Notes under the pieces: generated by a model
Told to the model about the DNA's origin: nothing
The model's input: the letters and a program-made list of their open reading frames with translations, nothing else
The model's database searches: none
Assembly: GCA_029262855.1 (NCBI GenBank)
Contig: JAJCYP010000031.1
Coordinates: 1-42,980, forward strand
From: Bacteroidota bacterium
Lineage (GTDB): Bacteria > Bacteroidota > Rhodothermia > Rhodothermales > UBA10348
DNA: 42,980 nucleotides
Direction of reading: 5' to 3'
Shown here: positions 1 through 42,980 of the stretch, piece after piece
How positions within the stretch are numbered: the first letter of the stretch is position 1
Layout: each line of letters begins with the position of its first letter
Made by a program: the position numbers and the translations under genes

Positions 1-249
1 CAGCTGGATGATCCGATTGGGACGAAGGAATCGATCCGGCGCGACCTCCGGAGGCCCGTATCCGAAATCCGCGAGTGCGTCAGTAAGTCGGGTTGCGTTT
101 TCGGCCGCACGCGAGATGAAGAGGTCAAGGTCATCAGTAAAACGCGGCCGGGCGTGGATCGCAACGGCGTACCCGCCGACCACCAGATACCGAACCTCAT
201 GGGCGTTCAACGATGCGAACAGATCCTCGAAGTCCCTCGACTCGGTCAT
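1..249 (-). CDS. Nucleotidyltransferase-fold protein, partial (3' end outside window)
   Basis: Reading the reverse strand from an ATG at 249 gives an open frame to the window edge (83 residues). Residues about 19-43 carry YLVVGGYAVAIHARPR followed by TDDLDLFI. The GG(Y)AV...H..PR.T.DLD pattern is the core of the nucleotidyltransferase superfamily seen in AbiEii/DUF6036-type proteins; the GG and the DxD would bind nucleotide and metal. The C-terminus is missing because the window stops. The upstream small ORF overlaps its start by 53 bp, so the two are probably translated together. Members with such a small partner often behave as toxin-antitoxin or minimal nucleotidyltransferase modules; that role is inferred from the family and arrangement, not seen here. 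Confidence 0.8.
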   Translation of the reverse strand, partial: MTESRDFEDLFASLNAHEVRYLVVGGYAVAIHARPRFTDDLDLFISRAAENATRLTDALADFGYGPPEVAPDRFLRPNRIIQL

Positions 250-394
250 TCTCGTCTCCGTTCAATTTTTCCCACGAGCGGCGAATGGCCTGAAGGCCGT
301 CGAGCCGCTCTTCAATGGTCTTGCTTGCCCAGAACGCCAAGTCGCGAGACTCCTGATCCGGATCGTTGAGACTGTATTCCTTGATGGTCGGCAT
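197..394 (-). CDS. Small partner protein of the nucleotidyltransferase
   Basis: A 65-residue ORF starting MPTIKEYSLNDPDQ at the ATG at 394. Its central part, ERLDGLQAIRRSW, and its end, VRIVERP, resemble the short proteins commonly found immediately 5' of nucleotidyltransferase genes (pattern: ..W..K..EERL..L..LR......R..RVIE). A longer frame extends upstream to 571, but that part is low-complexity Arg/Ser sequence antisense to the esterase leader, so the start at 394 is preferred. Its 3' end runs 53 bp into the nucleotidyltransferase. It probably acts with it, perhaps as the antitoxin-like member of the pair. No DNA-binding motif is visible. Confidence 0.65.
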   Translation of the reverse strand: MPTIKEYSLNDPDQESRDLAFWASKTIEERLDGLQAIRRSWEKLNGDENDRVEGLRGSVRIVERP

Positions 395-515
395 GGTTCT
401 CGAACGACGGCGGCCCGTCGGTGGTTCGCGCCTACTCTCACCGGAGGACGTCTCTGATCGTTGCATCCGCCCAGCGAGGCGAATACCATTCGGTTCCACC
501 GATTCCCTTATCGCC

Positions 516-2261
516 ATGATGCACCGTCTTGCAGCCCCCCTCCTGACACTACTTCTGGCCGCGGTCGCCATCCTGACCCCAGAGGTGGCCCAGGCTCAAT
601 CGGAGACCGGCCTCACGGTGCAGGTCACCGTCGACTCCTCCGTCCATGAGGCACCGATCGATGGGCGCGTTCTACTGATGTTCGCCAAGAACGACCGCCG
701 GGAGCCCCGATTTCAGGCGGGGGCCGGCGTCTCGGCGATTCAGATCATGGGGAAGGACGTCGATGGGCTACGGGCGGGCCAGCAAGTGACTTTCGACAGT
801 TCGGTCTTCGGCTATCCAATAAAAAGCCTGGATGACCTTCAGCCGGGCCGGTACTACGTGCAGGCCGGTGTGCACCTGTACCAGACCTACAATCTATCGA
901 CGGGTCACACGGTCCAACTCCCTCCTGCCCGGGGCGCTGGACAGAACTGGCGGCGTGAGCCCGGCAATCTCTTCAGCGAGCCCCAATGGATCGAAGTCGA
1001 GGGTGGACCGCAAACGATTGACCTCCTCGTCAACCAGGTGAACCCGGCGATTGAAGAGCCGGAGGACACGGAGTACATCCGCCACGTGCGGATCCGATCC
1101 GAACTCCTGTCCAAGTTCTGGGGCACGGACGTGTACCTCGGCGCACACGTACTCGTGCCCTACGGATTCGATGAGCACCCGGAGGCCCGCTATCCACTCA
1201 TGGTATTTCACGGTCATTGGCCGAGTGATTTCGGCGGGTTTCGGACAGAACCACCCGATGCGGATATGGAGCCGGACTTCAGCGAGCGCTTTCAGCTCGC
1301 CGGCTACAACCGGATTCAGCAGCAGGAGGCCTACGACTTCTACACGCAGTGGGTCAGCGATGACTTTCCGCGCTACCTGGCCATCGAGATCCAACACGAC
1401 AATCCGTACTACGACGACTCCTATGCAGTCAATTCAGCCAGCATCGGGCCGTACGGTAATGCCATCAACTACGAGCTGATCCCGTACATCGAGGAGCAGT
1501 TCCGTGGGATTGGCGAGGGCTGGGCGCGCTTCACCTACGGCGGCTCAACCGGTGGCTGGGAGGCGCTGGCCGTGCAGCTGTTCTACCCTGACTTCTTCAA
1601 CGGTGCGTTCGCAGCCTGCCCCGACCCGGTCGACTTCAGGGAGTTCGTTCAGGTGAATATCTACGAGGACGAGAACGCCTACTACTACCCTGCCGACTTT
1701 CGGATGGTCGAGCGCCCCGGCCATCGCGATTACCTGGGACACATACAGGGCTCAGTGCGAGACTACAACCTCTACGAACTTGCGCTTGGGACCAACGGTC
1801 GAAGCGGAGACCAGTGGGACATCTGGCAGGCTGTCTATTCGCCGATGGGCCCTGACGGCTATCCGATGCCGATCTGGGACAAGCTGACAGGCGAAATCGA
1901 TGGCGATGTGGCCGCCTACTGGCGAGAGCACTTCGACCTGGTACACATCATGCGGCGCGACTGGGCCACGCTGGGCCCCAAGGTGCAGGGCAAGATCCAC
2001 CTGTACGCCGGCGACATGGACAACTACTACCTGAACAACGCCGTGTATCTGGCCGAGGAGTTCCTGGAGAGCACCACGGAGCCCTACTACGGGGGTGTGG
2101 TAGACTACGGCGACCGGGCCGAGCACTGCTGGAATGGCGATCAGGAGAACCCGAATGCCATCAGCCGGCTGCGCTACAACACGCGGTACCTGCCGATCAT
2201 CCTGGATCGCATTGAGAAGACCGCACCTCCCGGCGCCGATGTGACGAGCTGGCGGTATTGA
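516..2261 (+). CDS. Secreted alpha/beta-hydrolase esterase
   Basis: A protein of 581 residues when started at the ATG at 516 (a second ATG follows directly at 519). Upstream in-frame codons back to 366 are Arg-rich and lie over the divergent promoter, so they are excluded. The first about 27 residues form a signal peptide ending AQAQS, implying export. The N-terminal quarter is beta-rich; an esterase (PF00756-like) domain follows. The nucleophile elbow is GGSTGGW with Ser344. A late Asp in YAGDMDNYY and a His in RAEHCWNG are good candidates to complete the triad. The end lies 2 bp before the next gene, indicating one transcript. The substrate is not evident; polyester, feruloyl or phosphate-ester-like substrates are all possible. 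Confidence 0.8.
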   Translation: MMHRLAAPLLTLLLAAVAILTPEVAQAQSETGLTVQVTVDSSVHEAPIDGRVLLMFAKNDRREPRFQAGAGVSAIQIMGKDVDGLRAGQQVTFDSSVFGYPIKSLDDLQPGRYYVQAGVHLYQTYNLSTGHTVQLPPARGAGQNWRREPGNLFSEPQWIEVEGGPQTIDLLVNQVNPAIEEPEDTEYIRHVRIRSELLSKFWGTDVYLGAHVLVPYGFDEHPEARYPLMVFHGHWPSDFGGFRTEPPDADMEPDFSERFQLAGYNRIQQQEAYDFYTQWVSDDFPRYLAIEIQHDNPYYDDSYAVNSASIGPYGNAINYELIPYIEEQFRGIGEGWARFTYGGSTGGWEALAVQLFYPDFFNGAFAACPDPVDFREFVQVNIYEDENAYYYPADFRMVERPGHRDYLGHIQGSVRDYNLYELALGTNGRSGDQWDIWQAVYSPMGPDGYPMPIWDKLTGEIDGDVAAYWREHFDLVHIMRRDWATLGPKVQGKIHLYAGDMDNYYLNNAVYLAEEFLESTTEPYYGGVVDYGDRAEHCWNGDQENPNAISRLRYNTRYLPIILDRIEKTAPPGADVTSWRY

Positions 2262-2263
2262 TA

Positions 2264-3865
2264 ATGCCGATTACGAGAAAACGAGTCAGCTACCTCATCA
2301 TTTGCCTGGCGGTAGTCGTTGTAGCTATCGCCCTCGCACCGAAGCTCATCGGCCTCATTGTGCAGGGACGGACCCAGCCCCAAGGCGAGACCAATCTCCG
2401 CTTCACTGAGGTGGAGACCGACTTCAGCCATCGGTTCGATGCCGACGAGGCCCTGCCGTTCATGGCCCTGGCCGCCCTTGATGTGGACGGCGATGGCATC
2501 GACGAGGTATTTGTCGGTGGCGGCTTCGGGCAGCCTGACGCGCTGTTGAGATACGCGAATGGCGAGTTTGTGACCACTTCCGAAGCAGGGTCCTTCTACA
2601 AGGCATCCGGCGAGGTGTCGTACGGAGCTGGATCCCTCGATCTGGATGGCGATGGCGATGTGGATCTCATCGTCGCGCGCGACACCGGCCTGTATCTGTT
2701 CGAGAATCGCGACGGCTCGTTTGCAGGCAGCATCATCGACTTCCCTCTCGATCCACAATCGATGCCCCTGAGCGTTTCGTTTGGAGACATTAACAAGGAT
2801 GGTTTCGCAGATCTCTTCGTGTCCAACTACATCCGCCCGGAGTTCGTGGAGGGCGAGACCATTTTCAATCAGGAGTACGGCGGGATCAGCAACCTCCTCC
2901 TGAACAACGGTGACAACACCTTCGCGGACATCACGCGCTCTTCGGGACTCTATGTCCAGCACAACACGTTCACAGCTGCCTTCGTAGACCTCGACAATGA
3001 TGGATGGAGCGACCTGATTGTGGCTCATGACACGGGGATGCCCAGGGTCTATCGCAACAACGGTGATCTGACATTCACCGACGTCGAACTCCCCGTGACC
3101 TTCAGCTACCCGATGGGGATTGCCGTCAGCGATTACAACAACGACGGCTTGATGGACATCTACTTCAGCAATGTGGGCAAAACGCTCCCCGACTTTCTGC
3201 TGCGAGGAGACCTTCGAAAGGACCAGACACTGAATAAGGATTACATCCTGCTCCAAAACAATGGGGACTTCCGCTTCACGGATGCGGCCGCAGACCTGAA
3301 CGCGGACAACTACGGATTTGGATGGGGTCTGGTGTCCTTCGACTTCAACAACGACACGCTGGCGGACTATCTCATCACCCAGAATTACATCCGGTTCCCA
3401 AAGGTCGAACTCCTGGAGCTGTATCCGGGCAACCTGCTCCAGCAATACCCCGAAGGCGGATTCAAACCCGTCGAAAAAGTGGCCGGTATCGAGAACAAAC
3501 TGTTCGGGGTGACCACCATCGTGTCTGACTTCAATGAGGACGGATGGCCAGACGCGGTGATCGGCAATCTGAACGGTGACCTTCGGGCGTTCCTCAACGA
3601 CGGAGGCGACAACAACTGGCTCAAGGTTCGCCTGCCGGATGCCCCCTCATCCATCGGCGCCCGCGTTCGCCTCACGACCTCTGACGGCGCCACCTACTTC
3701 AATCAATTCTACACGAGCGAAGGCCTTGGCTCAGATCAGACCTCCGATCTGTTTTTCGGACTCGGGAGCAGCGAGAGCCTGGCGGAGCTGGAAGTGGCCT
3801 ACCAGAACGGCGACACCCTCCGCATTCCGAACCCGGCGATCAACTCCCTGATTCATGCCCGATAG
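2264..3865 (+). CDS. CRTAC1-type FG-GAP/VCBS repeat protein with ASPIC/UnbV C-terminus
   Basis: A protein of 533 residues from the ATG at 2264; a TTG at 2258 overlapping the esterase stop is an alternative. Residues about 8-33 form a hydrophobic N-terminal anchor or uncleaved signal. At least seven calcium-binding beta-propeller blades follow, each with a DxDxDGxxD-like loop, for example DVDGDGIDE, DLDGDGDVD, DINKDGFAD, DLDNDGWSD and DFNEDGWPD. The last about 85 residues (NNWLKVRL ... GARVRL ... LFFGLG) match the ASPIC/UnbV domain typical of CRTAC1-family proteins. It is likely an extracytoplasmic binding or adhesion protein. It sits between the esterase and a membrane protein whose ATG overlaps its stop by 11 bp. 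Confidence 0.85.
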   Translation: MPITRKRVSYLIICLAVVVVAIALAPKLIGLIVQGRTQPQGETNLRFTEVETDFSHRFDADEALPFMALAALDVDGDGIDEVFVGGGFGQPDALLRYANGEFVTTSEAGSFYKASGEVSYGAGSLDLDGDGDVDLIVARDTGLYLFENRDGSFAGSIIDFPLDPQSMPLSVSFGDINKDGFADLFVSNYIRPEFVEGETIFNQEYGGISNLLLNNGDNTFADITRSSGLYVQHNTFTAAFVDLDNDGWSDLIVAHDTGMPRVYRNNGDLTFTDVELPVTFSYPMGIAVSDYNNDGLMDIYFSNVGKTLPDFLLRGDLRKDQTLNKDYILLQNNGDFRFTDAAADLNADNYGFGWGLVSFDFNNDTLADYLITQNYIRFPKVELLELYPGNLLQQYPEGGFKPVEKVAGIENKLFGVTTIVSDFNEDGWPDAVIGNLNGDLRAFLNDGGDNNWLKVRLPDAPSSIGARVRLTTSDGATYFNQFYTSEGLGSDQTSDLFFGLGSSESLAELEVAYQNGDTLRIPNPAINSLIHAR

Positions 3866-4550
3866 CACCGTCTACAATAGACTGCTCTGGACCGGACTCG
3901 CAGGCCTCGCTGCGGCTCTTCTGGTCGGAATCGGGGAGTTCACGTTCCAGTTTTCAACCTCCGGGGGCTACGAAGAAGCGGGCTACCGGTATTTCGCCGA
4001 TGTCTCCGTTGGGCGACTCACTTTCGGGCATTTCCTGAGTACGCTCGCCGCGCCCCTGTACGTGGTCGGGTATTGGCACCTCGGGCAGATGTTTGTTCAG
4101 GGCGGCAGCAAGCGGTCCGGCTGGGCCATCACCCTGGTCGGCGCCTATGCCTTTGTGGTGGGAAACGCCTGGCTGGGCGGACGGGTCTTTTTGGCGTTGA
4201 CGGCACACCAGATCGCGGCTGCATCGGACCCCGGAGTAGTTGGCCAACTCAACACCCTGCTGTCGGATTTTGGAGCGCATAACGAGCCGCTGGTGAACGC
4301 CCTCCGAATAGCGATGGCCGTTGTTTCCATCATCTGGGTCAAGCAAATAGTCTCCGGCCACTCACTCTACCCGAAATGGGCCGCCATCTTTAGTCCCGCC
4401 CTCTTGCTGGCGGCAATCTTCGCGTCCTACTTCCTGATTCCAGCGGTCGGTGTCTGGCTGCTGCCGGCCGCGATGAACCTGGTCCATTTTGTGGTATTCG
4501 GGATCTCCCTGTATGCACTGACCCAGACTCGGCGGAATCAGGGTGGATAG
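3855..4550 (+). CDS. Multi-pass membrane protein (DUF6796-like)
   Basis: A protein of 231 residues, mostly hydrophobic, with about six predicted membrane spans (roughly 11-30, 56-76, 90-110, 145-163, 174-193 and 196-218). The N-terminal pattern (GIGEFTFQF, then RLTFGHFLSTLAAPLYVVGYWH) resembles a Bacteroidota membrane family that I recall as DUF6796; this assignment is from memory. It has no enzymatic motif. The ATG at 3855 overlaps the upstream stop by 11 bp, and the downstream GTG at 4543 overlaps its own stop, so the four plus-strand genes look translationally coupled. Function unknown. Confidence 0.65.
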   Translation: MPDSTVYNRLLWTGLAGLAAALLVGIGEFTFQFSTSGGYEEAGYRYFADVSVGRLTFGHFLSTLAAPLYVVGYWHLGQMFVQGGSKRSGWAITLVGAYAFVVGNAWLGGRVFLALTAHQIAAASDPGVVGQLNTLLSDFGAHNEPLVNALRIAMAVVSIIWVKQIVSGHSLYPKWAAIFSPALLLAAIFASYFLIPAVGVWLLPAAMNLVHFVVFGISLYALTQTRRNQGG

Positions 4551-5001
4551 GACCCGAAGCATCTCACTTGCGCTTCGCGTCCTGCTCTTCGCACTCATGG
4601 GTTTGGGCTGGATCGGTGGGCTTCTGGTGTCCATCGACACCATCACCGGCGCCGACGCCTGTCCAGAGATAGGCTTCGTTCCGGCCTGCTACGTCGTGCT
4701 GCTCGGCTACTCTCTGATGTTGGTTTCGGCTGCCCTCCCGCGCTGGCGGTGGGGCAAGTGGCTGTTCGTTTCAGGAGCAACACCGGTCGCGCTACTGGCT
4801 GTCTTTGGGTCGGTCTCGGAGCTGCTCGTTGGCGAAACCTGTCCTCGTTCGGAATCCGGCGTGCCGCTTTGCTATGTCTCGCTCGCGCTGGTGGCCGTGA
4901 TTGTGGCGCTCTACTGGCGATGCTCTCGGAAGTCAAGCTTCTCAAACGCGCGACTTTTCCAGGGCGTGAACCCACCATTCCGGTCATGGGTGAGGAGGTA
5001 G
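4543..5001 (+). CDS. Four-span membrane protein with duplicated CP...PxCY motif
   Basis: A protein of 152 residues starting at a GTG that overlaps the upstream stop by 8 bp. Four hydrophobic spans are visible (about 10-31, 48-65, 73-92 and 108-125). Between spans 1-2 and 3-4 lie related loops, ACPEIGFVPACYV (Cys40, Cys49) and TCPRSESGVPLCYV (Cys100, Cys110), suggesting an internal duplication. Both loops would lie on the same face, probably periplasmic, so they could form disulfides or bind a metal or haem. This is inferred; I do not recognise a characterised family. The last 30 residues are basic and overlap the 3' end of convergent apbE by 91 bp, so the native C-terminus may be shorter. Confidence 0.55.
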   Translation: MDRTRSISLALRVLLFALMGLGWIGGLLVSIDTITGADACPEIGFVPACYVVLLGYSLMLVSAALPRWRWGKWLFVSGATPVALLAVFGSVSELLVGETCPRSESGVPLCYVSLALVAVIVALYWRCSRKSSFSNARLFQGVNPPFRSWVRR

Positions 5002-5975
5002 ACCGCCCAACCTTCGCGATTGGCAAGCTCCAGCGCATCCTCGGGCGATAGAACGCCAAGCGCCGTGGCCAGCGCGTCTGCCTCGGCTGCCGTTGGACGG
5101 ATTACGGACACGGAGGCCGTGCGACGAGCCACCGGCTCGCCCGAACGCGGGTCGAACGTATGGCTGATAATCTGTCCGTCGACCTTCCGGAAACTGCGAT
5201 AGTCACCCGAGGTCGCGAGCGCTCCCCCGGCAGCGGACGGCTTGAGGACGGCGTGGAGATGCCGGGCGTCGCGCAGGGGCTCTTCAATTGCGAGGGTCCA
5301 GGGTGCGCCCTTCCCTTTCTCGCCACGAACGCGGATCTCGCCGCCCACTTCGACCATGTAGTTGGTGACCCCCAGACGCTCGAGCGCCTCGGCCACCTTG
5401 TCCACTCCGTATCCCTTGGCGATGCCCCCGAAATCAAGCTCCACGTCCGGGATGCGCTTGGTCATGGTCATCGACTTCCGGTCAAACTCTATCAGCTCGA
5501 TGCCGACGCGGTTCCGAATGGCCGACAGTTCCTCTTCACCAGGCCTCTCTTCCGAGGCGTTTGAGCCAAACCCGAAGGCGCCAATGAGCGGGCGCACGGT
5601 AGGGTCAAACGCTCCGGCGGTTTTCGAGTTGATCTCGATGGCGAGACCCAGAACTTCGGCGAAGGCTTCCGAGAGCGCATGGGGCACACCCGCTTCGGCG
5701 CGATTCAGTCTGCTGATCTCGCTGTCAGGCTCCCAGGTCGACATCGACTTGACGACGTCGTCAAGGGCTGCCCGAACCGCGGAGGCTGCCAGTTCGTCGG
5801 CGTTTGGGCCTGGAGAGGTGTACTTCACCGAGAAGGTGGTGCCCATCGTCAGGCCTGCGATCGAGGTGACATCCGGCGCCGCCTCTGGCGTCAGGCGCCA
5901 CCACCCGATAGCGATTATGGCAAGGACGAGGGCTACAATCGCGGCTCGTCGGTATTGGGTCGAGGAGGTTTCCAT
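4911..5975 (-). CDS. apbE: FAD:protein FMN transferase
   Basis: A protein of 354 residues. A membrane-anchoring hydrophobic stretch (about 11-28) precedes the ApbE domain, so the enzyme acts outside the inner membrane. It transfers FMN from FAD to Thr/Ser of target redox proteins with Mg2+. Diagnostic segments are MGTTFSVKY (44-52), the conserved DFGGIAKGYGVDK (181-193), the GDYR motif (257-260), SHTFDPRSG (271-279) and the metal-binding AEADALATA region (297-305). It is the last gene of a leftward cluster behind two small haem-copper-oxidase-like membrane proteins and the nar genes, suggesting it flavinylates an electron-transfer protein. No obvious target (RnfG/NqrC/NosR-like) lies within the window. 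Confidence 0.93.
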   Translation of the reverse strand: METSSTQYRRAAIVALVLAIIAIGWWRLTPEAAPDVTSIAGLTMGTTFSVKYTSPGPNADELAASAVRAALDDVVKSMSTWEPDSEISRLNRAEAGVPHALSEAFAEVLGLAIEINSKTAGAFDPTVRPLIGAFGFGSNASEERPGEEELSAIRNRVGIELIEFDRKSMTMTKRIPDVELDFGGIAKGYGVDKVAEALERLGVTNYMVEVGGEIRVRGEKGKGAPWTLAIEEPLRDARHLHAVLKPSAAGGALATSGDYRSFRKVDGQIISHTFDPRSGEPVARRTASVSVIRPTAAEADALATALGVLSPEDALELANREGWAVYLLTHDRNGGFTPWKSRAFEKLDFREHRQ

Positions 5976-6005
5976 GTAGTCAACTGTCGGTGTCGTCGCG
6001 TTTGG

Positions 6006-6404
6006 CTAGCCGCGAAAGCTTCTGATCCTGGGCCAGATGCTCCTCGCAAATGCCACCAGGGCCACTGCCTGTAGCACACGGGCCAGGAGAGAAATCTCAC
6101 CCGGCCACCCCGCCAGCGGCACGAGCCCTACCGTCCAGAGCCCTGCGTTCAGCAAGAGGCCCGCTACCCAGGGCAAGCGGGTCGGCATTCGCTCCGGAGT
6201 CCGGGGCAGAATCCACCAGGCCACCCCAAAGGCCAGTTGAATCACGAAGCCAAACAGCAGGATTTCAACATGCAGCGGTCGCAGTATCCAGATCCATGCT
6301 GGCACTGCCACCCCCTTCCCGACGAGCAGGACTGCGCCAAGGGTCGCCCCGAGCGCAAGATGCACCAGCGACAGTCTGACCAGCCACACGGAAACCCTGG
6401 GCAT
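6006..6404 (-). CDS. Half-size haem-copper-oxidase-like membrane protein (copy 2)
   Basis: A protein of 132 residues with four predicted membrane spans, started at the ATG at 6404 (MPRVSVWLV). The longer frame to 6662 overlaps the preceding gene and is rejected. The second span, LHVEILLFGFVIQLAFGVAW, followed by WILPR, has the H...L..G......FG....LP pattern of short proteins usually annotated as cbb3/NorB subunit I-like. It is paralogous to the adjacent 6407-6814 gene (same length, same span layout, same motif) and starts 2 bp after its stop. A haem- or NO-related role is inferred from family resemblance and the nitrate-respiration context. It lacks the full set of His ligands of a catalytic oxidase. 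Confidence 0.65.
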   Translation of the reverse strand: MPRVSVWLVRLSLVHLALGATLGAVLLVGKGVAVPAWIWILRPLHVEILLFGFVIQLAFGVAWWILPRTPERMPTRLPWVAGLLLNAGLWTVGLVPLAGWPGEISLLARVLQAVALVAFARSIWPRIRSFRG

Positions 6405-6406
6405 GG

Positions 6407-6814
6407 CTACTTCACCTTTACCCGCGGCCACAGGTGAACGACGAATGCCAAGCACCCCGCCCACTGGAGAAAGGCCGAGAGTATTACAGCCCAGGCGAAC
6501 CCGGCGTCCGCCGCAAACGGCTCGGACGCCAGTCTGAGCAGTAGCCCGGAATTGAGCATCGCGTACCCCGCCCAGGCCAACGGGACGCTGCCGTGGGGAC
6601 GTTCGCGGGAATACCGGGGAAAAAGCCAGTGGGCTACGCCGAAGATCAACTGCGACAACCACCCCACCACGAGAAGGTGTACCTGTGAGGGCGCCGCCGT
6701 TGCCAGCTCAGGAAACGTGTGGAGGCCCGGCGGGGTCAGGAGCATCCCGATCATCAGCGCCACCACCAGGTAACCCAGTGCGGTCTTGATTATGATCCGC
6801 GATAGTGTGGGCAT
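6407..6814 (-). CDS. Half-size haem-copper-oxidase-like membrane protein (copy 1)
   Basis: A protein of 135 residues with four membrane spans. The diagnostic stretch is VHLLVVGWLSQLIFGVAHW followed by LFPRYS, the same H..V.G......FG...W.[LI].PR pattern as its neighbour at 6006-6404. The pair therefore looks like a tandem duplication of a half-module of cytochrome-oxidase/NO-reductase subunit I. It begins 5 bp after the M2 peptidase stop and ends 2 bp before its paralogue, so peptidase, both membrane proteins and apbE probably form one transcript. Haem binding is possible through the His in the second span; this is an inference. Confidence 0.65.
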   Translation of the reverse strand: MPTLSRIIIKTALGYLVVALMIGMLLTPPGLHTFPELATAAPSQVHLLVVGWLSQLIFGVAHWLFPRYSRERPHGSVPLAWAGYAMLNSGLLLRLASEPFAADAGFAWAVILSAFLQWAGCLAFVVHLWPRVKVK

Positions 6815-6819
6815 GCCGA

Positions 6820-8616
6820 CTATTCGGCCGGCGGTTCGGGCAGGGTGTAGGTCCTCCCCGCATTCTCCTCCTGCAGGTACTCCAACAGAGGCTCGAAGTA
6901 GGCCACCATCGGCTCGGCGCTCAGTCCGCCTCCCGTCGAAGCTTGGAGAAGCTCTCGCCAGTCCACCGTGGCACCCGGCGAGAGTATGCTCCGCAGGAAA
7001 TCGCCGACCGCTTCAGAGCCGTAGTAGTTGGTCTCGTGCGGATCCTGACCGAGGATATTTCGGGCGATGTGATCGTGGATCTGGAACAGGATCAGCTGAC
7101 TGATGGCGTAGTCGTAGTATTGAGCGGCATCGTTGATGACGTGTGTCTTGGTGGCCGCGTCTGCCGAGTCGTCGGGTCTCGGCCCCGGCGGCGCTATCCC
7201 CTGGTACGCGGCCGCGTACTCCCACCAGCGATCGTTGAATTCGTCGGCCGACAGCCCGCCCGCATAGAGATCCCGCTCGAAGCGCATCATCGTCCCGGTA
7301 CTGAACGGAATGAAGACCACGTAATTGAGTGCTTCCTTCAGCAACGACTGAACGCCCGCCGGCGCAACGTCTTCGGGAAGGAGTCCCACCTCCTGCAGGA
7401 ATGGCTGCTGTAACGCCGCGAGTCCGAGCAGGCTGCCCACGGCCTCATGGAACCCGCGATTGGCTCCCCCGCGCAGGAGAATCGGCACATCCGGGTTCGT
7501 GTAGGACATGTAGTAGTAGATGTGTCCCAGCTCGTGGTGGCTGGTCTCATACCAGCCCGCGTTGTTCTCCACGCTCATCAGGGACCGGACATCCTGCTCA
7601 AGGTCCATGTGCCAGGCTGACGCGTGGTTATTCTTGCGATACGGTGCGTCAGGTGGGGCGGGATAGAGACTGGACCGATCGTAGAAACTCTGGGGAAGCT
7701 CCGGAAAGCCCATAGACACGTAGAAGCGCTCCGACTGCCGCACCACGTCTTCGGCCGTCCAGTCCGCCAGGCCGGCGTCGATGTCGGCGCCTTCCACCGT
7801 GACCAGCGAACCCCAGTCCTGACCCCACCTATTGGGGAGCCAGTGGGCGGGCAGCAGATCTGGCACCTCAGCTGCCCCGTAGCGCTCGGCCAGATGGTAC
7901 CGGGCCCAGGTGTGGATCTCGCGATAGAGCGGATAGAGCTCTCGGGCCACCTGCGCCATGAGTGCCGACATCTCGGCCTCAGTCATCCCGTAGTCAGAGA
8001 CCTGATAGGTGAAGTAGTCGTCGTATCCCAGTGCTTGGACCGTCTCGTTCCGGAGATCCCGGACATCCGCCAGGCCATCCTTCAGGACAGCGCCCACGGC
8101 CTTGCTTGCCTCCCAAGCGGCCAGGCGTTCCGGCAGCCGGTCGGACTCCCGCAGGATGCCATCTATCTCGTTCGGGGTCACCGAAGTCCCATCGATCTGG
8201 AAATCGAATCCAAAAAGGCGCTCGGTCAGTTCAGTCTCCAGGGCGATGCGCTCCTTCACGATCTCCGGGACGGTCTGAGGATTGTTGGCGGCCGCATAGA
8301 GAACGGCCTCGAACTGACGGACCTGCAGTGGATCCAGTTCATCCGAGCGATCCAACCACGAACGCGCGGCCTCGATGTTGGCTTCGCTTCCCGTGAACGC
8401 GGCATAGGCTTCGTTGGCCCGGTTGGCCTCCCAGGAGGCAAGCGTATCGCCTTCGGCAATGCGGGTATTCAACGTCCACTCGGCCTCGGCGGCGGCGTAC
8501 GAGAGCTCCTGGTATCGAGCGGAATAGGCGTCCAAGAACTCCTGCGCCCCGGGCGATTCGTCCGATTGGCCGCAGCCGGTCAGAAGGATGAGAACGACGG
8601 CAAGGATGCGGCGCAT
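6820..8616 (-). CDS. M2-family peptidyl-dipeptidase (ACE-like) lipoprotein
   Basis: A protein of 598 residues, the usual size of single-domain bacterial angiotensin-converting-enzyme homologues. It starts with a lipoprotein signal (MRRILAVVLILLTGC, lipobox Cys15), so it is probably tethered in the periplasm. The zinc site is HELGH (His361, Glu362, His365), with the third ligand Glu391 in FHEAVGSLLGL. Other M2 hallmarks are NNHASAWHMDL (about 329-339), WYETSHHELGHIYYY and the C-terminal FQIHDHIARNIL. It removes C-terminal dipeptides from peptides. It lies 105 bp downstream of the hemerythrin gene, so it may be in the nar transcript or have its own promoter. Confidence 0.92.
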   Translation of the reverse strand: MRRILAVVLILLTGCGQSDESPGAQEFLDAYSARYQELSYAAAEAEWTLNTRIAEGDTLASWEANRANEAYAAFTGSEANIEAARSWLDRSDELDPLQVRQFEAVLYAAANNPQTVPEIVKERIALETELTERLFGFDFQIDGTSVTPNEIDGILRESDRLPERLAAWEASKAVGAVLKDGLADVRDLRNETVQALGYDDYFTYQVSDYGMTEAEMSALMAQVARELYPLYREIHTWARYHLAERYGAAEVPDLLPAHWLPNRWGQDWGSLVTVEGADIDAGLADWTAEDVVRQSERFYVSMGFPELPQSFYDRSSLYPAPPDAPYRKNNHASAWHMDLEQDVRSLMSVENNAGWYETSHHELGHIYYYMSYTNPDVPILLRGGANRGFHEAVGSLLGLAALQQPFLQEVGLLPEDVAPAGVQSLLKEALNYVVFIPFSTGTMMRFERDLYAGGLSADEFNDRWWEYAAAYQGIAPPGPRPDDSADAATKTHVINDAAQYYDYAISQLILFQIHDHIARNILGQDPHETNYYGSEAVGDFLRSILSPGATVDWRELLQASTGGGLSAEPMVAYFEPLLEYLQEENAGRTYTLPEPPAE

Positions 8617-8662
8617 GGTCCAGTACGGCTTGGTGGAGCCGATAATGTGGGACTTGGTTCGG

Positions 8663-8686
8663 TTCGCCGAGTGAAGGCCGGGCGAA
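8663..8686 (-). terminator. Possible hairpin between hemerythrin and M2 peptidase genes
   Basis: An inverted repeat TTCGCC...GGCGAA (6-bp arms, 12-nt loop) in the 105-bp gap after the hemerythrin stop. It could end or attenuate the nar transcript. No T-run follows, so the call is weak. Confidence 0.22.
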
Positions 8687-8721
8687 TCCGCGACAAAACG
8701 CTGCTCGGCCTGGACGATGTC

Positions 8722-9390
8722 TTAGTAGGCCGAATAGCTCTCCAGAATCGGGAGCGCCTCGGTGAGTTCGTCCTGGGTGCAGTGCTGGTGCGCCAGGGGA
8801 AACACCACATTGTCCTCACGGAAGATGTGGAGGCGCAACAATTCCACCAGCGTCTTGCCCTGCTCGACGGCCGCCTCGAACACGATGGCGCGCGAGGTGT
8901 CGTCGGGTAACCTGGACGCCATTCCGAAGAAACTGAACGACACCGACGCCATCTGCATGAGTTGGATGTGGTCGTCCTCAAGCATGTCGATCGCCGTCTT
9001 CGGAAACGGCCCGGTACTGTGGGCTCCCTTCTCCAGCAGGTGCGGCTGAAGCAGCGGAAAAAGAACCTTTTCCTCCTTCAGATTGTGCTTGACAATGCTG
9101 CCGTCGAGGAACTCGTAGAACTCCTTCAGTCCGTCCAGGGCTTCCCGGCTGGGACCCTCCTCGCGCAGACCGTTCAAGACAGCCTCGAACTTGTTCACCT
9201 TCTCCTCGCAGGCCCGGTGCTCCTCCATGAACCGCTGAAGGAGCGGATGGATATCCTCATACGGGATGGTGTCAGTTTCGGGTGGATCAAAGGCGTCCGG
9301 CGGATCCATCGGCGAGTACTCCGGCTGGTCCGTTTTGACCGCGTTTACGTCCAGCGGATCGATCGTCTTCAGTTCCTTGAGCGGAATCAT
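8722..9390 (-). CDS. Hemerythrin-like HHE-domain protein
   Basis: A protein of 222 residues from the ATG at 9390; a GTG two codons upstream (9396) is equally possible, and neither has a clear ribosome site. After a Pro/Asp-rich leader of about 45 residues comes a four-helix HHE domain with candidate di-iron ligands His58 (MEEHRACEEK), His102 and Glu106 (KHNLKEEK), His141 (EDDHIQL), and His188 and Glu192 (LHIFREDN). Such proteins bind O2 or NO or repair Fe-S clusters. Placed 33 bp behind the narK-type gene at the end of the nar cluster, it may scavenge NO or sense O2 during nitrate respiration; that role is inferred. Confidence 0.85.
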   Translation of the reverse strand: MIPLKELKTIDPLDVNAVKTDQPEYSPMDPPDAFDPPETDTIPYEDIHPLLQRFMEEHRACEEKVNKFEAVLNGLREEGPSREALDGLKEFYEFLDGSIVKHNLKEEKVLFPLLQPHLLEKGAHSTGPFPKTAIDMLEDDHIQLMQMASVSFSFFGMASRLPDDTSRAIVFEAAVEQGKTLVELLRLHIFREDNVVFPLAHQHCTQDELTEALPILESYSAY

Positions 9391-9423
9391 GGTCACATTC
9401 GGTTGAAATCGGGCCGCAGCCTG

Positions 9424-10995
9424 CTAGCACGCGACGCCGGAATTCTTCCGGTCGTAGTAGTACCAATTCAGGCCCAGACATATAACGTAGTAGATGGCGA
9501 ACCCGTAGAGCGCATACTCGGCATGGCCGGCCCCGATCTGCTGCCCGAACACCCGGGGGATAATGAAGGCCCCGTAGGCCGCTACGGCGGAGGTCCAGCC
9601 CAGTACAGGACCTGCCTGGGACGGCTTGAAGATGTAGGGCACGCTGCGGAAGGTCGAGCCGTTGCCAATCCCCGTGGTCACGAACAAAATCAAGAAGAGG
9701 ATCAGGAAGGGTAGGAAGAAGTCTTCGGGCGCCGTGCTCTCGCGCGCCTGAACCACAAAATAGGCCACGCCGAGCGCGGCAATGATCATGGCGACGGTGG
9801 TCCAGTGGGTGACCTTGGATCCACTGCCCACCCTGTCAGAGACCCAGCCTCCCACCGGGCGCACCAACGAACCCACGAGCGGGCCGAGCCACGCGTACAT
9901 GAAGGGATTCGGAGCGTTCGGATTGAGGGTCCCATCTTGGAGCGTTCCGAATACATCCTGGATCAGCTTGGGGAACGCCGCCGAATAACCAATAAAGGAC
10001 CCGAACGTCATCGTGTAGATGATGGTCATGATCCAATTGTGCTTGTTGCCGAAAATGGCAAACTGCTTGTTCAGGTTCTCCTTCAGTTCACCGGGTGACA
10101 GGTACTTCATGAGCACAACCGTCAGTACGATCGTGATCGGAAGCACCAGCCACATATTCCAGCCCAGGCCCAGCAGCAGATAGAGTCCGACTCCCGCTGC
10201 CACGACTCCCAGACCGACCAGAAACAAGGTCTTCAACAGAGAGGCGGCTGTCTGATGGGACTTTGGCGAAACGTGCGCCAGGTTGTTCATGCCGAACCAG
10301 GCGGCAATGGCAGCGATTGCAATGAGCGGCACCCAAATGAAACCAGCGTTCTGGATCCACACCAGTGTCCCAGCTGCTGCATCACCCACGGCCTCCGGAA
10401 GCGGAATGCCTGCACCACCCAGAGCACCGAAAACGGCGAATCCCATCACGAAGGGCACAAGTACCTGCATGACGCTGACGCCCAGATTGCCGAGACCCGC
10501 GTTCAGTCCAAGCGACGAACCCTGCACCCGTTTCGGAAAGAAGAAGCTGATGTTGGACATCGAGGACGCGAAGTTGCCGCCCCCGAATCCAGACAGCGCC
10601 GCCAGGATGGCAAACGTCAAATACGGCGTGGTTGGATCCTTGAGCGCAACCCCGACACCCATCGTCGGGATCAAGAGCAACGCGGTCGTTGCAAAAACGA
10701 CATTCCGTCCACCACCTACTGCGATCAGGAAGGAATTCGGGATTCGGAGTGTTGCACCGGCCAGACCTGCGATGGCCGGCAGCGTATAGAGCAGCGCGGT
10801 GTGGGCCGCCGGGTCGGGATCGAAGCGGAAGCCCAGGCGCTCCATCTGGACTATGATGATGCTCCACATCAGCCATACGGCAAAACCCAGGAGCAGGCAG
10901 GGAATCGAAATCCAGAGATTCCGCTTGGCGATCCGGCTTCCGGTGGAGTCCCAGAAGGCCGGGTCTTCCACATTCCAGTCCTTCAGGCTAGCCAT
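9424..10995 (-). CDS. narK: NarK-type nitrate/nitrite transporter (second copy)
   Basis: A protein of 523 residues started at the ATG at 10995 (MASLKDWNVED). The longer frame to 11256 overlaps the preceding narK and is rejected. It is an MFS protein of the nitrate/nitrite porter family. The nitrate signature appears at about 150-190 as GFGGGNFASSMSNISFFFP followed by GLNAGLGNLGVS. It is longer than 12-span NarK: an extra hydrophobic pair around the middle (LFLVGLGVVAAGVGLYLLLG, then MWLVLPITIVLTVVL) suggests 14 spans. It follows the first narK by 46 bp. Two-NarK sets often combine nitrate/H+ symport with nitrate/nitrite exchange; which copy does which cannot be read from sequence. Confidence 0.9.
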   Translation of the reverse strand: MASLKDWNVEDPAFWDSTGSRIAKRNLWISIPCLLLGFAVWLMWSIIIVQMERLGFRFDPDPAAHTALLYTLPAIAGLAGATLRIPNSFLIAVGGGRNVVFATTALLLIPTMGVGVALKDPTTPYLTFAILAALSGFGGGNFASSMSNISFFFPKRVQGSSLGLNAGLGNLGVSVMQVLVPFVMGFAVFGALGGAGIPLPEAVGDAAAGTLVWIQNAGFIWVPLIAIAAIAAWFGMNNLAHVSPKSHQTAASLLKTLFLVGLGVVAAGVGLYLLLGLGWNMWLVLPITIVLTVVLMKYLSPGELKENLNKQFAIFGNKHNWIMTIIYTMTFGSFIGYSAAFPKLIQDVFGTLQDGTLNPNAPNPFMYAWLGPLVGSLVRPVGGWVSDRVGSGSKVTHWTTVAMIIAALGVAYFVVQARESTAPEDFFLPFLILFLILFVTTGIGNGSTFRSVPYIFKPSQAGPVLGWTSAVAAYGAFIIPRVFGQQIGAGHAEYALYGFAIYYVICLGLNWYYYDRKNSGVAC

Positions 10996-11041
10996 GCTGT
11001 TCTCGGGTTGGTGGGAGTTATCGACGCTCTGGGGTTTGGCT

Positions 11042-12550
11042 CTAGCTGGTTGACTGACCGGATACGCGCTCGATGCGGCGGAAGTGCTCCGGGTCGCGCT
11101 CGCGCTCCATGGACCGTACCACGTGGTGCAGCCACAACAGGCATGTGAGGGACAAAACGAACATGAACATCCAGGCGCTCGTCCACAGCCCTGTGCCTTC
11201 AAGGAGATAGCCGAACAGGATGGGGCACACGAAGCCTCCAAGGCCGCCCAACACACCTACCATGCCGCCGACCACGCCCACCTCTTCGGGGAAGTAGTCA
11301 GGGATGTACTTGTAGACACCTGCCTTCCCGATTCCCCATATGCTGCCGATCAGAATCACTAGAACGGCGAACACCCAGACGTTCGCCTGGAAGTAGATGG
11401 TGGTCACACCCTTTGCCAGCAATTGGCGTTTGGATACCTGGTCGCCAACCTGGACCACCGACTCCTGCCAGACTTCCTTGGTCGGGAAGATGAGCATTCG
11501 TTCGTCGATATTATCCAGTTTGCCCTGCGGCTGGAGGAGCGGGTATTCCACGTCTCCCACCGTGATTCCGGATGGGGAGACGGCGGTCACCACGCCCGTA
11601 CCTCTGGCCAGGATGCCCCGCCCCGGAGAGGTGATCTCCATCTGGGGGACGATGAGAAGAAAACTGATGACCACCGAGGCCCCGAAAACCCAGTACATCA
11701 CCTTGCGGGCGCCCCACTTGTCCGACATCCAGCCTCCGAACGCCCGAATCACTCCCGAGGGGAAGCTGAAGAGCGCGGCAAGGAATCCGGCTGTGACCAG
11801 GGGAAGGGCATACACGTTCACGAAGTAGGGCACCAGCCACTGCGAGAACGCCACAAAACAACCGAAAACCAGGAAATAGAAGAGACCGAATCGCCAGACA
11901 CGAACACTCTTCAGCGGCCTCAGGAGAGCCTTCAGGGTGGTGTCGGTCAGCTGGGGTTTCTTGTTCTCGGTGAAGAGCAGGAAGACAATGCCCGTCACGA
12001 GCAGCGCGACCGCGTAGATCTTGGGAAGCGTGCGCCAGCCTGCCAGATTGGTGCCGTTGTCTGTGAGCATGTTGAGCAGCGTCGGCGCCAACAGCGTCGT
12101 CAAGGCTGCACCGGCATTGCCCGCACCGAAGATACCCAGGGCCGTGCCCTGCCATTTCTTGGGGTACCAGACGGATGTAAACGCAATTCCGATGGCAAAA
12201 CTGACGCCTGTCAGGCCGAATCCGAAGCTGGCCGCCGCGAACGTGGCGTAGCTGTTCGCGAAGGACAGCAGGTACATCGGAATCGCGCAAAACAGAAGCA
12301 GGATACCGTACACCGGCTTCCCGCCGTACTTCTCGGTGAGGATTCCGGCCGGGAGTCTGAAGATGGCTCCCGTCAGGACCGGGATTCCCATCAGCCACCC
12401 GTATTGGACGGGGCCCCAGTCGAAAACCTGATTGTCAACCAGGAAGGTCACGAGCACCCCGTTCAGCATCCACGCCGCAAAGCAGATGGTGAAAGCGAAC
12501 GTGTTGAAGAAGAGGATCTTTCGGGACTTGCCGGTTACCGCATCCTGCAT
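11042..12550 (-). CDS. narK: NarK-type nitrate/nitrite transporter with periplasmic insert
   Basis: A protein of 502 residues, MFS fold with 12 predicted spans. Nitrate signatures are GTALGIFGAGNAGAAL (136-150) and GKAGVYKYIPDYFP followed by GVVGGMVGVLGGLGG (408-439). Residues about 305-386, between predicted spans 9 and 10, form a soluble insert of about 80 residues absent from typical NarK. By MFS topology this loop is periplasmic. It has alternating beta-type sequence and ends in VVQVGDQVSKRQLLAKG, which resembles the hairpin of biotinyl/lipoyl-like barrel-sandwich domains but lacks the modifiable Lys motif. The gene starts 25 bp after narI. It imports nitrate and/or exports nitrite for the Nar complex. 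Confidence 0.9.
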   Translation of the reverse strand: MQDAVTGKSRKILFFNTFAFTICFAAWMLNGVLVTFLVDNQVFDWGPVQYGWLMGIPVLTGAIFRLPAGILTEKYGGKPVYGILLLFCAIPMYLLSFANSYATFAAASFGFGLTGVSFAIGIAFTSVWYPKKWQGTALGIFGAGNAGAALTTLLAPTLLNMLTDNGTNLAGWRTLPKIYAVALLVTGIVFLLFTENKKPQLTDTTLKALLRPLKSVRVWRFGLFYFLVFGCFVAFSQWLVPYFVNVYALPLVTAGFLAALFSFPSGVIRAFGGWMSDKWGARKVMYWVFGASVVISFLLIVPQMEITSPGRGILARGTGVVTAVSPSGITVGDVEYPLLQPQGKLDNIDERMLIFPTKEVWQESVVQVGDQVSKRQLLAKGVTTIYFQANVWVFAVLVILIGSIWGIGKAGVYKYIPDYFPEEVGVVGGMVGVLGGLGGFVCPILFGYLLEGTGLWTSAWMFMFVLSLTCLLWLHHVVRSMERERDPEHFRRIERVSGQSTS

Positions 12551-12575
12551 GGCGGGGAGTCTCTTGCTATGAGGA

Positions 12576-13304
12576 TCAGGTGTTGCGCGGTCGGGTGACG
12601 GTCCAGCCTGACTCAGGGTCGCGGACCCTGTCCTTCCGCCAGTTCCAGATGACCAACTGGTAGGGGCGCCAGATATAGTGGAGGGGAACCACCAGCACGT
12701 GGACCAACCGCGAGAACGGAATGGCCAGGACGATCAGGAACGCGCCCACGATGTGGAGTTTGACTAGCCACGGCATCGCACTTACGGCGGCGATGTCCGG
12801 CTGGAAGGCAAAGATCGATCGTAGATACGGAGTCAGGGAGGCCGCGAACCACGAGGATCCCCATCGGAAATTCCACGCGATGAGGAGACCCAGGACTGTC
12901 TGGGCCATCAACAGCGAAAGAATCAATACATCCATGTAGCTGCTCACTGCCCGGATGCGTGCGCTGCCGACGCGCCGGATCATCAACATCGCCAGCCCCC
13001 AGAGAACAGAGAGCGCAAAAATGAAGGCGGCCACCTCGAGTACCAGAAGCCGAACCGGCTCACCATTCCACGCGAGTACGCTTCGCGGAAAGAGGAAAGC
13101 AATCAGGTGCCCTAGGAAGAGCATCATCACCCCCCAGTGAAATGGCATCGAGCCCCAGAAGAGTGTCCGCTTTTCCAGGAAGCCTGAGGAAAGCGACGAG
13201 TATTTGAATCTTGTGGCACGGTACCGGTAGATGGTTCCGCCCAGGAAGACGATGATCGCCACATAGGGAAGAGCCGTGAACAGGAAAGTGTCGAGCGGAG
13301 ACAT
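12576..13304 (-). CDS. narI: Respiratory nitrate reductase gamma subunit (cytochrome b)
   Basis: A protein of 242 residues with five membrane spans. It takes electrons from quinol and passes them through two b-type haems to NarH. Haem ligands are His56 and His66 (MPFHWGVMMLFLGHLIAF) and His184 and His202 (KLHIVGAF ... RLVHVLVVPL), matching the spacing in E. coli NarI (56, 66, 187, 205). The C-terminal tail is short and basic. It starts 12 bp after the narJ stop, preserving the classic G-H-J-I order. A single complete copy with no anomaly. Confidence 0.96.
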   Translation of the reverse strand: MSPLDTFLFTALPYVAIIVFLGGTIYRYRATRFKYSSLSSGFLEKRTLFWGSMPFHWGVMMLFLGHLIAFLFPRSVLAWNGEPVRLLVLEVAAFIFALSVLWGLAMLMIRRVGSARIRAVSSYMDVLILSLLMAQTVLGLLIAWNFRWGSSWFAASLTPYLRSIFAFQPDIAAVSAMPWLVKLHIVGAFLIVLAIPFSRLVHVLVVPLHYIWRPYQLVIWNWRKDRVRDPESGWTVTRPRNT

Positions 13305-13316
13305 GGAGATGGAGTT

Positions 13317-13982
13317 CTATTGTGCTTCCAGGACGATCTCGGTGCCAATGTTGCGAAGGAAGTCGGACGTAGGTTTGGGCTGCGCCGGCTCCTCGATCTC
13401 AAAGTCGGCCGCGAGCACCATGAACAACGCCGCCACGGGCTGACGGTAGATTCCGCCATAGTCCTCGGACCGATCGATCCAAGTCTTGTGATGCTTCTCG
13501 TACACGTTCCGCTTCTTGGCCGCCTGATCGGGTTCGAACTCGCGGATCACCTTGCGTAGCGCAGGCCCGACAATTCGCGCGACCAGCTCGTCGCGGAGGG
13601 CTTCATCGGTCATGAGCGGCAGCAGCCGCAGGACGTTTGGCAGATGATCGGCCAGCTCGTGCCCACATGGATTTCCGACCAGGCGGTGCTCCTCGTTTAG
13701 ATGCACCAGGACGGCTCCCCGTTTGTAGTCGTCTCCAAAGAGGACGTACCCCAAGTCAAGTGTGGTCACCGCCTGCACATCAAACGACCGGGTATACAAC
13801 TCCTCGAGCGTGGCCTGGTCGGCCGTTGATGCGAACTCCGTGAACGGCTTCAACTCGGCGGCGGCCTCAGGGTAGAGCTCTTCGAGAAGGCGCTGCGCCG
13901 CCTGGACACGCCCGGGAAACGTCGCATCCGGGTATCGAAAAAGCTCCGCCAGGACGGGATAGTGTTTCAGTTTGTTGTTCAT
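13317..13982 (-). CDS. narJ: Nitrate reductase molybdenum cofactor assembly chaperone
   Basis: A protein of 221 residues from the ATG at 13982 (MNNKLKHYPVLAELFRYPD); the in-frame extension to 14042 overlaps narH coding and is rejected. It is an all-helical TorD/NarJ-family chaperone that binds apo-NarG and guides molybdenum cofactor insertion and membrane attachment. The typical N-terminus (LAELFRYPD) and the central LYTRSFDVQAVTTLDLGYVL segment, containing the NarJ F(D/E)...SL-type motif, support the call. The NarH stop lies 1 bp upstream and NarI starts 12 bp downstream. Confidence 0.94.
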   Translation of the reverse strand: MNNKLKHYPVLAELFRYPDATFPGRVQAAQRLLEELYPEAAAELKPFTEFASTADQATLEELYTRSFDVQAVTTLDLGYVLFGDDYKRGAVLVHLNEEHRLVGNPCGHELADHLPNVLRLLPLMTDEALRDELVARIVGPALRKVIREFEPDQAAKKRNVYEKHHKTWIDRSEDYGGIYRQPVAALFMVLAADFEIEEPAQPKPTSDFLRNIGTEIVLEAQ

Positions 13983-13983
13983 A

Positions 13984-15534
13984 TCAGTTTCCGCGCGCGG
14001 GCTGCTCACGGAACCCAAATCCGACCGAACCCTTGGCGTCACCCGTAAAGTCCAGCATCTCGATCGCCTGCTCCCGGTGTGCTGGTGGAATGACGAAACG
14101 CTGATCGAACCGGGCCAGCGTACTCAACGTGTAGATCTCATCGGCCTGTTCAGGGGTGAGGTTTACATCCGCCAGCGTGGCCTTGACCTTGGCGGGCTTC
14201 ATGTCGCCCACCGTCACATCGCGCCGATGGATCCGAACGGCCATCAACTTCTTCAAGACCTCCGTCACCCGCGCTCCGTCACCGGCACCAAACATGTTGG
14301 CCATGTACTGAATCGGGAAACGCACCTGGTCTATCGTTCCCCACAGCTCCTCGGTGGAGGTATTGTAGAGCCAGTCGTCTTCCCACTTCTTGGCCATCGG
14401 CGCCATTTTGGACTTCTGATCGGCGGCCCTGGCCTCGCTGACCGATGCCATGACGGGCAGAAGCGGCGGCACGTAGAACAGCATCGGAAGCGTGCGGAAC
14501 TCGGGGTGCAGCGGCAGCGCCATCCCCCACTCTTTCACGAACCGATACACGGGTGATAGCTGTGCCGACTTGATCGTTGAGTCCGAAACCCCGTTGGCCT
14601 TGGCCGCGGCGATGATCTCCGGATCAAAGGGATCCAGAAGCATATCCAGCTGCCGGTCCACCAGTTCGTCCTCGGGGGCCGACGCCGCTTCCTGAATCCG
14701 GTCCGCGTCGTAGAGCATGACGCCCAGATACCGGATGCGACCCACACATGAGTGCATACACGCCGGGGCGTGTCCTGCCTCGAGGCGTGGATAACACAGA
14801 ATGCACTTCTCCGACTTGCCTGTCGACCAGTTGTAGTAGGACTTCTTGTAGGGACATGCAGTGACGCACATGCGCCAAGCGCGACACACCTTCTGATTGA
14901 TCAGAACGACCCCATCCTCACCCCGCTTGTAGATGGCGCCAGAAGGGCAGCTGGCCACACAGGCCGGATTGAGACAGTGGTTGCAGATTCTGGGCAGGTA
15001 GAAGAAGGCCATCTTCTCCAGTTGGAACATCGCTTCCTGCTCTGCCGGGGTCAGGTTGGCCAGGTTCGGATCCCGCCTAGCGAAGTCCGGCGTGCCGCTG
15101 AGGTCATCGTCCCAGTTCGGTCCCATCTTGATGTCGATGGGCTTGCCGGTGATCATGGAAACCGGCCTGGCCGTTGGCTGGTCGTCCTGAGCCGGCGACT
15201 CGATCAGATCGAGGTACTTGTAGGTAAACGGCTCGTAGTAGTCGTCGATTACCGGGAGATGCGGGTTGTGGAAGATGTTCAGCAGGCCGCGGAGTTTTCC
15301 GGCTCCGCGCAGCGTGATGTCCTGGCCCCGAGTCTTCCAGCCGCCCTTGTAGACGTCCTGGTCCTCCCACTTGGTGGGATAACCCGTCCCGGGTTTCGTC
15401 TCGACGTTGTTCCACCACATGTACTCGGCGCCCTTCCGATCCGTCCAGATGTTCTTGCAGGCCACAGAACAAGTGTGGCAGCCTATACACTTGTCCAGGT
15501 GGAACATCATGGAGATTTGTGCTCGGATGTCCAT
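13984..15534 (-). CDS. narH: Respiratory nitrate reductase beta subunit (Fe-S)
   Basis: A protein of 516 residues carrying four Fe-S clusters that wire NarI to NarG. Cysteine groups are C16-C19-C22-C26, C184-C187-C192-C196, C217-(W220)-C223-C227 and C244-C247-C259-C263. In the third group the second Cys is replaced by Trp (CRAWRMC), the known NarH substitution that gives a [3Fe-4S] cluster. The N-terminus MDIRAQISMMFHLDKCIGC aligns with other NarH proteins. It is preceded by a 65-bp gap after narG and followed 1 bp later by narJ. Cytoplasmic, complexed with NarG on the membrane. Confidence 0.97.
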   Translation of the reverse strand: MDIRAQISMMFHLDKCIGCHTCSVACKNIWTDRKGAEYMWWNNVETKPGTGYPTKWEDQDVYKGGWKTRGQDITLRGAGKLRGLLNIFHNPHLPVIDDYYEPFTYKYLDLIESPAQDDQPTARPVSMITGKPIDIKMGPNWDDDLSGTPDFARRDPNLANLTPAEQEAMFQLEKMAFFYLPRICNHCLNPACVASCPSGAIYKRGEDGVVLINQKVCRAWRMCVTACPYKKSYYNWSTGKSEKCILCYPRLEAGHAPACMHSCVGRIRYLGVMLYDADRIQEAASAPEDELVDRQLDMLLDPFDPEIIAAAKANGVSDSTIKSAQLSPVYRFVKEWGMALPLHPEFRTLPMLFYVPPLLPVMASVSEARAADQKSKMAPMAKKWEDDWLYNTSTEELWGTIDQVRFPIQYMANMFGAGDGARVTEVLKKLMAVRIHRRDVTVGDMKPAKVKATLADVNLTPEQADEIYTLSTLARFDQRFVIPPAHREQAIEMLDFTGDAKGSVGFGFREQPARGN

Positions 15535-15599
15535 GGCGGTCAGTTCTGATTCAGTTGTTGCTTGGAGACGACTTGCTTGGAAAGCGACACAGCGCTCGG

Positions 15600-18500
15600 C
15601 TAGAAAACCACCTTGTCCATCTTCTTGATCACGACGTGCGTGTCCCGGTTCACGGCGGTGGGGCCCCAGTAGTTGAAGTGGTACGTGAACTGGCCGTACC
15701 CACCGGCCAAGAGGTTCGGCTTCAGATGGATTCGGGTGAAGCTGTTGTGTCCACCGGCCCGTTTGTTGCCTCGTACCTGTGACTTTGGAACCGTCACCGT
15801 GCGCTCCGGCACGTGATAGACGATGCAGACGCCCCGCGGAATTCGCGTGCTCACCACAGCACGGGTGCAGAACACCCCATGGTCATTGAAGACCTCGACC
15901 CAGTCATTGTCCTTTATGCCGAGTTCCGCCGCGTCCTGCTCGCTGATCCAACATGGCTCACAACCACGCGAAAGCGTGAGCATGCGGAGATTGTCCATGT
16001 ACGTGGAATGGATATGCCACTTGCCATGGGGCGTCAAGCAGTTGAACACCCGGGCTTCGTTTGCCTCCAGGGTCTCGCGCAAGTCGCCGTAGACTTCGGG
16101 CTTCGGCGAAGGCTTGTAGGTCGGCAGATTCTCTCCAAAGGCCAGATACATCTCGTGGTCCTGGTAGAAGTGCTGCCGGCCGGTCAGGGTCCGCCAGGGC
16201 ACCAGCCGCTCGACGTTGTACGTGAAGGCAGAGTAGGCCCGCCCGTCGTGCATGAGGCCCGACCACAAGGGCGAGGTATTGTACCGCCTCGGCTGCGCTT
16301 GCAGGTCTGCGAAGTTGATCCGAACATCCCTGCTCCCGTGGCCGAGATCCGCCAGGGTCAGTCCCGTGCGTTTCTCCGCTTCCTCGTACGCTCGAACCGT
16401 CAACTCACCGTTGGTGAGCGAGGAAAGATGGAGCACCGCATTGGCCGCAGCCTTGTCTTCTCGGATGGAGGGGCGGACGGTGCCGTCCAGATTCTCCACG
16501 GGGAAATGAGGCGACGTGACCATCTCTTCAAACGTGTCGGCGCAGTCGTAGTGGTTCCCATGCGCGCCGAGTCCATTCTTTTGGATGTTGCCGCCCAGGG
16601 TCACGAATTTGTCGAATAGCTTGGTGTAGTCCCGGTCAACCACGGTAAGCTTGTGCATGGTCTTACCCGGGATGGCCTCGCACTCTCCCAGGTACCAATC
16701 CTTGACGGACGGCTGCGAAATTTCGGCCGCCGAATCGTGGGCCAGAGGGCTGGCAACGATGTCCTTCTGGGGCTCCGCCAGGTATTTCTTGGCCATCTCG
16801 GCCGTCGCCCTGGTTATCTCCTTGAAGATCTCCCAGTCCGACTTCGACTCCCAAACCGGCGCAATCGCGGCCGAGAGCGGGTGGATGAAGGAGTGCATAT
16901 CGGTACTGTTCAGGTCATCCTTCTCGTACCAGGATGCAGCCGGGAGAACGATGTCCGAATACAACGCCGAAGAATCCATTCTGAAGTTGAGGTCCACCAC
17001 CAGATCCATCTTCCCGGTAGGCGCGACATCGTGCCATTTGACCTCCTCGGTGGGCTCTTCGTGAATGTCCTTCCCGATGGCGTTCGAGTGCGTGCCCAGA
17101 TAGTGTTTGAGCAGGTACTCGTGGCCCTTCATGCTTCCCATGATGGCGTTGCCGCGCCAGATGTACCAGGTCCGGGGGAAGTTCTCTTCCGCCTCGGGAT
17201 CGGCAACCGCGTAGCCCAACTCTTTCGACTTGAGTTTCTTCAGAACGTAGGCCTCAATATCCGCGTCTGATTGGGCCCCGTTCTCAATCGCCTCCTGGCA
17301 GAGTTCGAGCGTATTCCGGTCGAACTGAGGATAGAACGGCATCCAGCCCATGCGGACCGCCTTATAGATCAGATCCGCGTGGTGACCACGTGTCCACTCG
17401 TTGTCTGGCGCGGCGTTGTACTTGGCAAAGTGCCCGTCGTAGCGGTACTGGCACGTGTTTATGTAATGCCAGATGGGCGCCTGCTGCAGACGCGGCGGCC
17501 CCTGCCAGTCCTTGGCAAAGGCGATGCTTCCCCACGAGTCCGACGGGGCCAGCTTCTCCTGACCCACGTAGTGGTTCAGGCCACCGCCGTTGCGTCCAAC
17601 GCAGCCGCAAAGCATCAAGGCATTGATGGCGGCGCGGTAGATGAGATTGTTGTGGTACCAGTGGTTGATGCCGGCACCGATAATCACCGAGCACTTGCCC
17701 TCGGAGGCCTCGGCGGTCTGCGCCCACTCCCGAGCAAACTGGACCACGGTGGCTGCATCGACGCCCGTGAATACCTCCTGCCACGCGGGGGTGTAGGCCG
17801 CGTCCTTGTCGGTGTAGTCTGTTGGGTAGTCACCGGCCAGGCCACGCCCCACGCCGTACTGCGCCATCATCAGGTCGAACACGGTCGTGACCGCGACGCG
17901 GCCATCGGCCGTATCCACGTAGCGGACCGGCACGCCTCTTTTACTGGTAGAATCGAGGCCAAACTCCACGAACTGGACCTGAAGCACCTCGTCCTCCCGT
18001 CCCAGATAAGTCAGAACTGGATCGTAGGGCGCGTCCGATTCGGCGTCCTCGGCCTTCATGTTCCAATTGCCCTGACGCTTGTCCCAGCGATGCCCTGCGC
18101 TGCCCTTGGGCATCACCAGCTCACCGCTGGCAGCGTCCTCATTCAGGAATTTCCACTCGCCGTTCTCCGAACCTGCGTACTTGGCTACCCGATTGGCCCG
18201 CAGAAGCTTTCCTGGTTTGAGGCCGTCTCCATCGCGTTCCAACTCCACCAGGTAAGGGCAGTCGGAGTATTTCTTGAGGTAACCCTCGAAGTAGGGCGTG
18301 CGGTTTTCGTGGTGGAACTCCTTCAGGATGACGTGCGAAACCGCCATCCAGTACGCACCGTCGCTGCCGGCGTGCAGCGGGACCCATTGATCGGCGTACT
18401 TCGCTACCTGATTGAAATCGGGTGCAAAGACCACCGCCTTGGTGCCGTTGTGCCTGGCCTCCGCAAAGAAATGGCAATCCGGCGTTCGCGTCATGTTGAG

Positions 18501-19217
18501 GTTGGCCCCCATGACGGCGATGAATTTCGAATTGAACCAGTCGGCGCTTTCCGCGACGTCCGTCTGCTCGCCCCAGACTTCCGGCGAGGCCGGCGGAAGG
18601 TCGCAGTACCAGTCGTAGAAGCTGAGGTTGACCCCGCCAAAGAGCTGCAGGAATCGTGCTCCCGCGGCATAACTCATCATCGACATTGCGGGGATCGGCG
18701 AAAACCCTACCACACGGTCCGGCCCGTATTTGCGCGCCGTATACAGATTGGAAACGGCGGTCAGCTCGAGCGCCTCGTCCCAGTGCACTCGACGAAAGCC
18801 GCCCTTGCCCCGTGCTCGCTGGTACTTGCGCCGCTTCTGAGGATCGTTCTGGATCCGCTCCCACGCCTTCAGTGGATCCCCCGTGATTTCCTTTTCGCGC
18901 CGGTACAGATCAATGAGCGCGCCGCGAATGAGCGGATACTTGATCCGGAGCGGACTGTACAGGTACCAGGAGAACGAAATGCCGCGCTGGCATCCGCGAG
19001 GCTCGTACGGCGGTAGCGTGCCCTCGAGCAACGGGTAGTCCAGCTGCTGCGTCTCCCAAACCACAATCCCGTCCTTGACGTGGATCTGCCACGAACAACC
19101 TCCCGTGCAGTTCACGCCATGTGTGCTGCGGACCACTCGATCGTGCTGGAATCGATTCCGGTAGAACTCTTCCCACTGGCGGGTCTGAGGCGAGATGACA
19201 TCCTGAATCCAACTCAT
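15600..19217 (-). CDS. narG: Respiratory nitrate reductase alpha subunit (molybdoenzyme)
   Basis: A protein of 1205 residues, the catalytic subunit reducing nitrate to nitrite at a bis-MGD molybdenum centre. The N-terminal Fe-S ligands are His33, Cys37, Cys41 and Cys76 ([13 protein letters not shown] ... RGCQRG), the same spacing as E. coli NarG (49, 53, 57, 92). The Mo ligand Asp206 lies in [20 protein letters not shown]. There is no cleavable Tat signal, so this is the cytoplasm-facing Nar type. Strong matches continue to the C-terminus ([33 protein letters not shown]). The ATG at 19217 overlaps the upstream cytochrome stop by 4 bp, indicating translational coupling. Confidence 0.98.
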
Positions 19218-20068
19218 ATTACCTGGCGATCTTTGCGCGTCTTGATCTGACGACCGTAGATGTGGTAGTTGACGGTGTGCTTGGTATTGCGAATCCCAAG
19301 CAGCGAAAACAGCCCCAGAACAATCAGAACTCCCACCAGACCGTAGCCCGTCAGGGTCCTCCCATAGTCACGGTCCTCCTGGGTGAGGTGGACTTCGTCG
19401 GTCACCTGCAGGAAGGCGCTGATGGCAGCGGCCTCCTCCTCGGTGAGGGGTTTGCCTTCGAAGGCCGTCCGCATGGCTGGGAACGGTGGGCTCTTCATCA
19501 TGGCCTCAACGCCCGGCCTTGTCAGCCGCGTCACGGCCGTGGTCAGGTCTTTGGCCAGACTCCCCCCGGTCATCACGGCATCTGTGCGGACGTTGTGACA
19601 GGAACTGCAGGCTGCGCCGCCGTTCTCGAACGGCATGCGTCCAACGAAAAGTGATTGACCCATATCGATTTGGGCCGTCGTCACCTCCGCGGGATCCACG
19701 ACCTCGTCCACGACCGGGGGGTTACCGGCTGGACTATTCAGTGCAATGTGGGCCAGAATTTCTCGGACCTGATCATCCGTGAGCGGATGGTCGGGCATGA
19801 TCATCCCGTTGTAGGCAGCGACCAGGCTCGATGCAGCGGTATCACCGGACGCAACCAACGACTGCGATGACTGCACGAAACTGATAAGCCAGGCTTCATC
19901 GCGACGATAGTGGACATTGGCAAGGTCCGGGCCGATCAGCCGCCCTCCTCCGATGGTGTGGCAAGCCACACACGTCTGGGTGAACAGCGACTCACCCGGA
20001 CTCTGAGCGGCGACCGCCGTTGCGCCCACCACCAAGACCAAGAGAACCGTGAGATATGCGCGGTACAT
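19214..20068 (-). CDS. narC: Dihaem membrane-anchored cytochrome c of the Nar complex
   Basis: A protein of 284 residues with a signal peptide (about 1-21, ending AVAAQS), two c-type haem motifs, CVACH (33-37) and CSSCH (154-158), each in a cytochrome c domain with a downstream Met-containing loop, and a C-terminal membrane span (about 240-259) with a basic cytoplasmic tail. The order cytochrome-narG-H-J-I-K matches the Thermus narC operon, where the dihaem NarC joins the enzyme and helps deliver electrons. The symbol is given by that analogy. It is the first gene of the leftward nar transcript, and its stop overlaps the narG start. It could carry periplasmic electrons to or from the nitrate reductase. 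Confidence 0.85.
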
Positions 20069-20105
20069 AATAGACTTACGACTCCATTATCCTGAATCAA
20101 TCGTC

Positions 20106-20149
20106 ATTGTAAGCGCACATGTGGGGTTATCGCAAGAATTTTATATCAA
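20106..20149 (-). promoter_or_regulatory. Candidate nar operon promoter
   Basis: Reading leftward, TTGCGA (20130-20135) and TACAAT (20106-20111) are separated by 18 bp, 38 bp before the cytochrome start, giving a passable sigma70-like promoter. Immediately upstream (20136-20149) is TTGATATAAAATTC, with one perfect TTGAT half of an FNR/DNR-type site but a poor second half. A further imperfect TTGATTCAGGATAA lies at 20087-20100. Anaerobic or nitrate control is plausible but not proven by these sites. Confidence 0.35.
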
Positions 20150-20230
20150 GTTCCTGCGCGGTTGGGCTGAGCGCGGAGGCACGATTCGGTGCTCGTCTTC
20201 GGGTACTCCAACGGAGGCTCGGAAAGGAAC

Positions 20231-21073
20231 TCAGTGAGACAGGGCCTTGGCCTGCCTCGCTACCCAGTCTCCAATTCGATCGTCGGGTACCAGGCCCGTA
20301 CCATCCGATTTGTATTCCAGCCCCTCAAGAACCTCAGCGTAGGGTCCGAATCCGGCGAGTCGGACTGGCACGACAATCACCTCGCGGCCCAGCTCACCCT
20401 CCGACATCACCCAGGCGCGAATCCTCGCTTCCGCCTCGGCCCGAGGTACATCCCAGTCCTCCCGGAGCGTTTCCACCGCCACGGAGGTAAATGCCCCCGT
20501 CGCACGCGTCGAGTCCGCCAGCCGATCCATTCGTTCCAGCCACCCATCGTTCTCGACCTCGGACCCCGCTCCGTGGGCTAGAAAGAGAACGGATGACAGG
20601 CTATCTGGTGTCTTGAGGGCCAAGGCCCGGTCCCGGAGAACACCACCCATCTCGGGAGCGTCCAGCAATCCCTCCCGAGATAGCCTGACAGGCACTGGTA
20701 TCCCCAGCTGACGCATGTGCACCTCATGCATTCCGCTGTGGGGGCGAGAGTCAGACAGACCAAGGATGTATTCCGTTGCCTCCAGGAAGGACTGATGGGA
20801 AAGAAACAGTCGTACCACCGTTATCCGGTCAACTCCCCGGTTCAACAGAGAGTCGACCGCAGCCGCCATCGTCCTTGGATCAGCCATCCCGAATGCGATT
20901 GCCATTGGTACTTCGGGACCGAGTTTCGCGACAGACTGCTTCACGGCCGTGTTCCAATCCTCGGATCCACCATGGGCCATTATCATCACACCGTGTGCTG
21001 AATCTTGGGAGCTCGCCGCATCAGGTGTCGCGGCAACCGCCAGCAGAAAAGAGAGGGTTAGAGCCTGACGCAT
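20231..21073 (-). CDS. Secreted CbiX/sirohydrochlorin-chelatase-like protein
   Basis: A protein of 280 residues from the ATG at 21073 (MRQALTLSFLLAVAATPDAA); the in-frame extension to 21643 runs antisense-like through the permease gene and is rejected. It has a clear signal peptide of about 22 residues. The mature part begins GVMIMAHGGSEDWN, and a second half has VLFLAHGAGSEVEND. Both resemble the AHG(S/G) strand-end motif of the class II chelatase fold (CbiX/SirB), with His34 in the metal-binding place. The export signal is odd for tetrapyrrole metallation, which is cytosolic, so it may be a periplasmic metal-handling relative. It stands alone, 92 bp from the permease and divergent from nothing. 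Confidence 0.72.
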   Translation of the reverse strand: MRQALTLSFLLAVAATPDAASSQDSAHGVMIMAHGGSEDWNTAVKQSVAKLGPEVPMAIAFGMADPRTMAAAVDSLLNRGVDRITVVRLFLSHQSFLEATEYILGLSDSRPHSGMHEVHMRQLGIPVPVRLSREGLLDAPEMGGVLRDRALALKTPDSLSSVLFLAHGAGSEVENDGWLERMDRLADSTRATGAFTSVAVETLREDWDVPRAEAEARIRAWVMSEGELGREVIVVPVRLAGFGPYAEVLEGLEYKSDGTGLVPDDRIGDWVARQAKALSH

Positions 21074-21165
21074 CGATGGGGTGGTTTCCGTGGGTACATG
21101 GCTTGGTGGACTCAATCTACCAATGCCGTCAGCCCGGCGATAGGCCTGCTTCAGGTGGAACCCGT

Positions 21166-23736
21166 TCAATCGCTCCTCAGCACCACCGACGGATCCGACC
21201 GCACCAGGTGACGAGCCTGTGATCCAACCGCAAGCCCCGCGGTCGCCAACACCAGCGCATACGCCATCGCGAACAGACCAGGTCCAAGCTGAAGGTGCCG
21301 GATCTCCCAGGGCGGCAGGCTGGTGAGGGCAGTGAAACCGGCAATGGTGACGACGGTCGCGATGACCGCAGCGATGATCAACATCGAAAGGAAGCGGCGA
21401 TTCACGATGACGATCAGACTCGCAACCGAGGCTCCCAGCACCTTCCGGATGCTGACGTCTTTCAGCTGTTGGGCGATGTTCTGGGAGGCCAGACCAAACA
21501 GGCCCAGGCAGGCGATGGCCAGTGCCAGGCCGGCCAGGAAGGAGAACGCCTGAACCACGTTGCCATAGGACTGAAAATTGGCGTCGAAGACTTCCGTCTG
21601 GATCAGCGCATCGAAGGGCCGTTCGGGGAAGCTCTCCTTCCACGAGGAGCGCAGAACCGAGATGACCTCGCGGGGATCAACCCCGACCACTCGCATCGTA
21701 ATGAAGCGAACCTCGGACTCAGCCGCACGAGTGAACACGACCGGCAAATCACTCTGCATGGGATAGACCAGGAAATCGCTCACGACTCCGACCACGCTTC
21801 GATCGGTACCATCGATCCGGAGCGTCTCTTCAAGCGGTTCCTCCCAACCTTGCTTCCGCACAAAGGCCTCGTTCACGAGCACGGACTGGCCAGCGTCTGC
21901 GATATAGTCGTCGTTGAATCCACGTCCGGCCGCGAGGGGAAGGCCCATCGTTTCGAGGTAGTTCGCTCCCACCGCGAACCGCCACGTGTCCTCCTCCTCT
22001 CCCCGGATGCGGACGCGAGCCCGCCCCGTGGCCACACCGAGGTGATCGACGGAATTGCTGATCGAAACGACATTTGCCCGCTGTCCGGCCGCGCCTGATA
22101 CGACGGCCGCCTCTTCGTCTGAAGTCACACGGACCGTTACCACACCGTCCGCATCGTATCCCCACTCCTGACTCTGCATGTAGCGGCCATTCAGCGTCAG
22201 ATACAGGCTGATAATGACGGTCAGGAAGGCCAGGGAGAATTGCGCCGTCAGCAGAGAGCTGGTGAGCCAACTCCTGCGGCCCAGGCGAATGCGCTGTCGC
22301 AGCACCTGTACGGGCTGGAATGAGGTGACGTAGAACGCCGGATATGACCCGGAAAGAAGGCCGACCACGGCGAGTAGGCCCAGAAGGAACAGCAGGAGTG
22401 GCCCCAGATCCGTGGCGACGAATACGATCTGGTTCACCATGACAGAGTTGAACAGGGGAATCAAAACGAGAAACGAGATGGCCGCGCCCAGAAGGAGCGA
22501 CAGAAAGCAGAGAAACAGGTTCTCTCCCAGGAACTGGAACACGAGCTGGCTTCGAGAGCCGCCGACAACCTTTCGAACCCCGATCTCGCGCAACCGCCGA
22601 CTCGCGGCGCCCAGAGAGATATTGATGTAGTTGAAGCACGACAGCGCCAGCATGAACACTGGAATTGCCAGCAGCATGAGGATGAACACCGGATGTGGCG
22701 AATCGATGATCCTGTTTCGAACCGCCCATGCGTTGGGATTCGGATCCTGCAGATTGTCCAGGCGAAATGACTCCACCGGATTCTCGCCGTCGGCCGCGTT
22801 GTGGACGCCCACGTAGCGCTGAAGCGCAGACTCAACATCCCCTCTGGAGACGCCCGACCTCAGCATCACAAACGTCGCCCCGGCGTCCGCCGTCCAATCA
22901 GAATACGTCTGATCCGCGATGCGATCGAGGTTCATCAGCACCGAGAATCGAACACCCGCGCTGGTGGCAAACGGCTCTGCCACCCCGGCCACGGTTGCAG
23001 AGATGCTGCGTCCATTGGTAAGGACGATGCTTAGTTCCTGTCCGATGGCGGGCTCGTTTCCGAAGAGCCGCTTCGCCTCCTTAGCGCTCAAAATTACGTT
23101 GTCGGCTTCGCGAAGTGGGTTGCCACTTCCTGCCGCGAGCGGAAAGGAGAACACCTCCATGAAGCCGGGCTCGGCGAAGGTCACCCACATTTCCGAGCGC
23201 TGATCATCCACATACACCATGGCCGACACCCCCGAAACTCTGATCGCCTGCTCGACCGCGGCCAGATCGGCTGCCAACGCAGGGCCAAGAGGAATGGGAG
23301 TTTGCCCGTAGACCTCCTCTGTTCCGTCCCGATTCACCACCTGCTCAATGAGATACGTTCGGTCACCGTTCACATGCTCCGCGTTCATATTCATGTATCC
23401 GTTCAGGAACAGGAACACCGTGATGCAGCAGGCGATGGCGATCGAGAGTCCAAAGACATTGATGAGGGATGCGAGGCGCTCCTTGCGAAAATGGCGAACG
23501 GCCAGCGTGAGATAGTTTGACAGCATTACGAGACTCTGGCGCACCTTTTCGGCGAGACGCCCTGGCGTCATCGCGAGCACCTGGAGTCGGAATTTCCAGG
23601 CAGCGGTCGATGGTCCTGACTCCTCGGCGACGATTCCGTAGTACTCCTGGAAATCACCCAGTCCTGTCTCCCCGCTGTCGTTCAACAGCCAGGAGAGGAA
23701 TCGTGCGGAGTACCGCGGCAGTTGGAATCCACTCAC
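21166..23736 (-). CDS. MacB/FtsX-family ABC transporter permease (PadR-linked)
   Basis: A protein of 856 residues from a GTG at 23736 that overlaps the PadR stop as GTGA. Residues 1-60 (PRYSARFLSWLL ... LGDFQEYYG) are the short helical leader typical of PadR-paired permeases. The first span follows (SLINVFGLSIAIACCITVFL), then a MacB periplasmic core (about 115-330), an FtsX bundle (about 340-510), a second periplasmic core and a second FtsX bundle (about 740-850). Such duplicated permeases export peptides or antibiotics, or couple signals to an ATPase. No ATP-binding subunit is encoded nearby, so the partner must be elsewhere. Confidence 0.88.
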   Translation of the reverse strand: MSGFQLPRYSARFLSWLLNDSGETGLGDFQEYYGIVAEESGPSTAAWKFRLQVLAMTPGRLAEKVRQSLVMLSNYLTLAVRHFRKERLASLINVFGLSIAIACCITVFLFLNGYMNMNAEHVNGDRTYLIEQVVNRDGTEEVYGQTPIPLGPALAADLAAVEQAIRVSGVSAMVYVDDQRSEMWVTFAEPGFMEVFSFPLAAGSGNPLREADNVILSAKEAKRLFGNEPAIGQELSIVLTNGRSISATVAGVAEPFATSAGVRFSVLMNLDRIADQTYSDWTADAGATFVMLRSGVSRGDVESALQRYVGVHNAADGENPVESFRLDNLQDPNPNAWAVRNRIIDSPHPVFILMLLAIPVFMLALSCFNYINISLGAASRRLREIGVRKVVGGSRSQLVFQFLGENLFLCFLSLLLGAAISFLVLIPLFNSVMVNQIVFVATDLGPLLLFLLGLLAVVGLLSGSYPAFYVTSFQPVQVLRQRIRLGRRSWLTSSLLTAQFSLAFLTVIISLYLTLNGRYMQSQEWGYDADGVVTVRVTSDEEAAVVSGAAGQRANVVSISNSVDHLGVATGRARVRIRGEEEDTWRFAVGANYLETMGLPLAAGRGFNDDYIADAGQSVLVNEAFVRKQGWEEPLEETLRIDGTDRSVVGVVSDFLVYPMQSDLPVVFTRAAESEVRFITMRVVGVDPREVISVLRSSWKESFPERPFDALIQTEVFDANFQSYGNVVQAFSFLAGLALAIACLGLFGLASQNIAQQLKDVSIRKVLGASVASLIVIVNRRFLSMLIIAAVIATVVTIAGFTALTSLPPWEIRHLQLGPGLFAMAYALVLATAGLAVGSQARHLVRSDPSVVLRSD

Positions 23737-24065
23737 GACGTTACCCCGGCGAGTGTCAGGTTCGTGATCCCACTCCACATGGAGTTCTCTACCTTGCGAG
23801 TGTGCAAGAGCTCCTTCCGCCCCATCGCCGTCAACTGGTAGACCCGCCTGGGCCGCCCGCCGCGCTTGGCCGTTGGCTTGGTCTGGTAGGATGTGAGGAG
23901 GCCGCGTTTCCCCAAGCGCTCCAAGGGCGTGTAGATGGATCCGAGTGACCAATCCTGACCTGTGGCCTTCGATAATTCGTGCATCAGGGCCAGGCTGTAG
24001 GCCTCGTCCTGCAATCTCCAGACGGCAAGCAGGACGTACTCCTCAGAGCGGGTAAGCAACTTCAC
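23733..24065 (-). CDS. PadR-family transcriptional regulator
   Basis: A protein of 110 residues starting at a GTG (24065). The winged-helix pattern is LTRSEEYVLLAVWRL (2-18), then SLGSIYTPLERLGKRGLL (about 40-57) and the wing KRGGRPRRVYQLTAMGRKEL (67-86), the classic PadR (PF03551) sequence. The downstream permease overlaps its stop by 4 bp, so it very probably controls the two-gene unit. A perfect inverted repeat 4 bp upstream of its start (24070-24094) is a likely operator, giving autoregulation. The Shine-Dalgarno-like AGGAAG lies inside that repeat. Confidence 0.92.
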   Translation of the reverse strand: MKLLTRSEEYVLLAVWRLQDEAYSLALMHELSKATGQDWSLGSIYTPLERLGKRGLLTSYQTKPTAKRGGRPRRVYQLTAMGRKELLHTRKVENSMWSGITNLTLAGVTS

Positions 24066-24069
24066 GCGT

Positions 24070-24094
24070 ATTACTTCCTGTTTTTGGAAGTAAT
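24070..24094 (-). promoter_or_regulatory. PadR operator candidate (9-bp inverted repeat)
   Basis: ATTACTTCC (24070-24078) and GGAAGTAAT (24086-24094) are perfect inverted 9-bp arms around a 7-nt spacer, directly in front of the padR-like start codon. On the coding strand the inner arm supplies AGGAAG, 8-13 nt before the GTG, so a bound repressor or RNA hairpin would cover the ribosome site. Confidence 0.6.
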
Positions 24095-24199
24095 CCTACG
24101 GGGCCGGTGTGGTTTGTTTCGTTTTTCGGAACAATGGCTTTCTGGTCGGGAGCCGATGTCGAACATCGGACACACGTTTCGTACTCTGACCAAGCCAAT

Positions 24200-24496
24200 C
24201 CTCCCCTCACCCGGTATGTCAGACCGCCGCACATTCCTCCAGCCATGCGAGAAGGTCCGTGGACGCTCTTGGGATGGCTTCGCCCGAAAGACCCGGATAC
24301 GCTCATCTTGGACTGGCTGAAGGAGGGGCGACTGGAGCGATTCGCGCTTTATAATCTGGAAGCGGATCCGGGGCAGACGAGGGACTTGATGGAAGGCGAG
24401 GCAGAGCGTGCCGCGGGGATGGTGGCGGCGATGCAGGCGTATTGGCGAGAGATCCAGGCCGATAGTCCGTACTGGGATGGGTGGAAGATGAAGTAG
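24200..24496 (+). pseudogene. C-terminal remnant of a sulfatase
   Basis: The open frame ending at 24496 carries PPHIPPAMREGPWTLLGWL, then RFALYNLEADPGQTRDLMEG and ADSPYWDGWKMK. This is the end of an arylsulfatase-type protein (REGxWKLL ... LYDLxxDPGExxDL ...). The N-terminal three quarters, including the formylglycine Cys/Ser-x-Pro-x-Arg site, are missing. Sequence before about 24200 (from the possible ATG at 24107) shows no resemblance. It therefore looks like a decayed gene end, not an active enzyme. It lies between the padR promoter and the large T9SS gene. Confidence 0.6.
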
Positions 24497-24556
24497 GGGC
24501 GCTTCGAAGCAGGCCTGGCGCCGTTCTTGCGGGGACGCCAGCCAACGCCGGCAGCG

Positions 24557-24588
24557 TTTGCACATCAACATTGGTTCGTTTACGTTGC
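24557..24588 (+). promoter_or_regulatory. Candidate Bacteroidota-type promoter for the SdrD/lipase gene
   Basis: TTTG (24557-24560) is followed after 20 nt by TACGTTGC (24581-24588), close to the Bacteroidota -33 TTTG / -7 TAnnTTTG arrangement. It lies 43 bp before the ATG at 24632. The -7 box deviates by one base, so this is only suggestive. Confidence 0.35.
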
Positions 24589-24631
24589 TCGCCTGCCCGT
24601 GTTTTCGAGGTAGGTCCTTCCGGTTAAAGAC

Positions 24632-27600
24632 ATGCGACGTACCCTGCAGCCGTACCTCGCGGCCCTGTGTTCCCTGCTGTTGATTTCCACCGCCCAGGCT
24701 GCGGAGGTCGGCGCCGAGGAGGTACGCCGTTCGGATACCCAGGCACGCGTCACGGCGGATAACATGACGCCCGCCGTGGGTGAACACTTCACCATCACGG
24801 CCACCTTCGACAACACCAGCACGGCCTCCGGCGGACCGTTTGACGTCTTCAACGCCTCGCTGACTGTTGAATTCCCTATCGCCCTGGACATCGTCTCAGT
24901 GGGCACCATCGATCACGGAACGTGCTCCTCCGGTGCCGGCAGTGTGGGTTGCAGTTTCGTCTCCTTTCCGGCAGGAGGTGTGGCGGACCTGGAGATCGTG
25001 CTCGCGCCGACGGAAGCCGGCGATTTCACGGTCACGGTGACGGTCAGTCACCCGGACTTCGATCCCAATTCGGGCAACAACACCGCGACCAAAGTGATCA
25101 ATGTGGCCCTGCCGGGTAGCATCTCGGGCCTCAAGTTCCACGATGTCAACGGCGATGGCGCAAAGGACCCGACCGAGCCGGGGCTCGAAGGATGGCAGAT
25201 AAATCTGGGCGATTCCGGCGGCGGGACCTCCTCCACGACCACGGGTGCAGACGGGACCTACACGTTCAGCGCCCTGAATCCCGGCACCTATTCGGTTACC
25301 GAGACGCTCCAGACCAACTGGGTGATGTCCTTTCCCACCACCGCCTATTCGGCGGTCGAGGTCACCGCCGGCCAGGACACTCCCAATATCGACTTCGGGA
25401 ATTACCAGTTCGGCAGCATCTGCGGAGGTAAGTATCGGGACCTGAATGCCGATGGTGTGCTGTCTTCCATCGAGAAGGCTGAGAATCCAGTTTCCGGATG
25501 GCGCATTGACCTGTTTGCACCCGGTGAAAGCGTCGCCGGACAGAGTGCCACGACGGCCCCCGACGGAACGTACTGCTTCACGGAACTCGCTCCGGGCACC
25601 TATACCCTGACCGAGGAGACCCGACCCAATTGGGTCAAGTCGAGCCCTGTATCGGGTGCCATCACCGTGGTACTGGGGTCTGGAGAAACCGCAACGGACC
25701 GGGACTTTGCCAACTACCCGACCGGCTCGATTGAGGTGTTCAAATTCAATGACCTGGACGCGAACGGCGTCGAGGACATCGTGGACCTTCCGCTTGCCGG
25801 GGTCGAGATGCGCCTGACGACCGTGCAGGGAAATGAAATGTCTCAGACCACCGAAACGGACGGGTTCGCGCGGTTTGAGACCGTGCCCGCGGGATCGGCG
25901 CAACTCTTCGAGATGATCGGGGCGGCACGCGGATCCTCGACGGGCGGAACCATCGTAACCACGGCTACCGAAACGGCAGCCGTCTTTTCGGTGGAAATAC
26001 CGATCGGAGAGACGCTGACGGTGATCGTCGGCAATTACACGTTCGGATCCATCAGTGGGCGGAAGTGGCACGACCTGGACCGCGATGGGACCATCGACTC
26101 TGAGGAACCGCTGCTCGACGGATGGACCATCGAACTGTACAAGGACGGCGAACTGACAGGTACCCGTCAGACCGTGGTCGGGGGCGCCTATGATTTCCCA
26201 GGCCTGATTCCTGGCAACTATGAAGTCCGGGAAGTCATACTGGAGGGCTGGGAGCAGACATTCCCCTTCTTGGCAACCGGCTCCAATGTGCATCCGCTGA
26301 CCGTGCTGAGTGGCCAGAATCACGAAGATATCAATTTTGGAAACCTGGGCCCGCCCGCTGACCTGGCCGTCGTCAAGTCTGCACCAACCGTCGTGTCCAA
26401 GGGACAGATCTTCAGCTTCGTGGTCGACGTAAGCAACGTCGGAGAACTGCCATTGGCTGAAGTCACCATGCAGGACGTGCTGGACACCGCCAATTTCGAG
26501 TTCGTTCGTTTTTCGGGTGACGGTACCTGCACGCACACAACCGGGACGGTGGATTGCACCTACGGCACTCTTGGCGTGGGTGAGTCACGCCAAACGATAA
26601 TCAGGGTCCGCGCCATCGGTATCGGCAACGAGACCAACACCGCCACCGGGACCACGACTACCCCGGAGGCCAGCTCGGAGAACAACGCATCCGAAGTCGA
26701 GCTACTGATCGAGTATGCCGACGTCGCCGTGGACAAGACCGTCTCAGACGCCACCATTGAAGTGGATGACCAGACTGTGTTCACCATCGTAGTGTCGAAC
26801 GTTGGAAACGCCGAGGCAGACGGCGTCGGCATGCAGGACGTAGTCCCTGACGCTCTCGAAATCCTGAATATCGTGGCCTCGAAGGGCGATTGTGTCCAGA
26901 ACGGGCAGACCATCGATTGCGCATTCGGGCCTCTGGACGCAGGAGAAACTCGAACCGTTACGGTCACCGTCAAAGGCCTCGTTCTGGCAGATGTGACCAA
27001 CACTGCGACGGCATCGACCACCAGTGAGGATGTCCACGACATCAACAACATTGATGCCGTCCAGGTCCGGATTGGACTGCTCCGTCTGTCGGTGACCTAC
27101 GTCGAAGACACCTGCGTGGCAGGCCCCGACGGTGTCGCGGATGGGGTCTCCGATGGAAACCTCGTGGACGTGACGATCACGGTAACCAACCTCACCCAGG
27201 AGACGCAGGCCTACCAACTGGTTCTCTCCGATGGCATTCGGACCACCCCCGTCGAGCCGTCCCTCAGCGGAACGGTCGCCCCGGAAGCCTCCGATGTGAA
27301 GACATTCCGCTGGCGAACAGAGGGATTGTCGTGGCTGGGTCCGCGCGATCCCAGGGAAACGCCTTTTGTGTTTGAGATTCTTCTGAAGCGGGGCGAGAGG
27401 CTGTCCGACTCACAGAGAGACGAAATCAAGATTCTACCCAAGCCTCTTATTCTGGTGCACGGGGTGCTGAGCAACGCTGATACGTGGAGTACCTATCCGG
27501 CGCTGGCGAAGGCGGCACATGCCTACTGGGAGGGGCGGACTCACGCTGTCAACTCCATGGATACCGGGTTATTCCCGGAAGGTGAGCTGAACCTGCTCAC

Positions 27601-29110
27601 GCTCTACACGGAAACCACCATCGACGACAACGCCCGCGCGCTCCATGCCGAGCTGGAGGCCTTTCGCCGTCGCACCAAGTCCTGCAAGGTGGATATCGTA
27701 GCCCACTCCATGGGCGGACTCATTTCCCGGTCCTACATCGACACGTTCATGGCCGACGACACGCCGGTTGCCAACCTGATGCAGCTCGGCACCCCAAATG
27801 AGGGGTCCTCGTGTGCCGAGCCGGGCCTGGCACTGAGCAAGATTCTGTTCAAGGAACGGAGTGCCCTCGCGCCCTACCCGATGAACTTCTACCAGCTGAC
27901 GCCGACCTATCTCCGCAACGTGTTCAATCGTATCCGCGCGGATCAGAAAGGGATTCCCTTCCACGTGATCGCCGGCGCCCTTCATCCGGTGAGCGCCAGT
28001 CTGGGAACGCTCGCGACGGTCTGCCTCAAGCCGGAGTTCGGTGATGGCCTCGTGTCGGTCGAGAGCGCGTGGGCACTTCTGGATGGAGTCCCTGCGTTTG
28101 CCACCACGACGAGTATCGCACTGAACCACATCGCCCTGACCGGATCGGCTGCGGTCTTCCAGGGATTCGTCGTGCCCATCGCATCGGGGGGTGTGACCAA
28201 TGCCCCGGCTGCCCGTCTTGCCGCCCAGGCACCATCATCGGTCGCCGTCGATTTGACCAAGCTGACCGGCCTGCGCATCGGCGGGTCTTCCAACGTTTCA
28301 TCCTTTCCAGTCGGATCGTCTTCGGCTCTGCACGTCACCGTGCTGATGGACTCCGGCACGCACGTACGGCTTTTTGATCCGATGGGCGTGACTGCGGCTT
28401 CCACCGACACGCTGGCATCCAGACTCAGCCCGTTCGTGAGCATAAGCGTTCAGAATCCAACGGCAGGCGATTGGACCTTGGACTTCTCCCGGGCTGCGTC
28501 CGACAGCACGTCCGTCGGCTATGCGATTGGACTGGAAGGATCAGACCTGTCCATGGCAGGAGATGCTCAGGTAAGTGGTGAATCCATTACGGTTTCGGCC
28601 ACACTGACCGGAGCGTGGACCGCTCCATCCGTATCTGCCCGGCTGGTGGGCACATCGACCGAGCAGGAAGTGACTCTGACCGAGACTGGGACGGGCCTGT
28701 ACGAAACATCCGTGGCATCGACGGAAATGGGACCCCACCTGGTTGTGATCTCCGCCGTGGCGGGATCCGAGACGCGACTTGCTCTGGCGACTGCGGACGT
28801 CGGCGTAGTGGGAATCAGCGTGGAACCAGCCCAAACAGAAATTCCGGAGACTACCCATTTGGGGGCCGGATTCCCCAATCCGACCGACGCCACGATCACG
28901 TTCCCGCTGGCACTCGAGCGCTCGACTCGTGCGCAGATGCATGTGGTCGATGTGACAGGTAGGATTGTGCTGAGGATCCCGCCCCGCGAGTACAGTGCCG
29001 GCCACCACAAGCTGGAGGTGAACACAAGTCGGCTGGCAAACGGCACCTATGTCCTCATCGGACAGATCGCCGGTGTTGTGAGCCATCGCCAGTTTGTGGT
29101 AATCCGATAG
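24632..29110 (+). CDS. Secreted SdrD-B/DUF11 repeat protein with lipase domain and T9SS sorting signal
   Basis: A protein of 1492 residues. Order: signal peptide (1-23); DUF11/CARDB-like beta domain (about 38-158); four SdrD-B repeats starting near 161, 260, 364 and 472, each opening GSI...K[FWY].D.[ND].[DN]G and closing with a D(I)NFGN-like strand; two DUF11 domains (about 575-690 and 695-800); a beta linker; an alpha/beta-hydrolase of the triacylglycerol-lipase type (about 935-1180) with LILVHGVLSNADTW, nucleophile Ser1026 in AHSMGG and likely His1166 in ALNHIAL; further beta domains; and a type IX secretion sorting domain (about 1409-1492: GFPNPTDATITFPL ... VNTSRLANGTYVL). It is likely exported and attached to or released from the outer surface as a modular lipase or esterase. 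The fusion of a lipase into this scaffold is unusual. Confidence 0.88.
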   Translation: MRRTLQPYLAALCSLLLISTAQAAEVGAEEVRRSDTQARVTADNMTPAVGEHFTITATFDNTSTASGGPFDVFNASLTVEFPIALDIVSVGTIDHGTCSSGAGSVGCSFVSFPAGGVADLEIVLAPTEAGDFTVTVTVSHPDFDPNSGNNTATKVINVALPGSISGLKFHDVNGDGAKDPTEPGLEGWQINLGDSGGGTSSTTTGADGTYTFSALNPGTYSVTETLQTNWVMSFPTTAYSAVEVTAGQDTPNIDFGNYQFGSICGGKYRDLNADGVLSSIEKAENPVSGWRIDLFAPGESVAGQSATTAPDGTYCFTELAPGTYTLTEETRPNWVKSSPVSGAITVVLGSGETATDRDFANYPTGSIEVFKFNDLDANGVEDIVDLPLAGVEMRLTTVQGNEMSQTTETDGFARFETVPAGSAQLFEMIGAARGSSTGGTIVTTATETAAVFSVEIPIGETLTVIVGNYTFGSISGRKWHDLDRDGTIDSEEPLLDGWTIELYKDGELTGTRQTVVGGAYDFPGLIPGNYEVREVILEGWEQTFPFLATGSNVHPLTVLSGQNHEDINFGNLGPPADLAVVKSAPTVVSKGQIFSFVVDVSNVGELPLAEVTMQDVLDTANFEFVRFSGDGTCTHTTGTVDCTYGTLGVGESRQTIIRVRAIGIGNETNTATGTTTTPEASSENNASEVELLIEYADVAVDKTVSDATIEVDDQTVFTIVVSNVGNAEADGVGMQDVVPDALEILNIVASKGDCVQNGQTIDCAFGPLDAGETRTVTVTVKGLVLADVTNTATASTTSEDVHDINNIDAVQVRIGLLRLSVTYVEDTCVAGPDGVADGVSDGNLVDVTITVTNLTQETQAYQLVLSDGIRTTPVEPSLSGTVAPEASDVKTFRWRTEGLSWLGPRDPRETPFVFEILLKRGERLSDSQRDEIKILPKPLILVHGVLSNADTWSTYPALAKAAHAYWEGRTHAVNSMDTGLFPEGELNLLTLYTETTIDDNARALHAELEAFRRRTKSCKVDIVAHSMGGLISRSYIDTFMADDTPVANLMQLGTPNEGSSCAEPGLALSKILFKERSALAPYPMNFYQLTPTYLRNVFNRIRADQKGIPFHVIAGALHPVSASLGTLATVCLKPEFGDGLVSVESAWALLDGVPAFATTTSIALNHIALTGSAAVFQGFVVPIASGGVTNAPAARLAAQAPSSVAVDLTKLTGLRIGGSSNVSSFPVGSSSALHVTVLMDSGTHVRLFDPMGVTAASTDTLASRLSPFVSISVQNPTAGDWTLDFSRAASDSTSVGYAIGLEGSDLSMAGDAQVSGESITVSATLTGAWTAPSVSARLVGTSTEQEVTLTETGTGLYETSVASTEMGPHLVVISAVAGSETRLALATADVGVVGISVEPAQTEIPETTHLGAGFPNPTDATITFPLALERSTRAQMHVVDVTGRIVLRIPPREYSAGHHKLEVNTSRLANGTYVLIGQIAGVVSHRQFVVIR

Positions 29111-29148
29111 GAGAAGTCGGCGCCTCGGTTCGGCTGGGACTCTCCGCC

Positions 29149-29406
29149 CTACTTTCGGTCCGTCACCGACCAGATCTGCGTGCGACTTGATTGCTCGGAC
29201 CAGGTTATTACCGAACCGTCCCGGCTCCAGGAAGGAAGCGGCCAGACAACTCGATTGTCGCGTGGCCGAATGAAGGGTCTTGCCTCGGTGCCGTCATCTG
29301 GATAGACAAAGATCTCGTTTCCCGCACCTCCATTCTCCATGAAGTAATACCTGCCGTCCGAGGACAGGCTCTCGATGCTCGTTCCGAACAGGAACGCCGG
29401 ACAAGG
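29149..29406 (-). pseudogene. C-terminal beta-propeller fragment (TolB/PD40-like)
   Basis: The reverse-strand frame from about 29406 reads PAFLFGTSIESLSSDGRYYF, then NEIFVYPDDG, WPLPSWSRDGSVITW and finally TQIWSVTDRK before the stop. The SSDGRYY and SWSRDGS..TW elements are WD40-like/PD40 blade repeats. Upstream of 29406 the frame (to 29649) is antisense to the plus-strand fragment and shows no blades. It therefore looks like the tail of a larger propeller gene whose 5' part is gone. It abuts, head to head, the fragment at 29375-30049. Confidence 0.5.
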
Positions 29407-30049
29407 TGACTGGCGGCATACCGACAGGATCACTCTCGCTGCGAAGGATGGGATGGAATTGAGTCGTCTTGAGGCCGGGATCGCCGACAGCCTCGGGATT
29501 AACGGTTGGGTAGCCAAACCGTTGGGCAAGGACCGCTGGATAGCCTTTGCCTGGAAAAGAGAATGTCTTATCGAGCTGAAGCCAGAAACGTGGGAGCACT
29601 CCGATCTCAAGTGCTTCGAGTCCGGTAGTTTTCGCGGAATGAGCCTCACCCCGTCTCCATGGGGAGGGAGGACAGCGACACTGGGTTATAGGCCTGATAC
29701 CACATGGGCCCTCGGTCTCATCGACAATGACGGGAGTTCGTACAGAGAACTTCGTGTCGACAGTTTCAGCAAGTGGCCTGGGGGGGATGACGTCCCTGTC
29801 CGTTGGCTGTCCGAGGATCAACTCATGTACGGGATATTTGGGGATAGTGGCTGGGAATTGACGGTGGTGATTGATCTCACCACCGGCGAGTCGACCGAGG
29901 TCTTGCAAGATCTCATGGAGGAATTCGCCCCTCGTTTTCTCTCTATCAGTCCCGGAGGCAAGCAGGTAGCTGCGTTTGGGACCGGAAAGCGAGTTGATGG
30001 CGGCGGGGACGTTTACACCATCATCCACAACGTGTTTGGAGATCGGTAG
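29375..30049 (+). pseudogene. C-terminal beta-propeller fragment, paralogue of the 31587-33689 product
   Basis: A frame of 224 codons with propeller-like blades (GMELSRLEAGIADSLG, DRWIAFAWKRECLIEL, SISPGGKQVAAFGTGKR) ending DVYTIIHNVFGDR. The end aligns with the last part of the 31587-33689 protein (NLTVIHNVKGLLEEKK, preceded by an LDFESGVETPFDPGLEE-type segment comparable to IDLTTGESTEVLQDLMEE here). There is no signal peptide or N-terminal tetratricopeptide segment as in that protein, and the 5' end abuts an opposite-strand propeller fragment. I read it as a truncated gene; an independently expressed short protein cannot be excluded. Confidence 0.5.
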
Positions 30050-30108
30050 GCGGAGGCGTCGCGCTGTCTCAGTCTAGGCAGCCTCCTAGCAAGGGTTCTC
30101 TCCAATAG

Positions 30109-30400
30109 TCATCCTCGCTCTAGCCAGAAATCGGGATGGCGGCGATGATGAGCCACGGCTAGAACAACGAGCCGCTCCGGTTCACTTCTGTAGATGAATG
30201 AACGGAAAGCGCCGCATCACCACCTTACGATTTCCGTGTCCCATCGGCGAGCCGCTTTCTGGGGCTTGGGAGATGAGCGAGCATGCACGATCGAAGTCGT
30301 TCAGAAAGGCAGAGGCCAAGTTCACACCCTGCTGCGCGTAATGCGCGACGGCAATCCGAATGTCACGTGCCGCGGATGATGAGACGGCGACCGATGTCAC
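30109..30400 (-). pseudogene. ParE/RelE-type toxin, frameshifted by a 4-bp duplication
   Basis: Starting at a GTG (30400), the frame reads MTSVAVSSSAARDIRIAVAH ... MGHGNRKVVMRRFPF, a ParE/RelE-family toxin, then goes out of frame into IHLQK and stops at 30182. In the next frame the expected end continues FIYRSEPERLVVLAVAHHRR followed by HPDFWLERG and a stop at 30109. At the break, plus-strand ATGAATGA (30194-30201) is a tandem duplication; removing one 4-bp unit restores a 95-residue toxin. The antitoxin gene overlaps its start (GTGA). The product is probably inactive, since the family's C-terminal strand and His/Arg residues are lost. Confidence 0.82.
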
Positions 30401-30618
30401 AGACCGTACTCTGAGCGGATAGCCGACATGACTTCTTCGAGGGCGATTGTTTCTTCGTCGCCCTTCAGGTAGGCCTGGTAGCGTTTGTCGGCTTCCTCAG
30501 CCCACGCCGCCTCGATTTCGGCGTCATTGTCTAAACTGGAGATCAGCCGCTCGGCGAGTCGCGCACGAATACTCCGGGGCAACTTCAGAATCTCGGCCTC
30601 AAGCTGGGCGGTAGTCAT
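30397..30618 (-). CDS. Addiction-module antitoxin (Unstab_antitox-like)
   Basis: A protein of 73 residues: MTTAQLEAEILKLPRSIRAR followed by LAERLISSLD and EAAWAEEADKRYQAYLKGDE. This is the putative addiction module component family (PF09720/TIGR02574): an N-terminal helical DNA-binding or dimerising part and a C-terminal toxin-wrapping helix. It overlaps the downstream ParE/RelE-like toxin by 4 bp. The antitoxin frame is intact while the toxin is broken, the usual outcome when a toxin-antitoxin pair decays. Confidence 0.82.
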   Translation of the reverse strand: MTTAQLEAEILKLPRSIRARLAERLISSLDNDAEIEAAWAEEADKRYQAYLKGDEETIALEEVMSAIRSEYGL

Positions 30619-30759
30619 GACAAGATCTTCGTAATGCTCTGGGAGTAATACAAGAGAGGACGGGGATTGCTCCCACGCAACAAGGCCCCGTTCGACAAGG
30701 ATCTCGCGTTGCGCGTGTCTTCGCTACGCCTCTAGGAGTACAGCCTCCCAGAAACATTA

Positions 30760-30981
30760 GTGCGCCAATGGCGTATCCGCTCGGGTTTGCTCGAAGCGCT
30801 CTCCAACGAGATCTCGAGGCAAACCCAAGCGGACGGTCGGATTCGGATTTGGGGATGGGTTCAGAGACGAAAGCAATGCCTTCGGGTTGTGCTTGATGAG
30901 CACGGCGGCACGTTGCTCAACTCTTTCCCGGATCGAGCCTGCACCCGGACCTATCTCGTGGAGCACAGACAAAGACCATGA
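30760..30981 (+). CDS. Small DUF4258-like protein, possible toxin partner
   Basis: A protein of 73 residues from a GTG at 30760. Its second half, ADGRIRIWGWVQRRKQCLRV followed by VLDEHGGTLLNSFPDR, resembles the strand-rich end of DUF4258-type proteins (DGR.R.WG.V.....LRVV...DG.T..N.F.DR). The N-terminal part is short and not clearly homologous, so the gene may be 5'-truncated. Its TGA overlaps the ATG of the DUF2283-HTH gene (ATGA), a toxin-antitoxin-like arrangement. The assignment rests on pattern memory and is tentative. Confidence 0.5.
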   Translation: MRQWRIRSGLLEALSNEISRQTQADGRIRIWGWVQRRKQCLRVVLDEHGGTLLNSFPDRACTRTYLVEHRQRP

Positions 30982-31397
30982 CTGTTCAATATCACTCCCC
31001 TTCCGACATCTTGTCGATAGTTGTTGCGACTGCTCCCTACGCCAGTGCAGGCGCGGAGGACACACGCGACCCTGACGTAACTCTGCACTATGAGGAAGGG
31101 GGGCGCCTGGCTGAGGTTGAGATAGAGCATGCATCCGCTCGACTGGACCTCGCGGAAGCCCGCAGACTTCCATTCTTTTCAGAGCTTAGGGAGGAGTTGG
31201 ACGTCCGTGCGATTCGCGTCGGTCTCGGACTGTCCCAAAAGGGATTCGCCCAGTATCTCAACGTCAGTCTGGCCACGGTGCGTAATTGGGAGCAGGGCCG
31301 GCGCACTCCCCGAGGGCCCGCGCGTCGTTTGCTGCAGCTCTCACGGGATCGACCGGGGATGCTGTTCGACCGTCCTCGTCCGGTCGAACGCTCGTAA
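30978..31397 (+). CDS. DUF2283-HTH fusion protein, probable antitoxin/regulator
   Basis: A protein of 139 residues with two parts. Residues 1-57 form a DUF2283 domain (VQYHSPSDILSIVV ... DPDVTLHYEEGGRLAEVEIE). Residues about 78-131 form a HigA/XRE-type helix-turn-helix (IRVGLGLSQKGFAQYLNVSL, then ATVRNWEQGRRTPRGPARRL). DUF2283 normally occurs alone as a short partner of DUF4258 proteins; here it is joined to the DNA-binding domain. The gene is coupled by a 4-bp overlap to the upstream small ORF. Likely role: bind and neutralise that protein and repress the pair. Transcription ends at a strong hairpin before the convergent 31587 gene. Confidence 0.75.
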   Translation: MTVQYHSPSDILSIVVATAPYASAGAEDTRDPDVTLHYEEGGRLAEVEIEHASARLDLAEARRLPFFSELREELDVRAIRVGLGLSQKGFAQYLNVSLATVRNWEQGRRTPRGPARRLLQLSRDRPGMLFDRPRPVERS

Positions 31398-31514
31398 TCC
31401 CGCGGTGTGGTCCTGGCCCGACTCGTCGTGGCAGATCAGCAGTCAACCAGGGATCACCGGCCGGAGCGACGCGGGGGTTGGTTCGACCGAGACGTGAGGA
31501 CGGTCGGTATAGCA

Positions 31515-31549
31515 CGAAACAGCGGCGCTGGAAAAGCGCCGCAGTTTCG
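31515..31549. terminator. Bidirectional hairpin between convergent genes
   Basis: CGAAAC-A-GCGGCGCT (31515-31529), loop GGAAA, AGCGCCGC-A-GTTTCG (31535-31549): a 15-position stem with a single A-A mismatch. It lies between the plus-strand gene ending at 31397 and the minus-strand gene ending at 31587, so it can serve both. There is no long T-run. Confidence 0.6.
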
Positions 31550-31586
31550 CACGGGCACGCCAGGCAGATCACAGCGATAGGCCCGC

Positions 31587-33689
31587 CTACTTCTTCTCCT
31601 CCAACAGGCCCTTCACGTTGTGTATGACCGTCAGATTTCTCTCGGGCGGGGGCGATAGCCACGCTTCGAATCGGGTGCCGTCCGGGTGCAGTTTCCACAA
31701 TTGCGAGCGAAACCGATAGCCCTCTTCTAAGCCGGGATCGAATGGTGTCTCAACGCCGGACTCAAAGTCCAACAAATCGAGCGTTCGCTCGCCGATGAGA
31801 AATGCACCGCTACCGTCGGGCAGCAGCTCAATTCCCCGGCCCTTGGAATCGATAAACTGATCCATGGAGCCGTCGAGCGCAAATACTCGGATCACGCGTT
31901 TCCCATCGCGCTGCAGGTAGTTCACCCCTGCTACGCTACCGTCTCTGGAAAACGTTAGACTCGGTTCATGCTTTGCCCTTGCCAGGTCGCTCGGATCGAT
32001 TGGGGGAGACGGATTGGCGTCGGTAAGGCATGTAAACGGTGTCAGGGTGCGGTCTGCCAGACGCATCGAAACCAGACATAGGTTTCCGCCGGTTGAATCG
32101 GCGAAGACCAGAGACTCGCCATCCGGCATTACTCCGAGGGCATATTGCCCGTCAAGGGAGTCCACAGGAGAGCCGGTCTGGATATCGAAGATCCACGTGC
32201 GGGTCAGGTCATCGCGTTTGTACGCCAGCATGACTCTGTCGTCGGAAAGAAATCCATACCGACTCGGATGGTGACCGACCTCGAGGTTCGTCCGGCTTTC
32301 TGTTTCCGTATCCGTGAAGACTACAGTGACTGTCGAACGGGGATGCATCCCCATGCGATGCCGACCGTCATTACTCCAATCAAAGATGTAGCCCGTCTCC
32401 CCAGAACCTGTTATTTGTGCGGTCCCGGGATCGCGACGAATCTCGCCGAACCAGGATCTGCGCCACGGATTCGTGCTCCATGGCGTAAAGTACAGGTTTC
32501 CGTCCTGCGTGATAGGATGCGCCCAGACACCGCTCTGAAGTTGTTGTAGTCTCGTTTGTCCGACCAGCCGGCCGTCTTCCTCCACCTCAGCAGACCACAA
32601 GAATGTGCGTTCGTCCGACAACGTCTCCTGATAGTAGAGGATATTGGCGGTCTTATCGCAGCCCATGAGCTGAATTGCTCGGCCGGACACGGACAGCACG
32701 TTCTCTCGCTCCTGGGTTTCGACGGAGATGCGCTGGATGTACGGACGGTTCTTTCCCGGACCATTTCCCCCCCACATCAACCAATCGCCGAAGACAAACT
32801 GGTCGTCCCGCATCAAACATGCGTTGTTTTCCCAGAAGTAGTGTCCATCGTAGGCGTAGTTGGGATCGACGATCGTTGGTGGCCCTCCTCCGACGGGTTG
32901 CAAAATCAAGTGATTGGTGCTCGGGCCATCGCTCGAGGTCTCAATTGCGATTAGCACACTAGACCCGTCCTGTGTCCAATCGAATACCTCAACCTCATGG
33001 CTGCCTGCTCCCCCGAAGTATTCTTCGGCATCCAGAATTTGGGTGGCCACGCCCGACGCCAGGTCAATGACGCCAGCGCCAGCATTCCGAACGCACCCGT
33101 ACGCAATTTTCGAGCCGTCTGGTGAGAACCGGACGGTCATCACCCCACAACCCTCAGTTATCTTCAACTCAAAATTCTGGCCTGTCTGTACGTCTTGGTA
33201 GAAGCCAGCGGTGAAGGCCAGATACCGGCCGTCCGGCGATAGATCGACGCCGTAGTAGCGCATTTCCCTGTCGCCGGCGAAGGAAATGTTGCTCATCGAA
33301 CCGGGCCGGCGCGCCACAACTCGGGTACTTTGCGCCGGATTCGCGACAGTCGCCAACCCCCGCATTCGTGTCCGGGCCTCGGCCACCAGGTCTTCCTGGT
33401 CGGTGAACTCCCTTGCCACGCGGTCATACGCGGAAAAAGCCTCAGCCCGGCCGAGGCTTTCATACGCTTTGCCCAACTGAATCAGTGCCTGGGCTACGAC
33501 CCGGCGGTCTGCAGTATCATCGGCGACAATCTGTCGGTAGAGCCCAATGGCGCCTTCGTAGTTTCCCAGCGAGCGCTCAAGGTTCAGGGCCTCCCGCATC
33601 TGGGTGGCGGCATCCTGGGCGGCGGCGTCCGAACCGGTGATGGCGAGCAGAGAGAGAACAACGAAAAGAAGGGCGAGAGAACGTGTCAT
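31587..33689 (-). CDS. Secreted TolB/PD40-like propeller protein with N-terminal TPR
   Basis: A protein of 700 residues from the ATG at 33689 (MTRSLALLFVVLSLLAITGS); the extension to 33776 is rejected because the signal peptide starts here. After cleavage near AAAQ, residues about 28-100 contain a tetratricopeptide-like helical pair (ALNLERSLGNYEGAIGLYRQ ... ALIQLGKAYESLGRAEAFSA). The rest is a beta-propeller with PD40 blades such as DLSPDGRYLAFT, RFSPDGSKIAYG, DWTQDGSSVLIA, GFLSDDRVMLAY and TFSRDGSVAGVN. Such proteins often serve as periplasmic interaction or sensor modules. The related fragment at 29375-30049 shares its C-terminal pattern. The gene downstream of its 5' end, the response regulator, is on the same strand 130 bp away. 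Confidence 0.8.
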   Translation of the reverse strand: MTRSLALLFVVLSLLAITGSDAAAQDAATQMREALNLERSLGNYEGAIGLYRQIVADDTADRRVVAQALIQLGKAYESLGRAEAFSAYDRVAREFTDQEDLVAEARTRMRGLATVANPAQSTRVVARRPGSMSNISFAGDREMRYYGVDLSPDGRYLAFTAGFYQDVQTGQNFELKITEGCGVMTVRFSPDGSKIAYGCVRNAGAGVIDLASGVATQILDAEEYFGGAGSHEVEVFDWTQDGSSVLIAIETSSDGPSTNHLILQPVGGGPPTIVDPNYAYDGHYFWENNACLMRDDQFVFGDWLMWGGNGPGKNRPYIQRISVETQERENVLSVSGRAIQLMGCDKTANILYYQETLSDERTFLWSAEVEEDGRLVGQTRLQQLQSGVWAHPITQDGNLYFTPWSTNPWRRSWFGEIRRDPGTAQITGSGETGYIFDWSNDGRHRMGMHPRSTVTVVFTDTETESRTNLEVGHHPSRYGFLSDDRVMLAYKRDDLTRTWIFDIQTGSPVDSLDGQYALGVMPDGESLVFADSTGGNLCLVSMRLADRTLTPFTCLTDANPSPPIDPSDLARAKHEPSLTFSRDGSVAGVNYLQRDGKRVIRVFALDGSMDQFIDSKGRGIELLPDGSGAFLIGERTLDLLDFESGVETPFDPGLEEGYRFRSQLWKLHPDGTRFEAWLSPPPERNLTVIHNVKGLLEEKK

Positions 33690-33819
33690 GGAATCGGGGG
33701 TGCTTTGTGCTTCGACGCCAAATTGCCCATGCGCCGCAGCCGGGGTGTCGCCGGGGAGAATCCGGCGCGCAAACAAGTGACCCGGATCGTGTCATCAAGG
33801 TGTAAAGCCGCGAACAAGT

Positions 33820-34515
33820 TCATGACGACTCCCCCCGCGAAAAACAGTACCCCACACCAAACACCGTCTGAATAAAGCGCGGCTCTGCGGGGTCCTCTTC
33901 CAGGCGAGACCGCAGCTGCGCCACGTGATTGTCGACGGTTCGCGTGGTAGGCATCGTATCGTACCCCCAGACCGTTGCCAGCAGGTCGTCACGCGTCATG
34001 ACGGCGCCCTCGCGCTCCGCCAACGCCTGCAGCACGGCGAACCCTTTCGGCGGCAGGTGCACTTCTTGGCCGGCCTTTGTGGCCCGGAAACGCAGGAAGT
34101 CGATTTCCACATCGCCGAATGTGAGCGTGGAGGGTGCGGAATCGTCCGAGGGAGACCGTCGGAGGAGTGCGCGAATCCGAGCTTGCAGTTCGCCGAGCGA
34201 AAACGGCTTGGTCAAGTAGTCGTCGGCCCCCAGGTCCAGGCCGAGGATCTTTTCGGACTCGTCGCTGAGTGCGGTAAGCATGAGAACCGGGATGTCGGAG
34301 CCGGACGCGCGCAGTCGCTTGCACAACTCGAGCCCGCTTCGCCCGGGGAGCATCACGTCCAGCACCAGAAGGTCCACGCCGTTCTCGGCCAGCAGAGCCT
34401 CGGCAGACTCGGCATCCGCCCGGGTCGAGACGTCGTACCCGCCTTTGAGCAGCGCACGCTCCAGGCCGTTGCGAATGGCAGGATCGTCCTCCACAATGAG
34501 TATTCGCTCGGTCAT
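33820..34515 (-). CDS. OmpR/PhoB-family response regulator
   Basis: A protein of 231 residues from the ATG at 34515; the longer frame to 34977 reads through the kinase gene in another frame. The receiver domain has acidic pair Glu9/Asp10/Asp11 (ILIVEDD), phosphoacceptor Asp53 (LLVLDVMLPG), Thr81 (LMLTA) and Lys103 (LTKPFS). The C-terminal winged helix ends with RTVDNHVAQLRSRLEEDPAE and IQTVFGVGYCF, typical of OmpR/PhoB DNA-binding domains. It overlaps the upstream histidine kinase fragment by 4 bp. As that kinase has lost its phosphoacceptor domain, the regulator is effectively orphaned here. Confidence 0.95.
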   Translation of the reverse strand: MTERILIVEDDPAIRNGLERALLKGGYDVSTRADAESAEALLAENGVDLLVLDVMLPGRSGLELCKRLRASGSDIPVLMLTALSDESEKILGLDLGADDYLTKPFSLGELQARIRALLRRSPSDDSAPSTLTFGDVEIDFLRFRATKAGQEVHLPPKGFAVLQALAEREGAVMTRDDLLATVWGYDTMPTTRTVDNHVAQLRSRLEEDPAEPRFIQTVFGVGYCFSRGESS

Positions 34516-34973
34516 GACTCTCGGACAGGCAGTGAAATGGTAAACGTGGCCCCGTGGCCGGGCTCGGAGGCGACCGCGATGGAGCCCTGGTGTGCATTCA
34601 CGATGTGTCGCACCAGCGCGAGGCCGAGGCCGGCACCGGGGACGTTTTCGCTGATGGCCCTCTCCTCGCGGTGGAAGCGCTCGAAGATGCGGTCGTGGGC
34701 CTCGCGCTCCACTCCGCGACCGTGGTCGATCACCTCTACTTGCGCATGACCGTTGACGCCGGAGCATCGCAAGGTTACTGGCTTCCCGTCGCCATACTTG
34801 AGAGCGTTGGAGAGCAGGTTGATCACAGCCTGTTCTACTGCGTCCTCGTCGATCAGCGTCCATACGCTCTCGGCGGAGGAGGCAAGCTCGACGCCTGCCT
34901 GATCGAAGACGTAATCCATGGAGCGGACGGCGCGCGCGACCGGCTCGCTGACGTCGCGGCACTTCCGGCGGAG
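34512..34973 (-). pseudogene. Truncated histidine kinase (ATPase domain only)
   Basis: From an in-frame TGA at 34974-34976 downward the frame is kinase-like (DVSEPVARAVRSMDYVFDQA) and continues into a full HATPase domain: N box EQAVINLLSNALKYG, G1 DHGRGV, F box IFERFHREE and G2 GAGLGLALVRHIV. An ATG at 34919 could start a 135-residue product. The sensor, membrane spans and HisKA helix with the phosphorylated His are absent. Only about 22 bp separate the stop from the DUF3052 gene, so a deletion has probably joined the two. A short out-of-frame ARLRTTPVD just upstream may be further kinase remnant. Confidence 0.75.
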
Positions 34974-34998
34974 TCAACGGGAGTTGTTCTGAGCCGGG

Positions 34999-35406
34999 CT
35001 ACCGGAGCTCCTTCCGGATCACCACCTTGAGGCCGGACCAGGTCTCGTCGACGGCGCAAACCTTGATGTCCACCAGCCCGAGCGGAAAGGCCTCCGCGCG
35101 GACCGCGTCTTCAGACATGTCGGTGGGGACCTTCGAAGCCTTCTTCGGCCAGGAAACCCAGATCATCCCGGCGGGCTTGATTCGGGTGCGAGCGATGGGC
35201 AGGTGATGTGCAAGGGCTGCCCGCTCCATTACGAAGAGGTGAATCAGATCGAGGGGAGTCTCGTTCGCCCCATCGACAAAACGAACGTTGGGCGGAAGGC
35301 CGGTGAGCAGACTGTGGTAGTGCCCCGGCTCATCAATTGTCTGGGCCAGGTAGCCTTCCTTGTAGCCCAGTTTCCGGTGGAGGGGTGTGCCTGAGTAGCC
35401 GCTCAT
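34999..35406 (-). CDS. DUF3052 family protein
   Basis: A protein of 135 residues: MSGYSGTPLHRKLGYKEGYL at the start, LIHLFVMERAALAHHLPIAR in the middle and the diagnostic GMIWVSWPKKASKVPTDMSE, ending VCAVDETWSGLKVVIRKELR. This is the DUF3052 family, with the WVSWPKK segment fully conserved. The biochemical function is not established. Its ATG overlaps the uvrC stop by 4 bp (ATGA), so it is co-transcribed with uvrC, and its 3' end meets the truncated kinase. Confidence 0.88.
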   Translation of the reverse strand: MSGYSGTPLHRKLGYKEGYLAQTIDEPGHYHSLLTGLPPNVRFVDGANETPLDLIHLFVMERAALAHHLPIARTRIKPAGMIWVSWPKKASKVPTDMSEDAVRAEAFPLGLVDIKVCAVDETWSGLKVVIRKELR

Positions 35407-37256
35407 GGTCCTGCCAGTTCGTCGTTCCCCTCAAAATAGGCTACCAGGCGTGCTACGGTTTTCGGTCCTACGGCATCCCGCAGTTGCTCCTCGTCGGCCG
35501 CCCGCACGCCCTTGACACTGCCGAACTGCTTGATGAGTTTTCGCGCGGTGTGCTCCCCGATTCCGGGTACGTCGGTAAGTTCTGTCTTCAGTTCGGCCTT
35601 TCGCTGTTTGCGCTGAAGCTGGACGGCAAACCTGTGGGCCTCGTTCCGGGCACGTTGCAAGAGCTGGAGGGAGGCACTCGCCCGCGGAATGAATACAGAT
35701 TCCTTGTCGCCGGGGAAGAAGACCTCTTCCAGTTTTTTCGCCAGGCCCACGACAGGAAATTTTCCATAGACGCCCGCGTCGCGCAGCGCGGCGGACGCGC
35801 TGGTGAGCTGGCCCTTTCCGCCGTCGATGACCAGGAGGTCGGGGAGCGAGCCGTTCTCCTCCATCCGGCGGGTATACCGGCGACGAACCACCTCCTCCAT
35901 GGAGGCGAAGTCGTCCGAGCGACCGCCGCCCACGGTCCTCACCTTGAAGGACCGGTACTCGGATTTGCGAGGCTTCCCGTCGATGAACACCACGCACGAG
36001 GCGACCACGCCGGTCCCCCCCAGATGGGACACGTCGAAACACTCGATGCGGCGTGGCGGCTTGGCCAGCTTCAGATCATCCTGCAGTTGTCTCACGGCGT
36101 GCGGCAGTCGGCCTTCGCCCTGGACAACTCGTTGTTGTTTGAACTCCTCCAGAATCAGCGCGGCGTTGGAGGAGACCATCCGAATTAGCGCGGCCTTGTC
36201 GCCGCGCTTGGGCTCGTGAAGGAGGATGTTCCGGCCCTTCTGCTCTCGCAGGAAAGCCGCCACGGTATCCGGGTCCTCCAGTGGCGTGTCGAGGAAGACT
36301 TCGTCCGGGAAGAAGGTGGCTTCGGAGTAATACCTCTCCACCACCAACTGCATCAGTGCCGCATCGCTTTCCTCCTCGATCCGGTTGAGATACTGCTGTC
36401 GGGAGCCGACTATCTTGCCGTCGCGAACCTGAAACATGGCGGCGCTGGCAATCGCCTCCTCCCGATCCACGGCCAGGGCAAACAGATCCCGGTCGACCTC
36501 CTCGAGGCTGACCACCTTCTGGCGCTCGGCGTATTTCTCGAGCGCGTGGATACGATTCCTGAGATCGGCCGCGATCTCGAACTTCATGGCGGCCGCCTGA
36601 TCCTTCATGTCGTCCTTCAGGAGCCGAATGAGGGTGCCGGTCTTGCCGTTGAGAAGCTGCTCGACCTGCCGGACGGTATTATCGTAGTGGTCTTCGCTCT
36701 CCAGCGCCACGCAGGGGCCCAAGCATTTCTTGATGTGGTACTGGAGGCAGACCGAGTACTTGCCGTCGGCGATGGGCTTGGGCGACAGGTTCAGCGAGCA
36801 CGTCCGCAGCTTGAAGATGGACCGGATGGTGTCGAGCATGAGGCGCATGCTCTTCACGTCCGCGTAGGGCCCGAAGTACCGGGACCCATCCTTGTAGATC
36901 CGGCGCGTGGGGAAGACCCGGGGGAAGGGCTCCTTCTTGACGACGATGTAGGGATAGGACTTGTCGTCCTTCAGGTTGACGTTGTACCGCGGCCTGAACC
37001 TCTTGATGAGGTTGTTCTCCAGGATGAGGGCCTCTGCCTCGGTGTCCGTGACGATGATGTCCACGTCCGCCACCTTCCTGACGAGCGCCCGGAGTCGCCC
37101 TTCGCGGTGTCCCGCAGCCTTGAAGTACGAGTTGACCCGGCTGCGCAGGTTCTTCGCCTTTCCCACGTAGAGAACCTTCCCGTCCGCGTCTTTGTGCTGA
37201 TAGACGCCGGGCTTCTTGGGGAGGTTGGCTAGCTTCTCGCGCAGGATGTCTTCCAT
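35403..37256 (-). CDS. uvrC: UvrABC excinuclease subunit C
   Basis: A protein of 617 residues from the ATG at 37256 (MEDILREKLANLPKKPGVYQ); the upstream frame to 37385 is Arg-rich and rejected. The N-terminal GIY-YIG nuclease (PGVYQ ... VLYVGKAKNLRSRVNSYF, residues 16-45) makes the 3' incision. Cys153, Cys170, Cys178 and Cys182 match the UvrC Fe-S ligand set. The UVR motif (DQAAAMKFEIAADLRNRI) contacts UvrB. The RNase-H-like domain (IECFDVSHLGG, LLVIDGGKGQL, then HRFA) makes the 5' incision, and C-terminal helix-hairpin-helix motifs (DVPGIGEHTARKLIKQFGSV) bind DNA. Complete. DUF3052 follows with a 4-bp overlap. Confidence 0.97.
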   Translation of the reverse strand: MEDILREKLANLPKKPGVYQHKDADGKVLYVGKAKNLRSRVNSYFKAAGHREGRLRALVRKVADVDIIVTDTEAEALILENNLIKRFRPRYNVNLKDDKSYPYIVVKKEPFPRVFPTRRIYKDGSRYFGPYADVKSMRLMLDTIRSIFKLRTCSLNLSPKPIADGKYSVCLQYHIKKCLGPCVALESEDHYDNTVRQVEQLLNGKTGTLIRLLKDDMKDQAAAMKFEIAADLRNRIHALEKYAERQKVVSLEEVDRDLFALAVDREEAIASAAMFQVRDGKIVGSRQQYLNRIEEESDAALMQLVVERYYSEATFFPDEVFLDTPLEDPDTVAAFLREQKGRNILLHEPKRGDKAALIRMVSSNAALILEEFKQQRVVQGEGRLPHAVRQLQDDLKLAKPPRRIECFDVSHLGGTGVVASCVVFIDGKPRKSEYRSFKVRTVGGGRSDDFASMEEVVRRRYTRRMEENGSLPDLLVIDGGKGQLTSASAALRDAGVYGKFPVVGLAKKLEEVFFPGDKESVFIPRASASLQLLQRARNEAHRFAVQLQRKQRKAELKTELTDVPGIGEHTARKLIKQFGSVKGVRAADEEQLRDAVGPKTVARLVAYFEGNDELAGP

Positions 37257-37320
37257 CGCGCGGAGAAACGTTGGGGGGCGGGCAAAGATTCGGCGGCGGC
37301 TGCGCGCGCCACCCTTCAGG

Positions 37321-38313
37321 TCACGGAGCGCGTCGGAGTGCAGCCTCGGCGAAGTCGCCCAGGAGTTTCGCGTAGCCGTCCGCAAAGCGATACATCGGGG
37401 GAAAGCCCCGAACGCCTCCCAATTCGTGACCCTCGTCCTCGAACACGTACCAGGACACCGGGATCTGTCGAGATGCCAATTCCGTCAGCCGTACAACGCT
37501 CGCGCGCGTAGGAATGTTGATGTCCTGCGCCCCGTAGACATAGAACATGGGCGTAACGGTACGCTCGAGATATGGGCCTGGATCGTAACCGATGTCGGCC
37601 AGGTAATCCGGGTCCGGCCGCTCCAATTGCGTGGGTAACTGCGAATCTTCCCGGCCGACCCACTCCGCGAGCAGTGCCTCAAGTGCTTCCTTTTCGGGCA
37701 TCGTGGGTTGGAGCCGATAGGCCCAGATCCGGCGATAGATATTCGTCTGTTCTTTTGCGCTCTCCTCCGCCACTCCATCCGCCACAAAGTCGTTCTCCAA
37801 CTCCCAGGCCACTGTTTCCCGGACGGAAAGCGACGACCCCACTTTGTTGATCACGAACGAAAGGTCGCCAGCCCTCTCGGCTATTTCGGGCGTGAACCAG
37901 CCCGACTGGCTGGCGGCCACCACGCCGACCCGGGTTGGATCGATCTCGTCAAGACTCCGCGCGAAGCTGATCGCTGCCAGCGCGTCCTCAATGAAGTCCG
38001 AATAGGAGGCGTCGTTATGGCTGCCCTCAGATTCGCCGGCCCCACGTTTGTCATACAGGAGGACCGCGAGACCCCGTTCCGCAAGCAGGTTGGCGTGCAT
38101 GCGGTAGGCCATGCTCCTCGTGGCAGCCTCGGCCCCATGCAGCAACACAACTCCAGGGAACGGGCCATCGCCCTGCTCAGGAAGCAGCAGCGTCCCGGCC
38201 AGCCCGACGCCGTCCGAGCTTTCAAACTGAACATCCCGCGTGGTGCCGGAATACGTCGCACATCCCGAGAGAAGGGTGAACAGAAAGAGTAGGCTGATGG
38301 CGGGAGTCTTCAT
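37321..38313 (-). CDS. Alpha/beta-hydrolase lipoprotein
   Basis: A protein of 330 residues from the ATG at 38313 (MKTPAISLLFLFTLLSGC, lipobox Cys18), so it is membrane-tethered outside the cytoplasm. The domain runs GVVLLHGAEAATRS (oxyanion HG, 59-60), LLYDKRGAGES, nucleophile Ser137 in VVAASQSGW and late His in EDEGHELGG, with an Asp in VYGAQDINIP as likely acid. The nucleophile elbow A-S-Q-S-G is a normal variant of GxSxG. It resembles BAAT/acyl-hydrolase-type esterases; the substrate is unknown. It lies 64 bp from uvrC and is divergent from the YdeI-like gene. Confidence 0.83.
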   Translation of the reverse strand: MKTPAISLLFLFTLLSGCATYSGTTRDVQFESSDGVGLAGTLLLPEQGDGPFPGVVLLHGAEAATRSMAYRMHANLLAERGLAVLLYDKRGAGESEGSHNDASYSDFIEDALAAISFARSLDEIDPTRVGVVAASQSGWFTPEIAERAGDLSFVINKVGSSLSVRETVAWELENDFVADGVAEESAKEQTNIYRRIWAYRLQPTMPEKEALEALLAEWVGREDSQLPTQLERPDPDYLADIGYDPGPYLERTVTPMFYVYGAQDINIPTRASVVRLTELASRQIPVSWYVFEDEGHELGGVRGFPPMYRFADGYAKLLGDFAEAALRRAP

Positions 38314-38394
38314 GGGATCGGGTGTTGGGTGTTGCAAGAACGAGCGTGCACCTGTTAGTGTTACAGGCCTCTATCACCCCAGGATCTTGACGGA

Positions 38395-38892
38395 ATGAAT
38401 CCGCCTCACATCTTCGCGGCCCGCATCGCCCAGATAGACACAGGAATCGTCTCGCACATCGTGCCCATCCCACCGGAGATCGGGGAGGAGTACGTCGAGG
38501 CGGGTGCTCGCCGCGTGATTGCCCTGCTCAATGGGGCAGAAGTGCGCCGCTACCTGTTTCAGACCAAGGACGGCGAGCACGCCATCATGGTCGGCAAATC
38601 CGTGATCCGGGACCTGGGGCTTCCTACAGAGGAGCCCCTGATCGTCGAACTGCGTCCCGACCCTGACCCGGATCGAGTGGATCTGTGTCCGGAACTGGTG
38701 GCGGCCCTGGCCCTCGACGAGCCGGCCTCCGAGCGGTTCTACGGATTGAGTCCCGGAAGGCAGCGATCGTTCGCTCTTCACGTATGCGGTGGAAAGCGGT
38801 CGGCGACGCGCGAAAAGCGGGCCCTGGAGGTAGCGCGGAAGCTGCGCACCTACACGCTCTACGACGATCTCCGGCCTGGAGAAAACGGGTAG
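38395..38892 (+). CDS. YdeI/OmpD-associated family protein (DUF1905 + OmdA)
   Basis: A protein of 165 residues. The first half (HIVPIPPEIGEEYVEAGARR, ALLNGAEVRRYL, GEHAIMVGKSVIRDLGL) is DUF1905-like, a small beta-barrel. The second half (LALDEPASERFYGLSPGRQR, SFALHVCGGKRSATREKRAL) is the YdeI/OmdA helical domain with its conserved K..TR..R pattern. Members are cytosolic and have been linked to bacteriocin tolerance or cell-envelope association in other bacteria; nothing here tests that. Single-gene unit on the plus strand; it ends 2 bp from the convergent YbjQ-like gene. Confidence 0.82.
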   Translation: MNPPHIFAARIAQIDTGIVSHIVPIPPEIGEEYVEAGARRVIALLNGAEVRRYLFQTKDGEHAIMVGKSVIRDLGLPTEEPLIVELRPDPDPDRVDLCPELVAALALDEPASERFYGLSPGRQRSFALHVCGGKRSATREKRALEVARKLRTYTLYDDLRPGENG

Positions 38893-38894
38893 AC

Positions 38895-39215
38895 CTACTC
38901 GTCCTCCATCGTGACCGCCGTCCCGTAGGCCAGCATTTCGGCTGCGCCCCCCATGACTACCGACGTGGCGATGCGCACTGATACCACGGCGTTCGCGCCC
39001 AGTTTGCGCGCGTCCTCCATCATGCGTTCCAGGGCCTCCTCGCGGCTCTGCTCGAGGAGTTCGCCGTAGGCCTTGATCTCGCCGCCGATCATGTTCTTGA
39101 ACAGGGCCCCGATATCCTTGCCCAGATGCCGGGCCCGGATCGTGTTACCACGGACCAGTCCGTGAGTGAGGGTAATCTTCTTCCCCTGAATGTCGGGGGT
39201 CGTGACAATCATCAT
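38895..39215 (-). CDS. YbjQ/UPF0145 family heavy-metal-binding-domain protein
   Basis: A protein of 106 residues (MMIVTTPDIQGKKITLTHGL; the second Met at 39212 is an alternative start). The pattern VRGNTIRARHLGKDIGALFKN, GGEIKAYGELLEQSREEAL, ANAVVSVRIATSVV and AYGTAVTME is that of YbjQ proteins, small pentamer-forming proteins sometimes annotated as heavy-metal binding. It overlaps the creatininase-family stop by 4 bp, so the two are co-translated. Function unproven. Confidence 0.9.
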   Translation of the reverse strand: MMIVTTPDIQGKKITLTHGLVRGNTIRARHLGKDIGALFKNMIGGEIKAYGELLEQSREEALERMMEDARKLGANAVVSVRIATSVVMGGAAEMLAYGTAVTMEDE

Positions 39216-39985
39216 GGCGATTCGGCGTACAGATTGGAGGGGTCGGCGGCTGCAAGATCAATCAGGAACGAGGCGATGCGCTCCGAAAGGGCGCCTGCGA
39301 ACCTCTCGCCCTTTACGGCAGAGGCGTGTTGCGGGTTACCTATCCCGGTGTCGGCCGAGACCTGGGTCCATGGTCGAGGGGTCCACGCCCAACCCTCGCG
39401 GAATGCCGCGATGCGGGAATGCCACTCGCTTCCGTCACCGGCCGCCGCCAGGGGCGACACCAGATCCTGAGCAAAATGCATCATCAGGCTGGTCTCCATT
39501 TCCCCCGCATGGTCGCCCGGCTCCTCAAACCAGGCGTCATTGTCGAGAATCCGGTACCAGTTGATCGCACACAGGAAGATGTCGACCTCTGGCTGAAGCT
39601 CGCGAATCATCTGGCGAAAATCGTTGCCCCCGTGGCCGTTCAAAATCACCAGCTTCGGAACTCCCTGTCCGGCAAGAGACTCGGCCACATCGCCCAACAC
39701 AGCCATCTGCGTGCTGGGATTCATGTTGACGCACAGCGGGATGTCCAATTGTCCGGTCTGGACACCATATGGGACGGTGGGCAGCACGGTGACCTTGGCA
39801 CCGGCTCCCCAAGCGCGCTCGGCAGCGAGAGCCGCCAGGTGGTCGCACTGGATCGTATCGGTCGCGTATGGCAGGTGGTAGTTGTGCGCCTCGGTGGCAC
39901 CCCAGGGCAGGACGGCTACCTGATACCGGATCTGGCGAACCGTGTCCCAGGTAGTCTCGGCCAGTATGTATGGACGTCCGCTCAT
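39212..39985 (-). CDS. Creatininase-family amidohydrolase
   Basis: A protein of 257 residues from the ATG at 39985 (MSGRPYILAETTWDTVR); the frame continues to 40090 but that stretch has no family match. Metal-binding residues of the creatininase fold are visible: Glu32, His34 and His37 (PWGATEAHNYHLPYATD) with Asp43, His118 in LNGHGGND, and Glu162 in GDHAGEMETS. Relatives cleave creatinine, mycofactocin precursor or formamide-type substrates, so the substrate cannot be fixed. Coupled to the YbjQ-like gene; divergent from the FG-GAP lipoprotein. Confidence 0.9.
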   Translation of the reverse strand: MSGRPYILAETTWDTVRQIRYQVAVLPWGATEAHNYHLPYATDTIQCDHLAALAAERAWGAGAKVTVLPTVPYGVQTGQLDIPLCVNMNPSTQMAVLGDVAESLAGQGVPKLVILNGHGGNDFRQMIRELQPEVDIFLCAINWYRILDNDAWFEEPGDHAGEMETSLMMHFAQDLVSPLAAAGDGSEWHSRIAAFREGWAWTPRPWTQVSADTGIGNPQHASAVKGERFAGALSERIASFLIDLAAADPSNLYAESP

Positions 39986-40155
39986 GTCAGTTGGGTCAAA
40001 TCTTTCGCACAAACTCGGACTTGAGGCCCCTCGCTCCAATACCCGGGACCACATGGCGGCATCGGGTGCTGAAGGGTCGCAGAATACCACCGAGCCGCCT
40101 GTACGATTACAGTTGGCGAGGCTATTCTTCTGATATCATCCGATACGGGTTCCAA

Positions 40156-41841
40156 ATGCGATTTGCTCCCCTGCTGCTCCTTGCCCTGATGGCCTGTCAG
40201 GAGTCCGGGTCTCCAGCACAGGTCGCTCGAACCCCAGATCTCCAGCCGGCTTTCCAGCAGTTCTCGAATGGCGATGTGGACGGTGCCCTGGCCACGCTCG
40301 ATTCGTTGGAGGCCGCCCATCCCGACGCGGCCCAGATCTTCGCGGCGAGAGGGCAGTTTTTGAGGCAGGGTCAGGATCTCGAAGGCTCGCTTGCCGCCTA
40401 TGAGAGGGCCGCAGATCTCGCCCCGCAGGGTGCCGGTACGCTATTCAATCTGGGGGTGGCCTATGGCCTGCTTGAGCGGGATGACGAGGCCATGGGCGCC
40501 CTGGAGCGGGCACGTGACGCAGGCTATAACGTCTTCGGGATTGCCAACACCCCGCCGGGGGCTCGCCTCGCGGGGCATGCCAGGTACGCGAGCCTCTTTC
40601 CTTCCGCGGCGGACTACGCGGATCCGTTTGTTGAGAGCACCCGCATCATTCATGACTGGACGGGCGAGAACCCGAGGGATCAGTTTGGCTGGGTCGCGCG
40701 GAATGTGGGAGATGTGGATGGGGACGGCGTAGACGATGCGGCATCGAGTGCTACCACCAACAATGACGGGGCGCAGGCCGGCGGCAAGATCTATGTGTTC
40801 TCCGGGGCGTCGGGCCAACTGCTCTGGACCGCCGTGGGAAGCGACCCGTCGGGGCGACTCGGCTTCGTGGTCGAGGGAGCGGGCGACGTCAACGGTGACG
40901 GGACGCCCGATGTGATCGCCGGAGCGCCGTATGCGAACAAGGCCTTTGTTTACTCAGGGCGGGACGGGGCTTTAATCCGGACGCTTGCGGGCAATGACCC
41001 AGCCGGCGCTTTCGGTGCGGGAGTGACAGGCCTGGGCGACATTGACGGCGATGGATTCGGAGATCTTCTGGTTGGCGAGCCCCACCAGATATGGGGAGCA
41101 CCGCTGGGTGGAGGGGCGTTGGACGACCCCGGAGCCGCACACGTGTTTTCGGGTCGGGACGGATCGTCGTTGCTCACGCTCCGTGGTCAGAACCCCGGGG
41201 ACGGCTTCGGCGCGACGCTCGCAGCCGGGATGGACGGTTCTGTCTTCGTGGTCGGCGCTCCCTCTGCGGGGGAGGGGCAGCGTGGGCAAGCCTTTGTCTA
41301 CCACGGCCTGGACCCGGAGCCGCTTTTCGTCCTCGTCCCTGCGGAATCCGGCGTTAACTTCGGCGCCATGTTCATGTCGGTGATGGGAGATGCGGACGGC
41401 GATGGCGTCGACGACATCTATGTCTCTGACTGGGCGGACGGATCCAAGGGGCCCTCGACGGGCAGGATCTACGTCTTCTCGGGCGCGGACGGATCGAAAC
41501 ACCTCGAACTCGAAGGCGAGGCAGCTGGCGACGGATTCGGGATCGGCGTGTCCGACGCGGGCGACATAGACGGAGACGGGCGGGCGGACCTGATCATCGG
41601 CGCGTGGCAGCACGCGAGTGCGGCGGCCTCGGGCGGGAAGCTCTACGCGTACTCGGGTGCCGACGGAGCGCTACTCCACACGGTGACCGGGAAGGTGATG
41701 GGCGAGACGCTGGGCTTCGATACCACCGGTCTCGGGGATGTGGATGGCGATGGGACTGTGGACTTTCTTGTCACCTCGGCGTGGAGCGGCATCAACGGAT
41801 TCCAGAGTGGACGGACGCTGGTGATCTCGGGTCGGGATTAA
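40156..41841 (+). CDS. FG-GAP repeat lipoprotein with N-terminal TPR
   Basis: A protein of 561 residues from the ATG at 40156 (MRFAPLLLLALMACQES, lipobox Cys14); the extension to 39970 is antisense to the creatininase gene. Residues about 30-125 are tetratricopeptide-like (GDVDGALATLDSLEAAHPDA, LFNLGVAYGLLERDDEAMGA). Then follow about six integrin-type FG-GAP blades with calcium loops: DVDGDGVDD, DVNGDGTPD, DIDGDGFGD, DADGDGVDD, DIDGDGRAD and DVDGDGTVD. Blades read Y.FSGA.G.L...., the integrin alpha pattern. Surface-exposed binding protein; ligand unknown. It shares the TPR-plus-propeller design of the 31587-33689 product but with a different propeller type. Confidence 0.88.
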   Translation: MRFAPLLLLALMACQESGSPAQVARTPDLQPAFQQFSNGDVDGALATLDSLEAAHPDAAQIFAARGQFLRQGQDLEGSLAAYERAADLAPQGAGTLFNLGVAYGLLERDDEAMGALERARDAGYNVFGIANTPPGARLAGHARYASLFPSAADYADPFVESTRIIHDWTGENPRDQFGWVARNVGDVDGDGVDDAASSATTNNDGAQAGGKIYVFSGASGQLLWTAVGSDPSGRLGFVVEGAGDVNGDGTPDVIAGAPYANKAFVYSGRDGALIRTLAGNDPAGAFGAGVTGLGDIDGDGFGDLLVGEPHQIWGAPLGGGALDDPGAAHVFSGRDGSSLLTLRGQNPGDGFGATLAAGMDGSVFVVGAPSAGEGQRGQAFVYHGLDPEPLFVLVPAESGVNFGAMFMSVMGDADGDGVDDIYVSDWADGSKGPSTGRIYVFSGADGSKHLELEGEAAGDGFGIGVSDAGDIDGDGRADLIIGAWQHASAAASGGKLYAYSGADGALLHTVTGKVMGETLGFDTTGLGDVDGDGTVDFLVTSAWSGINGFQSGRTLVISGRD

Positions 41842-42243
41842 CCCAAACCTTGGCCTGGAGAGATTTAACCGTCGCATCAACCCGCTGGCACCCGGAATGA
41901 CCGGAACCACATCTCGCTCATACTCCGTTCTGCACTCCAGGGGTCGCCTTATCCAGGGTTTCTCCATTGGGATGCTCTTCAGTTTTAGTGTCGCCGTAGG
42001 CACATGTGACTCCCAGTCCGGCCTCTATGAGTCGCCCCGGTCTTGGAACGTTTCCGGGCTTGACGCAGCGGGATTTGGAAACAGGGTACCATGACCACAG
42101 AATCGCCATGCTTGTTGGAGTGGACCGGTAGGAAGAACTCCTTGAGGCAGTCGAGGAACTGGATGCTGTCCGCGACGGGTATGTATTCGGGGCCCTGAAA
42201 CACGACAACGGGGCACCGACCGAATAAGTCGATGTCCCGCTTG

Positions 42244-42290
42244 TGATCCCGCCTGGGTTCGAACCAAGGAACCCCTGATTAAAAGTCAGA
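42244..42290 (-). pseudogene. tRNA-Lys(TTT) 3'-end fragment, candidate attachment site
   Basis: On the minus strand: anticodon stem TCTGA/TCAGG around loop CTTTTAA (anticodon TTT at 42281-42283), variable GGTTC, T-arm CTTGG-TTCGAAC-CCAGG with full pairing, then acceptor 3' half CGGGATC and discriminator A. No matching 5' half exists: the upstream sequence (42291-42340) has no D arm or GATCCCG acceptor strand. A 3' tRNA remnant is the usual footprint of tyrosine-integrase insertion into a tRNA gene. Its orientation puts the inserted DNA on the right (higher coordinates). Confidence 0.8.
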
Positions 42291-42307
42291 TGGCACTCGC
42301 TGCTAGC

Positions 42308-42324
42308 GTATTGTATCGCAATAC
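42308..42324. repeat. Inverted repeat next to the tRNA fragment
   Basis: GTATTG (42308-42313) and CAATAC (42319-42324) with a 5-nt spacer, 18 bp beyond the tRNA-Lys fragment. It could be an integrase or directionality-factor site of the inferred element; position is the only support. Confidence 0.4.
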
Positions 42325-42478
42325 ATTACGGTGCAGTCGATTGGCGCTGATACGCACATGATACGATGTAGCGAGCGTTGTGTGAAGGTAGTCGGCCGGG
42401 AGTGGAGGGAGGAGACTGAACCTCGTCGATCAGAAGAGGGTAAAACGACTTCTCTAACGAGTTTAAACGCAAGGGCCA

Positions 42479-42516
42479 CCTCTTAGGTCTGATCAGGGCG
42501 CTAGTATCCTAAGAGG
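42479..42516. repeat. 9-bp inverted repeat with 20-nt loop
   Basis: CCTCTTAGG (42479-42487) and CCTAAGAGG (42508-42516) are perfect inverted arms. It could be a transcription terminator or a recombination site in the non-coding stretch. No T-run follows. Confidence 0.45.
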
Positions 42517-42609
42517 ATCCGCCGGACCCCCTTTCGACTGCCACCTTCTCAGGCAAAAGCCGATCTGATGTATCGTGATTGAGCCACTACCTCCGCGACA
42601 GCGTCCACA

Positions 42610-42627
42610 CTTGTGTTGACACACAAG
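42610..42627. repeat. Perfect palindrome overlapping the peptide-gene promoter
   Basis: CTTGTGT-TGAC-ACACAAG (7-bp arms) centred on the -35 element of the promoter before the 42693 gene. A repressor bound here would block polymerase, so it is a likely operator. Confidence 0.5.
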
Positions 42628-42644
42628 GTCTGGCTGCGTAAACT
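42616..42644 (+). promoter_or_regulatory. Sigma70-like promoter for the Cys-rich peptide gene
   Basis: A consensus TTGACA (42616-42621), 17-bp spacer and TAAACT (42639-42644, 4 of 6), about 50 bp before the ATG at 42693. The canonical -35 hexamer differs from the Bacteroidota-type promoter proposed for the chromosomal 24632 gene. It sits inside the palindrome at 42610-42627. Confidence 0.5.
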
Positions 42645-42692
42645 CAGTGCGATTGACTAGGAAACTGAATCCTCCACAATGCACTAATTACC

Positions 42693-42923
42693 ATGAGTAA
42701 ACTGATCAAAACAGGATCCTATATCTCCTGTATCCTTATTGTCGTCGCACTATCCTCAACTTCATTGTCGGCGGAAACCCCTTATTGTAACCTCCAGTGC
42801 GGGGACATTATTTGGGGCTCTGACTGCGAGAACCATTGGCTTTATTCCCCCCAGGAATGCGTCGACGCTGTTTGGTTCGCTTACGAAGCTTGTTTGGAAG
42901 ACTGCGTGACACACTATGTCTAG
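42693..42923 (+). CDS. Small secreted cysteine-rich peptide, unknown family
   Basis: A protein of 76 residues: a strong signal peptide (about 1-27: basic MSKLIK, hydrophobic ISCILIVVALSS, then LSA) and a mature part of about 49 residues with six cysteines (CNLQC ... SDCEN ... QECVD ... EACLEDC), an even number suited to disulfides, acidic overall and rich in Trp/Tyr. It does not match a family I know. It follows a canonical promoter with an operator-like palindrome, and lies in AT-richer DNA to the right of the tRNA-Lys fragment. It may be a secreted peptide of the inferred element, such as an effector, bacteriocin or adhesin-like peptide; none is shown. Confidence 0.6.
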   Translation: MSKLIKTGSYISCILIVVALSSTSLSAETPYCNLQCGDIIWGSDCENHWLYSPQECVDAVWFAYEACLEDCVTHYV

Positions 42924-42980
42924 TAAGGAATAGGCACATCTGAGCGCCCCTTTCAATATCCGATTGATGAGGCTAGGGGC

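Follow-up and report, generated by a model that had tools for sequence, protein, structure and literature searches.

The window, the 42,980-nucleotide stretch of DNA analysed here, is the whole of contig C31 in a 4.74-Mb draft genome of 146 contigs. Towards its right end a uvrC-like gene and a gene for a TPR/FG-GAP repeat protein are followed by a stretch of 57% G+C, a 3' fragment of tRNA-Lys(TTT) and a segment of low G+C that, as the initial annotation had noted, runs off the right side of the contig at position 42980 (Table 1). The last 141 bases of the window (42840..42980) are exactly the first 141 of another contig of the same genome, C127 (9919 bp), onto which the segment continues. The names uvrC, nth, mazG, ssb, amidohydrolase, creatininase-like, YbjQ-like, DUF302-type, permease, VIT, the met genes, XRE and IS66 were given by eye, without a family search. 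All genomes compared are draft assemblies, and where 20, 30 or 60 relatives were searched they form a sample. The 57% G+C stretch may be part of the insertion described here; neither of two ORFs tried in it has an NCBIfam match, and one is also without a Pfam match.

Table 1. Features of the locus, of a second block in the same genome and of the full element in a genome of the same genus (G002).
Feature	Position	Strand	Remark
uvrC-like gene	35406..37277	-	name by eye; conserved left flank
TPR/FG-GAP repeat protein gene	39970..41841	+	left neighbour
Stretch between FG-GAP gene and fragment	41842..42242	.	G+C 57%; two ORFs tried
tRNA-Lys(TTT) 3' fragment, anticodon arm to discriminator	42243..42292	-	by homology; putative att core, attR-type end
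Left part of element relic, low G+C	42293..42980	.	continues on C127 from 142 to somewhere in 2052-2377
Paired direct repeat CGTATCA-TGTG-CGTATCA	42348..42365	-	candidate arm-type integrase-binding site; 81 bp before the fragment's TTTTAATCAG
Promoter-like site TTGACA-17-TAAACT	42616..42644	+	consensus match only, 10 of 12
76-aa Cys-rich ORF, orphan	42693..42923	+	7 Cys; signal-like N-terminus (by eye)
329-aa lipoprotein-like ORF	C127:190-1179		weak DUF5128 Pfam match, below cut-off
Disrupted tyrosine-integrase C-terminus (stub)	C127: about 1763-2053	-	internal stop
nth	C127:2378-3007		name by eye; first chromosomal gene after relic
Second tRNA-Lys fragment block	C124 (L191) 264-6803		between amidohydrolase gene (by eye) and mazG
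Second tRNA-Lys fragment	C124:264-315	-	
Second-block repeat	C124:389	-	
Full element, Rhodothermales bacterium SS_bin_36	JABDJZ010000433.1 (G002:C266)		same genus
G002 tRNA-Lys	2292-2365		
G002 415-aa tyrosine integrase	2530-3777		PF00589
G002 tRNA-Lys fragment	8469		

On the minus strand the fragment reads CATCTGACTTTTAATCAG...CGGGATCAC. It is 90% identical over 50 bp, with five differences, to the genome's intact copy of tRNA-Lys(TTT) (C107:6918-6967), and its anticodon stem and T stem, inspected by eye, both pair with one G-U each, in agreement with the earlier description of a tRNA-Lys(TTT) 3' portion that has intact stems and no 5' half. Because neither ARAGORN nor Rfam (at gathering thresholds) makes a call at 42243-42292 and the folding of this stretch is not unusual (z = -0.32), the identification as tRNA rests on homology. 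The exact 18-mer CATCTGACTTTTAATCAG occurs in the genome in the window fragment, in the intact tRNA on C107 and in a second fragment on C124; one further match, on C87 with one mismatch, was rejected as a tRNA fragment, its continuation not being tRNA-like by eye. Also ruled out was tRNA-Lys(CTT) as the source, since the acceptor end of the fragment is that of the TTT gene. A tRNA 3'-end fragment from the same genome, one element of the Islander definition of a tRNA-gene island, is thus present; the second copy of the 3' segment that the initial annotation had predicted did not turn up, a 45-base search with up to 3 mismatches finding the window copy only. Identity to the tRNA-Lys of another genus (G017) reaches 94% over 53 bp, and one T-stem base pair of the fragment is found in the tRNA-Lys of some other genera and is absent from that of its own genome and of the sister genomes G001 and G002. 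This base pair gives a hint, and no more, that the fragment may have arrived together with the element.

The segment beyond the fragment, which we call the relic, measures 2.6-2.9 kb, so a large unseen cargo to the right is not supported. Its G+C content (42293 to C127:2212) is 54.3%, compared with a mean of 60.8% and a minimum of 58.1% in 89 overlapping flank windows of equal size (overall, flanks of 61-63% against 54%), and the drop in G+C reported earlier is thus real. The description as almost gene-free also holds from the fragment to 42692, after which come the Cys-rich ORF and, on C127, the 329-aa ORF, which has a ScyF-like NHL match in NCBIfam far below cut-off. C127 also encodes a 178-aa ORF without a Pfam match. 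For the Cys-rich ORF no Pfam match passes the cut-off (the best, DUF4215, has E 0.092), PADLOC, NCBIfam, IMG/VR (viral_contigs) and phage searches are empty, and matches among the 114 genomes of the order are confined to its own genome, with none in the other 113; it was rejected as a known cargo on the strength of these searches. None of the three relic ORFs matches a Pfam family of phage structural or replication genes. The remaining genes probably do not form a functional unit, and the cargo does not look important. Of the integrase gene that the Islander definition places inside an island, only the disrupted C-terminal stub is present, 2.3 kb from the fragment. Beyond nth, C127 carries a VIT-family gene, three methionine-pathway genes and an ammonium transporter (by eye).

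Two smaller features had been singled out in the gene-poor part. The TTGACA promoter exists as a promoter-like sequence, of which 3 were observed against 0.7 ± 1.0 in shuffles. Of the inverted repeats there are four pairs, three perfect (9, 7 and 7 nt) and one, in the T arm, at 90%; as a signal they were dismissed for lack of a clear excess over other contig windows, with loops to 12 as well as to 40. For 7-nt arms and loops to 40, at least as many as the 2 pairs here occur in 30 of 60 other windows, and the 9-nt repeat at 42498 is equalled in 7 of the 60.

The paired repeat ties the fragment to a wider group of sites. Three other tRNA-Lys fragments (in G002, in G016 and on the genome's own C124) have the same repeat, or a version that differs by one base, at 81, 81 and 82 bp before their TTTTAATCAG, and it recurs 159 bp (G002) and 158 bp (G016) after TTTTAATCAG of the intact tRNA-Lys, with an integrase gene next to it. 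The window therefore has the arrangement of the G002/G016 family, CGTAKCA-N4-CGTAKC 81-82 bp before TTTTAATCAG at a fragment end. In 1,018,249 fetched, partly overlapping bases this motif has 6 matches, with 0.12 expected for uniform bases, and all 6 sit at tRNA-Lys att sites (4 fragment ends and 2 tRNA ends); the count is not an independent test, because the motif was derived from the window and G002, turned up next on C124 and was made one base wider once G016 was known, so that some of the counted sites went into its making. The fetched sequence contains no match to the reversed motif and none at spacings of 0-12 other than 4. A strict pattern of repeat plus core, outside which the G016 variant falls, is present in 2 of 114 genomes of the order, namely the genome itself (2 places) and G002 (1), with 0 in the control. 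Judging by their place and geometry, the repeats would bind the arm domain of the integrase, with recombination taking place at the core.

This geometry bears directly on whether the fragment resembles a tRNA by chance, or is an old pseudogene left by tRNA duplication, with no tie to a mobile element. Such an origin would account for the absent 5' half, the silence of ARAGORN and Rfam and the five differences over 50 bp; it is contradicted by the repeat at 81-82 bp, common to three other fragments, and by the integrase remains on the same side, and we consider it scarcely credible. The earlier proposal that the fragment is an att end of an integrase-borne element lying to its right is strengthened by the same two observations, the stub 2.3 kb away and the repeat distance that recurs at tRNA-Lys att sites.

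A full element of this kind is found in G002. It measures 6.15 kb from core to core (6153 bp) and runs in the order tRNA-Lys, repeat pair, 415-aa integrase, integrase stub, cargo, repeat pair and tRNA-Lys fragment; the cargo is an M36-like peptidase and a WD40-like lipoprotein, both below the Pfam cut-off. The window element keeps this order from the fragment to the integrase stub and is without the integrase-tRNA end. Over 291 bp its stub (C127:1763-2052) has 83% DNA identity with the G002 stub, and there is no tblastx match between the two cargoes. Of the integrase that follows the intact tRNA-Lys, G002 has the whole gene and G016 a part, its contig ending within the gene; the two are 57% identical over 148 aa. 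Although more distant tyrosine recombinases are present in the genome under study, the G002-type integrase has 0 matches there at E 1e-20; in place of the nearby tyrosine integrase with a complete tRNA-Lys that had been forecast, only the stub was recovered. The right end of the relic has no repeat pair, neither there nor beside the tRNA-Lys on C107 is there an integrase-end pair (158-159 bp after the core), and the best core match at that end covers only 9 of 18 bases; a complete pair of att sites is thus not present at the relic. In viral_contigs the G002 integrase has no confirmed relative, and its 58 matching phage records all fall below 60% identity (about 24% for the ten listed), on which grounds a phage origin was discarded. 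Stub matches occur in the genome on C127, C124, C98 and C73. As a separate observation, one genome of a related genus (G003) has 15 matches to the stub family, on contigs C80, C31, C56, C96, C64, C15, C67, C107, C34, C4 and C102, of which two lie in open frames of more than 300 aa and many are short or interrupted by stops; this is possibly an expanding and decaying recombinase family.

What lies on the far side of the relic bears on where the element sits. In all 9 relatives with an nth at least 70% identical, the uvrC match is 0.1-7.9 kb away from the nth match, and a BLAST match (E 1e-4) to the genome's own 41842-45227 is found at none of these 9 loci; the closeness of the two genes and the missing match support both the junction of C31 with C127 and an insertion particular to this lineage. 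An exact empty site is not found among the fetched genomes, G001 having other genes between uvrC and nth and the G002 contig ending at the counterpart of window position 39919. The neighbourhood is locally unstable: between the genome's own locus (window 35406-40090) and that of G001 (L143) the gene order differs, YbjQ-like and creatininase-like genes being placed differently. Where the Islander definition has an intact tRNA in the same orientation at the other end, 2-200 kb away, the right flank is nth, and no tRNA was found on C127. The intact tRNA-Lys(TTT) is on C107 (6916-6991, minus strand), with upstream neighbours common to the tRNA-Lys of G001 and G002, and in G001 tRNA-Lys and nth are on separate contigs, whose lengths, taken with the gene positions, put the two genes at least 545 kb apart. 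Integration of the element into a tRNA gene at this place is thus not supported.

The same evidence weighs on the reading as a normal genomic island in tRNA-Lys, with the intact tRNA and the integrase further right, outside the window. The orientation would be right for it, the fragment, repeat and integrase remains are present, and the exact 141-base overlap of contig ends suggests a branch in the assembly graph, such that other strains of the sample may continue differently. The continuation through C127 to nth is nonetheless backed by synteny in 9 of 9 relatives, the tRNA-Lys(TTT) has its own shared neighbours on C107 and the G002-type integrase is missing at E 1e-20, all of which makes such an island improbable.

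Around tRNA genes elsewhere, two further observations were made. In 7 of 17 scanned genomes tRNA-Leu(GAG) follows tRNA-Lys(TTT) on the same strand within 0.8 kb, some of the 17 loci ending at contig edges; in the genome under study, G001 and G002 no tRNA-Leu(GAG) follows in the stretch fetched, the genome's own being at C10:10691. Integrase matches of the genome adjoin tRNA-Lys(CTT) and tRNA-Arg(CCT) (C6:3564-4046 and 4619-4691; C36:9595-9667 and 9827-10018), which are possible further tRNA-associated islands.

The second fragment belongs to a block of its own. After the repeat, the block on C124 has an asparaginase-family gene, a gene for an unknown protein and one for a PNP_UDP_1 protein; this last matches PADLOC PDC-M60C (E 4.5e-37) and is a candidate defence cargo. 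Next come an integrase stub of 63 bp, an IS66-like end and genes for an XRE-like protein and a lipoprotein, with mazG and ssb beyond. Outside the block, C124:1-146 and mazG from 6804 match stretches only 63 bp apart in G002, and the gap between the same aligned flanks is 106 bp in G001 and 518 bp in G010. In total, 9 of the 19 relatives from which mazG loci were fetched match on both sides with less than 0.6 kb between the aligned parts, and the remaining 10 have no match to the left side. Flanks that are closed up or near each other in relatives mark both blocks, on C31 and C124, as insertions into conserved neighbourhoods that are not tRNA loci. Since the two sides of each block lie next to each other in relatives, a chromosomal translocation was ruled out as the cause of the position away from tRNA.

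Our preferred explanation, to which we give a probability of roughly 0.8, is that the fragment is the attR-type end of a degraded integrative element whose family has a tyrosine integrase with tRNA-Lys(TTT) as its specific target. In all likelihood the parent element inserts itself into tRNA-Lys(TTT) and makes the tRNA whole again with the copy of the 3' end that it brings. How a relic of a tRNA-Lys-specific element came to sit outside tRNA genes we infer as follows: the element would have landed at a non-tRNA site, bringing its own tRNA-Lys 3' end along, would have been unable to leave and would then have decayed. The simplest reading would be that the element inserted off target, then lost its integrase end and decayed; the window copy is the outer end of such an element, without the integrase end. 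In its simple form off-target insertion meets a difficulty, as a crossover in the anticodon loop would leave chromosomal rather than tRNA sequence past the loop; since the whole tRNA 3' end is kept, either the crossover lay near the acceptor end or another process, such as recombination between repeated stubs, placed the block. Against the attR-type end of a degraded element also speak the missing G002-type integrase at E 1e-20, the missing att pair, a cargo unlike that of G002 and the want of an exact empty site among the fetched genomes.

That other process could have been the sole agent, the block of stub, cargo, repeat and fragment having been moved out of a tRNA-Lys island by homologous recombination or by another transposable element rather than by the integrase. 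In favour of this, stub matches lie on C127, C124, C98 and C73, the closest G001 match to the C124 lipoprotein gene (80%) lies about 0.8 kb downstream of tRNA-Lys, and the C124 block includes the end of an IS66-like transposase (by eye). Both blocks, however, share their outer end, fragment and repeat together, which fits an att end better than random breakpoints, and a move of this kind is possible without being the likelier course.

On the reading as an attR-type end, the relic is real and traceable and of a familiar kind, without exciting cargo. An anonymous tRNA fragment can be assigned to an integrase family that is defined and recognised by its att signature, in which paired 7-bp repeats flank the tRNA-Lys core on each side at a set distance. 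One genome also holds two tRNA-derived att ends at non-tRNA loci, one of these loci being closed up in relatives, which calls for caution with island finders that take a tRNA fragment as the mark of a tRNA insertion. More doubtful, and to be taken as a tentative generalisation, is that small Rhodothermales elements carry the tRNA-Lys 3' end as a portable end and repeatedly land at non-tRNA intergenic sites, scattering partial att sites. If this were true, such sites could serve as new landing pads and a stray tRNA fragment would not by itself point to a tRNA gene as the insertion site.

A thin search by title and start of abstract showed no paper that seems to treat this tRNA-Lys element family. 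The Islander report (PMC4383910) gives a 3' tRNA fragment for 3760 of 3919 islands and an anticodon-centred site for 2083 of 3919, and describes restoration of the tRNA from the element's own 3'-end copy. Like these islands, the window relic has a 3' fragment from the anticodon arm to the end, remains of a tyrosine integrase and the element 5' of the fragment; unlike them, it has no bordering tRNA gene, its integrase is a stub and its right flank is the ordinary neighbour of the left. With the G002 element it shares the repeat pair, the core, the integrase stub and the order from the fragment end, whereas the G002 element has the 415-aa integrase, the tRNA-Lys end and other cargo. The Thermus phage phiFa (MH673672.2) is alike in having a XerD-like integrase with an annotated tRNA-Lys immediately upstream, and differs in being a phage rather than an island and in an integrase only 24% identical to that of G002. 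For ICEBs1, PMC3715440 reports excision from seven secondary sites as reduced at four and undetectable at three; the window relic resembles it as a tRNA-specific element outside its tRNA, for which poor excision is an expected route to decay, with the difference that ICEBs1 is experimental and intact with a 17-bp core, whereas the relic keeps the tRNA 3' end on its repeat side.
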